DNA from: Hysterangium stoloniferum
Lineage: Eukaryota; Basidiomycota; Agaricomycetes; Hysterangiales; Hysterangiaceae
DNA length: 64,000 nucleotides
NCBI GenBank assembly: GCA_015178975.1
Contig: WHVD01000007.1
Coordinates: 248,001 to 312,000 of the forward strand
Direction of reading: 5' to 3'
How positions within the stretch are numbered: position 1 is the first letter of the stretch; the number at the start of each line of letters is the position of its first letter. Shown here in pieces: positions 1-64,000 of the stretch. The position numbers were made by a program, and so were the translations under genes. The notes below the pieces were generated by a model. The model was not told the DNA's origin, did no database searches, and saw only the letters and a list, made by a program, of their open reading frames with translations.

Positions 1-752
1 GGCCCACCAAACCCACAATAGACAAAATTACTCACATCGACGTTCCTTGCTTGGATCTCCTATACAGCTTCTGGTGTGTTGCATGCACCAAGATGCCTGG
101 TTTCAAGATATTGCTGGAGATGTATTGAAGGTTATAGTGGCTGACACAAACCACCATATAGCGTCCTTGACTCTTATTATGGATATCGACACAACGAATT
201 CATTGTGGTATGGTATCACGGATCTGCAACCATTCTTCGGCAACAGAACGCTTCACACGCATCACATCAAACAACTGAATGTGGTCTATTCACTCATTGA
301 GCCCCTCCTACGGTATGTTGAGAGTGGTTTACCTTCCAGCATCATCTAATATCCGCCCTTGAAAATATCATACCAGTCTGATTCTGACACATCCAAATCC
401 AAATTTGAGCCTCCTCTCGTCAGGTGAAAAACTAATTGAGGTCACTCTGAACCTGATCGCTGCATCTTCCGACATCGAATCCGCGTGTAGCACAGTGCGC
501 AACCTGGAAATAATTGCCATTCTCCCTCGTCTTATCCTACATTGTGACACAATGTGTGGCTCACTCAACGATAAATACCTCGTTTCCCGGCTTGAAGCAT
601 TAACCCTTGTGGTTCAGTCCTTCCTCTGTGTCATCGCCACACCTTTCACCGGTGTGTGCGTAACATCTAATTCAAACTCCAGATCAGTGTTGGAGGACCA
701 TGGCTGGTCTGCCGATGCTCTTTCTCCATCCATTCCGTCCGATATGTCATAA
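1..752 (+). CDS. Family A gene, 3' part (exons 4 and 5), cut by window edge
   Basis: The window opens inside intron 3, whose AG acceptor is at 20-21. Exon 4 (22-312) is open throughout and includes LLVCCMHQDAWFQDIAGD and HHIKQLNVVYSLIEPLLR. Intron 4 (313-376, 64 nt) has a consensus GTATGT donor, a CTAAT branch-like site and a TACCAG acceptor. Exon 5 (377-752) is open to its TAA and includes LIEVTLNLIAASSDIESA and FLCVIATPFTGVCVTSNS. The exons enter and leave in phase 2 and give about 221 residues without a break, the cleanest C-terminal half in the window. The sequence looks mainly helical, with no signal peptide or membrane segment. I do not recognise the family. Whether exons 1-3 to the left are intact cannot be seen. 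Confidence 0.6.
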
Positions 753-1300
753 TTGCTCTTGGATAACAGTGTGACCTTCGTTCCTGTGAATGCCACAAGC
801 TCATACAAACAACGGACGCCTTTTTCGAAATCCAGGGGGAAAAGTAATATATGCCCTTCCTGTTCAATTCTTTCGGAATTCCAATTTCGATAATTCTTTA
901 CCTAGGTTAATTGGCGTCCATCGTGAATTGGCCTGTTTATAAGAAATCCCACAGCTCTTCATTAACAAGTTGTACGCGTAATCTATATTAAGTGGTAACT
1001 AATTACGTGCTACTATTATTACACCGTCGTTCTAAGCACAGCAATTTGAATCAACTAACACGCGTAAAGCCCGTTTGGAAAGCAAAAGGCTCCGAGCGGC
1101 AAGGTGTGGAAATCAAAGTCTGCGGCACCGATATATGATTCCACAAAGCTAGGATCCAAAGTGAGAGTGGTGGGGACACTTCACGCTATGAACCTTCTGC
1201 CTCCCGTCATGATAACTTGGACGATAGTCACCCGGCTCCTACCTGATTACGCCTAAAACCCTTAGAGACATAAAGACAAGAACTCTTGATCGCCAGAACT
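753..1300. other. Spacer block between A end and B start
   Basis: No gene is supported here. The block begins with a short remnant next to the A stop and continues with a conserved spacer that recurs at about 7500-7930, 20850-21340, 25800-26040, 45660-46090 and, inverted, 49880-50400. A recognisable core reads ggctccgagcggc (near 1090). Compared with 20418-20845, about 400 bp holding a B fragment is missing here. Confidence 0.6.
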
Positions 1301-1301
1301 C

Positions 1302-2450
1302 GTGAAATGGTCGGTTGGAGATGGCACAAGGTGCGCAGACGCCGAGGGACATATTCTCCCGGATAATAGCGACAACATGTCTCACTCTGGTCCTCGTTTG
1401 CGGTACTCGGAGCACGAATCCAGGCAAGTGCTCAAAAATGTTCCGTTTAAAAAAAATAAAAGAGTGGGTCAAATTGAAAACTCATGAGTAAAATGGCTTT
1501 AAGGGCTGTGAGGGCGTCCGACTATCTGGGATGCTCAAAGGTATTCCTGTTCGGGAAGACTCTAGATTGCCGGGACTTCTCCGTGTGAACTGTCCGTATC
1601 AAATACCAATTTACAGATGCTTCATCTTCTTTAAGACATCTGGTGTCCTTGGTGCGTCATCCTCTTCATTTACCTCCCTCAAGAAACTTCGGACAACCAA
1701 TCAACTCCACTTGTCATCAAAGATATTGAAGCCGCGGTCACAGAATATCGGTCAGATGCAGGTGTGTGACCCGGCAGGCTTAGTTATATCTATTTCAGAA
1801 CCGTTTTCTATCAAGTGGTCATGGTATCCAGATTCCTCGCACTTCTCCTGTATCGCCAAGCATCAGTTATACATTATACCCGTCTCAAAAGCGCCTCCGG
1901 CTGCTCGTTTGACCCTCAGTGCAATATTAACGACTCTCGGCTTTGAAACTTGGATCCCATGGGAACGTTTCTATTGAAGAGAAATACTTAATGGAATCCT
2001 CTCAACGCCATCCCTGTACGTCTAATGGCCCCGCTTTTTGTGCCTCGTGATAGCCGATCCCGAGATTGAAGATAGACTTTAAAGATTAGATGACTCTGAC
2101 TGAGATAACCGTTGCCATGGATTAGTGAGTGATTGTTGTGGGTCTTTTTTGCTTTTCTTCATGACCTTCTTCATGCCATCCCAACTAAGTGACACGAAAA
2201 TCACGGTGATGGGGCTGTCTGCTGAGAATTATCAGTGCTATTCTATGTGGACTCGTTGTCGTTCATAAATCCGAGGCCATTCTAGCCGCTCCAAAGCCTC
2301 CAAATATTATTCTACATGCGTATGGCATGAACGAGGAGTTACCAAACACCGGGAGATGGTGAAAAGTGACTGTATGCGCTATAAATTGCCCCAAACTATG
2401 TAGCGTCATACAACTTGTAAGTACGGTTACTTGTAAGTACGGTTACAAAC
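1302..2450 (+). pseudogene. Family B copy (B1), degenerate
   Basis: This is one of the longer B copies and is nearly identical to 21342-22470. The 5' part (1302-1487) reads MKWSVGDGTRCADAEGH. The middle contains LVIKDIEAAVTEYRSDA and, in another frame, FSIKWSWYPDSSHFSCIA and KHQLYIIPVSKAP. The frame change falls at a possible short intron (GTGTGT donor, TTTCAG acceptor, about 37 nt), which is short even for a fungus. The C-terminal segment is represented by the diverged ILCGLVVVHKSEAILA near 2250. It faces the A copy at 2503-4330 tail to tail. The open segments are scattered over frames and I cannot name a function. Confidence 0.45.
2415..2446. repeat. 16-bp tandem duplication
   Basis: The unit ttgtaagtacggttac occurs twice head to tail at 2415-2430 and 2431-2446. 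The related copies near 22450 and 48800 carry it once, so it is a local duplication in this copy. Confidence 0.85.
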
Positions 2451-2502
2451 GATTTAATCGTAATAGCACTATCTCTGCTTGTTTTGATAAGTTACGTAGG
2501 CG

Positions 2503-4330
2503 TTATCCAGAGAAATGATTGTATGTCGTGTCTAAATCGTGAGGAGGGCCTTTGACAGCCCAACCATAATTATTCAACACTGACGTGGAGTTTGAATGAG
2601 ACGTTACCCACACACCACTGAGAGGTGTGGCGATCACGGAAAGGAAGGGATGAAGAATGTGATTTACAAAATGTTGGCAGCTACTGCACAATTTACCGTT
2701 AACTGAGCGGCGCATTGTGTTACAATGTGGAAGGAAACGAGCGAGAAATGGAGATAATATTGAGTATGCGGACTGTGCCCCCTGTCCAGACTGGTAGGAT
2801 AGTTTCATGGGTGGATGTGAGTCGATGCTGGAAGGTAAAATATTTACACATACTGTAGAAGGGGTCAAAGCAGCGACGACACTATGCAGCTGGTTGATAT
2901 GACCCGTGCGAAGCGTGCTGTCCTCGAAAAAGGTTTTAGGGCCCAGATATTACGCCACAGTGAATGTGACCTCCCCTCATCGATATGAAGAGTGAATGTG
3001 ACCTGCCCTCATCGATATGAAGTGTCAATGACGCTATATGGATATTTGTGCCGACCATATAGCCGTTAATAAATCACCAGATATATCTCGAAGCCACGCC
3101 TCTTGGTACATGTACGCACGAAACGCTGTATAAGGTACACATCAAAGCGTCCTCCCTGGCGATTTTGTCTGTTATGATTTTTGTGAAGATGGTGCTAATA
3201 TGTGATCGTGCGACGCACGATTGTAACCGGAATTCAAAGCAGTCTCCGATTGCGGTGAGCTCCTGTACAGACAGCTGACGCACATGGCAGATATTTTCCA
3301 CGATATTGCTAAGGCCGGCAACGAGTAGGGTTTGGTGATCGGATGAAAAACATCGTATCTGTGTGAAAAATGCCGATGCAACCTCATCCAAGTTGGCGTG
3401 TAGCCGTGATTTGATCAAAGCGATGACGTATTTGCAGTCGATGTCCAATCACTATCTGCCCATCGAGCGCCGGGACACCAAATGAAGGCCAAAGCCAGAT
3501 ATGTGATAAGCTGACCTTGGGTCATCCACTGCATATCACTCTAATTCCAGAATCCCCCTAATACCACTAAGCCCTGTTGTCGAAATCGAGGCGGGCAAGT
3601 GGGTCTAGAAGACATGAGTATTGTGAGTGTATTCGCTTATTGACGCTGTGTTATCCCTGCCTCATTAGATCAACGCTCTCTTGAATGATTATTCCCAGTC
3701 GTGGCTTCGTGACAGACCTGAGTAGAAACCTGTCAACGCCGTTCTGGCCTTCCCGTAGTCCATACGTCATTCGTTCGTGTATCATCAACTTTGTCATTAG
3801 CGAAGCTCTCTTTGCGCTGTAAAGCACTTTCATCACACCCCTTTCCAAACCGACTCCACAGGAATACCCAGGGCTAATTTCCACACTGGCCGATGAGCTA
3901 TCCGGCCAGGAGTCGACTCCCCAGGCCATGTCATACGTGCGAGATGGACTGAGTATGCATGTGGCGTTGGCGGATCTCCCCCGTCTCTTGATATTATTCG
4001 GTGGTTCGTGGTAATTTCTCTCTCCTTGGCACTGAAAACATCCTGTCTGTGAACAGTGTACATCAAAAGGACATTTCGTTTTACGCACCCATTCCTCCGC
4101 ACACACTTCGACGTCTTCTTTGGAAAGTGGTATGTGCTGGTCGTCATTGGCTACTCGGTAACATAAACAGTGCCGATGTTCGAGACAGCTATATCACTCC
4201 CGAATCTTCATCCGGGATCTTTCCCTAATTCCCCTCTCATTTATCTGCTGCCGTTCCATGCTCAATACAGCTGGGGAAACCAAGGGTTGTAGCCACTCAA
4301 CAGGGATAGGATATCCTGTGTCCTCGGAGC
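2503..4330 (-). pseudogene. Family A copy (A2), 5'-truncated
   Basis: Read on the minus strand, pieces of all five exons are present in order. These are an exon 1 remnant near 4200-4330, the exon 1-2 stretch with CFQCQGERNYHEPPNNIK at 3651-4106, exon 3 with CKYVIALIKSRLHANLDEVA at 3172-3448, and a diverged exon 5 at 2503-2868 (PLSGVWVTSHSNSTSVL). The usual MSTSNE start is missing; similarity stops at about 4330. Exon 4 (2880-3100) is poorly preserved and contains a 32-bp tandem duplication. Frames are broken and no product is expected. It belongs with 32894-34829 in one subfamily. Confidence 0.65.
2959..3022. repeat. 32-bp tandem duplication inside A2
   Basis: Two head-to-tail units, 2959-2990 and 2991-3022, differ by one base (cctcccctc against cctgccctc). 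The related copy near 48250 has one unit. It lies in the exon 4 region of the A copy. Confidence 0.85.
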
Positions 4331-4640
4331 TATATTGTGGCCGTGCTCCTACCCGTTCCATCCTTTCCTTTAACCAACTTGAAGGCCCACTAATCCTTCG
4401 TCTATAATACAGGCAGGATACTCTCACACTCCATTACCATTTTTACACTTATTCCTTAGACTTCATCAGATAATCTACCGCAGAAAATACACATGGCAGC
4501 TGAGAATAAATTTAGAGGCGGTCACCGCATAATGGGGTAACTTCCGAGTTCTTGAGCGGTAGAATTCATGGGAATCCAGTTTTCCGTCAGAAGCGACATA
4601 TCCATGTATAGAATATGTAAGTGTAGTGGAAGCTATCCAT
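4331..4640. promoter_or_regulatory. A-type upstream block, remnant
   Basis: This short stretch matches the region normally found upstream of A starts, with gataatctaccgcagaaaa-like and acacatggcagctgagaata motifs at about 4470-4510. The A start it once served is gone. I see no gene here. A regulatory role is inferred only from its constant position upstream of A. Confidence 0.4.
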
Positions 4641-5170
4641 GGCACTCGTTTAACCTTTTGTGCAATATTTGTTATTGCCGTTTTCCTTTTAAGCTGGATC
4701 CTGTGGGAATGAGGCGCTCGGGCGTTGGGATAAGGGTTCGAATAGAGAGACCGAGATCAATGTCGGCATGCAGTAGTGAATGTTTGTTACGGGTGTCTTT
4801 TGCTACTCTTCAATGACTTGCTTCATCTATCCAAACTACCTGACATGCCGCTTGAGACCTCTCAGTGGTAGTATATTTGAAGTGATTCTCGTTGATAAAT
4901 GGGACGTGATTCTAGCCACTGCTAGCGCCCACCAGTTTGCAAAATGTGTCTCGCATCAACGAGAAGCTGCCAAGCACGCAGGCGGTACAAAGTCACCAAA
5001 TGTGGTCTTAATTGGCTCAAACTATGTACAATTACAGAAATTAGATATATTGTCAAAAGGCGAGTCAAGTAAAGAGTCAAAGTACTATCCCTCCTCCTCC
5101 TGGTTCGGATTGTGTATTGGTGTTATCGAAGAAGAATTGTACGTCGCCACGCCAATCATGGTCCTCCAAC
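4641..5170 (+). pseudogene. Family B copy (B2), C-terminal part
   Basis: The copy begins in the middle region (tggatcctgtgggaatgagg, near 4690) and runs through the conserved C-terminal segment, here SGSIFEVILVDKWDVILATA. Between these parts lies the B intron position found in most copies. It ends just where the A copy at 5173-7033 begins on the other strand, so the pair is convergent with almost no gap. Confidence 0.5.
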
Positions 5171-5172
5171 AC

Positions 5173-7033
5173 TCATCTGATGTTTGAATTAGATGTTACG
5201 CACACACCGGTAAAAGGTGTGGCGATGACACAAAGGAAGGAATAGGCCGCGACAGTGACTCTTTCAAGGCAGTCACCGAGGTATTGATTGTTGATTGAGC
5301 CCCGTATTGTGTCACAATGTGGAAGAAGACGAGACAGAATGTGGATTATTTTGAGGCTGCGCACTATGGTACACGCAGATTCGATGTCAGAAGATGCAGC
5401 TTTCAGCTTCAGAGCAACCTCGATTATTTGCCGGCCTGACAAAAGGAGCTGAAAATGTTCACTCGTGTGTGACAGAATCAGACTGGTCGGATATTTTCAT
5501 GGGCAGATATGAGATGATGCAGGAAGGTAAAGCATTGTCAACACACCTTAGGAGGGGTTCAATGAGCGAAGAAACCACATTCAGCTGATGTATATGATCC
5601 GTGCGAAGCGTGCTGTTGGTGAAGAAGGCTTCTAGGGCCCCGACATCACGCAACAGTGAATATAACGTCTTGTAATCGATATAAAGTGTCAAGAACGCTA
5701 TATGGAGGTTTGTATCGTCCAATATGACCTTTAATACATCTCCAAGAATATTTCGAAACCAGGCATCTGGGTGCGTGCAGCACACTAGAAGCGGTATAGG
5801 AGTGACATACAAGGAAAGTCGGTATGGGTAATTGTGTCTGTTGTGGTTTTGGTGCGCCTGATGAAATGATATGAAGTCGCGACGCACGGGTGTAACCAGA
5901 ATTAAATGAAACCTCTGATTGCAGTGAGATCCTCTACAGACAATTGACGCACGTGGGAGAGGCTTTGCACGATATCCACAAGTTGGTTCAAGAGGAGGGG
6001 ATATTGATGGCATGACAAGTATCGTGCGATTTGTAGAATGAATGTCGACGCAACCTCATCCACGTTGGTGTGGAACGGTGATTTTATGACAGCATTGTAA
6101 AGCGATGACGTGATTCCAGTTGATGGCCGATCTCTATCGTACCATCGAGCGCCGGGACACCAGTTGAAGGCCAAACCCAACGATGCCATGAGATTGGCAG
6201 TTTGTCCTCCGCTCCTCCGCTGTATAACACTAGAATAACGGAGCTGCTGTAAGACCACCGACGCCTGTTCTCGAATTCGACGCGGGTAAGTGGGTCTACA
6301 AAGACGTGAGTATTTCGACTGTATTCAATGATTGGGGCTGAAGTATCCCCACCTCATTGCGTCAATGGTCTCCTGAATTACTATTCCGAGTTTAGGCAGA
6401 GTGACAGGCTTGCGTATGAACTTATTGAAGGCCCTGTCGTCTCCATATGCCATTCGCTTGAATATTATCAACTTTACCATCATTGAAACTTTCCTTGTGT
6501 TGAAAAGCACACTCATCCCAACCCTTTCCAAGCCAACTCCACAGTAATACCCGGCGCCAATTTTCAACATTTGGAGATGTCGATGAGCCCCCATACAGTG
6601 AGTCCACTTCCCAGTCCACGTCATGGCTATAATATGGATTGAGGCTGGATACGCCCTTGGGTGATCTACATCGCGTTTTAATAATAGTCGGTGGATCATG
6701 ACAATTTGTCTCTCCTCTGTACATGAAAGGCTATTTCATTTTGCGCACCCATTGCTCAACCCAGACTTCCACTTCTTCTGCATACAATGGGATATGCTGG
6801 TCGTCCTCGGGAACTCGATAACACACACAATGCCCATGTTCTATACAGGTCCATCGTTCTCGCAGCTTCACACGGAATCTTTCCCTCATTCCCGCGTCAA
6901 TGATCTCCTCCCGTTCTTCTGGTCGCAATGCAGCAGGCGAAACCAAGGGTTGTATCCACTCAACCTCCTGTAGGAGGGTTTGAGCTGGTATGATATCGTC
7001 TCTGCTCAGAGTCGTCTCTTTTGATGTTGACAT
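5173..7033 (-). pseudogene. Family A copy (A3), full length but broken
   Basis: The start ATG at 7033 has the usual A context (the plus strand reads gacattggtg) and opens exon 1, MSTSKETTLSRDDIIPAQ through WTCIEHGHCVCYRVPEDD. Exon 2 includes GETNCHDPPTIIKTRCRS. Exon 3 includes CPGARWYDRDRPSTGITS and NVDEVASTFILQIARYLS. Exon 4 includes LLVCCTHPDAWFRNI, and exon 5 ends at 5173 with CVIATPFTGVCVTSNSNI. All four intron positions of the family can be followed. The intron 1 region is shortened and some frames are shifted, so I treat it as a pseudogene. It belongs to the ETTLS subfamily. Confidence 0.65.
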
Positions 7034-7940
7034 TGGTGTGTAACAGGTTGTTGTGGTACCAGAAGGGGATGCTGCGCGTTTAAGGTGCGGTTATCAGGTG
7101 AATTAATGTCCAGCTATAGCATTGTGGCGGTGATGTATATAGGATGCCCAGCATTTCATCCCTTCCTTTTACACACCTTGAAGCCCTTGACCTCCTTCGT
7201 TCAGTCGACCTCCGTGATACCCTCAAGTTAAATAACTATGGTATACATTAATTCCTTACTCTTCAACAGATCGACTAGGGTAGAAAGCACACATGGCGGA
7301 TACGAATAGTCTGATGAGCCTTCACCGCATAATGTGCCAACTTCCCATTTCTTGCGCGCTAGACCTTTGGGCGGTTCAGCTTTTACGTTAGTTTAGAAGT
7401 GACATCTCTATTGATTAAATATGTAAAAGCAGTGGATGCTATCCACGACAGGACAGTGCTTCCCAGGTACAGCCTCCGGCGCTTTCCACTCGAGCTATGT
7501 CTAACAGAAATATGCGCTTCGTGTTCAATTCTTTCGGAATTCCAATTCCGATAATTCTGTGCTTAGGCTAATTGGCCTAGATCGTGACTAGACCTGTTTG
7601 TGGGGAGTCTGTCAGGTTTTTATTAACAAATTGTGTATGCATTCTATATTCCGTCATAACTAATTACACGCTACTATTATTGCACCCGCCTTCTAAGTGA
7701 AGTAATTTGCGTCAGCTAACAAGGGAAAGGCCCATCGGAAAGCATAAGGCGCCGAGCGGCGAAGTGTTGAAAAAAGTCTGCGGCATGAGATATGATGCTA
7801 TAAAACCAGCACCCAGAGCGACAGTGGTAGAAAAACTTCACGCTATGAACCTTATGCCTCCCGTAATGATAACTTGAGAATGGTCACTTGATTCCGACCT
7901 GATGAGGCCTAAAACCTTTAGAGTAATAATTCCGAGAACT
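7034..7940. other. A upstream block and spacer
   Basis: Positions 7034-7400 match the upstream block of A genes, with cctaccaacaacctgttac-type sequence at the start, a ccttcaccgcataatgtg motif at about 7320 and caacttcccatttcttg after it. Positions 7400-7940 match the spacer found near 900-1300, including agcggcgaagtgtt. I see no supportable gene. Confidence 0.5.
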
Positions 7941-9060
7941 CTGAATCGCTAAGAACCATGCAATGGTCGGTGAGAGATGGCAAAAGGAGTTCGGAGGCCG
8001 AGGAACGTATTCTCCGGGAAAACGGCCACAACATATCTCACTCTGGTCCTTATTTGCGGTGCTCGGAACACGAACGCCGGCAGGGGCTCAAAAATGTTCC
8101 GGTAAAAGAAAGTGTTTAAAGAAAATCAATGAGTTGGTCAAATTGAAAACTCACGAGTAAAATGGTTTTAAGCGCTGTCCGGCTATCTGGGATGCTCCAA
8201 GGTGTTCCAGTCCCGGCGCATTCTAGATTGCCGGGACCTCCCTGCTTGAACCGTCCGGATCGAATACCAATTTACAGATGCTTCGTCTTCTTCAAAATAT
8301 CCCGTGTCCGTGGTGCTTCTTTCGCTTCATTTCCGTCCCTCACGGGACAACCAATCAACTACACTTGTGATCAAAGATATTGAAGCTGCGCTCATAGGAT
8401 ATTGGACATATACCGGTGTGTCACCCGGCAGGGTTTGTTATATCTAATGAAGAACCGTTGTCGACCATGTGCTCATGACATCTAGATTTATCGCACTTCT
8501 CCTGTATCCCCAGGCATCAGTTATACATTACACCGGTCTCAAAGTGACTCGCGGTGCTCGTTTGACCTTCTCTGCAATATTTACGATCATTGTTTGTTCC
8601 AAGTCGGATCCCATGGGAACGAGGCGCTCCCACGTCGGGTCCAGGTTTCCAATGGAGAGAAATACTTTATGGAATCCGCCTAACACGGTGCCTGTATGGT
8701 CTAAAGACCCGAGTTTTGTGCCTCGTGATAGCCGATCTGGAGATTGAATATGGCCTTTGAAGATTAGATGAGTCTGACCGAGATACACGTGGCCATGGAT
8801 TAGTGAGTGATTGTTGTGGGTGTTCTTTGGTTCCCTTCAATGGCCTTATTCTATGTGGACTCGTTGTCTTTCATGAATCCTGGGCGATTCTACCCACGGC
8901 TAAGCCTCGCGAATATTATTTTACATGTGTTTGGAATGAACGAGAAAATATGAAAAACCTGATGATGCTAAAAAGTGAATGTATGCGCTATCAATTACCC
9001 ACACTATGTAGTGTTATACAAATTTTAAATCCGGTTACAAAAAGATTCGAGTAGTAAGAG
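7941..9060 (+). pseudogene. Family B copy (B3)
   Basis: This B copy keeps the 5' region well: an open segment starting MVGERWQKEFGGRGTYSP (7963-8160) is similar to MVGERCRKRRGRQGTYLL on the minus strand at 54409-54870. Next come RLPGPPCLNRPDRIPIYR (8162-8383), a middle part with GSHGNEALPRRVQVSNGE, and the C-terminal segment at about 8830-8960 (LCGLVVFHESWAILPT). Several frames alternate, as in every B copy, so either short introns or decay are involved. A small A fragment follows in the opposite direction. Confidence 0.45.
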
Positions 9061-9079
9061 CACTGTCTATCCTCCTGGT

Positions 9080-9235
9080 TTTGAGAAGATGTGTTGCAAT
9101 TATCCAAAGAAATAATTATATGTCGTGCCTGTATCATGGATCAAGGCTTTCGACACGCCAGCCATTATTCTTCAACACTGATGTGGCGTGCAGATTAGAC
9201 ATTACTGACACACTCGTCAAAGGTGCTATAAAATG
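9080..9235 (-). pseudogene. Family A exon 5 fragment
   Basis: The plus strand shows the reverse complement of A exon 5 end sequence (ttcttcaacactgatgtgg, then gacattactgacacactcg). It stops abruptly at a repeat (block D) at about 9240. Confidence 0.5.
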
Positions 9236-9244
9236 CGGGTAAGG

Positions 9245-9415
9245 CATGTCAAGTGAGATACCCAGCTGTCAACTTCTGAACTTGCATATAACAATGAATG
9301 CAATGATGGACTAATCCACACACACCAGAAAGCTTCAAAGCATTAAAATATATACACTTTACACAATATATTAACACACTAGGGCGATAGAGAAATGAAA
9401 ATACAATGATAACAC
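9245..9415. repeat. Repeat block D, copy 1 (short)
   Basis: The sequence starts tcaagtgagatacccagctg and includes acactttacacaatatatta. The block recurs in longer form at about 15690-15960, 55785-56115 and 60045-60350. Here it replaces the 3' half of an A copy. No coding potential is apparent and its class is unknown. Confidence 0.65.
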
Positions 9416-10039
9416 GTGGCAAGCCCCGTCGTGTCCGTACACCATTCGCTTGTATATCATCAACTTTGCCATCAGTGCAGCTGTCTTTGTGTTGTGAAGC
9501 ACAGTCCTCCCAACCCATTCCAAAATGACTCCACAGTAATACCCGGGGCTAATTTCCAGACTTGATGATGAGCTATCCGGCGATGAGCCAACTCCCCAGT
9601 CTATGGCACGCCTACGATATGGGTGGAGTTTGGATGTGGCGTTGGTGGAGCTCCCTCGAAATTGAATATTATTCGGTGGGTCATGGCAATTTTTCTCTCC
9701 TTGCCACTGAAAACATCTGGTCTGTGAACATTCTCCATAAAAAGGACGTTTTGTTTATGCACCCATTCTTCCGCAGTAACTTCCACATCTTCTTCCGACA
9801 GTGCTATGTATGTGCTGGTCGTCATCATGTGCTCGGTAACATAAACAGTGTCCATGTTCGAGACCGCTACATCGCTTTCGAAGCTTCATCCGGTATATTT
9901 CCCTCTTTCCCGTGTCATCAATCTCCTGTCGCTCCATCCTCAATACATCCGGGGAAACCAAGGGTTGTAGCCAGTCAACCTCTTGGAGGAGGGATAGGAC
10001 ATCCTGCCCACTCGGAGCTATCTCGTTGGAAGTTGACAT
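9416..10039 (-). pseudogene. Family A copy (A4), 5' half
   Basis: The ATG at 10039 opens exon 1 with MSTSNEIAPSGQDVLSLLQE and CSGLEHGHCLCYRAHDDD. Intron 1 and exon 2 follow, with HDPPNNIQFRGS-like sequence and MAKLMIYKRMVYG. Similarity ends near 9416, where repeat block D joins. Exons 3-5 are absent apart from the small fragment at 9080-9235. It belongs to the EIAPSGQDV subfamily with 18491, 50841 and 62006. Confidence 0.65.
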
Positions 10040-10560
10040 TGGTGGGTAGCAGCCGTACTCGCACCGAGAGGCAATGCTGTGCTTTTGAAGCTGAAGTTAG
10101 CCTGAGACTCAGTTGCCAGGCATAGCATTGTGGCCGTGCTCCACAGGATACACACCGTTCAATCCTTTCCTTGTAACCAACTTGAAGTCCCACCTATCCT
10201 TCTTGAATAATGCAGCCAGAATATTCTCAAGCTACCTTACCATCTTTACACATATTCCTCCCACTTCGTCAGATCATCTCCTGCAGAAAACACACATGGC
10301 AGCTGAGAATAAATTGACAGGCCATCACCGCGCATTGTGCTACCTTCTGAGTTCTTGAGCACTAGATTTCAGGGCAATCCAGCTTTCCCACCAGAAGTGA
10401 CATCTCCACGGATAGAATATGTCAGTGCAGTGGATGCTATCCACGACAGTGCTTATTAGGTACAGCCCCAGGCGCTTTCGACTCCGGCTATATCTAACGG
10501 AACTCCGCGCTTCGTGTTCAATTATTTCATAATGGCAACGAGAAATCCATTATAACAATT
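10040..10560. promoter_or_regulatory. Upstream block of A4
   Basis: This block lies directly upstream of the A start and is closely matched at 17900-18490 and 52786-53300. It contains a divergent open segment (10113-10358, plus strand) starting near TGYTPFNPFLVTNLKS. The matching block at 18196-18399 is open in the same frame, while that near 52900 has a stop. Shared DNA ancestry may explain this without coding. Confidence 0.4.
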
Positions 10561-11740
10561 CACTACTGATGCTAATGGGCATCAACCCTGAATATCCTTC
10601 TTTGTGGCAACTCCGTCAGATTTTTATCAATAAATTGTGCACGTCATCAATATCCAGTGACTATTACTTACACGCTAGTCTTATTATTATCCTGACCTTC
10701 TCAGTGAACTAATTCGCCCCAGGATCACCTTATATATAAAGCATTTGGCTATTTGGCTCGACAATGTCAAGGCAGATGAAACATTGTGAGCCACCATAGC
10801 TTGACCTCTTGGAGACGGAGCTCTCTGGGTTTGTAAAGATTCACCATACTCTATATTCATTTACGTGCCCTTTTACTGCCACCTTGTCCGCCCCTTCGAA
10901 GCCGGTCCCTTCATTGTCCACGGTGACGTCACAAAGGTTGTTGTAGTAATCTTTATTTCCTACCACTATAGTTATTTCCTATCATATCCGGGGGTGTTAT
11001 GCCAGTTGACCCATTCACCTTCACTTGTTTTCATGATTCTTGTGTTCAGACTGAATTAGTGCTGTGAATCTGTATCAACATCTAAGCTCACATCCATTGG
11101 TCCGTGCTCGCTAGAACCATATTTGGCCTCCCTTGGAAACAGTATAGTTGATGGGAGGGCCTGCAAGGATCATCGCTATTTTCTCAGAATTTCCATCTCA
11201 AAGCTATGTCATGCTCTCCACAGCAGCATTTTGATTTCACTATCCCTACACGCTCTGCACACACAATGATTAGAGCTTGATCTGTGTGTTCGTTTCGGCC
11301 ATGATCTCTTCTTCACAGTAATCGCTTCATTTATCCAAAGGCTAGTGTTTTTCCAGGAGGCTAAACCCCCTTTGAACGTTCTTATGGCTCACATCAGGGT
11401 TGAACTAACTTAAATTGAAATCATGCTGCAGTATACCTTCTGGTCCCGTTTTCACATTCAGGACCACTCACCTTTGGCAAAAAAGGTGCTTATAGTACAT
11501 CATGCAACATGCTCCAACTGAGATGAAAGGAGATATCCACTCGGTTTGCCCTGAGCGCCCTTCTTGTTTATGAACTCGTTTGTGCTATGCATAGTCTAGC
11601 TATTGGCAAGAACTCTTCAATATTGATTGAGAGTTTGACCAGACAGAAGGATTCTTTTATTGGGTGCTGGGTCTAAGTCTCGCAGCTCACAATTCTTAAC
11701 TCGGTTAAATCTAGCCCGATGTCATAGGGAGATATTATTT
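10561..11740 (+). repeat. Conserved spacer block F, copy 1
   Basis: The block is shared with 35480-35960 and 37560-38740, always between an A upstream region and a B remnant and always in this orientation here. A segment at 10865-11059 translates to a stretch with VVVVIFISYHYSYFLSYP, matching VVVVAFIPYHYDDFVSYP at 35613-35837. This raises the possibility of a third decayed gene. No complete gene is visible. Confidence 0.45.
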
Positions 11741-12060
11741 GTCCAGATGATATGCGGGCATATGTTCTCCACATGAAATACATGAAATTTGAATGCCTTG
11801 GGGCGTTTTTTCAACCATGTGGTTCCCTATGGAAATGAAAACCATCGTCGGACTCACAAATATATGCAATGTGTGGATAGCATGAACGAGAAGCTGCCAA
11901 CCACATATATGTGGTAAAAGGTGACTATAAGTGCTCCTGAATTTGCTCAAAGTATGTAGTTTTACATAGATTATAAATATTTCCAAAAGGGAAGCTAAGT
12001 AAAGAGTGATAGTACTATTCTTCCTCCTGGTTCGCATAATGTGTCTGTGTTAGGCAAGAG
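11741..12060 (+). pseudogene. Family B copy (B4), C-terminal remnant
   Basis: The sequence includes cgtcggactcacaaatatatg and agcatgaacgagaagctgcc, the B C-terminal region (HEYMQHVYSINEKLP in better copies). It is followed by the tail that normally abuts A exon 5. The 5' parts are missing, replaced by block F. Confidence 0.45.
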
Positions 12061-12180
12061 AAATTATGATATATCGTGTGGAATGGATGGAACAAGAGCA
12101 TCAGCAGGGGAAAAATTCTCTTTTAACACTGATGTGGAGTTCTAATTAGAGGTTACCGACACACCGGTAAAAGGTGTGGC

Positions 12181-12686
12181 CTTGATAATGGCCAAAAGTT
12201 CTTTCTCATGTACAGGGTAGTGCCGCTCGGTGTTAAGAACTGAAACTGACTAATGTCGGTGGCCGACGGGGACTGATCGGAAGGACTTGGCTTCAGCTTA
12301 TGTGCTGCGCCCTCGCAAATATCCGTAGGGTGTCCTTAGATTTCGGACTGGCGTAGACTAATCCTAAAGAGTTCCTTTCGGGGAGATACCGATCGGGACC
12401 GAAGGACAAGTCGAGTGTCAGGCCAGGGGTCGGGGCCGAGAGTGGACGAGCGCACGTGAAGGCGGATGGGGGGATTCTTATTATGAGACTGTTACAGATG
12501 TATGAGGGTATTCTGAGTTGATATTCTGATTGCCTAGTAACTACAACTACAGCAGGTTCATATACAAGTAACAGGCGTCTAGAAAATACTAATGGGGAGA
12601 AGGGCGGAAAATGGCATTAACAATAAGCTTGACTAGGAACGGGAAGTTTATGATTAGTTCGGAGGCTGATGATAACTGAGAGCGAA
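12181..12686. other. Unclassified insertion in A5 exon 5
   Basis: About 506 bp interrupt exon 5 sequence that is continuous in other copies. The pentamer gtggc flanks it on both sides (12176-12180 and 12687-12691), which may be a target duplication. The insert is richer in G and C than its surroundings (for example tcggggccgagagtggacg). It has no TG...CA ends, no clear terminal repeats and no recognisable coding. Confidence 0.45.
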
Positions 12687-12867
12687 GTGGCGATAACTCA
12701 AAGGAGGGAATGAGCCATGATGTCTAATTTCTCAAAGCAGATGAGTGGATGGATCGTTGATTTATCCATGCATGGAGTCACAATGTCAACTAAGACGAGC
12801 GAGAATGGCAGTTATATTGCTGCTGCCCACTGTGGTACACGCGGAGTCGATGTGGGAAGATGCAGCC

Positions 12868-14134
12868 TGTAATGTATTCAGGGGATTCTCTTAGATAGCT
12901 CAATATATGCTATAATGTCACAGAGCTTCAACAATAAAACAAGCAAAGGTCCAGTAATTTAAATACTGATAGATTAATGAGCTGCGCTATGAAGCTTAAA
13001 CAACTCAAATCAATGCTTATTTTGATTATTGAAAGGTTCAATAGAACTGTGTATGACTCTTTTAGCAAATAAAAGAACTATTCCTTGAGAATAGGGGCTG
13101 GAAGCTGAATATATGCGCAGTAACTTGGCAGAGACTTGATATAAGAGCTTCAGATTCTTGTATCCTTATTTGTAACTATTAATAGTTATTTAACAAGGTG
13201 TTAAATAATTTATTAATAGAGAAACTAATATGTATTGGATTATCTGAGTACTTGTACTTGATTAATTCAATAAACTTAGGGCTGGGCCTTGAGTAGTCTA
13301 GTATTGGCAGGGATTTCAGTAAGGATACTTAGATACTTATTAGGTTTATTATCTAATTAATAAGCCTAAAGGGTGGCTGTGAGGCTGGGGAACTTAGATG
13401 ATTAGCTAAGTCCAAGAGTTGCTGACAAAGATTCAAGATGCTGCAAGTGTAGGTGCTTGCAGTGAGTGTATCAGACTAAGGCTATTATTGTCCTTAGGAT
13501 GATGAGATAAGCTTCTGTGCTGTACTGTAAAATATGTGAGAGATAGATTGGTTTTATTGGAAACTTGGCCCTCCTTATATACATTTTGATAACTCAATGA
13601 TTAGCTAACTATTTAGTTTATGAGGTCATTAGTGAGATCATAATGACCTCATATTCTACTCATTATTTACCCTTTGTCTATCATGTGATTCTCTTCTCTG
13701 AGACAAGGGTTGTAACCTCTTGCTTGAACATGAAGGTTCAAGGCCGCGGTCCCGGAACGGAAGCAAACGATGAGTCGGCGGAACCTAATAATGACTCGGG
13801 TAGTCACATTCGTGACTTTTGTGACATCCCGACACTGGAGGCTTATCTAATAAGTCACATGACTTCAAAAATGTGCAAACTAGGCTACAGCAAGGTGCCG
13901 AAAGGTAATAACAAAGTAAATAAAATATAAATAATTAGTTAAAAATTATAATAAATTAACTAAGATATAATAGCATAATATGAGTTCATATATGCTATTA
14001 TTATGAGAAGTTAAAAGGAATAGAGCCTTATATTTCACAATAAAAATATAATAAAAATACAATAAATTCGAAAGAATATTAAATAATCCACAGAAAATTA
14101 AGAGGATATTATGAGATGATGCTGATACATCACA
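12868..14134. mobile_element. Solo LTR (LTR retrotransposon relic)
   Basis: The 1267-bp element begins TGTAATGTA and ends TACATCACA, giving TG...CA ends with an imperfect short inverted repeat. It is flanked by the 5-bp target duplication cagcc (12863-12867 and 14135-14139). Removing it joins gatgcagcc to atcagcgtc, the sequence seen in uninterrupted A copies. The length, ends and 5-bp duplication fit a solo LTR. No internal domains remain, so superfamily is unassigned. The interior is AT-rich. The intact ends and perfect duplication suggest a younger insertion than the A copy it sits in. Confidence 0.7.
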
Positions 14135-15491
14135 CAGCCATCAGCGTCAGAATAACCTCAATGAGTTTCCTCCTTGACAAGAGGAGCCAGAAATGTTGAG
14201 GCGTGTGTGTCGGAATCATACTAGTGAGATATTTGAATGCGCGGATATGAGATGATGCTGGAAGGTAAAACATTGTCAACATACCGTAGGAGGGGCTCAA
14301 TGAGCGAAGAAACCACGTTCAGCTGGTTGATATGATCCGTGCAGAGCATGCTGTTGTCGAAGATGGTTTTTAGGGTAAAGATATCATGCCACAGTGAAAA
14401 CAATGTCTCCAGATCGATATGAACAGTCAAAGACGTTATATGGAGATTTGTGTTGTCCACTATAACCTTCAATGCATCTCCAGCAATATGTTGAAACGAG
14501 GCAGCTTGGTGGATGAAACACAGAATGTGTATAGGAGATGCATGAGAGAGGAGTTGGTTCCGGTGATTTTGTCTGTTGTGGTTTGGTGGGCAGGCTAAAA
14601 TGATGAGAGGTCGCGACGCACTGTTACATCCAGAATTAAATACAACCTCTGATCGCAGTGAGCTCCTCTACAGACAGTTGACGCATGTGGGAAATTTGTT
14701 CCACGATATGCCCAAGTTCGGCGAGGAGGTACGGTTACAAAAGGATGATAAATATCCAGCAATGTGTAGAATGAATGCCGATGCAACCTCATTCAGGTTG
14801 GTGTGTAGCGATGATTTGATTACAGAAGTGTAAATAGATGATGTCATTGCAGTTGATGGCTGATCTCTATCTTCCCATCACCAGTAGAAGGCCTCACCAA
14901 AATATGGCATCAGTGTGACCTTCGTTCCTCCGCTGTGTCAGATATATATGAACAGTCAAGGACACTATATGGAGGTTTGTGTCCCCCACAATAATCTTCC
15001 ATGCATCTCCAGCAATAGAGAACATTTGCAACTAATATCTCGAACCTAGGTATCTTGGTGGATGAAACACACGATAATGTGCATAGGAGATGCATAAAAT
15101 GAAAGTCGGTTTGGGTAATGTTGCCTGTTGTAGTTTGGTGGGGAAGGATAAAATGATGAGAGGTCGCGACGTATGGTTGTATCTAGATTTCAATGCAGCC
15201 TCTGATCACAGTGAGCTCCACTACAGATAGTTGACGCACATGGCAGATGTTTTCTACAATACCCACGAGGTCGCAGAAGAGGAAGGGAGGTTGAGTGCAT
15301 GAGGATGATAAATATCCCGCAATTTGTAGAATAAATGTCGACGCAACTTCATCCACGTTGGTGTGTAGCAGTGATTTTATGACAGTATTGTAAAGCGATG
15401 ACATAATTGCAGTTGATGCCCGATCTGTATCTTCCCATTGAGTGCATCTGTCAAGGGTTATAGGGAGGAGTCCGAAGACACACATTGCCAT

Positions 15492-15689
15492 TGCGCCGAT
15501 ATCGTGGCATCACCCTTAATGTACAAAAAATGGCTTTCGTTGTAGCCGAAAGGGATGCATAGGATATATATCACGCAACTGAATTGTGTGTGTGAGAGCG
15601 GCATGAATTTACTCGATCATAAATGTAGTCGATTTTTTATCGGATGATGACCCTGACACTGCTGCTGGTTCTCCAGCAAGCAATAAAGT
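15492..15689. other. Spacer downstream of A5, empty-site copy
   Basis: This stretch is matched by 53800-54480 and serves as its uninterrupted version. The octamer aagggatg occurs once here (15550-15557) where the other copy holds a 428-bp element between two such octamers. No gene is supported. Confidence 0.6.
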
Positions 15690-15960
15690 TAATTATGTAC
15701 TAATACACATACATCAGCAAGTTTTAAAGCATTAAAATATGTCCTCTTTACACAATATATTAATAACAATAGGGTGATAGAAACATGAAAATACCACGAT
15801 AAGTCACACAGGCAGACTATTACATATGCTGTTTTCATCATGAACCTTGAAGTTCCAGGATGGGAAATGAGGAAGAAAACAATGATACCATTAGATCATA
15901 TGAGGGGTTCCCATTACTCCACTGACAAGGACCAGGTAATACTAATTCTACCGTGTACTT
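15690..15960. repeat. Repeat block D, copy 2
   Basis: It reads gttaattatgtactaatac, then tttacacaatatattaata and ccttgaagttccaggatggg. It is closely similar to 55785-56115. Its boundaries are not marked by an obvious target duplication. Confidence 0.65.
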
Positions 15961-16584
15961 AATTATGACTGAATATAGATTACATGCACAATTTGTTAAC
16001 GAAAACTTCACGGACTCGCCACAAACAGGCATATTTACTTTCTACGCCAATTAGTCCAAGTAAAGAATTATTAAAATGGGATGCTCGTTGGAATTCTGAA
16101 AGAATTGAACACAAAGCGGATGCTTCCGCTAAATATAGCCAGAGGGGTGGGGCTGTACCTGAGAAGCGCTGTGATGGATAGCATCCACTGCATTTACATA
16201 TTCTATCAATTGACATGTCACTTCTCAACTAACGTAAGAGATTAATTCCCAAAACTCTAGCACTCGAGAAGTCGGAAGTTGCCACAATATGCGGTGAAGG
16301 TTCATCGAACTATTCATAACTGCCACATCTGCTCTCTGCCGTAGAAAATCTGTTGAAGACCAAGGAATTGATGTATACCATAGTGAGAGAACTTGAGACA
16401 ATCCTGGAGCATGTATGAATGAAGGAGGTTGAGGTTTGAGGTTGTGTAAAAGGAAGGGATGAACAGCTGGGTATCCTGTACAAAGCACTGCCACAATGCG
16501 ATACCTTGAAATTTATTCCCTTGATAACTGTAACTTAAAAGCGCAGCATCCCCTTCCGGTATCACAACCACCTGCTACCCACCA
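15961..16584. promoter_or_regulatory. Upstream block of A6, with divergent open segment
   Basis: The block precedes the A start at 16585 and is nearly identical to 56116-56733. On the minus strand it is open at 16225-16494 (AVLCTGYPAVHPFLLHNL ... NSSMNLHRILWQL). The 56374-56643 copy is open in the same frame (AVLYTGYPVFHPFLLHSL). A second frame is also open (16314-16571), so coding is uncertain. The block may simply hold the A promoter and leader. The sequence ctacccaccaATG directly precedes the A start. Confidence 0.45.
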
Positions 16585-17762
16585 ATGTCGACTTCAAACG
16601 AGAGGACTCTGAGCAGCAACGATGTCGTACGGGCTGAAAGCCTCCTACAAGAAGTTCAGGGGCTACAACCCTTGGTCTCCCCAGCTGCATTGAGCCCAGA
16701 AGAACGGGAAGAGAGATTTGACACGGTGAGAAGGGAAAGATTCAGGGTAAAGCTTCGAGACCGATGGAACTGTATCGAAGATGGGCATGGTGTGTGTTAT
16801 CGAGGTCCCGAAGATGAGCATATACCACTGTCTGAAGAAGATGTGGAAGTTTGGGTCGAGGAATGGGTGCGCAAAATACAATAGCCTTTCATGTACACTG
16901 TTGACAACTGGACGCTTTCAGTACCTAGGAGAAGCACATTGTCATGACCCACCGACTATTATTAAAATGCGAAGTAGATCCACCAACACGACATCGAACA
17001 TGAACCCATATTACAGTCATCATGAGATCGACTGGGGAGTAGTTTCACGGGCTGATAGCTCGTCTTCAATTCTTGAAATTAGCCCCGGGTATTACCTAGG
17101 AGTTGGCATGGACAGGATTGGGATGAAAGTGCTTTACAGCACACAGAGAGCTTCGCTGATGGCAAAGTTGATGCTATACGAGGGAATAGCCCGTGGATAT
17201 GGAAGCAACAAGGCCTTTAACAAGTGTATACAGAAGTATCTCACTCTGCCAAGACTGGGAATGGTAATTCAAGAGACCATCAATTTGATGAAGTAGGGAT
17301 ACAACCGCGTCAACCATTGATTACTCAACATACTCACGTCTTTTTAGACCCACCTATCCCCTTTGAATTAGACAACAGGCGTGTGTGGTCGTACGGAAGT
17401 GGACGTCCTTACACCGCATGTGGTATTCACGTGGTATACAGCGGAGAAACGGAGTTCACACTGCCAAGCTTATGACAGAGTTGGCTTGTGCCTTCCTCTG
17501 GTGTCCCGGCGCTCGATGGTCAGATGTATCAACTACAATTACGTCATCGCTTTACAATGCTGTCATCAGATCACCACTACACACCAACGTGGATGAGGTT
17601 GCGTCGACATTTATTCTACAAATTGAGGGATATTTATCATCCTCATGTACTCAGCCTCCCTTCCTGCTCCAAAACCTTGCGGGTATTGTAGAAAACATCT
17701 GCCACGTGCGTCAACTATCTGCAGTGGAGCTCACTGTGATCAGAGGCTGCATTGAAATCTAG
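16585..17762 (+). pseudogene. Family A copy (A6), exons 1-3
   Basis: Exon 1 (16585-16866, 94 codons) is open from MSTSNERTLSSNDV to VEVWVEEW. Intron 1 (16867-16921, 55 nt) has a GTGCGC donor and TTTCAG acceptor. Exon 2 (16922-17292, 371 nt) is open and includes GEAHCHDPPTIIKMRSRS and YLTLPRLGMVIQETIN. Intron 2 (17293-17347) has a GTAGGG donor, a TACTCAC branch-like site and TTTTAG. Exon 3 (17348-17762) has one early stop where relatives have CGA, then runs open through CPGARWSDVSTTITSSLY to VIRGCIEI. Exons 4 and 5 are missing; the upstream block of the next A copy follows at once. It is the sister of 56734-58712. Confidence 0.65.
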
Positions 17763-18490
17763 ATACAACCATGACCTCTCAACGTGCTTGATAAATAAGG
17801 TGAGCCTGGGGCGAATTAGTTTACTAAGAAGGTCAGGGTAATGATAAGACTAGCGTGTAATTAATAGCCACTGAATATTGATTACACGCACAATTTGTTG
17901 ATAAAAGCCTGACGGAGTCGGCACAAAGACGGATAGTCAAGGTTGACGCCCATTAGAATCAGTAATGACTTATTGGAATGGATTCCTCATTGCCATTATG
18001 AAAGAATTGAACACGAAGCGCGGAGTTCCGTTAGATATAGCCAGAGTCGAGAGCGCCTGGGGCTGTATCTAATAAGCACTGCCATGGATAGCCCCACTGG
18101 ACTGACATATTCTATTCGTGGAGATGTCACTTCTGATGGGAAGGCTGGATTGCCCTGAAATCTGGCACTAAAGAAATCGGAAGGTAGCACAATGCTCAGT
18201 GACGGCCTGTCAATTTATTCTCAGCTGCCATGTGTGTTTTCTGCGGGAGATGATCTGACGAAGTGGGAGGAACATGTGTAAAGATGGTAAGGTAACTTGA
18301 GAATATTCTGGCTGTATTATTCAAGAAGGATAAGTGGGACTTCAAGTTGGTTACAAGGAAAGGATTGAACGGTGTGTATCCTGAGGAGCACGGCCACAAT
18401 GCTATGCCTGGAAATCGACTCTCGGGGTAACTTCAGCTTCAAAAGCGCAGTATTCCCTCTCTGTACGAGTACCACTTCTACAACCCACCA
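17763..18490. promoter_or_regulatory. Upstream block of A7
   Basis: This block separates the truncated A6 from A7 and corresponds, reversed, to 10040-10700 and 52786-53480. It includes the divergent open segment at 18196-18399 on the minus strand (GYTPFNPFLVTNLKSHLS). I see no other gene. Confidence 0.45.
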
Positions 18491-20416
18491 ATGTCAACGT
18501 CCAACGAGATAGCTCCGAGTGGTCAGGATGTCCGATCCATCCTCCAAGAGGTTGACTGGCTACGACCCTTGGTTTCCCCGGCTGTAGTGAGGATGGAACG
18601 ACAGGAGATCGATGACACAGTAATGAGGGAAATATCCCGGATGAAGCTTCGAAAGCGATGTAGCTGTCTCGAACATGGACACTGTTTATTTTACCGAGCA
18701 CATGATGACGACCAGCACACAGAACTGTCGGAAGAAGACGTGGAAGCTGGTGTGGAGGAATGGGTGCGCAAACGAAAAATCATTTTTAAGGAGACTGTTC
18801 ACAGACCGGATGTTTTCAGTTCCAAGGAGAGAGAAATTGTCATGACGCCCCAAATAATATTCAGATTCGAGAGAGCTCCACCAACGCCACATCCAAAATC
18901 AGCCCATATCGTAGGCGTGCCATAGACTGGGGAGTTGGCTCATCTCCGGATAGCTCATCATCGAGTCTGTACATTAGCCCCGGGTATTACTGTGGAGTCG
19001 GTTTGGAAAAGGTTGGGAGGACTGTCCTTCACAACGCAAAGACAGCTGCACTGATGGCGAAGTTGATGATATACAAGCGAATGGTGTACGGACACGACAA
19101 GGCCTTTAAAAGGTTAATACGCAACATCTCACTCCTCCAAGACTCGGAATAGTAATTCAGGAGACCATCGACTTAATGAGGTGGGGATACTTTAGCGCCA
19201 ATCATTGAATACATTCAAAATACTCACGTCTTTCTAGACCCACTTCCCCGCGTCGAATTCGAGAACAGGCGTGGGTGGTCTTACACAAGTTTTGGGTTTC
19301 AAATGATATACAGCGGAGGAGCGGAGGGCACACTGCCAATCTTCTGGCATCGTTGGGTTCGGCATTCTACTTGTGTCCCGGCGCTCGATGGTACGATAGA
19401 GATCGGACATCAACTGCAATTACGTCTTTGCTTTACAATGCTGTCATCAAATCACCGCTACACACCAACCTGAATGAGGTTGCGTCGGCATTCATTCTCC
19501 AAATCGCCGGATATTTATCATTCCCATGCCATTCACGTACCTACCTCCTCGCCGACCTTGGGTATATCGTGGAACAAATTTGCCACGTGCGTCAACTGTC
19601 TGGAGAGGAGCTCACTGCGATTAGACGTTGCATTTAATTCTGGGTACAACCGTGCGTCGCGACATCACATCATTTCATCTGGCCCACCAAAACCACAACA
19701 GACAAAATCGCTCACATCGACGTTCCTTGTTTGGATCTCCTATGCAGCTTCTGGTGCACTGCATGCACGAAGATGTCTGGTTTCGAGATATTGCTGGAGA
19801 TGTATTGAAGGTTATAGTGGCTGACACAAACCACCATATAGCTCCTTGACTCTTTTGGATATGGACACATCGGATTCATTGTGGTATGGTATCTCGGATC
19901 TGGAAACCTTTTTCGGTAACAGCACGCTTCACACGCATCACATCAAACAACTGAATGTGGTCCATTCACTCATTGAGCCCCTCCTACGGTATGTTGAGAG
20001 TGGTTTACCTTCCAGCATCATCTAATATCCGCCCTTGAAAATATCATACCAGTCTGATTCTGACACACCCAAGTCCAAATGTGAACCTCCTCTGGTCAGG
20101 ATACCAACTAATTGAGATCACTCTGAACCTAATCGCTGAATCTTCCGACATCGACTCCGCTTGTAGCACAGTGCGCAACCTGTATATAATTGCCATTCTC
20201 CCTCGTCTTCTCCCACATTGTGAGGCAATGCGTGGCTCACTCGACGATCAATACCTCGGTTTTCTTGAACGATTACCCCAGTCCTTACTTTGTGTCATCT
20301 CCACACCTCTCACCGGTGTGTGCGCAACATCTAATTCAAACACCAGATCAGTGTTGGAGGACCATGGCTGGTCTGCCGATGCTCTTGCTCCATCCATTCC
20401 GTCCGATATGTCATAA
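18491..20416 (+). pseudogene. Family A copy (A7), five exons, broken
   Basis: Exon 1, 18491-18763 (MSTSNEIAPSGQDVRSIL). Intron 1, 18764-18819 (GTGCGC ... TTTCAG). Exon 2, 18820-19180 (PGYYCGVGLEKVGRTVLH). Intron 2, 19181-19237 (GTGGGG ... TACTCAC ... TTCTAG). Exon 3, 19238-19651 (CPGARWYDRDRTSTAITS). Intron 3, 19652-19701 (GTGCGT ... CAACAG). Exon 4, 19702-19988. Intron 4, 19989-20052 (GTATGT ... TACCAG). Exon 5, 20053-20416, ends with TAA. All eight splice borders are usable GT...AG. Compared with 56734-58712 and 1-752, it has frame changes in exons 2 and 4 and a stop late in exon 3. It shows the complete gene layout but would not give a full product. Confidence 0.65.
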
Positions 20417-20429
20417 TTTCTCTTGGATA

Positions 20430-20800
20430 ACACTGACACATTATCCGAACCAAGAGGAGGGATAGTAATATTACTCTTGCGTTTTGGAAATATTTCTAAT
20501 TTATGTAAAGCGACGTAGTTTGAGCCATTTAAAGAGCGCGTATAGTCACCCATTTCCGCATTTGTGTACTTGGCAGCTTCCCGGTGATGCTATATACACG
20601 TTGCATATATTCGTCGCCCGTGGTAGTGGCTATATTCAAATCCGATATATTAACGAGAATCACCTCACATAGAATACCACTCGAAGGTGTCAAAGAAAGC
20701 AATGTGTTAGTTAGTTGGGATAGCATAAAGCAAGTCATTGAAGAACAGCAAACAAATACCCGTTACAATCACTTGATTGCCGATCTACATCTGACCATCG
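20430..20800 (-). pseudogene. Family B copy (B5), C-terminal part
   Basis: Minus-strand sequence includes LSQLTNTLLSLTPSSGIL and EVILVNISDLNIATTTGDEY. It starts right after the A7 stop, tail to tail with it. The same position in the duplicate at about 752-790 lacks this piece; the break there lies between short matching sequences (aacagtg / cagtgtgacc), suggesting deletion from that copy. Confidence 0.55.
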
Positions 20801-21341
20801 AGCGCCGGGACACCAAATGAAGGCCCAACCTTCAGCTTGGCAGTGTGACCTTCGTTCCTGTGAATGCCACAAGCTCATACAAACGACGGACGCCTTTTTT
20901 CGAATTCCAGGGGGATAAGTGACATATGCCCTTCGTTTTCAATTCCGATAATTCTTTACTTAGGTTAATTGGCGTCCATCGTGAATAGGCCTGTTTATGA
21001 GGAATCCCACAGCTCTTCATTAACAAATTGTGCCCGTAATCTATATTCAGTGGTAAATAATTACATGCTACTATTATTACACCGTCCTTTTAAGTACAGC
21101 AATTTGCATCAACTAACACGGGTAAAGCCCGTATGGAAAGCAAAAGGCTCCGAGCGGCAAAGTGTGGAAATCAAAGTCTGCGGCACCGATATATGATTCC
21201 ACAAAGCTAGGATCCAAAGTGAGAGTGGTGGGGACACTTCACGCTATGAACCTTATGCCTCCCGTAATGATAACTTGGACGATAGTCACCCGACTCCGAC
21301 CTTAGAGACATAATGACAAGACCTCTTGATCGCCAGGACTA
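20801..21341. other. Spacer block before B6
   Basis: This is the duplicate of 760-1300. It begins with a short A fragment in reverse orientation (ccatcgagcgccgggacacc at 20797) and continues with the common spacer (ggctccgagcggcaaagtgt). No gene is supported. Confidence 0.55.
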
Positions 21342-22470
21342 GTGAAATGGTCGGTTATAGATGACACAAGGTGCGCAGACGCCGAGGGACATATTCTCCC
21401 GGATAATAGCGACAACATGTCTCACTCTGGTCCTCGTTTGCGGTACTCGGAGCACGAATCCAGGCAAGTGCTCAAAAATGTTCCGTTTAAAAAAAATAAA
21501 AGAGTGGGTCAAATTGAAAACTCATGAGTAAAATGGCTTTAAGGGCTGTGAGGGCGTCCGGCTATCTGGGATGCTCAAAGGTATTCCAGTTCGGGAAGAC
21601 TCTAGATTGCCGGGACTTCTCCGTGTGAACTGTCCGTATCAAATACCAATTTACAGATGCTTCATCTTCTTTAAGACAGGCGGTGTCCTTGGTGCGTCAT
21701 CCTCTTCATTTCCCTCCCTCAAGGAACTTCGGACAACCAATCAACTCCACTTGTTATTAAAGATATTGAAGCCGCGGTCACAGAATATCGGTCAGATGCA
21801 GGGGTGTGACCCGGCAGGCTTAGTTATATCTATTTTAGAACCGTTTTCTATCAAGTGGTCATGGCATCCAGATTCCTCGCACTTCTCCTGTACCGCCAAG
21901 CATCAGTTATACATTATACCCGTCTCAAAAGCGCCTCTGGCTGCTCGTTTGACCCTCAGTGTAATATTCACGACTGTCGGCTTGGACACTTGGATCCCAT
22001 GGAAACGTTTAGATTAGAGGAAATACCTACTGGAATCCGCTCAACGCCATCCCTGTATGTGCTAATGCCCCCTCTTTTGTCCCTCGTGATAGCCGATCCC
22101 GACATTGAAGATAGACTGAAAAGATTAGATGAGTCTGACCGAGATAACCGTTTCCATGGATTAGTGAGTGATTCTTGTGGGTGTTCTTTGCTTTTCTTCA
22201 TGACTCATGCTATCCCAACTAAGTGACACGAAAATAACGGTGATGGGGCTGTCTGCTGAGAATTATCAGTACTATTCAATGTGGACTCGTTGTCGTTCAT
22301 AAATCCGAGGCCATTCTAGCGACGCCAAAGGCTCCAAATATTATTCTACATGCGTATGGCATGAACGAGGAGCAACCAAACACCGGGAGATGGTGAAAAG
22401 TGACTGTATGCGCTATAAATTTCCCCAAACTATGTAGCGTCATACAACTTGTAAGTCCGGTTACAAACGA
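21342..22470 (+). pseudogene. Family B copy (B6)
   Basis: It is almost identical to 1302-2450, offset by 20040 bases through the core. Open pieces are 21342-21527 (KWSVIDDTRCADAEGH), 21571-22017 (HQLYIIPVSKAPLAARLT) and 21855-22226 (VIADPDIEDRLKRLDESD). A GTGAGT donor at 22164 marks the likely B intron before the C-terminal exon. It points toward the A fragment at 22480-22800. Confidence 0.45.
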
Positions 22471-22479
22471 TTTAATCGG

Positions 22480-22800
22480 AGAGTAATAGCACTATCTCTG
22501 CTTGTTTTGATAAGATACGTCTGCGTTATCCAGAGAAATGATTTTACGTCGTGCCTAGATTGTGAGGGAGGGCCATTGACAGCCCAACCATAATTCTTCA
22601 ACACTGACGTGGAGTTTGAATGAGACGTTACCGACACAATAGTGAGAGGTGTGGCGATCACGGAAAGGAAGGTATGAATAATGTGATTTACAAAATGTAG
22701 GCAGTTACTGCGCAATTCATCGTTGATTGCGCGGCGCATTATGTTACGGTGTGGAAGGAAACGAGGGAGAATGGATATAATATTGAGCCTGCGGACTGTA
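22480..22800 (-). pseudogene. Family A exon 5 fragment (A8)
   Basis: Minus strand, with IISILPRFLPHRNIMRRA and TFLSVIATPLTIVSVTSH. It is broken off within exon 5, where a plus-strand B copy joins at about 22800. It belongs to the diverged exon 5 type also seen at 2503-2868 and 48450-48740. Confidence 0.55.
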
Positions 22801-23440
22801 TACAAGACACAACTTGGTCGAATTGAAGACTCATCACTACAATTGTTTTGAGCGCTGGGAGGAAGACGGCGATGCTCCAGACGCTCCACCACATCAAGGC
22901 GCATGCTATATTACGGGGACTTCCATCCGTGAGCCGGGAAGATCAAATACCAATTCGCTCATCCATCTTCTTCTTCAAGACATCCCGTGTACTTGGTGCT
23001 TCTTCCCCTTCATATTCCTACCTCAATAATTACGCGACAAAAATCAAATACACTTGTGATGAAGGATATGCAAGCCGCGGTCACAACATATGGGTCATTA
23101 CATACGTGTCTCCCGGCAGGATTTGGTATATCTAATTTAGAACCGTTTGCCATCAGTCGTCATGGCATCTAAATTCCTCTCAATCTCCTGTATCGCTAAG
23201 CATCAGTTATAGCTGTACCCGGTCTCAAAGTGCTTTCGGGTGCTCATTTGGCCTTCTTTGGAATATTCTCGAACTTGCCTGTTTCAAGTAGGATCCCATG
23301 GGAGCGAGGCGCTCACCCATCGGGTCAAGGTTTCGAACGGAGAAAAATACTTTATGAAATCCGCCTAACGCCGTCCGTGTACCTTGTACAGCCCCCTTCC
23401 TTTATTCCAGAGCTTTGTGCCTCATGACGGCAAATTACCT
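22801..23440 (+). pseudogene. Family B copy (B7), lacking the C-terminal exon
   Basis: Open segments include EDQIPIRSSIFFFKTSRVLG (22848-23135) and a later SSRIPWERGAHPSGQGFE with KILYEIRLTPSVYLVQPP (23230-23427). The well-conserved GILFEV segment is missing; a short tail leads straight to the A copy that ends at 23534. Confidence 0.45.
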
Positions 23441-23533
23441 GTAAATGTTTACAAAAGGCGAGTTACGTCAAGAGAAATACTGCTATCCCTGCTCCAGGGT
23501 GGTATAAATTGTGTCGGTGTTATCAAAGAGAAA

Positions 23534-25476
23534 TCATGATATATCATGCGGAATGGATGGAACAAGTGGATCGGGAAGGCCAGTCATAGTCCTGATCTGG
23601 AGTTTGAATTGGATGTTACATACACACCGGTGAAACATTTGGCAATGACGCAAAGGAAGGAATGAGCCATGAGGTGTAATTCCTCCAAGCGGGTACGGGT
23701 GAATGGATCGCTGATTGAGCCACACATTGCGTCACAATGGGGAAGAAGACGAGCGAGAATGGAGATTATATTAAGGCTGCGCACTGTGGCGCACGCGAAT
23801 TCGATATCGGAAGATGTAGCTATCAGCTTCAGTGTAACCTTAATTAGTTTCTCCCCTGACGAGAGGACCCAGAAATAGGGACTCGTGTGTGTCAGAATTA
23901 GACTGGTAGGATATTTGAGGGCGGATATGAGATTATGCTGGAAGCTAAAACATTGTCAACATACCTTAGGAGGGGCTCAATGAGCGAAGAAACCACATTA
24001 AGCTGGTTGATATGATCCGTGAGAAGCGTGCTGTCGTCGAAGAAGGTTTGTAGGGCCCAGATACAATCAAAAAGTGGGTATGAATCGTCCTAATAGATAT
24101 GAAGTGTCAATGACGCTATATGGGGTTTTGTGTCGTCCATTAGACGCTGCAATACATCTCCCGCAATATCTCGAAACCAGGCATCTTGGTGCATGCAGCA
24201 CACTAGGAGCCGTATCTGAAAGTAATGCGAGGATCGTCGGTATAGGTAATTTTCTCTGTTATGGTTTTGGTGGGCAGGATGACATGATTTGATGTCGCCA
24301 CGCACGGTTGTAACAAGATTTCAATGAAACCTCTGATCGAATTGAGCTCCTCTACAGACAGTTGACGGACTTCGCAGATGCTTTTCACCATATACGCAAA
24401 TTCGTCAACGAGGAAGGGATATTGATGGCATGACATGTATCGTGCGATTTGTAGAATAAATGTCGACCCAACCTCATCCACGTTGGTGTGTAACGGTGAT
24501 TTAATTACAGCATTGTAAAGCGATGACGTGATTGCAGTTGATGCACGATCTCTATATCCCAAGTGAGTGCCGGGACACCAGTAGAAGGCCGAACCCAAAT
24601 ATATCATAAGGTTGGCGTTGTGACCTCCGTTTCTCCGCTGTATGACCCATGAACTCCAGAAACTCTCTGAGACCACCGACGCCTGTTCTCGAATTCGAGC
24701 CGGGTAAGTGGGTCTAGCAAAACGGGAGTATTTTGAGTTTATTGAATGATTTCCTCAAAGTATCCCCACCTCATTAAGTCAATGGTCTCTTGAATTACTA
24801 TTCCGAGTCTTGGCAGATTGAGATGCTTGCGTAGGAACCTGTTACAGGCCTTGTCGCCTCCATACACAATTCGCTTATATATCATCAGCTTTGCCATCAG
24901 TGCAGCTGTCTTTGCAGTGTAAAGCACCCTCCTCTCAACCCTTTCCAAACCGACTCTACAGTAATACCCCGGTTCAATAGTAATACTTGAAGATGTCGAT
25001 GAGCTCTCAAACGGTGAGACCGCTCCCCAGTCCCCGCCATGACTGTCATATGGGCCGAGGTTGGATGTGGAATTGGTGGATCTACCTCGCATATCAATAA
25101 TCGTCGGTGGATCATGACAAGTTGTCTCTCCTAGCAACTGAAAGCGCCCAGTTTTTCAACAGTGTACATGGAAGGCTATCTGATTGTGCGCACCCATTCC
25201 TCAACCCAAACTTCCATATCGTCTTCAGACAGTGATATATGCTCGTCGTCTTCGGGAACTGGATAACACACACCGTCCCCGTGGTCTATACAGCTCCATC
25301 TGTCTCGAAGCTTGACCCGCAATCTTTCCCTTACCCCAGCGTCAATGATCTCCTCCCGTTCTTCTGAGCTCAATGCAGCTGGGGAGACCAATGGCTGTAA
25401 CCACTCAACCTCTTGTAGGAGGCTTTCAGCCCGTCCGATATCGTGGCCGCTCAGTCGTTTCGTTTGAAGTTGACAT
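23534..25476 (-). pseudogene. Family A copy (A9), full length but broken
   Basis: Start ATG at 25476 in the usual context. Exon 1 carries CIDHGDGVCYPVPEDDEH and EDDMEVWVEEW, then intron 1 (GTGCGC type). Exon 2 has GETTCHDPPTIIDMRGRS and YYCRVGLERVERRVLYTA. Exon 3 has TSSLYNAVIKSPLHTNVDEV. Exon 4 has LLVCCMHQDAWFRDIAGD. Exon 5 is degenerate (IISILARLLPHCDAM, then VYVTSNSNSRSGL). Splice borders match the family. The frame is lost early in exon 1 and in exons 4 and 5. Confidence 0.65.
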
Positions 25477-26040
25477 TGGTGGGTAGTAGGTTGTTGTGAT
25501 ACAGGAAGGGGATTCTGCGCTTTTACGGTGCAGACATAAGGCGAATAAATTTCCAGTTTGTCTACGTCAGAGTGCAGATATGGCAGTTAAGAATAGTTCG
25601 ATGAACCTTCACCACATAATGTGGCAACTTCCGACTTCTTGAGCGCTAGATATTTGGCAATTCAGCTTTTACGTTAGTTGAGAAGTGACATCTTAATTGA
25701 TAGAATACGTAAAGGTAGTGGATGCTATCCATAACAGTGCTTTTCAGGTACAGCCTCGGCCACTTTCTACTCGGGCTATGTCTAACATATATATGCACTT
25801 CGTGTTCAATTCTTTCGGAATTCCAATTTCAATAATTCCTTACTCAGGCTAATTGGCGTCGATCGTGAATGTTTGTGGGGAGTCCGTCAGGTTTTCATGA
25901 ACAGTTGTGCATGTAATCAAATATTCAGTCATAACTAATCACACGCTACTATTATTACACCGTCCTTCTGAGTGAAGTGATTTGGGTCAGTTGGCAAGGG
26001 TAATGCCCATATAAAAAGCAAAAGGCTCCGAGCGGCGAAG
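25477..26040. other. A9 upstream block and spacer
   Basis: Positions 25477-25740 are the A upstream block (ccttcaccacataatgtggc at about 25610). Positions 25741-26040 are the common spacer ending in ggctccgagcggcgaagt. No gene is visible. Confidence 0.5.
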
Positions 26041-27060
26041 TTTTACCTCCTTTGTGTGCTTGGCTGATTCCCGTTGATGCTGCACAAATGTTGTATATAT
26101 TCATGTGCCCTAGTATGTAATACAATCACATCTGATGTATCACCGACAATCACATCTGATGTATCACCGACAATCACATCTGATGTATCACCGACAATCA
26201 CATCTGATGTATCACCGACAATCACATCTGATGTATCACCGACAATCACTTCAAATAGAATACCACTGAGACGTCTCAAAGAAAGCAACGTGTCAGTGTG
26301 TTGAAATGGCGTGAAGCAAGTCACTGAAGAACAACAAAAAAACACCCGCAATAATCACTCAGTAATCCATTGCCGACGTTAATCTCGGTCAGATCCACCT
26401 GACCCCCAAACCCCATGTTCAATCTCCCGATTGGTTATGATGGGGAAAAAACTCTGGAATAAAAGGAGGGGCCGCCTTGACAACAGGGAAGGTGTTGGGA
26501 AAATTCCATAATGTCTTTTCCTTCATTCGAAACCTTTACCCCACGCTAGAGCGCCTAGTTCCCATAGGATCTAACTGACAACACAAAGGACAATCGCGAA
26601 TATTTCACAGAAGGTCAAACGGGCACCACAAGGCACTTGGAGATCGGTATAATTTATAACTGATCCTTGGCAATACAAGAGAAGTGCGAGGAAATCCAGA
26701 TGCCATCACCACTTGATAGCAAACGTATCCAAATTAGATATAACAAAGTATGCCTAGTAGCACGGCTGTATATACCCGATATTCTATGACCGCGGCTCGA
26801 ATGTCGTGGATCACAAGTGTAGTTGCTTTTTTTTTTGGGTAATCTTGGTGGTAGGAAAATGAAGGGGAAGAGCACCAAGGACACGGGATGTGTTGAAGAT
26901 AGTAATTTGGTATTTGATTGGGGCCGCTCACGAAGCGAAGTCCCGTTAATTTCGAATGCGCTTGACATGTTGATTTGGGAATGTCTACACCCACTATGTA
27001 GACTCCCTAGCCTTCCTAGGCGGTATTCGTGCATTCGGGCTGATCTTCACATGAAATGCA
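26041..27060 (-). pseudogene. Family B copy (B8) with an internal minisatellite
   Basis: On the minus strand the upstream part reads KLTGLRFVSGPNQIPNYY and VIHDIRAAVIEYRVYT (26734-26994). The C-terminal part reads LLSLRRLSGILFEVIVGDTS (26043-26351). The latter contains an in-frame 8-residue repeat, GDTSDVIV, five times, expanded from the place where other copies have VILVDKSDVILA once. The mid part is frame-broken. Confidence 0.55.
26125..26244. repeat. 24-bp minisatellite, five units
   Basis: Five identical 24-bp units begin with atcacatctgatgtatcacc. They are followed by a sixth, diverged start (atcacttcaaat). Because 24 is a multiple of three, the expansion keeps the reading frame of the B segment on the minus strand. 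No other B copy in the window has it. Confidence 0.9.
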
Positions 27061-27590
27061 TGAAATTTGATTGCTTTGAGGTGTTGTTCTCGCCGTATTG
27101 TTATTTATGGAGCTGAAGGCCATCGTCGGACTCATTTGTGCACTCAGTCCCGATCGTGGTTTAATTGAGAGGTTTTCGCTATGAAAAATCATGTGAGGCC
27201 GACCCCGCAACTGATTCCTACCCCAGGCAGTATCAACATGGAGATTTGGTGAGAATATAAAGTAACAACCAAGGTGGCTAATATCTTTGCAGCGTCTCAC
27301 CAGCCTCTTACAATCTTTCCTAACCACCCATTACACCTCCACCCCCTCTTCATATAAGGATAGTAATCACAAGCGGACATTCCTCTCCTCTTGTTCCCCC
27401 TAGTCATCATATAGAAACCGGTGGTAACACGTGCACTTCAAAGTTATTGTCAAAACTTACTAGCAGTAGTAGTGGCACCTCCTCGTATTCAGCCAGCCTC
27501 ACGATCCTGACTTTTCCGAACTATCGGAAGGCATGGCAGCCCGTAATAACACGTGCAATTCAAAGATATCTTCAAAACTCCTTCCTGAAA
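27061..27590. other. Unassigned stretch between B8 and A10
   Basis: The first part (27016-27327) is open on the minus strand (DTAWGRNQLRGRPHMIFH). It corresponds to a stretch upstream of B at 38740-38960, so it probably belongs to an alternative B 5' region. The remainder, to 27590, has no clear match or gene. Confidence 0.35.
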
Positions 27591-28095
27591 ACCTTCTTCG
27601 ACAACAGCACGTTGCCTGTGAATCATATCAACCAGTTGAATATGGGTTCCTCCTTCATTGCCCCCCTCCTATGGTACGTTTGCGATGTTTTACCTTCCAG
27701 CATCACCTCATATCCACCCATGAAACTATCCTACCAGTCTGACTCTGACCCACACGAGTCCAAATTCGAGGTTCCTCTGGTCTGGCAATCGACTAATTGA
27801 GGTCACTCTGAACCTGATAGCTGGATCTTCCGCCATAGAATCCTTGTGTACCACAGTGCACAGCGTCACTATAATTCCCATTGTGACGCAATGCGCGGCT
27901 AAAGCAACTATCAGGGCATCAGTGACTGCCATGAAAAATTAAACGTCATGGGGTATTCCTTCCTTTGTGTCATCGCCACACCTTTTACCGATGCGTGAAT
28001 ACCAGCTAATTCAAACACAAGATCAGTGCTGGAAGATCATGACTTGGCCTGCCGGCGCTCTTGTTCCATCCATTCTGCACGATATATTATAATGT
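27591..28095 (+). pseudogene. Family A copy (A10), exon 4 end and exon 5
   Basis: Begins in exon 4 (STLPVNHINQLNMGSSF), passes the intron 4 region (tggtacgtttgcgatg ... taccag) and gives a shortened exon 5 (LIEVTLNLIAGSSAIES in part). It faces B9 tail to tail. The 5' two thirds are absent. Confidence 0.55.
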
Positions 28096-28099
28096 CTCT

Positions 28100-29060
28100 T
28101 GGATAACACCGACACATATTATGAGATCCAGGAGGAAGGATAGTACTATTACTCTTTACTGAATTCCCCGGTTGGCGATGTTTTTAATATATGTCAAGCT
28201 CCATGGGCTGATGCAGTTCAAGAGCGCATATCATCATTGTTTACCGCCTTTGTGTGCCTGGGTAGCTTCTCCTTGATGCTACATATCTTGCATATATTCG
28301 TGGGCCCTAGAGGTGGCTACAACCACAGCCCAGTTATCAACGAGAATCACTTCAAATTTAATATCACTCGGAGGTCTCAAGCAGCCTGTCAGTTAGTTGG
28401 GACAGATGAAGCAAGTCATTGAAGAACAGTAAAAAACACCCTGCAGCAATCACTCACCAATCCATGCCAACATTTATCTCGGTCAGATTCATCTCATCTT
28501 CAAAAATCAATGTTCAGTCTTATTGGATATCATGAGGCACAACACTCTAAAGGAAACAGAGCTGCCTGTAAAATGTAGAGGAACGGCGTTGGACGGATTT
28601 TGTAAAGGATTTTTCTCATTAAAATCTTGACCCGACGCTGGAGCTCTCCGCTCCCATGGGATACGACCTGGAAAAAATCCAATCGTGAATATTGCAAAGG
28701 AGATCAAACGACCACCCAAGGCGCTTTTGAGACAGCTAAAGTGTATAACTGTGACATAGCGACACAGGAGAAGTGCAATAAATATAGATGCCATGACCAC
28801 TTGATAGAAAACGGCTCTACATGAGATATTACAAAGACTACCGAGTGACCCCTTTGTGTATAACCGATATTCTGTGACCGCCGCTTGAGGTAGGAAAATG
28901 GGAAGAAGCACCAAGGATACGGCATGTCTTGGAGAAGATGAATCATCGGAATTGGTATTTAAACTGGTCGGAGTCGTGGAGGGAAGTCTCTGTAATATAG
29001 AATACACCTGGACATGATGGAGCGTCTGGAGCATACCAGATAGCGAGACTTCCTCCCAGT
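28100..29060 (-). pseudogene. Family B copy (B9)
   Basis: The minus strand is open over 28507-29034, including HAVSLVLLPIFLPQAAVTEY and SGRIPWERRAPASGQDFN. A C-terminal remnant lies at about 28180-28420. On the other strand the same DNA gives an open stretch with EKCNKYRCHDHLIENGST (28627-28824), which I take as a shadow. Confidence 0.45.
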
Positions 29061-29356
29061 GCTTAAAACAATTTTACTTCAATTTGACGAAGTATTTTAT
29101 CTTATTTTGACGAGACGTCTTTGAGAAACTGGCTGGCTTTGTGTTCCTGTTACCCAAAGAAGAAATGGAATGAGACATGTTGTCGCCATTATCAGCCTGA
29201 ATATATTCCTCAACATCCGAGCATGTTTTGGGATGTTTCACCGACTATTGAACGATTCCTGGGGATTGATAGTTCTTGTCATTGTGTATCTAAGGATCCT
29301 AGGCCTTGTCATGTCATATCCAAGCGACTATACTCAAGTTTGGCCACCAGCCACTT
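29061..29356. other. Spacer upstream of B9
   Basis: This matches the B 5' flank seen at 49741-49980 and 55500-55740 (gagacatgttgtcgccatta; gattgatagttcttgtcatt). Weak open frames here are also present in those flanks but are not conserved in length. No gene is supported. Confidence 0.45.
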
Positions 29357-29880
29357 TTGAGTCCCTCCTATGGTATGTTGACAATTATTTACCTTGTAGA
29401 ATCACCTAATATCCGCCCATTAATATCTCCTACCAGTCTGTTTTTTACACGCATGAGCCCAACATTGAGGATCTCCTCCTCCTGCCAGGGAATAATTAAG
29501 ATCACTCTGAACCTGATAGCCAGATCTTCCCACATTAAATCCGCGTGCACCACAGTCCACAGCATCAATATCATCGCCATTATCGCTCGTCTTCTCCTAC
29601 ATTGTGAGGCAATGCGTGGCTCACTCAGCGGTCAATACCTCGATGCTGCCTTGAATAATTGAGCCTTGCGGCTTATTCCTTACTTTGTATCATCGTCACA
29701 CCTTTCACCGGTATGTGCGTAACGTCTAATTCAAACTACAGATCAGTGGTGGAGGACCATGATTGGTGTGCCAAAGCTCTTGGTCTATCCATTCCACATG
29801 ATATATCATTATTTCCCTTGGATCACACTGATACATTATCTGAGCCAGGAGGAAGGATAGTACTATTACTCTTTACTTTT
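29357..29880 (+). pseudogene. Family A copy (A11), 3' end only
   Basis: Begins at the very end of exon 4 (ESLLWYVDN-like), with the intron 4 donor as tggtatgttgac, and continues as exon 5 (IIKITLNLIARSSHIKSA, then IIVTPFTGMCVTSNSNYR). The frame shifts once between 29662 and the following open part. It is followed by B10 in the opposite direction. Confidence 0.55.
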
Positions 29881-30404
29881 GCCTTTTTGCAATATTTCCC
29901 AGTTATTTAAAACTACGTTGTTTAAGCCAATGCATGAGCACATATAGTCACCTTTTACTTCCTTTGTGTGCTTGGTTGATTCTTGTTGATGCCGTACACA
30001 CATCACATATATTCATAGGCCCTAGTCGGGAATATATAATCATATATGAGTTATCAAAGAGAATCACTTCAAATAGAATACCACTTAGATGTCTGAAAGA
30101 AAGCAAGGCATAGGCTAGTTTGAAGGGCATGAAGCAAGTGATTGAACAACACCAAAAAATACCTGTAACAATCACTTACTAATCCATTCCTGAAGTTTAT
30201 CTGCCCTTGATTCTTCTAATATTAAAAATCTATGTTCAATCTCTGAATTGGTTGACACATTGGAGATCGGTATAATGTATACCTGATTCTTGGCAATACA
30301 GGAGAAGTGAAAGGAATTTAGATGCCATAAGTACTTGATGGCAAATGGTTCTAAAGTAGAGATAAGAATGGCTTCTGGGTGAAACATCTGTATATGATTG
30401 ATAT
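29881..30404 (-). pseudogene. Family B copy (B10), cut by a retroelement
   Basis: The C-terminal part (29948-30175) reads FRHLSGILFEVILFDNSY. The middle part (30172-30387) reads LEPFAIKYLWHLNSFHFS and KNQVYIIPISNVS. Similarity to B stops at about 30404, where the Ty3/gypsy relic begins. Confidence 0.5.
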
Positions 30405-32468
30405 GTTGTTAGAGCAGGTTCAATACATTTGGGGTGTAGTTGACATTTTCACAGATGGCTACTATGGTGCATTTGGCTGTGCATGAGGCTGCATGGGAAC
30501 TTGAAGCTTAAAGCTGGGTTGGGAAGGATCCTGCAGAACAAAAGTTTCACCAACATTCTCCATATCAGCTTTGGCTGATATCTGAAAGGGATGCCCTAAA
30601 AGTAGGTGATAAGGAGCATTCTGAAATAATCCAAGCATGGATGGAAACAGCAACACCACCATTGGCATCATGCATGTTGAGCCTGAGGTCAGTACTAAAA
30701 GGAAGTGCCATATCCTTTGCAGCACTTTTACTGACACATATGAGCTCTGAGCCAGGATCATAAAGACCTATTTCAGTAAATTTGCCTTGGATCATTACAT
30801 CCAATTCCATTATTGGCATGGTATGAAGAGGTGTAAATTGAACCAGCAAAGCTGTGGAAGTGATTGCAACTTCAGGGACCAATGATGTAGCTGAGAAGAC
30901 AGGGATACAATTGACTTTACAACTATCAATGAAGAGCCTCTGTACATCAGGGGAGATTGCCCACACCTCGCCATGTGATGGGGTGAATGGAGACACCCAT
31001 CATTCTGTCAAAAACCTCCTGCACAATGTCAGTATTCTCAATTTTATATTTGTAATGAAATTGTGGCCCTGTTTTGTTGCTTTCTGGAGGATTCTTGGCC
31101 AAGCCGTGGCTGGTAGAGGATGATGCTATAGTGGCCCTAGGCAATGTCTTGTCTTTGTAGGCTGCAAGGGAAATTGTGGGTGCCTGACAATCATTACAGA
31201 CAGGTTCATAGTCCTCACTGAGTTCTTCGATATATCCTGTAGTTGTAGCAGAAGGTGGATGTTCAATGGGAGAGACTTCAAAAAACAATGTTGAGTGCTG
31301 TATTGTAGATGTCCCAGTACCATTCCTGGAGACAGGAGCTTGTCCTTGAACAACCACGAACCTCAGTCCCTGAGGGTGATTGGGCAGTCACCCCCTACTG
31401 GGCCATTTCCAGAAATCATCAATATTGGTGACCTTTCCTGCTTGTAAGTATTCCTGCCCTACAGGACAGTACCGAGTACTATGAATATTTGTAGGGTCTT
31501 TACCAAAAGAACACAGCACTGAAGATATCTTGCCAATCATATGGCTTTGTGCAGAGGTGACTTGGGTGGGTTGTCCACAGCCATTGCTCAAGTTTTTGGC
31601 TAGTACCCTCATGGAAACCAAACCAGAAATAGTGGTCATGTTCCTTAGCAGTGATGACATGTTCAGCAAGGAAATAATGGGAAATGGCTTGAAAACTCAA
31701 TTTATAGGTATGCAGCTCAGCATCAGTCAATATAGACTGGGGCCAGATTGTTTTCATGTGAGCTGAATGAGGGACTGCCATGTATAACACTTTTCCTTAA
31801 AGGCACCCTTGAATGTGTCTTCAATGGCCACTTTAAAGTTAGGCCAGGCTGAGGAAGAATAGCCTTCAAACATTTGGAAGATATCCCACTGCTCCGAAAA
31901 AGGTAGTGGAATAAAAAGGTGACCTTTTCACTGTCTGGGAGCTAGGCATTATCAGCACAATTGTCAAACTGCTCCAAAAATTCTGCAATGTTGTCTTCAT
32001 TTCCATCAAAGATTTTTGGAGCTCAGTTAGATCCTAGTGCAGGCATTGTGCCCTTTTCAGTTAGGACAGTAGCCATAAGGTGTGGAATCGAAACTGGAAG
32101 GGTTGGGAGGAATGGCAGGGGGCCAAGGTCTGGGATGAGGGATTGAGATGAAGGGAATACAACAGGAAAAATCTGGAATGAGGGGAGTACAGCCTGAATA
32201 ATGGGGATACTGTCTAAAGAAGGTGGCAAAGATAGATCAGGTGGTGAAAAATTGTCCCGGGATTCTGGACTGGAAGAATGGGTGAGAGAGATGTTTGAGG
32301 TGGAAGCTGAGAATTCAGAAGGTAAAAGGGGTGGAGAGTTGCTGGTGTCAATTAATGGAAGGGAAGAGGATTGTCAAAGAGGGGAGGGGTTTAATGGGTA
32401 TTGAGGAATGGAAGCTGTGGCATGTTCATGAGGGCAGAGAGAGTGAGGCAGCAGGGCCAGCTTTAACT

Positions 32469-32545
32469 TCCATTTAGGTGGAATTGTGAGAAGATTAAAA
32501 GAAGACTCTTAATCTTAAGGTTGTGGGTTTGACCCCCATATGGGG
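32469..32545 (+). pseudogene. tRNA-Lys(CTT)-like relic
   Basis: Seventy-seven bases resemble a fungal tRNA-Lys. There is a weak acceptor pairing (ccat ... atgg), an anticodon arm reading agactCTTaatct, then aaggttgtggg and a T loop ggtttgacccc (canonical GGTTCGANYCC with one change). The D arm is poor and no 3' CCA is encoded, so it is not a working gene. It sits beside the LTR, inside the retroelement. It may be a tRNA-derived SINE head, a captured tRNA, or an unusually long primer-binding match. Confidence 0.55.
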
Positions 32546-32552
32546 TTAAGAT

Positions 32553-32893
32553 ATGTTGTGCTCTGAGCATGAAATATCTAATGGGAAAAGATGTGCAAAA
32601 TATGATCATATTCTAGGGAACTTGGGAGGTTTTATATACAGCAAAACTATGAGTGGCACAATCTTAAATAACAAAAGCACATGTTGAGGACAATGGAAAA
32701 AGAGGAACAATGGAGGTGGAATATTCCAGCAGAATATGACAATACAATCAATGATATAGAACAAAGGACATATAGAAACAATGAGAAAGAAACACATGGC
32801 TATCTACCACTCGACACAATTGGACACATGACATCACGGGTATTGATGACAAGATCACAATGTAGGGAGTCTCACTCCCATACACTATTACAA
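32553..32893 (-). repeat. LTR of the Ty3/gypsy relic (5' LTR)
   Basis: Read on the minus strand it begins TGTAATAGTG near 32891 and would end ...GAGCACAACA near 32553, giving TG...CA ends. It contains the palindromic gggagtgagactccc typical of LTR starts. The inner border is less certain than the outer one, which abuts A exon 5 sequence. No second LTR was found at the left end. Confidence 0.5.
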
Positions 32894-34829
32894 AATTGAT
32901 CGTTAATCGAGCGGCACATCGTGTCACAATGTGGAAGGAAAAGAGTCACAACGGTCATAATATTGAAGCTGCTGACTGTGGTACACATGGATTTGGTGTC
33001 GGAAGACCCAGCTATCAGCTTCAGGGTGACGTCGATTAGTCCCTTGCTAGACTCTAGGAGCAGCCAATTTGGACACGTGTGTGTCAGATTCAGACTGGTA
33101 ATAGAGTTTCATGAGTGGGTGTGAGAAGATGATGGAAAGCAAAATATTGTACACATATTGTAGAAAGGGTCCAAGCAAAGAAGAAACTACATGCAGCTAG
33201 TTGATATGCTCCGTGCGAAGTGCGCTGTCCTCGAAGAAGGTTTTCAGGCCCCGGATATTGTGCCACGGTGATCATGTAATCACATGTTGATTGAAACGAG
33301 AATGTAAAACTAAAGGGTCCGTGCGTAAGACTGGGGACACCAGGATGACATATAAGATAAACATCAAAGCGTTCTCCCTGATGAGTTTGTCTGTTATGGC
33401 TTTCGTGAACATGATGACAAGATGTGATCGTGCGACGCACGGTTGTAACCAGCATTCAAAGTAATCTCTGATTGCGATGAGCTCCTGTACAGACAGCTGA
33501 TGAACATGACAGATATTTTCCATGATATTGCTAAGGCCAGCAGCAAGTAAGGGATGGTGATCGGATGACAAACATCATGCGATCTGTGTGATAAATGTTG
33601 ATGCAACCAAGTTGGTCTGTAGCGGTGATTTGATTAAAGCATTGTAAAGGGATGACATAATGGCAGTTGATCACCAATCTACATCTGAGCATCGAGCGCC
33701 GGGACACCCCAAGCCACATATGCCATAATGTAAGGGTTCCGCTATGAAGGAGTAGTGTAATCCCTTAGAGAGCTCTTTGCAAAAGGGAACGAAATGAGTA
33801 GGACTAGGTTCCTATTCGAAAGAGACTAAGGTAACAATACAAGGGATCTACCTATTTATGATAATAGCAGTATAGCCCCTTGCAGCAAGTAAAAAACCCG
33901 TGAAACAAACAACTAGTAGTCCAAGACACCACCGGCCAGGCGGGCCCGGCAGCCCCGATGCCAAGTCCGCCCTAACCCAAGTCCCCTACCGTTACACATA
34001 AGCTGCACTGCATAACTCGAATTCCAGATCCCCCCTACTGACGCCTGTTGGCGAATTGCGAGGTGGAGTAAGTGGGTCTAGAAAGAGGTGAGTATTCTCA
34101 GTGTATTCGCTGACTGGCACTCTGTCATCCTACCTCATTAGATCAACGTTCTCTTGAATTATTATTCCCTGTCGTGGCGGCGTGACATACCTGGGTAGAA
34201 ACTTGTCAACGACGTTCTGGCCTTCCCATGGCCCACGCGTGATTCGCTCATATATCATTGACTTTGTCACCAGCGAAGCTTTCTTTGCGCTGTAAAGCAC
34301 TTTCATCCCAACCCTTTCCAAACCGACTCCACAGTAATACCCGGGGCTAACTTCCACACTGGAAGATGAGCTATCCGGCAATGAGACGACTCCCCAGTCT
34401 ATGCCTACGAGATGGACTGAGTGTGTATGTGGAGTTGGTGGGTCTCCCTCGTATCTTAATATTGTTTGGTGAGTCATCGCAATTTCTCTCTCCTTGACAC
34501 TGAAAAAATCCGGTCTGTGAACAGTGTACATAAAAAGGACATTTCGCGTTCCGCACCCATTCCTTCACAAAAACCTCCACGTCTTCTTCAGACAGTTGTA
34601 TGTGCTGGTCGGCATCGGGTACTCGGTAACATACACAGTGCTCATGTTCGATGCTGCTACATCGTTCTGAAAGCTTCATCTGGAATATTTCCCTCATTCT
34701 CGTGTCATTGATCGCCTGTCGTTCCAAAGTCGATAAGGCCGGGAAAACCAAGGGCTGTAGCCACTCAACCTCTCGTAGAAGGGATATGATATCCTCCCTG
34801 CTCAGAGTTATCTCGTTGGAAGTTGACAT
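32894..34829 (-). pseudogene. Family A copy (A12), split by a solo LTR
   Basis: The ATG at 34829 opens exon 1 (MSTSNEITLSREDIISLL ... CSSIEHEHCVCYRVPDAD). Intron 1 has a GTGCGG donor and TTTCAG acceptor. Exon 2 (FQCQGERNCDDSPNN, then VEVSPGYYCGVGLERVGM) runs to intron 2. Exon 3 is interrupted at 33729-33996 by a solo LTR; on its far side, exon 3 and the 4/5 remnants continue to 32894. The part of exon 5 nearest the stop is missing, where the Ty3/gypsy relic abuts. Subfamily EITLSREDII, with 2503-4330. Confidence 0.65.
33729..33996. mobile_element. Solo LTR, 268 bp
   Basis: The element starts TGTAAGGGT and ends ACCGTTACA, near-perfect short inverted ends with TG...CA. A perfect 5-bp target duplication, cataa, flanks it (33724-33728 and 33997-34001). 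Removing it restores tatgccataagct, the sequence of other A copies. It looks like a typical solo LTR left by recombination of an LTR retrotransposon. No coding remains. It is unrelated in sequence to the LTR at 32553 and to the element at 12868. Confidence 0.85.
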
Positions 34830-35479
34830 TGGTGGGTAACAGTCGTACTCATCCCGGAAGGTAAATCTGCTCCTTTAAGGTGTAGTCAGCCCGACAGTAA
34901 ATTTCCAGGCATAGCATTGTGGCCGTGCTCCTACAGTATACACACCGTTCCGTCCTTTCCTTTTACCCAGATTGAAGGCCCACTAATCCTTCTTGTATAA
35001 TACAGGCAGGATACTCTCACGTTACTTCACCATTTTTACTTATACTCCATCAGATCATCTACGCTAGAAAACACACATGGCAGCTGAGAATAAATTGACA
35101 GGCCGTCATCGCATAATATGTTAACTCTCGAGTTATTGAGGGCTATATTTCATGGCCATCCAGTTTTCCAATCAGAAGTGGCATCTTCATGGATGGAATA
35201 TGTAAGCGTAGTGGAGGCTATCCATCCCAGTGCTGATGAGGTACAGCCCAAGGCGCTTTCCACTCTGGCCATATCTAACGGAAAGGAGCGCTTAGTGTTC
35301 AATTCTTTTACAATTAGCAAACCATTCCAATAATTGTTTAACAAGGTTAGTTGGCGTCGCCCCAATATCTTTCTTTGTGTTGCGAATCCTTTAACCTTTT
35401 ATTAACAAATTATGCGTGTACTCAATATCCAATCACTATTTATTACACACTAGTTATCCTGTTGTTTTCAGTGAACTAT
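34830..35479. promoter_or_regulatory. Upstream block of A12
   Basis: This is the common A upstream block (acacatggcagctgagaata at 35070; ataatacaggcaggatactc at 35000). A promoter role is inferred from position. No gene is supported; short open frames on both strands are not kept in other copies. Confidence 0.45.
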
Positions 35480-35960
35480 TTCGCCCCAGGCTCACGTTAT
35501 TCTTTGTCTTTTGACTCGACAATGTCAAGACAGATCAAACATTACGGGCCTCCTTAGTTTGACCGGGTGCAGGCAGAGCTCTTCGGGTTTCTAACGATTC
35601 AGCATATTCGATATGCTTTTACGTGCCCCTTTCCTGCCAACCTTTCGGCTCCTTCGAAGGCGGCCACTCCTTTGTACCCCCGGTGACTTCACAACGGTTG
35701 TCGTAGTAGCCTTTATTCCCTACCACTATGATGATTTTGTATCGTATCCGAGTTTGTTACACCGGTTGACCGTTCCACTATTTCACGATTCTTGTGGTCG
35801 GAGCGAAATAGTACTGTCAGTTCGTGTGAACTTCTAAGCTCAATTCTGTTGGTGCCTCCTCTCTAGAAACACTATGTGGCCTACCTTCCAACATTAGACT
35901 TCATGGGAGGGTCTGAAAGCCTCATCGCTATATTCTCAGAATTAAGGGGGTAAAAAGTGA
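35480..35960 (+). repeat. Conserved spacer block F, copy 2 (short)
   Basis: Matches 10730-11160. It includes 35613-35837, open and containing TTVVVVAFIPYHYDDFVS, the best-preserved piece of this possible third gene. The block is shorter here; the later part present at 11160-11740 and 37900-38740 is missing. Confidence 0.45.
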
Positions 35961-36099
35961 CTATATGCTCTCGAATTGGCTCAAACTATGTATCTTTACA
36001 TAAATTATAAGTATTGCCAAAAGGCGAGTTAAGTACAAAGTAATAGTACCATCCTTCCTCCTGGTTTGGATAATGTGTCCGTTTTATCCAAGAGAACTT
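35941..36099 (+). pseudogene. Family B tail remnant (B11)
   Basis: Only the last B sequence remains (gtgactatatgctctcgaat ... ccaaaaggcgagttaag), running into the A copy on the opposite strand. Confidence 0.4.
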
Positions 36100-37075
36100 A
36101 TAATAAATTGTGCGGAATGGATGGAATAAGAGCATCGGTCCACCAGTCATGGAGGTTCAACACTAATATGGAGTTTGAATTATATATATTTCACGCACAC
36201 ATCCGTGAAAGGGGTGGCACTGACGCAAAGGAAGGAATGAGCCATGAGGTTTTATTGCTCACAACAGTAACCGAGGACTTGATCGTTGATTGAGCGGCAC
36301 ATTGCATCACACTGTGGAAGAATGGCCGATCTTCATCCAACCATCGAGAGCCGGGACACCAGAGGAAGGTCCAAGCCAAATGTGCCATAAGCTTGGTAGT
36401 TGCTCCTTCTTTCCTCTTCTATATAACACTTGAATCTCCCAACCCTTCTAATACTACTGACGCCTTTTCTCGAATTCGAAATGGATAAGTGGGTCTAGAA
36501 AGACGTGAGTATTTTGAGTGTATTCAATGCCTGACGCTATGAATCCCCACCTCATTAAGTCAATGGTCTCTTGAATTACTCTTCCGACTCTTGGAAGAGT
36601 GAGATCCTTGCGTAGGAACTTATTAAAGGCATTGTCGTCTCCGTTCACAATTCGCTTGTATATCATCAACCTTTCCATCAGTGCAGCCGTCTTTGCCTTA
36701 TACGGTACTTTCCTCCCAACACTTTCCAAACCGACTCTACAGTAATACCCCGGCTCGAGTATAATACTCGAAGACGTCGATGAGCTTTCAGACAGTGAGA
36801 CCACTCCCAAGTCCACGTCGTGAATGTAATGTGGACTGATATTATATCTACCTCGCATGTTAACAAAAGTCGGTGGATCATGATAACTTGTCTCTCCTAA
36901 GCACTGAAAGCGTCCAGTCCCTTAACAATGTACATGAAAGGATATTTCATTTTGCGCACCAATTCCTCCACGTAAATATCCACGTCTTCGTCAGACAGTG
37001 TCATGTGCCGGTCATCTTCAGATGCTCGATAACATAAACCGTTCCTGTGTTCAATACAGCTCCATCATTCTCGAA
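36100..37075 (-). pseudogene. Family A copy (A13), internally deleted
   Basis: The exon 5 end (36100-36325) is joined directly to mid exon 3 (cgagagccgggacacc at 36345). Exon 2 (LEPGYYCRVGLESVGRKV at 36454-36858) and a decayed exon 1 end (36930-37075) follow. Exon 4 and most of exons 3 and 5 are lost. The start codon region is absent. Confidence 0.6.
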
Positions 37076-37559
37076 CCTTTATATACCCAAATTTACTTAA
37101 TTATATCTAATAATCAAACATCTGAGACAACACGAGAGTCTCTCAGCTTCTATAGCTCGCAGACTCCAACGGGGAGCACATGTCCGCTTCGAATAATTTG
37201 ATGAGCTACCGCATAATGTGGCAACTTCCGACTTCTTGAGCGCTAGTGTTTGTTCATTTCAGCTTTTACGTTAGTTGAGCAGTGACGTCTTCATTGATAG
37301 AATGTGGAAATGCAGTGGATGCTATCCAGTACTTCTCAGGCACACCCTCGGGCGCTTTTGACTCGGTACGGAAACATGTGCTTCATAGTCAATACTTTCA
37401 GAATTCCAATTTCGATAATTCTTTACTCAGGCTATTTGGCGCCGAACGTGAATATGCCAGTTTATGGGGAGTCCGTCAGGTTTTCATCAACAAATCGTGT
37501 ATGTAATATATATTCAGTCATAATTGATGACACCTAGGATTATTATTACACAGTCCTTC
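37076..37559. promoter_or_regulatory. A-type upstream block and spacer
   Basis: Contains gctaccgcataatgtggcaa (37207) and the spacer sequence with ctcaggctatttggcgccga. No gene is supported. Confidence 0.4.
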
Positions 37560-38740
37560 TGAATGAAGTAATTTTCCCCAGGCTCACGTTAAATATGGGG
37601 TACTTGTTGTGAGACGCAACAATGTAACAGTCGATGATGGATTGTGAGGCACAAAAGCTCTTCGGGTTTGTACAGGTTCACCATAGTCGCTATGGTTTTT
37701 GCGTGGCCTTTTCCTACCAACCTGTCCACCCCTAGGATGCTGCCTACTGCATTGTCCCCTGGAACCTCACAAAGGTATTGCAGTAATCTTTCCTTTCCAC
37801 CAAAGTGTTATGTCAGTTGAACCGTTCAATTTCCTTTCAAGAATCTCGCATTAGAAATAAATGAGTGGCGTGGGTGCGTATGAACATTTACGCTCACCTC
37901 TGTGGTGTGTCCTTGGTTAGAACCACGATGTGGGCTAACCCCCCAACAGCATACTTGATAGGAGGGTCTAACACCCTCATGGGTGGATTCCCAGAGTTTT
38001 GTTCTCAAAGTTATATCATGCTTCTCTGTGCTCCATTTTTATCTTAAATGTCCCTATTTGATCTATGTATTCAATAATTAGAGCTTCATCTGTGCATTTG
38101 TTTGGACATCATCTCTCATCCTCATTAACAATCTGACTTCTACAAGGCTTATTTCTGGCCAAGGTGCTAACCGCTGGTCATGGTTATTAAAGCGGATATC
38201 AAGGTTGGATAGAGTTAAATTGCATCGATGCTACAGAATACTTTCTGTTAGGATTTACACATGCAGGACCGCTTGCCTTCGCTACCCAGAGAATATTCCC
38301 ACTAATATTCGGACCATACGACTTCTCACAGTACAATGTCAGAAGAGGTGATTATAGTAGATCAGTCAATATGGCTCCAACCGATATACAAAGAGATGTA
38401 TGCGTTGACTTCTTGACGTCTAATCCGACATCTCTCCACTTGCTACATGGACTTCACTCTCATTAATTACGTCGGATTGACTTTATATAAGGCCAAGGCA
38501 CGAAGGCCGGACTGAACGTATCCTTTAGACCTGTACGGAGCGCCACTTTTGTGCGTGCATACATTCATGCCATGAAAGGTCTGGCTACCAGGGAGGACTC
38601 TTGAGTGTTCCTTGCTTTGATCGAGAGTTTGACAATGAAAAAGATTCTTTTCAGTAAGTACTAGTCTTAAGTCTCGCAACTCACAATTTGTGACCTGGTT
38701 AAATCTAACCCGATGTCACAAGGTCATTATAGTTGTCCAG
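37560..38740 (+). repeat. Conserved spacer block F, copy 3
   Basis: The longest match to 10561-11740 in its second half. A stretch without a start codon (about 38190-38466) is open and reads as protein-like sequence, including TQRIFPLIFGPYDFSQYN and VNMAPTDIQRDVCVDFL. I do not recognise it. It supports the idea that block F holds a decayed gene rather than plain spacer. Confidence 0.45.
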
Positions 38741-39480
38741 ACAGTGTTCGGGCCTATTTTAACATGGAATTTGAATGCTTTGCCATGTTGTTCTCGGCCG
38801 TATTATTATTTATGGAAGTGAAGACATCGTCGGCCTCGTGCACTCGGTCCCGATCGTGTTTTAAATGGTTAGTTTTTGCTAAAGAAAAGCAGGTGAAGCC
38901 GAGCCTGTAACTGATTCCTACCCGAGGGCGTATCGAAATGGACATTTTCCGAAATAGAATGCGCCCTAACGTCGCTGTACGTGTTAAAGGCCCATTTTTC
39001 ATTCCAGAGTTTGTCCCTCATGATAGCGAATCCCCAGATTAAACATAGATTTTGAAGATTAGGTAAATCTGACAGAGATAACCGTCGGCATGGATTGGTG
39101 GATTGCGGGTCTTCAATTACTTGCTTCATGCTATCCCCACTAACTGACACGCTCCTTCCTTTGAAACCTCAGAGTGGTAGAATATTTGAAGTGATTCTCG
39201 TTGAGAAATAGGCTGTGATTCTAGCCATTACTAGGGCCCTCGAATATATGCAATGTGTGTATAGCATTGACGAGAACCTGGCAAACACACAAGGGCTGTT
39301 GGGAGTGACTATATGCACTCTGGAATTCGCTCAAGCTATGTAGCTGTACATAAATTAGAAATATTTCCAAAAGGGGAGTTAACTAAAGAGTAATAGTACT
39401 ATACTTCCTCTGGTTCGGATAACGTGTCTGTGATCTTCAAGAACATTATGATATAGTGTGCTGGATGGATGGAACAAGAA
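38741..39480 (+). pseudogene. Family B copy (B12)
   Basis: Starts with a 5' region shared with 27061-27250 (VRAYFNMEFECFAMLFSA). It then has the mid part (ttcattccagagtttgtccc) and a diverged C-terminal segment (LRVVEYLK-like, then ILVEK). A second B piece follows directly in the same direction. Confidence 0.4.
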
Positions 39481-40020
39481 GCTTTTATATCTCATTTAGA
39501 ACCATTTGCTATCGATTGGTCATGAAAACTAGATTACTCTGACTTCTCCTGCATCGCTAGCCGTTAGTAATACATTGTATAGGTCTCAAAGTGCCTTCGG
39601 GTGCTCATTTGACCTTCTCTGCAATATTCGCGATTGTCCTTTTTTTTTTCAAATCGGATCCGACGGGAGCGAGGCGCTCCATCATCGGGTCAGGTTTCGA
39701 ATGGAAAGACATACTTTGTGAATCCCCTCAATGCCGTCCCTGAACGCTTTCAAGGCCTCTCCTTGCATTCTAGAGTGTTGTGTCTCATGATGGCCAATCA
39801 GAAGATTGAACATAGATTTGAAATATTATATTAATTTGACCGAGATAATCAGCATGACTTAATGAGGAAGCTGCCAAGCATGCAAAGGCGGAAAAGGGAG
39901 ACTATATGCGCTCTTGAAATGGCTCAAACTATGTTGCTTTACATAAATTAGAAGTATTTATCAAGGACGAGAGTAATATTACTTTTGCTTCGGATAATGT
40001 GTCAGTGTTATCCAAGAGAA
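39481..40020 (+). pseudogene. Family B copy (B13), tandem to B12
   Basis: Begins in the middle region (tagaaccatttgctatcg) and runs through 39634-39834 (RRERGAPSSGQVSNGK). It lacks the GILFEV exon and ends in the tail beside A14. B12 and B13 form a head-to-tail pair of partial copies. Confidence 0.45.
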
Positions 40021-40021
40021 A

Positions 40022-41941
40022 TTATGATATATCGGACGGCATGTATGGAGCAAGAGAATCGGCAGGCCAGCCATGGTCCTCCAACACTGATCTGGAGTTT
40101 AAGTTAGATGTTACGCACACACCGGTGAAAGGTGTGGCAATGACAGAAAGTAAGGAATGAGCCGCAAAGTGTAATTGTTCAAGGGAGGCACCGAGGTATT
40201 GATCGTTGATTGAACTACGCATTGCCTCACAATGTGGAAGAAGACGAGCGATAATGGGGATTATATTGGGGCTGAGCATTGTGGTACACGCAGATTCGAT
40301 GTCGGAAGATGCAGCTATCAGCTTCAGAGTAACTTTAATTAATTCCTCGCCTGACGAAAAGAGACAGTAATTTGGAATCGGGCGTGTCAGAATCAGACTG
40401 GTATGATATTTTCCAAGGCGAATATTAGGTGATGCTGGCAGGTAAAACACTCTCAACATACCGTAGGAGGGGCCCAATTATCCAAGGGACAACTTTCAGT
40501 TGTTTGATATGATGCGTGATGTCGTCGAATAAAGTGTTCACAGCCAAGATACCATCCCACAATGAATACGCTGTGTACTTATCCATCATAAGAGTCAAGG
40601 ACGCTATATGGTGGTTTGTGTCATCCACTATAACCTTCAATACATCTCCAGCAATATCCTGAAACCAATCGTCTTCGTGGATGCAAGACACGAGAACCTT
40701 CATAGGACATTCATCCAAGGAAAGTCGGTGGGGGTAATTTTGTCTGTTGTAGTTTTGGTGGGCAGGATGAAATGATGTGATGTCGGGACGCACGGTTGCA
40801 ACCACAATTCAATGCAACCTCTGATGGTAGTGAGCTCCTCGACAGACAGTTTCCGCACGTGGCAAATGCTTTCCACGATATACCCGAAGGTACGTTTACA
40901 AAAGGATGATAAATATTGGGCGATTTGGAGAATGAATGCCGACGCTACCTCATCCAAGTTTTTGTGTAGCGGTTATTTGACTATAGCATTGTAAAGCGAT
41001 GATGTAAATTCAGTTGGTGGTAGATCTCTATCTGACCATCGAGCGCCGGTGCACTGGTAGAAGGCCCCACTCAAACACACCATAAGCTTCAGTGTCACCT
41101 CGGTTTCTCCACGTTATACCAGTTGGATCACAGAGATTCGTTGAGACCACCCACGCCTGTTTTTGAATTCGACGCGGGTAAGTGGGTCTAGAAAGACGTG
41201 AGTATTTTGAGTGTATGCAATGATATACCCACCTCATTAAGTCAATGGTCTCTTGAATTATGATTCCGAGTCTTGGAAGAGTGAGAGGCTTTCGTAGGAA
41301 CCTGTTACACGTCCTGTGGTTTCTATACACCATTCGCTTGTATAGCATCAACTTTGCCATCAGTGCAGCTGTCTTTGCACTGTAAAGCACAGTCTTCCCA
41401 ACGCTTTCCAACATGACTCCACAGTAATACCCCGGCTCAATTTTAATACTTGAAGATGTCGATGAGCTCTCATACAGTGAACCCACTCCCCAGTCCACGT
41501 CATGACTATAATGCGGACTGAGGTTGGATGTGGCGGTCGTGGATCTGCCTCGCATTTTAATAATAATCGGTGGATCATGACAATTTGTCTCTCCTAGCCA
41601 CTGAAAGCGTACAGTTTGTCAACAATATGCATTAAAGGCTATTCCATTTTGCGCACCCATTCCTCAGTCCAAACCTCCACATCTTCTGCAGACAGTGGTA
41701 TATGCTGGTCGTCTTCGGGAATTCGATAACACACACCGTTCCCATGTTCGATACAGCTCCATCGGTCTCGAAGCCTTACCCGTAATATTTCCCTTATCGC
41801 CGCATCAACTACCTCCTCCCCTTCTACTGAGCTCATTGCAGCTGATGAGACCAAGGGTTGTAGCCACTCAACCTCTTTTAGGAGGCTTTCAACCTGTTCG
41901 ACATCGTCGCTGCTCAGAGTCGTTTCGTTTGAAGTTGACAT
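40022..41941 (-). pseudogene. Family A copy (A14), five exons, broken
   Basis: Exon 1, 41657-41941 (285 nt; MSTSNETTLSSDDVEQVE ... WTEEW). Intron 1, 41601-41656. Exon 2, 41233-41600 (368 nt; GETNCHDPPTIIIKMRGR). Intron 2, 41188-41232. Exon 3, 40794-41187. Intron 3, 40744-40793 (50 nt). Exon 4, 40462-40743. Intron 4, 40398-40461 (64 nt). Exon 5, 40022-40397 (376 nt; LIKVTLKLIAASSDIESA). Exon 1 and 5 lengths equal those of 56734-58712 exactly. The CDS total is not a multiple of three and exon 3 is shortened, so it is broken, though exon 5 looks clean. Confidence 0.65.
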
Positions 41942-42934
41942 TGGTGGGTAGCAGGTTGTTGTGATACCGGAAGGGGATGCTGGGGTTTTAAGTTGCCGTT
42001 ATCAGGGGCATGAATCTCAAGGTATAGCATTGTGGCGGTGTTTTATGCAGCGTGCACAGCGTTTCTTCCCTTCCTGTTACACGAATTGAAGCTGCTCAAT
42101 GTACATACGCTCCAGGATACTCTCAAGTTCACTCATTATGTATAATTTCTTACTCTTCAAAACAAATCGTCTACGGCAGAGCGCACATATGACACCTACG
42201 AATAGTTTGATGAGCCTTCACCGCATAATGTGGCAACTTACGACTTCTTGAGCGCTAGACCTTTGGGTAACTCAGCTTCTACGTTGGTTGAGAAGTGACA
42301 TCTCCATTGATAGAATATGGAAAGGCAGTGGATGCTATACATGACAGTGCTTCTCAGGTACACCCTCGGGTGCTGTCCACTCGGGGGCTATATCTCACGG
42401 AAACATCCGCTTCGTATTCAATTCTTTCCGAATTCCAACTAGCATCCCATTTTAATAATTCTTTACTTAGGCTAATTGGCGTCGAACGTGAATATGCTTC
42501 TCTGTGGCGAGTCCATCCGATTTTCATTAACAAATCATGCATGTAATCTATATTCAGTCATAATTAATGCACGCCAGTATTTTTATTACCCGGTCCTTCT
42601 GAGTAGAGTCATTCGCCCCAGGTTCACGTTATTTCTCAGGGACTCGTTTGCGTGACGCGAAGATATCACGACAGATCATGAATTGTCATTATGGCAGCCT
42701 CCTCTGGGGCCTCGACACATGTGGTGAATTTCCTGCATCAGGCCAGATGAAATCTGATCGCAGCTATAATTTCCTCCGATGTCTGTCCAATAGGGAACGT
42801 CTCCAAGAGGTCATATATTGGGTGGGGGCTTCATGATATTTAACCCCAATGACGGCTTTTCGAAGGATAGGATGAAGAAGGCGTGACGGGGTAAGAGAGC
42901 AGAGCCGAATGATTGGTAGTTGGATTGGAATGAT
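41942..42934. other. A14 upstream block, spacer and unmatched stretch
   Basis: Positions 41942-42300 are the A upstream block (ccttcaccgcataatgtggc at 42218). Positions 42300-42620 are the common spacer. From about 42620 to 42934 I find no match elsewhere in the window and no gene. Confidence 0.45.
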
Positions 42935-43190
42935 TATGGCCAATGTCCTGTGTTGTTCACCAATGGCATGCTGGGTACTATCCTAACTAAGTCACATGTG
43001 CATAACAGTGGCGTGACTGTCTTTGAGACATCCAGTGGTGTTCTATTTGAGGTCATTGTTGTTAATAAATCTGGAGTCAAACTCACGCTCGTCAATATTA
43101 TTCTACATATACATGTCATCAAGGAGAAGCTGAAAGCACGGTGATGGTAAAATGTCACTATATACGCTGTTAAATCGAGTCGATGTACAC
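42935..43190 (+). pseudogene. Family B C-terminal segment, diverged (B14)
   Basis: Reads SSGVLFEVIVVNKSGVKL and then a tail with VIKEKLKA, clearly the B C-terminal exon but well diverged. The intron branch-like ctaactaagtcac and upstream exon end are also recognisable. Confidence 0.5.
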
Positions 43191-43194
43191 AAGT

Positions 43195-43350
43195 TCGTCA
43201 GCGAGCAAGGGATGTTGATTACATGACAAATATCCGGTGATTTGTACGATAGATGATGCAACCGCAGCGTTATTTCATTACAATGTTATATAGCAATGAC
43301 GTGATCGTAGTTGATGCCCAGTGAGAAATCTCTATTTCCTAATACAACCA
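43195..43350 (-). pseudogene. Family A exon 3 fragment (A15)
   Basis: Plus strand shows reverse complement exon 3 sequence (cacaagttcgtcagcgagc ... gcaatgacgtgatcgtagtt). About 150 bp only. Confidence 0.5.
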
Positions 43351-45400
43351 GGCATAACCAAATAAAGTAGGTATAACGTCATTGATCTGCAATCGTGCCG
43401 GAGCTTTTGTAACATAATCCTGTATAACCAGCTGCTTTCCTGCAATATTTTCAATGGCTCTGTACCAATATTTGATGTTGGCTCCGTTTGTATTGAGATA
43501 TACAAGGACGGTTCATCTGGGGATATCTAATTAGGACTAAAATATGAGGGCAGATAATGACTAGAATTGCTATTGTCATGGCCACCAACCATGGGGTGTT
43601 TCTTCAGGATTCCAAGCTAAAATTGAGTAGAAACCATAGAAAACATGATACTGGGTATATACTGCATCCAAAGCAAGAATTTGAAACCACCGCTGCTGCT
43701 AGAATAATGTGTGACAATGACACAAATGTAACGCACTCCGGGGCCAGTTGACCTTGCCTTCTACCACCATATCATCAGTGTCATGGCCCTCACCTCCTCT
43801 TACATGTTCTCACAGAAAACCACAGCTGTATGCTCCCCCAGTAATTGACCCTATTCTGCTGGAGTAAAGTAGAGGAGAGTCATCGTTTTGACCATTTAGA
43901 CATTCCCGATCCCGGTCGCATCGTTCCAGCCACAACCTGCTTGAGAATAATCCGATCTACAGTAACCATATGGCCATGAACTTGTAAGTTTACCACATAG
44001 TCTTCATGTTTTGAGCACATATATGTGCTCTTTTGATGGGCATTTTATTACAAAACCGCCAACCACAAAGACCTTCTGGCTGCTGGAAACTCTGCTTATG
44101 GTGACCCTGTATGATGCCTATAACAAGCTAAATGCTGCAAACAAACATGCCCGTCCTCCAAATTCTATAGATCACAAGCGAACAGGTAAAACCAGCTCTG
44201 CCACCGGAATGAAGCGTATCAGAGGTACAAATTCAGCCAAGTAAGTCCAAATATTTTCTGGGCTGTGACTAACGCATTGTCCAGAAATTTATTTTACATC
44301 GAATACCTCAAGACACATTATCCAGTTATGCCAGCCACCTTCGAATGTATCTGGAAAGCACTTGGGAAGGAAAAAATTAAAGTAACGCCCCCTTTATTTC
44401 CTATGTTTCGTCTTCCACTTTATTGTGATGCACCCCCGGCATTATAAATAGAAATGGATCATTTTCAGCAAGTCGCTGAGGGAGGCGAGAAACCAAGGTA
44501 CAAACAATACTAGGGAGGATTAACATTCAGTATGTTTTCATGTTGTTTATATTGCAAAGGACAGGATCATTCATGATTTCCAGACTTGTATCAACGCATC
44601 CTCAGCATCCTTCGGCATCCCCTTTCGACTTCTCTATTGCTCTGATGTCTCCTGCCTCAGCTTTCACCGCTCTCACGTTATCACTACTGCCTCGCTGGTC
44701 TCGCCCTTTATTCACTCGCTATCTGCTATTGTGTACTGCGCCTTCAATGTTTATGAATCTCAAGCTACGTTCTCACATCTCATACAGCCAAAACACTTGA
44801 CAGCCGTGTCTCTCACCGCGTCTCCCGCTTTACTGCACGCTCGCTCTTCAAGTTTCCCGCATATCCCCTACTTTTGGCGCCGCTTAATTAACTGCATCTC
44901 TTACCTGTTAACTTCTCTCGTAATGTCACTTCGGTCACTTTTTATCCTGCCTGCATCGCTGTATAATAGGTGCTCTTTTCACGTGCTCATAATGCCTTCA
45001 CATTGTCGTTAGACTGGCCCGGTGCGATTCCTCATGCCAATTTCTGCTGTCTCTTTATCGTCTCAGTGTATTCATGCGACCGGTATGTCTTTGACTTTGG
45101 GCAGTGAGTGTGCTGACAGATGGTTGCAATTACCATATAGGTGTGAGTCTGGTTGGATGTGGTTATATGGTCGGCATGCGGAGAGGCTGGATGAGGTTGT
45201 ATGCCAATAGATAGAGATGGTTATATGATGATCGATGTGTCTCGCTATACACATATGCAATAGATCAATATGATTCTATGTATATTTAGGCGGTTTGAAT
45301 TTTCATATAACCACGAGCTGCCTGGACCAGAACGTCAAACGCGATAGAAAGTCCATTATGTGATTCTATATAGTTCGATTTGGCAATAGCGATTTCTTAC
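43351..45400. other. Two-kilobase stretch unrelated to A or B
   Basis: I find no A, B, D or F sequence here. Short open segments exist: 43557-43751 (MTRIAIVMATNHGVFLQD), 44011-44244 (KTFWLLETLLMVTLYDAY ... KRTGKTSSATGMKRIRG) and 44540-44800. None has a recognisable domain. The part at 44560-45010 is strongly pyrimidine-biased on the plus strand. It could be the remains of a DNA transposon or of an ordinary gene, but I found no terminal repeats. It is the only place where a single-copy gene might lie. Confidence 0.35.
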
Positions 45401-45656
45401 TGGGGTTGATGGCCGATCTCTATCTCACCATCGAGCGCCCGGTCACCAATTTAAGGCAAAGCCCAAAGCCGTCATAAAGCGTGGCTGTGTGACCGCTCTT
45501 TCTCCACTGTGTACCATGTGAACTCACAACTTCTCGAAGACCACCGACGCTCGTTTCCGAATTTGAGGCAAATATGTGGTAGCAACTCTGGAGACCGGTA
45601 TTACGTATAACTCATTCTTGGGGATGCAGGAGAAGTGAGCGGAATCTAGATGCCAT
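45401..45656 (-). pseudogene. A exon 3 fragment joined to a B fragment
   Basis: Positions 45405-45580 are reverse-complement A exon 3 (ccatcgagcgcccggtcacc). Positions 45583-45656 are B middle sequence (aactcattcttggggatgca). The joint is a recombination scar. Confidence 0.45.
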
Positions 45657-46538
45657 GAAAAATTCACGAGTCCTGGAAATTGAGAGTTCTAGTCATTATG
45701 TCTCTAAGGTTTTTAGGCCTCATCGGTCGGAGTCGGGTGGCTATCGTCCAGGTTATCGTTACGGCAGGCATAGTGTTCATACCGTGAAGTGTCCCTACCA
45801 CTGTCACTTTGTGTCCTGGCTTTGTGGAATCATATCTCGGTGCCGCAAACTTTTATTTTACACTTCGCCGCTCGACGCCTTTTGCTTTCCATCCGGGCTT
45901 TACCCGTGTTAGTAGAACATTACTGTACTTAGAAGGGCGGTGTAGTAACAGTAACGTGTAATTAGTTGTGACTAAATATAGATTACATGCACAATCTGGG
46001 AATGAAGAGCTGTGGGACTCCCATAAAAAGGCATATTCACGATGGACGCCAATTAACCTAAGTGAAGAATTATCGAAATTGGAATGCGGAAAGAATTGAG
46101 CACGAAGCGCCCGAGGCTGTACTGTCATGGATAGCATCACTGCATTGACATATTCTTTCAAACATGATATCACTTCTCAACAAACGGAAAACCCGGATTG
46201 CCCAAAAATCTACCGCTCAAGAAGTCGGAAGTTGCCACATTATGCGGTGAAGGCTCATCAAACCTTTCGTGGCTGCCATATGTGATCTCTGCTGTAGACG
46301 ATCTTTTGAAGAGTCAGGAATTAGTGTATACCATAGTGAGTGAACCTGGGAGTATCCTGGAGGCTATACGAATGAAACACTTGAGGGGCGTCAATTTATT
46401 TGAAAGGAAGGGATGACACGCTGTGTATCCTGTATAAAGCACAGCCACAATGCTATAGCTAGAAATTCATTTACCTGATATCTGCACCTTAAAAGCGCAG
46501 AATCCGCTCCCTGTATCACAACAACCTGCTACCCACCA
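45657..46538. other. Spacer and upstream block of A17
   Basis: Positions 45657-46090 are the common spacer in the orientation of 49880-50330 (gttctagtcattatgtctct; gtgaagtgtccctaccactg). Positions 46190-46538 are the A upstream block, ending gctacccaccaATG. No gene is supported. Confidence 0.5.
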
Positions 46539-48092
46539 ATGTCAACTTCAAACGAAACGACTCTGAGCGGCCACGATATCGGACGGGCTGAACGCCTCTT
46601 ACAAAAGGTTGAGTGGTTACAACCATTTCTCTCCCCAGCTGCATTGAGCTCAGAAGAGCGGGAGGAGATCATTGACGCTGGGATAAGGGAAAGATTGCGG
46701 ATCAAGCTTCGATACCGATGGAGTTGCATAGAACATGGGGACGGTGTGTGCTATCGAGTTCCCGAAGATGACGAGCATATACCACTGTCTAAAGACGATG
46801 TGGAAGTGTGGGTTGAGGAATGGGTGCGCAACATGAGACAGCCTTTCATGTACACTGTTGAAAAAATGGCCGCTTTCAGTTGCGAGGAGAGACAACGTGT
46901 CATGATCCACCGACGATTATTAATATGCCAGGTAGATCCACTAACGCCACATCCAACCTCCACCCACATGACAGTCATGACGTCGACTGGGGTGCGGTCT
47001 CACTGGTTGAGAGCTCATCGATATCTTCAAGTATCACTATTGGGCCGGGGTATTTCTGTAGAGTCGGTTTGGAAAATGTTGGGAGGAATGTGCTCTACAC
47101 TGCAAAGACAGCTACACTGATGGCAAAGTTAATGATATACAAGCGAATGGTGTATGGAGACGACAGGGCCTGTAGCAAGTTCCTCCAGAAGCATCTCACT
47201 CTTCCAAGACTCGGAATAGTAATTCAAGAGACCATCGACTTAATTAGGTGGGCATACCTCACAGCCAAACATTGAATACACTCAGAATACTCACGTTTTT
47301 CTAGGCCCACTTACCCGCGTCGAATTCAAAAACAGGCGTGGGATGTCTTAGGGTCGTTCTGGAATTCAAGAGGTATACAGCGGAGGACAGAAGATCGCAC
47401 TGCCAGGCCTTCTACTGGTGTCCCGGCGCTCGATGGTCAGATGTAGATCGGAGATCAACTGGAATTACATCATCGCTTTACAATGCTGTAATCAAGTCAC
47501 CGCTACACACCAACGTGGATGATGTTGCCTCGATAGTTATCCTACAAATCGCACGATATTTGTCAAGCCATCTATATCCCTTCCTCTTTGAAGAACTTGT
47601 GTATATTGTGAAAAACATCTACCACGTCCGTCAACTGTCTGTAGAGGAGCGCACTGCGATCAGAGGTTGTATTGAATTCTGGTTACAACCGTGCGTCATG
47701 ATATCACATCATTTCTTCCTGCTCACCAAAACCACTGCAGCCAAAATTCCCCACACCGATTTTCCTTGGATGAATCTCCTATACAGCGTTTCGTTTCTTG
47801 CTTGCACCAAGTTTCCTGGTTTGTGTATATTGCTGAAGATGTATTGAAGGTCATGGTGGCCGACGCAAACCTCCATGTACCGTCCTTGACGTTTCATAAT
47901 GATAGGGACACAATTGATGCATTGTGGCGTGATATCATGGCTCTGAAAACCTTAGTCCCTGACCGAACACTCACGGATCAGATCAACCAGCTGCATGTGG
48001 TTTCTTTGGTCATCGAGCCCCTCCTAAGGTATGTTGACAAATCGTTGCCTTCCAGCATCATCTCAAATCCACCCATTAAAATATCCTACTAG
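46539..48092 (+). pseudogene. Family A copy (A17), exons 1-4
   Basis: Exon 1, 46539-46823 (285 nt, open; MSTSNETTLSGHDIGRAE). Intron 1, 46824-46879 (GTGCGC ... TTTCAG). Exon 2, 46880-47247 (open; GETTCHDPPTIINMPGRS, then LTLPRLGIVIQETIDLI). Intron 2, 47248-47304. Exon 3, 47305-47690, shortened in its first half but with CPGARWSDVDRRSTGITS. Intron 3, 47691-47740 (GTGCGT ... TGCAG). Exon 4, 47741-48028 (288 nt, open; INQLHVVSLVIEPLLR). Intron 4, 48029-48092 (GTATGT ... TACTAG). After a few bases of exon 5 the sequence jumps to another A copy. Exons 1, 2 and 4 look clean. Confidence 0.65.
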
Positions 48093-48740
48093 TCTGATTT
48101 TGACCCACGAATTACAATTTATCGCTACCTTACACAGCCTTTCGTGCGTTGCATATACCAAGAGGCGTGGCTTCGAGATATATCTGGTGATGTATTAAAG
48201 GCTATATCGTCTGCAGAAATATCCATATGGCGTCATTGACACCTCATATCGATGAGGGCAGGTCACATTCACTGTGGCGTAATATCTGGGCCCTAAAAAC
48301 CTTCTTCGAGGACAGCAAGCACGCTTCGCACAAATCATATCAACCAGCTGCATAGTGTATTCGTTGCTTTGACCCCTTCTACAGTACGTGTACAATATTT
48401 TACCTTCCAGCATCGTCTCACATCCACCCATGAAACTATCCTACCAGTCTGGAAAGGGGGCACAGTCCGCATACTCAATATTCTCTCCATTTCTCGCTCG
48501 TTTCCTTCCACATTGTAACACAATTGCGTCGCTCAGTTAACGATAAATTGTGCAGTAGCTGCCTACATTTTTTAAATCACATTCTTCATCCCTCCCTTTC
48601 CGTGATCGCCACACCTCTCACTGGTGTATCGGTAACGTCTCATTAAAACTCCACGTCAGTGTTGAAGAATTATGGTTGGACTGTCAAAGGCCCTCCTCAC
48701 GATTTAGGCACGACATAGAATCATTTCTCTGGATAACGCC
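48093..48740 (+). pseudogene. Second A copy, exons 4-5, fused to A17
   Basis: Resumes inside an exon 4 of the diverged type (ggcttcgagatatatctggt), with its own intron 4 (donor tacagtacgtgtac, acceptor tcctaccag at about 48440) and a diverged exon 5. It is the inverted counterpart of 2503-3060. Confidence 0.55.
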
Positions 48741-48759
48741 GACGTAACTTATCAAAACA

Positions 48760-49740
48760 AGCAGAGATAGTGCTATTACGATTAAATCGTTTGTAACCGT
48801 AGTTACAAGTTGTATGACGCTACATAGTTTGGGGAAATTTATAGCGCATACAGTCACCTTTCACCATCTCCCAGTGTTTGGTAGCTCCTCTTTCATGCCA
48901 TACGCATGTAGAATAATATTTGGAGGCTTTGGCGTGGCTAGAATGGCCTCGGATTTATGAACGACAACGAGTCCGCATAGAATAACACTGATAATTCTCA
49001 GCAGACAGCCCCATCACCGTGATTTTCATGTCACTTAGTTGGGATGGCATGAAGAAGGTCATGAAGAAAAGCAAAAAAGACCCACAACAATCACTAATCC
49101 ATGGCAACGGTTATCTCGGTCAGACTCATCTAATCTTGAAAGTCTATCTTCAATCTCGGGATCGGCTATCACGAGGCACAAAAAGAGGGGCCAGTAGAAC
49201 GTACAGGGATGGCGTTGAGAGGATTCCACTAAGTACTTTTCTCCAATGGAAACCTTCCTATTGGATCCAAGTTTCAAAGCCGACAGTCGTGAATATTTCA
49301 CTGAGGGTCAAACGAGCACACGGAGGGGCTTTTGAGCCCGGTATAATGTATAACTGATGCTTGGAGATACAGGAAAAGTGCGAGGATTCTAAATGGCATC
49401 ACCACCTGATAGAAAGCGGTTCTAAATTGGACACACCCACATTTGACAGATATTCTGTGACCATGGCTTGAATATCTTTGATGACAAGTGGAGTTGATTG
49501 GTTGTCCGAAATTTCTTGAGGGAGGGAAATCAAGAGGAAGACGCACCAAAGACACCGGACGTCTTGAATAAGATGAAGCATGTGTAAATTGGTATTTGAT
49601 CCGGACAGTTCACACGGAGAAGTCCCGGCAATCTAGAGTCTGCCCGAACTGGAATACTTTGGAGCATCCCAGATAGCCGGACTTCCGCACAGCACTTAAA
49701 CCCATTTTACTCATGAGTTTTTAATTTGACCAATGTTTTA
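48760..49740 (-). pseudogene. Family B copy (B16)
   Basis: Inverted duplicate of 1500-2450. The minus strand carries TPLVIKDIQAMVTEYLSN and SKHQLYIIPGSKAPPCAR and the diverged C-terminal ILCGLVVVHKSEAILATP. Frames alternate as in B1 and B6, which suggests the breaks predate the duplication or are introns. Confidence 0.45.
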
Positions 49741-50394
49741 TTTTCTTTAAACGGAAGGTTTCAGACCACCTGCCTGGATTCGTGCTCCGATTATCGCAAA
49801 GAAGGACCAGAGTGAGACATGTTGTCGCTATTATCCGGGAGAATATGTCCCTCGGCGTCTGCGCACCTTGTGCCATCTCTAACCGACCATTTCACGAGTC
49901 CTGGAGATCAAGAGTTCTTGTCATTATGTCTCTAATGTTTTTAGGCGTCATCAGGTCTGAGTCGGGTGACTATCGTCGACGTTATGATTACGGGAGTGAT
50001 AAGGTTCATAGCGTGAAGTGTCCCCACCACTCTCACTTTGGATCCTAGCTTTGTGGAATCCTATATCGGTGCCGCAGACCTTTATTTCCACACTTTACCG
50101 CTCGGAGCCTTTTGCTTTCCATCCGGGCTTTACCCGTGTTAGTTGATGCAAATTGCTGTACTTAGAAGGACGGTGTCATAATAGTAGCATGTAATTAGTT
50201 ACCACTGAATATAGATTACGCGCACAATTTGTTAATGAAGGGTATTCACCATAAACAGGCATATTCACAATGGACGCCAATTAACCTAAGGAAAGAATTA
50301 TCGGAATTGGAATTCCGAAAGAATTGAACACGAAGGGCATATGTTACTTATCGCCCTGGAATCCGAAAAAAGGCGTCCATAGTTTGTATGAGCT
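49741..50394. other. Spacer block, inverted duplicate of 760-1480
   Basis: Includes gagacatgttgtcgctatta and gaagtgtccccaccactctc, the reverse complement of 1200-1400. No gene is supported. Confidence 0.6.
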
Positions 50395-50830
50395 TGTGGC
50401 ATTCACAGGAACGAAGGTCACACTGCCAAGCTGAAGGTTGGGCCTTCATTTGGTGTCCCGGCGCTCGATGTAGATCGGCCATCAAGTGATTGTAACGGGT
50501 ATTGTTTTCCTGTTCTTCAATGACTTACTTTATGCTATCCCAACTAACTAACACATTGCGTTCTTTGACACCTTCGACTGGTATTCTATTTGAGGTGATT
50601 CTCGTTGATATATCGGATTTGATTACAGCCACTACCACGGCCGACGAATATATGCAACATGTATATAGCATCAACGAGAAGCTGCCAAGGACACAAAGGC
50701 GGAAAGGGGTGACTATGTGCGCTCTTTGAATGGCTCAAACTATGTCGCTTTACATAAATTAGAAATATTTCCAAAGGCGAGAGTAATATTACTATCCCTC
50801 CTCTTGATTCGTATAATGTGTCAGTGTTAT
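50395..50830 (+). pseudogene. A fragment followed by B C-terminal segment (B17)
   Basis: A short A exon 3 piece (aaggtcacactgccaagctg; tggtgtcccggcgctcgatg, 50420-50470) leads into B sequence at about 50484. The B part contains LTPSTGILFEVILVDISDLI and DEYMQHVYSINEKLP. It is the inverted counterpart of 20430-20845. Confidence 0.5.
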
Positions 50831-50840
50831 CCAACAGAAA

Positions 50841-52785
50841 TTATGAAATATCGGACGGAATGGATAGTGCAAAATAATTGGCAGGCCATCCATGGTACTC
50901 CAACACTGATCTGGAGTTCGAATTAGATGTTACGCACACACCGGTGAAAGGTGTGGCGATGACACAAAGGAAGGACTGAGCCGCGAAGGTTAATGCTTCA
51001 AGCCGGTAAACGAGGTATTTATCGTTGAGTGAGCCACGCATTGTGTCACAATGTGGAATAAGACGAGGGAGAATGGCAATTATATCCAGGTTGCGCACTG
51101 TTCTATACGCGGATTCGATGTCGGAAGATCCAGCGATCAGGTTCAGAATGACCTCAATTAGTTTGTCTCCTGACCAGAGGAGGTTCCAATTTGGACTGGG
51201 ATGTGTCAGAATCAGACTGGTATGATATTTTCAAGGGCGGATATTAGATGATGCTGGAAGGTAAACCACTCTCAACATACCGTAGGAGGGGCTCAATGAG
51301 TGAATGAACCACATTCAGTTGTTTCATGTGATGCGTGTGAAGCGTGCTGTTGCCGGAGAAGGTTTGCAGACCCGAGATATAATACCACAATGAATACGTT
51401 GTGTCCATATCCATAATATGAGTCAAGAACGCTATCTGGTGGTTTGTGTCAGCCACTATAACCTTCAATACATCCCCAGCAATATCTCGAAACAATGCAT
51501 CTTCGTGCATGCAACACACCAGAAGCTGTACAGGGGATCCAAACAATGAACGCCTATGTGAGTAATTTTGTCTGTTGTGGTTTTGGTAGGCCAGATGAAA
51601 TGATGTGATGTCGCGACGCACGGTTGTACCCAGAATTCAATGAAACCTCTAATCGCAGTGAGCTTCTCTACACAGTTGACGCACGTGGCAAGTTTGTTCC
51701 ACGATATACCCAAGCTCGGCGAGGAGGTAGGTACGTGAATGGCATGGGCATGATAAATATCGGGTGATTTGTAGAATGAATGCCGACGCAACCTCATTCA
51801 GGTTGGTGTGTAACGGTGATTTTATGACAGCATTGTACAGCGAAGACGTAATTGCAGTTGATGTCCGATCTCTATCTTCCCATCGAGCGCCGGGACACCA
51901 GAGGAAGGCCGAACCCAAATATGCCATAGGATTGGCAGTGTGACCTTCGTTCCTCCGCTGTATAAAACTTGAATCGCAGAACAGGTCTGAGACAAGTGAC
52001 GCCTGTTGTCGAATTTGACGCGGGTAAGTGGGTCTATAATGATGAGTAGTTTGAGTGTATTCAATGATTGGCGTTGAAGTATCCCCACCTCATTAAGTCG
52101 ATGGTCTCTTGAATTACTATTCCTATTCTTCTCAGAGTGAGATGATTCCGTAGTAACTTTTTAAAGGCCCTGTCGTGTCCATGCACCATTCGCTTGTATA
52201 CCATCAACTTTGCCATCAGTGCAGCTGTCTTTGCGTTGTGAAGCACAGCCCTCCCAACCGTTTCCAAACCGACTCCACAGTAATACCCGGGGCTAATTTC
52301 CAGACTCGATGATGAGCTATCCGGAGATGAGCCAACTCCCCAGTCTATGGCACGCCTACGATATGGGCTGATTTTGGATGTGGCGTTGGTAGAGCTCTCT
52401 CGAATCTGAACATTATTTGGTGCGTCATGACAATTTCTCTCTCCTTGGAACTGAAAACATTCGGTCTGTGAACAGTCTCCTTAAAAATGATTTTTCGTTT
52501 GCGCACCGATTCCTCCACACCAACTTCCACGTCCTCTTCCGACAGTTCTATGTGCTGGTCGTCATCATGTGCTCGGTAACATAAACAGTGTCCATGTTCG
52601 AGACAGCTACATCGCTTTCGAAGCTTCATCCGGGATATTTCCCTCTTTCCCGTTCCCGTGTCATCAATCTCCTGTCGCTCCATCCTCAATACAGCCGGGG
52701 AAACCAAGGGTTGTAGCCAGTCAACCTCTTGGAGGAGGGATACGACATCCTGCCCACTCGGAGCTATCTCGTTGGAAGTTGACAT
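50841..52785 (-). pseudogene. Family A copy (A19), full length but broken
   Basis: The ATG at 52785 opens exon 1 (MSTSNEIAPSGQDVVSLL ... CSCLEHGHCLCYRAHDDD) with a small in-frame gain (DDTGTGKREIS). Intron 1 is 52451-52506 (56 nt, GTGCGC ... TTTCAG). Exon 2 contains AVLHNAKTAALMAKLMVY. Exon 3 contains NAVIKSPLHTNLNEVASA. Exon 4 (LLVCCMHEDALFRDIAGD) lies in 51244-51621, and exon 5 ends at 50841 (CVIATPFTGVCVTSNSNS). It is the inverted sister of 18491-20416. Exon 1 has no stop; small shifts occur later. Confidence 0.65.
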
Positions 52786-53486
52786 TGGTGGGTAGCAGCC
52801 GTACTCGTACCGAGAGGCAATGCTGCACTTGTGAAGCTGAAGTTAGGCCGAGAGTCGGTGTCCAGGCATAGCATTGTGGCCGTGCTCCTCAGGATACACA
52901 CCATTCAATCCTTTCTTTGTAACCAACTTGAAGTCCCACTTATCCTGCTTGAATAATGCAGCCAGAATATTTTCAAGTTACCTTACCATCTTTACACATA
53001 TTCCTTCCACTTAATCAGATCATCTACCGCAGAAAACACACATGGCAGCTGAGAATAAATTGACGGGCCGTCACCGCACATTGTGCTACATTCCGAGTTC
53101 TTTAGTGCCAGATTTCAGAGCAATCCAGCTTTCCCGTCAGAAGTGACATCGCCACGAATAGAATATATCAGTGCAGTGGGCGCTATCCATGGCAGTGGTT
53201 ATTAGGTACAGCCCAGGCGCTCTCGACTCTGGCTATATCTAACGGAACTCCGCGCTTCGTCTTCAATTATTTCATAATGGCAACGAGGAATCCATTCCAA
53301 CAAGTCATTACTGATTCTAATGGGCGTCAACCCTGACTATCCGTCTTTGTGCCGGCTCCGTCAGGCTGTTATCAACACATTGTGCGTGTAATCAATATTC
53401 AGTGGCTATTAATTACACGCTAGTCTTATCATTACCCTGACCTTCTCAGTAAACTAATTCGCCCCAGGCCCACCTTATTTATCAAC
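52786..53486. promoter_or_regulatory. Upstream block of A19
   Basis: Matches 10040-10740 over its whole length (acacatggcagctgagaata; acgctagtcttatcattacc). Its divergent open segment is broken by a stop here, which argues against it being a needed gene. Confidence 0.45.
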
Positions 53487-53800
53487 CACTTTGAGAGGTC
53501 GCGACGCATGGTTGTATCTAGATTTCAATGCAGCCTCTGATCACAGTGAGCTCCACTACAGATAGTTGACACATGGCAGATGTTTTCTACAATACCCGCA
53601 AGGTCGCGGAGGAGGAAGGGAGGCTGAGTGCATGAGGCTGATAAATATCCCGCAATTTGTAAAATAAATGTCGATGCAACCTCATCCACATTGGTGTGTA
53701 GCGGTGATTTTATGACAGGATTGTAAAGCGATGACGTAATTGCAGTTGATGCCCGATCTGTATCTTACCTTTGAGTGCATCTGTCAAGGGTTATAGGGAG
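53487..53800 (-). pseudogene. Family A exon 3 fragment (A20)
   Basis: Near-identical to 15160-15450 (ggttgtatctagatttcaat; tgacatggcagatgttttc-like). It is the left end of the second large duplicated segment. Confidence 0.55.
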
Positions 53801-53921
53801 GAGTCCGACGACACACATTGCCATCACCGATGTTATGGCATCACCCTTGATGTATAAAAAGTGGCTTTCGTTCTACAACTGCAAATATTGCTAAGATGTG
53901 GATTTCGAGCCGAAAGGGATG

Positions 53922-54349
53922 TTAAGTAGGAGACAATAATTCAGAAAGATTGAGTCTGTTTACGAAGCTCAGTGAGTGAGTAAGTAAACTCCACTATGTA
54001 TTATAGTACCTGTTTACGAAGCTACAAGACATTTTAATGAGTAATAGAATAATAATGAATGATAATGCATATACCTCAGTGAGTGAGTGAGTAAACTCCA
54101 CTGAGGTATATGGCGAAATATTGCGACTTTTTATCTAATTTCTAATTGTTTTAGGAGAGATATTAGAAGAGTAAATAGGGGAAATTTAGATACTCGAAGT
54201 TTCTAGTCAATTGCATCATTAAGGAGAGATTCGTGATTAGGAGTTATTCCCCCCTTGACGGCACCTCAATATATGTGCATATATGCACATACATTCGTCA
54301 TTGTAGATTTGATTCCGATTTCGGTTTATGCAAAGATTTGATTACTAAC
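53922..54349. mobile_element. Non-autonomous DNA element (MITE-like), 428 bp
   Basis: The 8-bp sequence aagggatg flanks the insert (53914-53921 and 54350-54357), while the duplicated empty site has it once (15550-15557). Terminal similarity is weak (GTTAAGTA against GTTAGTAA when one flanking base is shared). An 8-bp duplication fits the hAT superfamily, but the ends do not prove it. The element holds a 14-bp hairpin (54068-54081 with 54099-54112), a 20-bp perfect palindrome (54272-54291) and a repeated ctgtttacgaagct. It has no coding capacity. Confidence 0.7.
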
Positions 54350-54408
54350 AAGGGATGCATAGGATATATATCACGCATCTGAATTGTGTGTGAGAGAGTG
54401 GCATGAAC

Positions 54409-54870
54409 TTACTCGATCATAAATGTAGTCGATTTTTTTATTGGATGATAACCCTGACAATGCTGGTGGTTCTCCTGCGAGGAATCCGAAGAACAACCCC
54501 AAAGATACAGAATATCGAATATCTTGAACGAGGCGACGTTTCTGATTGACCAAGTCTCCCTTTTATCCAAAATGACACTCTTTGACCACCTGGCTAGTGC
54601 AAAGGAGGAAACTTTCTTCCATTGTCCTAATAAATAGGTTCCTTGGCGACCACGCCTCTTTCGACATCTCTCACCGACCATTTCACGATCTCCATGTTGG
54701 AACTCACTATATCCCCCCTTGTAATAGAAAACAGTCACACGCCGGCGGATAAACGTAGGAAGACTTTCTTCCTCCATTGCGTGGTGATCGGTCGATTTAT
54801 CCCTCTCGTATAATAATATCAGGTGAAGGCACACAAGGTCAACTCCCTCGGCTACAAGACCACCAGCCAC
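54409..54870 (-). pseudogene. Open stretch of 153 residues, B 5' region type
   Basis: Open on the minus strand. Its part MVGERCRKRRGRQGTYLL resembles MVGERWQKEFGGRGTYSP of the B copy at 7963-8160. The following KSVILDKRETWSIRNVA has no counterpart seen elsewhere. It is probably a B 5' end with added sequence, and its last residues lie in the spacer shared with 15600. No domain is recognised. Confidence 0.35.
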
Positions 54871-55029
54871 TCATTAATGTTTATAGAAGTACATCAAAAA
54901 TCCGAGTTAAGCACATCAAGTCAGATGCCGAGATGTCAAGTTCTCAACTCACAAATACGACTCTACCGTGAAGCTATTAGCCAGCTTTTAGATAGACTGG
55001 AATATCTGCTGGATAAATAATATCACCTT
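54871..55029. other. Short unmatched stretch
   Basis: Little similarity to the rest of the window apart from scattered spacer words (aagatacataaaa-like). No gene is supported. Confidence 0.3.
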
Positions 55030-55590
55030 GTGACATTGGACTAGATTTAAGAAAATTAAAAAATTGTAAGCTGAAAGACTTAAAAGGTCGACCAGCATCC
55101 AAAGGCACTATACAGTATAACTGATGCGTAGCGATACGGGAGACGTGCGAGGAAGCCAGAGGCCAGGACCACTTGATAGCAAACGGGTCTAAATTAGGTA
55201 TAGGAAGCTTACCGGGTGACACACCTGTATATCCCCAATATTCTGTGACCACTGGTTGAAGGAGGAAAATGAAGAGGAAGAAGCCCCAAGGACACGGGAT
55301 GTCTTGAAGAAGACGAAGCATCAGTAAATTGGTATTTGATTCGGGCTATTTACGGAAGGAAGGCCCCGTAATCGAGAGTGCGCCCCTGGACATGGTGTAG
55401 TGTCTGGAACAGCCTGGAGCATCCCAAATAGCCGTTCTTCCTCCGAGCGCCTAAAACCATTGTAGTGATGAGTTCTCAATTCGAACAAGTCTGTTCTTTG
55501 ATTTAAACGAATCCCTTTTGAGCACCTGGCTGGATTGGTGCTGCTATTACCACAAACAAGCAACTGAATGAGACATAATGTCGTCATTAT
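55030..55590 (-). pseudogene. Family B copy (B18), 5' and middle parts
   Basis: Minus strand. The 5' part (55321-55587) reads RLNQRTDLFELRTHHYNGF and PSVNSPNQIPIY. The middle part (54977-55321) reads LLQDIPCPWGFFLFIFLL and LDPFAIKWSWPLASSHVS. The C-terminal exon is missing. Hydrophobic residues after DIPCPW suggest a possible membrane or signal stretch, if coding. Confidence 0.45.
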
Positions 55591-55784
55591 CTAGGTGAAT
55601 ACGGTCCTCGGCGCCGGAGCACATTTTGCCATCTCTTACCCAACTTTGTACGATTCCTGGTGATTCAGAGTTTTCGTTAGTATGTATCTAGGTTTTTTGG
55701 CCTCATCGCGTGGGATTGAAGTGACTATACCCCAGGTTAGGCCACCAGCCACTCTTGAATTGACAAAGATACATAAAATGCCAG
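55591..55784. other. Spacer upstream of B18
   Basis: Matches the B 5' flank (accaactttgtacgattcctgg type; gattcagagttttcgttagt). No gene. Confidence 0.45.
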
Positions 55785-56115
55785 TCAGGCACGTCAAGTG
55801 AGATACCCAGGTGTCAACTTCTGAACTTGCATATAATAATCAAGTTAATTATGTACTATACACATACATCGGGAAGTTTCAAAGCATTAAATATGTCCTG
55901 TTTACACAATATATTAACACAAATAGGGTGATAGAAATATAAAATAGCACGATACGTCACACGAGTAGGATATTACATATGCTGTTTTCATCATGAACCT
56001 TGCAAGTCCAGGACGGGAAATGAGGAGCAAAACCATACCATTGAATCATGAGGGATTCCCCATTACTCCGCTCATGCGGACCGGGTATTACTAATTCTGG
56101 CGTGTACTTAATTAT
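55785..56115. repeat. Repeat block D, copy 3
   Basis: Starts with ggcacgtcaagtgagatacc and ends near ccgggtattactaattctgg. It is the best full-length example together with 60045-60350. Confidence 0.65.
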
Positions 56116-56733
56116 GACTGAATATAGATTACATGCACGATTTGTTAATGAAAATCTGACGGACTCGCCAAAAACAGGCATATTCACTTTCTACGCCAAT
56201 TAGCCCAAGTAAAGAATTATTAAAATGGGATGCTCGTTGGAATTCTGAAAGAATTGAACACGAAGCGGACGCTTCCGCTAAATATAGCCAGAGTGGCGGG
56301 GCTGTACCTGAGAAGCACTGTCATGGATAGCATCCACTGCATTTACATATTCTATCAATTGACATTTCACTTCTCAACTAACGTAAGAGATTAATTCCCA
56401 AAACTCTAGCGCTTGAGAAGTCCGAAGTTGCCACATTATGCGGTGAAGGTTCATTGAACTATTCATGACTGCCATATCTGCTCTCTGCTGTAGACAATCT
56501 GTTGAAGACGAAGGAATTGGTCTATACCATAGTGTGAGAACTTGAGACAATCCTGGAGCATGTATGAATGAAGGAGGTTGAGGCTTGAGGCTGTGTAAAA
56601 GGAAGGGATGAAACACTGGGTATCCTGTATAAAGCACCGCCACAATGCGATACCTTGAAATTTAGTCCCTTGATAATTGGAACTTGAAGGCGCAGCATCC
56701 CCTTCCGGTATCACAACAACGTGCTACCCACCA
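56116..56733. promoter_or_regulatory. Upstream block of A21
   Basis: Near-identical to 15961-16584, with the divergent open segment at 56374-56643 on the minus strand. It ends at ctacccaccaATG of the A start. It is the most likely place for the promoter of the best-preserved A copy. Confidence 0.45.
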
Positions 56734-58712
56734 ATGTCAACTTCAAATGGGACGACTCTCGGCAGCAACGATGGTGTACGGGCTGAAAGCCTCCTCCAAG
56801 AAGTTGAGTGGCTACACCCCTTGGTCTCCCCAGCTGCATTGAGCGCAGGAGAGCGGGAGGAGAGAGTTGACGCAGTGAGAAGGGAAAGATTCTGGGTAAA
56901 GCTTCGAGACCGATGGAACTGTATCGAAGATGGGCATGGCATGTGTTATCGAGGTCCTGAAGACGACGAGCATATCCGACTGTCTGAAGAAGATGTGGAA
57001 GTTTGGGTTGAGGAATGGGCGCGCAAAATACAATAGTCTTCATGTACACTGTTGACAAACTGGATGCTTTTAGTGCCTAGGAGAGGAACATTGTCAAGAC
57101 CCACCGACTATTATTAAAATGTGAGGTAGATCCACTAACACAACATCGAAGATGAACCCATATTACAATCATCATGAGATCGACTGGGGAGTGGTTTCAC
57201 GGGCTGATAGCTCGTCTTCAATTCTTGATATTAGCCCCGGGTATTACCTAGGTGTTGGCATGGACAGGATTGGGATGGGCGTGCTTCACAGCGCACAGAG
57301 AGCTTCGCTGATGGCAAAGTTGATTATATACGGGGAAATAGCCCGTGGATACGGAAGGAACAAGGCGTTTGACAAGTGTCTACATACGTATCTCACTCTG
57401 CCAAGACTGGGAATGGTAATTCAAGAGACCATCGATTTGATGAAGTAGGGATACAACCGCGTCAACCATTGATTACTCAACATACTCACGTCTTTCTAGA
57501 CCCACCTATCCCCTTCAAATTAGACAACAGGCATGGGTGGTCTTACGGGATTGGACGTCCTTACACCGCATATGGTATTCAAGTGGTATAAAGTGGAGAA
57601 ACGGAGTTCACACTGCCAAGCTTATGACATATTTGGCTTGGGCCTTCCTCTGGTGTCCCGGCGCTCGATGGTCAGATGTAGATCGGGGATCAACTTCAAT
57701 TACGTCTTCCCTTTACAAGGCTGTCATCAGATCACCACTACACACCAACGTGGATGAGGCTGCGTCCCCATTCATTGTACAAATCGCCGAATATCATTCA
57801 TCATCTTTTCCTTCTCCAAATTTCATCACCAGTGGCCTTGGGTATATCGTGGAACACATCTCCCACGTGCGTCAATTGTCTGCAGTGGAGCTTGCTGTGA
57901 TCAGAGTTTACATTGAATTCTTGTTAAAACCGTGCGTCGCGACATCACATTATTGCATCCTGTCCACCAAAACCAGAATGGACAAAATTACTCACACCGA
58001 ATTTCCTTGTTTGAATCTCCTATAGGGATTCTCGTGTGTTCCATCCACCAAGATTCCTGGTTTCGAAATATTGCTGGAGATGCACTGAAGCTTATTTTAG
58101 ACGAAGCAAGCCTCCATATAGCAACATTGACACTTCATATCGATGAGAACACGCCATGCTCACTTTTTCACCATATCAGAGACCTAGAAACCTTCTTTGA
58201 CGACAGTACTCTTTGCATGGATCATATAAACCAGCTGAATGTGGTTTCTTCGCTCATTGAACCCCTCCTAAGGTATGTTGACAATGTTTGACCTTCAAGC
58301 ATAACCTTATATCCCCCAATTCAAATATCCTACCAGCCTGATTACGACACACAGGAGTGAAACATTTTTTCTCCTCTTTTCAGGCAGGAAAATAATCGAG
58401 GTTACTCTGAAGCTGATAGCTGCATCTCCCGACATCGAATCCGCGTGTACCATAGTGCGCAGCCTCAATATGATCAACATTCTCGCTCGTGTTCTTCCAC
58501 ATTGTGACTCAATGCATTACTCAATCAACGATCAATACTTCGGTGGCCGCGTTGAACGATTTTGCCTCGCGCCGTATTCCTTCCTTTGTGTCATCGCCAC
58601 ACCTTTCACCGGTGTGTGCGTAACGTCTCACTCAAGCTCTCGAGCCGTGTTGGAGAATCATGGTTGGTCTGCCGATGCTCTTCTTCCATCCATTATGCAC
58701 AATATATCATAA
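56734..58712 (+). pseudogene. Family A gene (A21), best-preserved full copy
   Basis: Exon 1, 56734-57018 (95 codons; MSTSNGTTLGSNDGVRAE ... CIEDGHGMCYRGPEDDEH). Intron 1, 57019-57073 (GC donor, TTTTAG acceptor). Exon 2, 57074-57444 (371 nt; ISPGYYLGVGMDRIGMGV). Intron 2, 57445-57499 (GTAGGG ... TTCTAG). Exon 3, 57500-57931 (432 nt; FLWCPGARWSDVDRGSTS). Intron 3, 57932-57981 (GTGCGT donor; acceptor altered). Exon 4, 57982-58272 (291 nt; ILVCSIHQDSWFRNIAGD). Intron 4, 58273-58336 (GTATGT ... TACCAG). Exon 5, 58337-58712 (376 nt; IIEVTLKLIAASPDIESA). The total of 1755 nt encodes 584 residues plus stop. One early stop in exon 2 (TGA where relatives have CGA) and two weakened splice sites are the only faults I see. 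No known domain, signal peptide or membrane helix. Confidence 0.65.
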
Positions 58713-58739
58713 TTTCTCCTTGGTAACACCGACACATTA

Positions 58740-59830
58740 TCCACCCAGGAAGGATACTACTATTAGTCTTCAGTTAACTCCCCTTTGGCAATATTTCTAA
58801 TTTATGTAAAGCTACATAGTTTGATAAAAATTAAAGAGCGCATGTAGTCACATTTTACTTTGTGTGCTTCGCAGCTTCTCATTGATTCTATACATACGTT
58901 GCATATATTGGTGGGCGTTAGTGGTGGCTAGAATCACATCCAATTTATCAACGAGAATCACTTCAAATAGAATACCACTGGGAGCTTTCAAAGAATCCAG
59001 CGTATGAGTTAGTTGAGATAGCAAGAAGCAAGTCATTGAAGAGCAGCAACCACCACCCGTAACTCACTAATCCATGCCGACAGTTATCTCGGGCCGATTC
59101 ACCTAATATTTAAAATCTATGTTTAATCTCCTGATTGGCTACCATGAGGCACAAGATCTGGAATAAAAGGAAGGGCCTTTGAAAGGGTGTTGGGCGGATT
59201 CAATTAAGTATTTCTCTCAATTCGAAACCTTGACCCGATGATGGAGCGCCTTGCTCCCATGGGATCCGACTTGAGAAAAACGACCATCGCGAATATTGCA
59301 AGGAAGGTAAAACGAGCACCACAAAGCACGTTTGAGACTCATATAGTGTATAACTGACACTTAGTGATACAGGAGAAATTCTAGGAAGCCAGATTCCATG
59401 ACCACTTGATGGCAAACCGGTCTAAATTAGCGATAACAAAGCTTTCGGGGTGACACACCTGGTTATGACCGACATTATGTGACAACGACTTGAATATATT
59501 TTATCACAAGTGTAGTTGATTTTTTTCTGGACAATTCTTGAGGTAGAAAAATGAAGAGGAAGAAGCACGAAGGACACGAGATGTCTTGAAGAAGACAAAG
59601 CATCAGTCAATTGGTATTTGATCCGGGCGGCTCACGGAGGAAAGTCCCCTTAATCTAGAATGCGCGCCTGGACATGGTCCAGTGTGTGGAACAGCCTGGA
59701 GCCAGATAGCCGTTCTTCCTCCCAGCGCTTCAAACCATTGGAGTGATGAGTCTTCAATTGGATCAAGTCTTTTCTTATATTTCAACGGAACCTCTTTGAG
59801 CACCTGGCTGCCTTTGGACTCTTATTACCA
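58740..59830 (-). pseudogene. Family B copy (B19), longest continuous copy
   Basis: Tail to tail with A21. From the 5' side: VPLKYKKRLDPIEDSSLQ (59603-59803) with LRGLSSVSRPDQIPID, a middle part (59200-59610, FFSSRIPWEQGAPSSGQG) and the C-terminal exon (58848-59036, APSGILFEVILVDKLDVI and HQYMQRMYRINEKLRSTQ). It shows the order of B parts best. The intron before GILFEV has a degraded donor here. Confidence 0.5.
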
Positions 59831-60044
59831 TAAACAATCAACAGAGTGAGACATCTTGTCTGGGTGAACACGTTCGTCGGCTTCCGAGAACCTTTTGCCA
59901 TCTTTCACCGACCATTGCACGATTTCTGGGGATTCTGAGTTCTCGTCATTATGTATCTAAGCATCGTGGGTCTCATCAGTTCAGTCCCAAGCGACTATAA
60001 TCCAATTTAGACCACCAGCCGCTCTTTAAATGGCAATGATATAA
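59831..60044. other. Spacer upstream of B19
   Basis: B 5' flank sequence (gagacatcttgtctgggtga; gattctgagttctcgtcatt). No gene. Confidence 0.45.
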
Positions 60045-60350
60045 ATAACATTCCCGGTCTGGCACGTCCAATGAGATACCCAGCTGTCAACTTATGAACT
60101 TGCATATAATAATCTATGTAATTATGTACTAATACACACACACCAGCATGCTTCAAAACATTACAATATATCCACTGTACACAATATATTAACAAAACTA
60201 GGGCGACAAGAAAATGAAAATACAACGATAAGTGACGCAGGCAGGATCTTACATATACCTTTTGCATCATGAACCTTGAAGGTCCAGGAAGGGAAACGAG
60301 GAGCATAACCATGACAACATTCAACCATATCGGGGTTTCCGTCACGATCC
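60045..60350. repeat. Repeat block D, copy 4
   Basis: Includes gcacgtccaatgagataccc and cacaatatattaacaaaact. It directly precedes a truncated A copy, as the first copy (9245) precedes A4, suggesting D marks recurrent breakpoints. Confidence 0.6.
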
Positions 60351-60910
60351 AGGTTGCTGGGAAAAGACAAAGGACTCAAACTCAAGCTGGGGGATAAAAA
60401 TACTTTACAGAGCAAGAAATATTCGTTGATGACAAAGTTGATGATATACAACCGAATGGTGCGTGGACGATGGGAAGGCCGGAATCTCGTTGATGGGTCT
60501 CGGCTCAGCTATCTCACTCCACTCAGGCTGGGAATAGTAATTCAAGGGAGCATTGATTGATTGAGGTAGGGATACAACAGCGTCAATCAGCGAATACATT
60601 CAAAATACTCACATCCTTTTAGACCCACCTATCCCCGTCGAATTCGAAAACAGGCGGGGATGGTCTTAGAAGGATTCATCTGGGTTTCAAATGGTGGGAG
60701 GAACTGACGAAACACTGCCAAGCTTCTGGTGTATTTGGGTTCGGCCTTCTCCTTGTCTCCCGGCGCTCGATGGGACGATAGAGATCGGCCATCAACTCCA
60801 ATTACGTCTTCGCTGCACAATGCTGTAATGAAATCAGCGCGACCAACGTGGATGAGATTGCGTCGACATTTATCCATCAAATCCCCGGATATTTCTCATC
60901 TCCATGCATT

Positions 60911-61088
60911 GCGGTTATCATGCATCAGGAAAGTGGGAAGATCAGTAAGTATGCCGTCTATATTGGCTAGAGCCATCTAGGAGAGCTAGCTACACTCGGC
61001 TAGACACACTACTTTCGCGAGATCCCTATTTACTAGTCGGTATAAAAGCTTACTATAGATCTAGGGAGTCTAGGGAGGTTAGAGAGTC
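60911..61088. other. Foreign insert in A22 exon 3
   Basis: About 180 bp replace exon 3 sequence. The insert contains ggtataaaagcttactatag and several gagtctaggga-like repeats. This looks like part of a transposable-element end region, but neither terminal repeats nor a target duplication can be seen. Confidence 0.4.
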
Positions 61089-61192
61089 TACATAATGGGT
61101 GTAGACATTCCCTGTAGTGGAGCTCACTGCGATCAGAGGTTACATAATGGGTGTAGACATTACCTGTAGTGGAGCTCACTGCGATCAGAGGT
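61089..61192. repeat. 52-bp tandem duplication
   Basis: Units 61089-61140 and 61141-61192 both begin tacataatgggtgtagacat and end with exon 3 sequence cactgcgatcagaggt. They differ by about two bases. The unit joins foreign sequence to A sequence, so it arose after the insertion next to it. Confidence 0.85.
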
Positions 61193-61360
61193 TACATTGA
61201 ATTATGGGGGAAACCGTGCGTCGCGATATCACATCATTTCATCCTGCCCCACCAAGCCCACAACAGACAAAACTACCCACACCGACGTTCCTTGTATGAG
61301 TCTCCTGTACGGCGTTTCATATGTTGGATGCACCAAAATGCCTTTTTTCGATATTTTATT

Positions 61361-61575
61361 CCGGAAGGGAATGCGGCGCTTGTTAGGTGGAGTTAGCCCA
61401 AGAGTCGACTTCCAGGCTCAGGATTGTGGCCGTGCTCCTACAGGATACATACTGATCCATCCTTGCCTTCTAACCAACTTGAAGGCGCACTAATCATTCT
61501 TGTATAATACAGGCAGGATATTCTCACGTCACTTTACCATTTTGACACTTATTCCTTGGACTTCATCAGATCATT
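61361..61575. promoter_or_regulatory. A-type upstream block, remnant
   Basis: Matches the A upstream block (attccggaagggaatgcggc; cttgtataatacaggcagga) but is attached to no A start. It is similar to 4331-4580, and B sequence follows in both places. Confidence 0.45.
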
Positions 61576-62005
61576 TTAAAGGCCTCTAATTTTGTTCCAA
61601 GTTCTGTGCCTCATGATAGCCAATCCTGGAATTGAACACAGATTTTGAAGATTAGATGAATCTGACCGAGATCAATGTCGGCGGCATGCATTAGTGAATG
61701 TTTGTTACGGGTGTCTTTTGCTACTCTTCAATCACTTGCTTCATCTATCCCAGCGACCTGACGTGCTGCTTGTGATATCTCAGTGGTAGTCTATTTGAAG
61801 TGATTCTCGTTGATAAATAGGCCGTGATTCTAACCAATACTAGCGCCAACCAGTTTGCAAAATCGTGTCTAGCAGCAACGAGAAGCTGCCAAGCACTCAC
61901 AGGCGGTACAAAGTTACCATATGGGGTCTTAAATGGGCTCAAACTATGTAGCATTACATAAATTAGATATATTGCCAACAGGGGAGTGGCGAGTTAAGGA
62001 AAGCG
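61576..62005 (+). pseudogene. Family B copy (B20), C-terminal part
   Basis: Closely similar to 4720-5110 (gagatcaatgtcggcggcat; gtctatttgaagtgattctc). It has the intron region and the C-terminal exon (VVYLK-type start, then ILVDK). It faces A23 tail to tail. Confidence 0.5.
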
Positions 62006-63945
62006 TCATAGTACTATCCCTCCTCCTGGTTCGGATTGTGTATTGGTGTTACCGAAGAGAAATTGCGGTGGCGCAATGGATGAAACAAGAGCATCGGCAC
62101 GCCAAACATGGTCCTCCAACACTGATCTGCAGTGTAAATTAAATGTTACGCACACACCAGTGAACGGTGTGGCGATGACACAAAGGAAGGAATGGGCCGC
62201 GACAGTTACGCGTTTAAGGCAGCGACCGAGGTATTGATCGTTGATTGAACCGCGCATTGCGTCACAATGTGGAAGGAGACGAGAGAGAATGGGGATGATA
62301 TTGAGGCTGCGCATTGTGGTACACGCGGATTAGATGTCGGAAGATCCAGCTATCAGCTTCAGAGTCACATCAATCAGGTCTTCGCCTGAAAACAGGAGCA
62401 ATAAATTTGGACGGTTGTGTGTCAGAATCAGACTGGTCGGATATTTTCATGGGCGGATATGAGATGGTGCTGGAAGGTAAAGCATTGTCAACATACCTTA
62501 GGAGGGGTTCAATGAGCGAAGAAACCACATTCAGCTGATGGATCTGATCCGTGCGAAGCGTTCTGTCGTTGAAGAAGGTTTCTAGGGCCTTGGTATTATG
62601 CGACAGTGAATTTAACGTGCTGTCATCGATATAAAGTGTCAAGGACGCTATAAGGAGGTGTGCGTCGTCCACTATAACTTCAAAACATCTCCAGCGATAT
62701 CTTGAAACCAGGCATCTTGGTGTATGCAACACACCAGAAGCTGCATAGGAGTTCCAAACAAGGAATGTCGATGTGAGTGATTTTGTCTATTGTGGGTTTG
62801 GTGGGCCAGATGAAATGATGTGATGTCGCGACGCACGGTTGTGCCCAGAATTCAATGCAACGTCTAATCGCAGTGATCTCCTCTACAGACAGCTGACGCA
62901 GGTGGCAAGTTTGTTCCACGAGATACCCAAGCTCGGCGAGGAGGAAGGTACGTTCACAAAAGGATGTTAGATATCCGGCGATCTGTAGAATGAATGCCGA
63001 CGCAACCTCATTCAGGTTGGTGTGTAGCGGTGATTTGATGACAGCATTGTAAAGCGAAGACGTAATCGCAGTTGATGGCCGATCTACATCTCCCCATCGA
63101 GCGCCGGGACACAAATTGAAGGCCCAAGCCAATTCAGCATATGAATTCCCGCACATCTCTAAGACAACTGACGCCTGTTGTCGAATTCGATGCGGGTAAG
63201 TGGGTCTAGAATGGTGAGTATTTTGAGTGTACTCAATGATTGGCGCTGAAGTATCCCCACCTCATTTAGTCAATGGTCTCTTGAATTAATATCCCGATTC
63301 TTCGCAGAGTGAGATGCTTTCGTATTAACTTCTTAAAGGCCCTATCGTCTCCATACGCCATTCGCTTGTATATCATCAACTTTGCCATCAGTGCAGCTGT
63401 CTTTGCGTAGTAAAGAACATTCCTCCCAACCCTTTCCAAACCGACTCCACAGTAATACCCGGGGCTGATTTCAACACTTGAAGATGAACTCTCCGGAGAG
63501 GAGACGAGTCCCCAGTCAATGTCATGCCTACGATATGGACTGAGTTTGGACGTGGCGTTGGTGGATCTCCCTCGTGTCTTAATATTATTCGGTGGGTCAT
63601 GGCAATTTATCTGTCCTTGGCACTGAAAACATCCGCTCTGTGAACAGTCTCCACCAAAAGGATGTTTCGTTTGCGATTCCTCCACACCACCTTCCACGTC
63701 TTCTTCCGACAGTGCTATGTGCTGGTCGTCGTCATATGCTGGGCAACATAAACAGGACCCACGTTCGAGACAGCTACATCGCCCTCCAAGCTTCATCAGA
63801 GGTCTTTCCTTCATTCCAGTTTCATCGATCCCCTGTCGTTCCATCCTCAATACAGCCGGGGAAACCAAGGGTTTAGCCAGTCAACCTCTTGGAGGAGGGA
63901 GAGGGCATCCTGCTCACTCGGAGCTATCTCGTTGGACGTTGACAT
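62006..63945 (-). pseudogene. Family A copy (A23), full length but broken
   Basis: The ATG at 63945 opens exon 1 (MSTSNEIAPSEQDALSLL). The frame shifts early, then 63266-63868 is open: CSCLERGSCLCCPAYDDD, through a shortened intron 1 region read in frame (CSQSGCFQCQGQINCHDP), to exon 2 (ISPGYYCGVGLERVGRNV ... LTLRRIGILIQETID). Exon 3 (CPGARWGDVDRPSTAITS) and exon 4 (62370-62732) follow. Exon 5 runs past the usual stop to 62006. A loss in the intron 1 region lets exon 1 and 2 read as one. It is closest to 18491 and 50841. Confidence 0.65.
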
Positions 63946-64000
63946 TGGTGGGTAGCAGTAGTACTCGGACCGGGATGGAATGCTGCGCCTTTAAGCTGAA
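63946..64000. promoter_or_regulatory. Leader of A23
   Basis: The bases directly upstream of the A23 start (ttggtgggtagcag on the plus strand) match those of all other A starts. The window ends here. Confidence 0.5.

Follow-up and report, generated by a model that had tools for sequence, protein, structure and literature searches.

The window analysed here, a 64,000-base stretch of the Hysterangium stoloniferum genome, spans positions 248001-312000 of contig C522, which is 1.61 Mb long and belongs to an assembly of 111 Mb and 554 contigs. It carries copies and fragments of a single gene family, referred to as family A, along with the spacer that is duplicated with the gene (Table 1). The original prediction proposed a five-exon gene at 56734, and this layout holds, with exons that sum to 1755 nt and phases of 0, 2, 2, 2. 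The 285-nt exon 1 was found again in the copies at 40022-41941, 46539 and 56734, and the 376-nt exon 5 in those at 1-752, 40022 and 56734. The 56734 copy on which that gene model was based is itself a pseudogene: its intron 1 donor is GC (57019-57020), its intron 3 acceptor is GG (57980-57981), and a TGA interrupts the frame at 57122-57124.

Table 1. Family A features in the window (positions are those of the window).
Feature	Position	Strand	Remarks
Family A copy, 3' part	1..752	+	
Family A copy	2548..4301	-	broken
Family A copy	5143..7033	-	broken; end of intron 1 deleted
Family A copy	9431..10039	-	only exons 1-2
Family A fragments	12064..12872	-	exon 5
Family A fragments	14135..15445	-	exons 3-5
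Family A copy	16585..17773	+	88% identity to 56734 copy; truncated past exon 3
Family A copy	18491..20416	+	frame-shifted
Family A copy	23536..25476	-	frame-shifted
Family A fragment	27585..28092	+	exons 4-5
Family A fragment	29357..29809	+	exon 5
Family A copy	32893..34829	-	broken
Family A fragments	36098..37085	-	exons 1-3 and 5
Family A copy	40022..41941	-	frame-shifted
Family A copy	46539..48691	+	3' part rearranged
Family A copy	50841..52785	-	frame-shifted
Upstream spacer, duplicated with gene	55082..56733	+	about 87-93% identity in close copies
56734 copy, exon 1	56734..57018	+	285 nt, 95 codons; C63/C71/H80 pattern conserved
56734 copy, intron 1	57019..57073	+	55 nt; GC donor in place of GT
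56734 copy, exon 2	57074..57444	+	371 nt; in-frame TGA
56734 copy, intron 2	57445..57499	+	55 nt; GTAGGG...TACTCAC...CTAG
56734 copy, exon 3	57500..57931	+	432 nt; predicted helical; replacement excess among close copies
56734 copy, intron 3	57932..57981	+	50 nt; acceptor GG in place of AG
56734 copy, exon 4	57982..58272	+	291 nt
56734 copy, intron 4	58273..58336	+	64 nt; GTATGT...TACCAG
56734 copy, exon 5	58337..58712	+	376 nt including stop codon
Family A fragments	60408..61357	+	internal exons
Family A copy	62072..63945	-	broken

Exon matches in the window and in loci retrieved from elsewhere in the genome fell into 102 groups, each representing a copy or a fragment; 52 of them have all five exons and 44 are distinct. 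Six of the 44, including the 46539 copy, were excluded beforehand for their odd length, and the remaining 38 were aligned. The four introns are as constant in this larger set as had been claimed from the window: each has a GT donor in 37 of the 38 full-length copies, and the AG acceptors of introns 1 to 4 are present in 36, 37, 36 and 37. Their lengths are mostly 53-58, 45-58, 49-50 and 61-64 nt, with a deletion in intron 1 in two of the 38 copies. Exon 1 is the most conserved of the five exons.

Some other features of the window were also noted. A perfect tandem repeat of a 24-base unit (5.3 copies, 100% match) lies at 26122-26249, in surroundings that have diverged. The region 12001-16000 is AT-rich, with a GC content down to 0.38 and a strong excess of G over C, and a similar skew is seen at 31001-34000. 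An open frame of 162 residues on the forward strand (44524-45009) has no Pfam match and no other match in the retrieved loci.

Genome-wide, the earlier count of at least five copies proved true but far too low. The search of the whole genome with exon 3 of the 56734 copy was evaluated for the best 151 scored matches of 1,356 first-look candidates, and that with exon 3 of a divergent copy on contig C524 for the best 151 of 1,471. By eye, the two lists have 14 places in common, so that exon 3 occurs at at least about 288 distinct places in the genome. Among the matches listed, whose ranking favors open matches, a stop was seen by eye in 31 of about 150 rows for the 56734 exon and in 11 of about 150 for the C524 exon.

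On C522, family A is densely packed between about 15 kb and 1.29 Mb, an array of about 1.27 Mb, and two 8-kb probes of the same contig at 1.40 and 1.55 Mb contained no copies. It is also found along C8, C106 and C149, and a second set resides on C388, C257, C28, C547, C63, C524, C367 and other contigs. The copies occur in both orientations. Outside the array, at about 1.552 and 1.557 Mb of C522, there are two similar tandem frames that look F-box-like by eye (L053:2099-2998 and 6928-7749). The 5.8S rRNA gave five matches on C516, C15, C90 (two places) and C246, and the fall of their scores from 155 to 128 bits suggests diverged or decayed rDNA copies. A 5.8S/ITS region of the assembly resembles that of a basidiomycete, probably an agaricomycete.

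The upstream homology ends at 55082 in four distinct copies, and in the retrieved loci L017 and L018 another family A unit lies beyond this edge. Part of the spacer recurs downstream of the 56734 copy, at 59342-60312 (75%), and the repeated unit is therefore the gene plus its spacer, about 4.2 kb in length. The spacer was considered as a second gene and rejected, as its open frames decay across copies and have no Pfam match. Frames with RVT_2 (E 5e-39) and retrotransposon gag (E 2e-7) domains adjoin family A copies at L020:5294-6001 (minus strand) and L031:2-781 (plus strand); since these domains lie in DNA neighbouring two copies, retrotransposons are present among the family A copies. The copies do not appear to be retrocopies: of the matches listed by a search with the full-length protein, none is clearly without introns, and long ones such as those on C179 and C524 span introns with stops. 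Nor is a link to telomeres indicated, as the eleven exact (TTAGGG)4 occurrences are on C1, C2, C97, C112, C179, C246 and C528, and none is on C522, C8, C106 or C149.

By the evidence of its sequence, family A is almost certainly protein-coding. Eleven of the 38 full-length copies have the whole frame without stops, nine of these with all eight splice dinucleotides, and eight further copies of the close subfamily add two more intact ones. Thus, 11 of 46 copies are intact, with a frame of about 580 residues and all eight splice dinucleotides, although this fraction does not apply to the whole genome, because the sampled copies were picked as good matches to the query. The other 35, including all seven window copies of the 38-copy set, are defective in frame, stop or splice site, or in more than one of these.

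The close subfamily was analysed in 21 copies, about 92% alike, on C522, C8 and C106. Together they have 14 in-frame stops. Random placement of the same numbers and kinds of substitutions would lead to 77.9 (sd 8.6, with a minimum of 54 over 1000 simulations). Of the distinct gaps, 54 of 99 in exons but four of 29 in introns have a length divisible by three (Fisher P 1e-4). Matches without stops amount to 57 of 66, 64 of 80, 59 of 91, 67 of 76 and 60 of 80 for exons 1 to 5, some places being counted twice. As internal controls, the open frames of the spacer gave 14 long matches, of which one besides the query is without stops, and antisense frames gave 15, with the query alone stop-free. The original view that family A is, now or formerly, a real protein-coding gene is thus supported, and some copies are both intact and constrained.

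It had also been expected that an alignment would show an excess of silent changes and exons that vary less freely than introns. The silent excess is found between subfamilies, with dN/dS of 0.65 (56 pairs) and 0.58 (21 pairs), but not among the 21 closest copies, where pN/pS is 0.97 for the whole gene. By exon, the values are 0.51 (0.33-0.86), 0.89, 1.61 (1.13-2.43), 0.96 and 0.99 for exons 1 to 5. The comparison with introns is likewise divided. Introns 2 and 3 are less variable than any exon, with per-site differences of 0.018 and 0.027 in the 21 close copies; introns 1 and 4 have 0.078 and 0.057, and replacement sites of exon 3 have 0.086. Yet stops are depleted more than five-fold, and gaps keep the frame far more often in exons than in introns.

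The silent excess fails among the close copies because these combine variable and conserved classes of codons. To separate the classes, each codon was ranked by how much it varies in other subfamilies (215 matches at no more than 75% identity), so that the close copies play no part in the choice. In the most variable third of codons in exons 3-5, the close-copy pN/pS is 1.65 (1.25-2.30), and in exon 3 it is 2.30 (1.48-3.93); 2000 bootstraps gave no value of 1 or less. In the least variable third, it is 0.68 for exons 3-5 and 0.40 for exon 3. Considered singly, the most variable thirds of exons 4 and 5 do not reach significance (1.41 and 1.16), and no such replacement excess is seen in exons 1-2 at codons that vary elsewhere (0.84). 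Conversion between subfamilies could import variants, but it would bring silent ones as well. Hypervariability of specific codons was considered as well and rejected, as 62 codons have five or more replacement-position changes on the tree against 53.5 expected from third positions, which is not significant.

Linkage between variants falls off rapidly with distance. For 122 biallelic sites in 21 copies, the mean r2 is 0.33 below 5 bases, 0.13 at 80-160 bases and 0.05 beyond 400, and the correlation of r2 with log distance is -0.363 (shuffled sd 0.012). Since linkage decays within 100-200 bases, the copies recombine. The tree of close copies has short inner branches and long tips, with many repeated changes, including at silent sites. 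From these sequence patterns, copies on separate contigs (C522, C8 and C106) appear to exchange short tracts.

Replacement diversity among the close copies is periodic along exons 3-5, at lags of 3, 4 and 7 residues (z 6.0, 5.3 and 4.0), with a Fourier peak at 100 degrees (P 0.006). Other subfamilies have the same helical rhythm in exon 3 (z 5.3, 5.7 and 3.9) and a weaker one in exons 4 and 5. It is absent from exon 1 of other subfamilies and from exons 1-2 of the close copies, and third positions are weakly rhythmic as well (z 2.2, 2.9 and 2.9 at lags 3, 4 and 7). The variability of individual positions in the close subfamily is correlated with that in the others (rho 0.65, 0.52 and 0.39 in exons 3, 4 and 5). 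Hydrophilic positions tend to be the more variable ones (rho -0.20, P 1e-4), and the variable positions probably lie on the surface of the protein. The close copies are thus not in free drift, because stops are depleted, exon gaps are often multiples of three, and replacements occur at helix-periodic positions that are variable elsewhere.

AlphaFold predicts the window exon 3 as an all-helical structure of six helices, at low confidence (pLDDT 59, pTM 0.42). Family A has no Pfam match to ARM or HEAT repeats. A Foldseek search of the PDB with this low-confidence model returned 131 matches at E of 10 or less, the best with an E of 1.4 and none at 0.001 or less. The exon 1 model (pLDDT 52) is too weak for use. 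There is no signal-peptide-like start in the family A proteins, and a hydropathy scan of 15 of them found no run of transmembrane segments (maximum 2.05, with 0 to 8 windows above 1.6 in each). Any hydrophobic stretch in them is borderline at most and usually lies close to the C-terminus.

The description of the family as unrecognised holds against Pfam, the PDB, and viral and prokaryotic sequence. No Pfam family matches the five exon pieces at E up to 10, and a search with six family A proteins gave DUF5413 alone, in one member (E 0.035). Sequence searches of the PDB had best E values of 0.78 and 0.63. Viral contigs contain 98 pattern stretches, none of which was confirmed by tblastn, and no relative was found in prokaryotic genomes, so a viral or prokaryotic origin was rejected. 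Pfam found no transposase, integrase or reverse transcriptase domain in family A; RVT_2 and gag belong to neighbouring DNA. No description of the family appeared among the open-access papers listed by literature searches.

On balance, we consider it probable that family A is an intracellular helical family that forms a diversified repertoire for binding or recognition. Under this explanation, family A would consist of functional nuclear genes of the fungus, with introns and in many copies. Their intracellular product of about 580 residues would have a short, conserved N-terminus (exon 1) and be α-helical in its C-terminal two thirds (exons 3-5); here we infer the fold, the cellular location and the role in recognition. 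Units of gene and spacer, about 4 kb long, would duplicate in both orientations and build very large arrays, and gene conversion would move short tracts between copies as a supply of variants. Purifying selection would keep the core of the protein, and positive selection would change exposed positions of the helices. The most likely use would be as intracellular binding or recognition surfaces, whether these recognise self/non-self, parasites or genomic conflict. Multigene families that diversify are a mark of biological conflict, and if the explanation is true, family A would be a large fungal system for recognition or conflict, as yet unstudied, with a positively selected helical face.

Other explanations share part of this evidence. 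The array of about 1.27 Mb, the copies along C8, C106 and C149 and the retroelement pieces beside copies might be expected of a structural repeat, such as a centromere- or heterochromatin-like array in which the frames are incidental. Copies are found on many other contigs too, however, and the stop depletion in the 21 close copies contradicts such an origin: it is confined to the gene, as are splice conservation and frame-preserving gaps, while the spacer and antisense frames decay. We regard a structural repeat as extremely improbable. A relaxed process of birth and death would have the family lose a former function while unequal exchange multiplies the copies, the scarcity of stops being due mainly to youth and to conversion from a few intact masters. 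The close-copy pN/pS near 1, both for the whole gene and in exons 2, 4 and 5, is what relaxed genes would have, most sampled copies are broken and conversion is active. However, this process predicts neither a pN/pS above 1 at sites chosen from other subfamilies, alongside 0.40 at conserved ones, nor the recurrence of the helical rhythm in those subfamilies, and conversion alone would import silent changes in proportion; we hold it possible but unlikely.

Family A might also be selfish, for instance a family of killer-type meiotic drivers, in which conflict between copies drives diversity and a gain in transmission enlarges the arrays. The wtf meiotic drivers of Schizosaccharomyces are multi-exon, multi-copy genes with gene conversion, fast protein change and many pseudogenes, and family A shares all of these features, with hundreds of copies and with retrotransposon pieces adjoining some of them. 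The wtf drivers are further marked by a poison and an antidote made from alternative starts and by drive in crosses. However, the wtf proteins are multi-pass membrane proteins, while those of family A lack a run of transmembrane segments and are hydrophobic over a borderline stretch at most. Its copy number is far higher than that of wtf, and to our knowledge, its arrays far exceed those of any known driver family. A selfish family thus seems rather unlikely.

Returning to a recognition repertoire, it might be of an archive type, in which most copies serve as donors of short conversion tracts to fewer intact genes and continually new binding surfaces arise. Such a system would be comparable in kind to antigen or receptor archives, on a previously undescribed fold; as one joint claim, we find this quite doubtful. 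The VSG and var antigen archives comprise hundreds of copies in arrays, many of them broken, with mosaic exchange and a diversifying surface. Family A resembles them in each of these respects, its diversifying surface being a predicted one. However, VSG and var encode parasite surface proteins, whereas family A is fungal and has no signal-peptide-like start.

The nearest described parallel to family A is the set of HNWD genes of Podospora anserina, which include het-d and het-e and belong to fungal NLR-type allorecognition. According to the HNWD report, that family has ten members with exchange between them, and positive selection acts on four residues per repeat, located on the interaction surface (PMC1805685). 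Family A is not a member of the HNWD family, because the domains of the latter are absent from it: Pfam found no NACHT, NB-ARC, WD, ANK or TPR domain in family A. The HNWD genes are ten in number and carry WD repeats, whereas family A has hundreds of copies, four conserved introns and no Pfam domain; its exchange involves tracts of whole genes and not repeat units, and no internal repeat was recognised in it. What the two have in common is that each is a fungal multigene family with exchange among its members and positive selection at particular positions of a recognition domain, which in family A is a predicted one.
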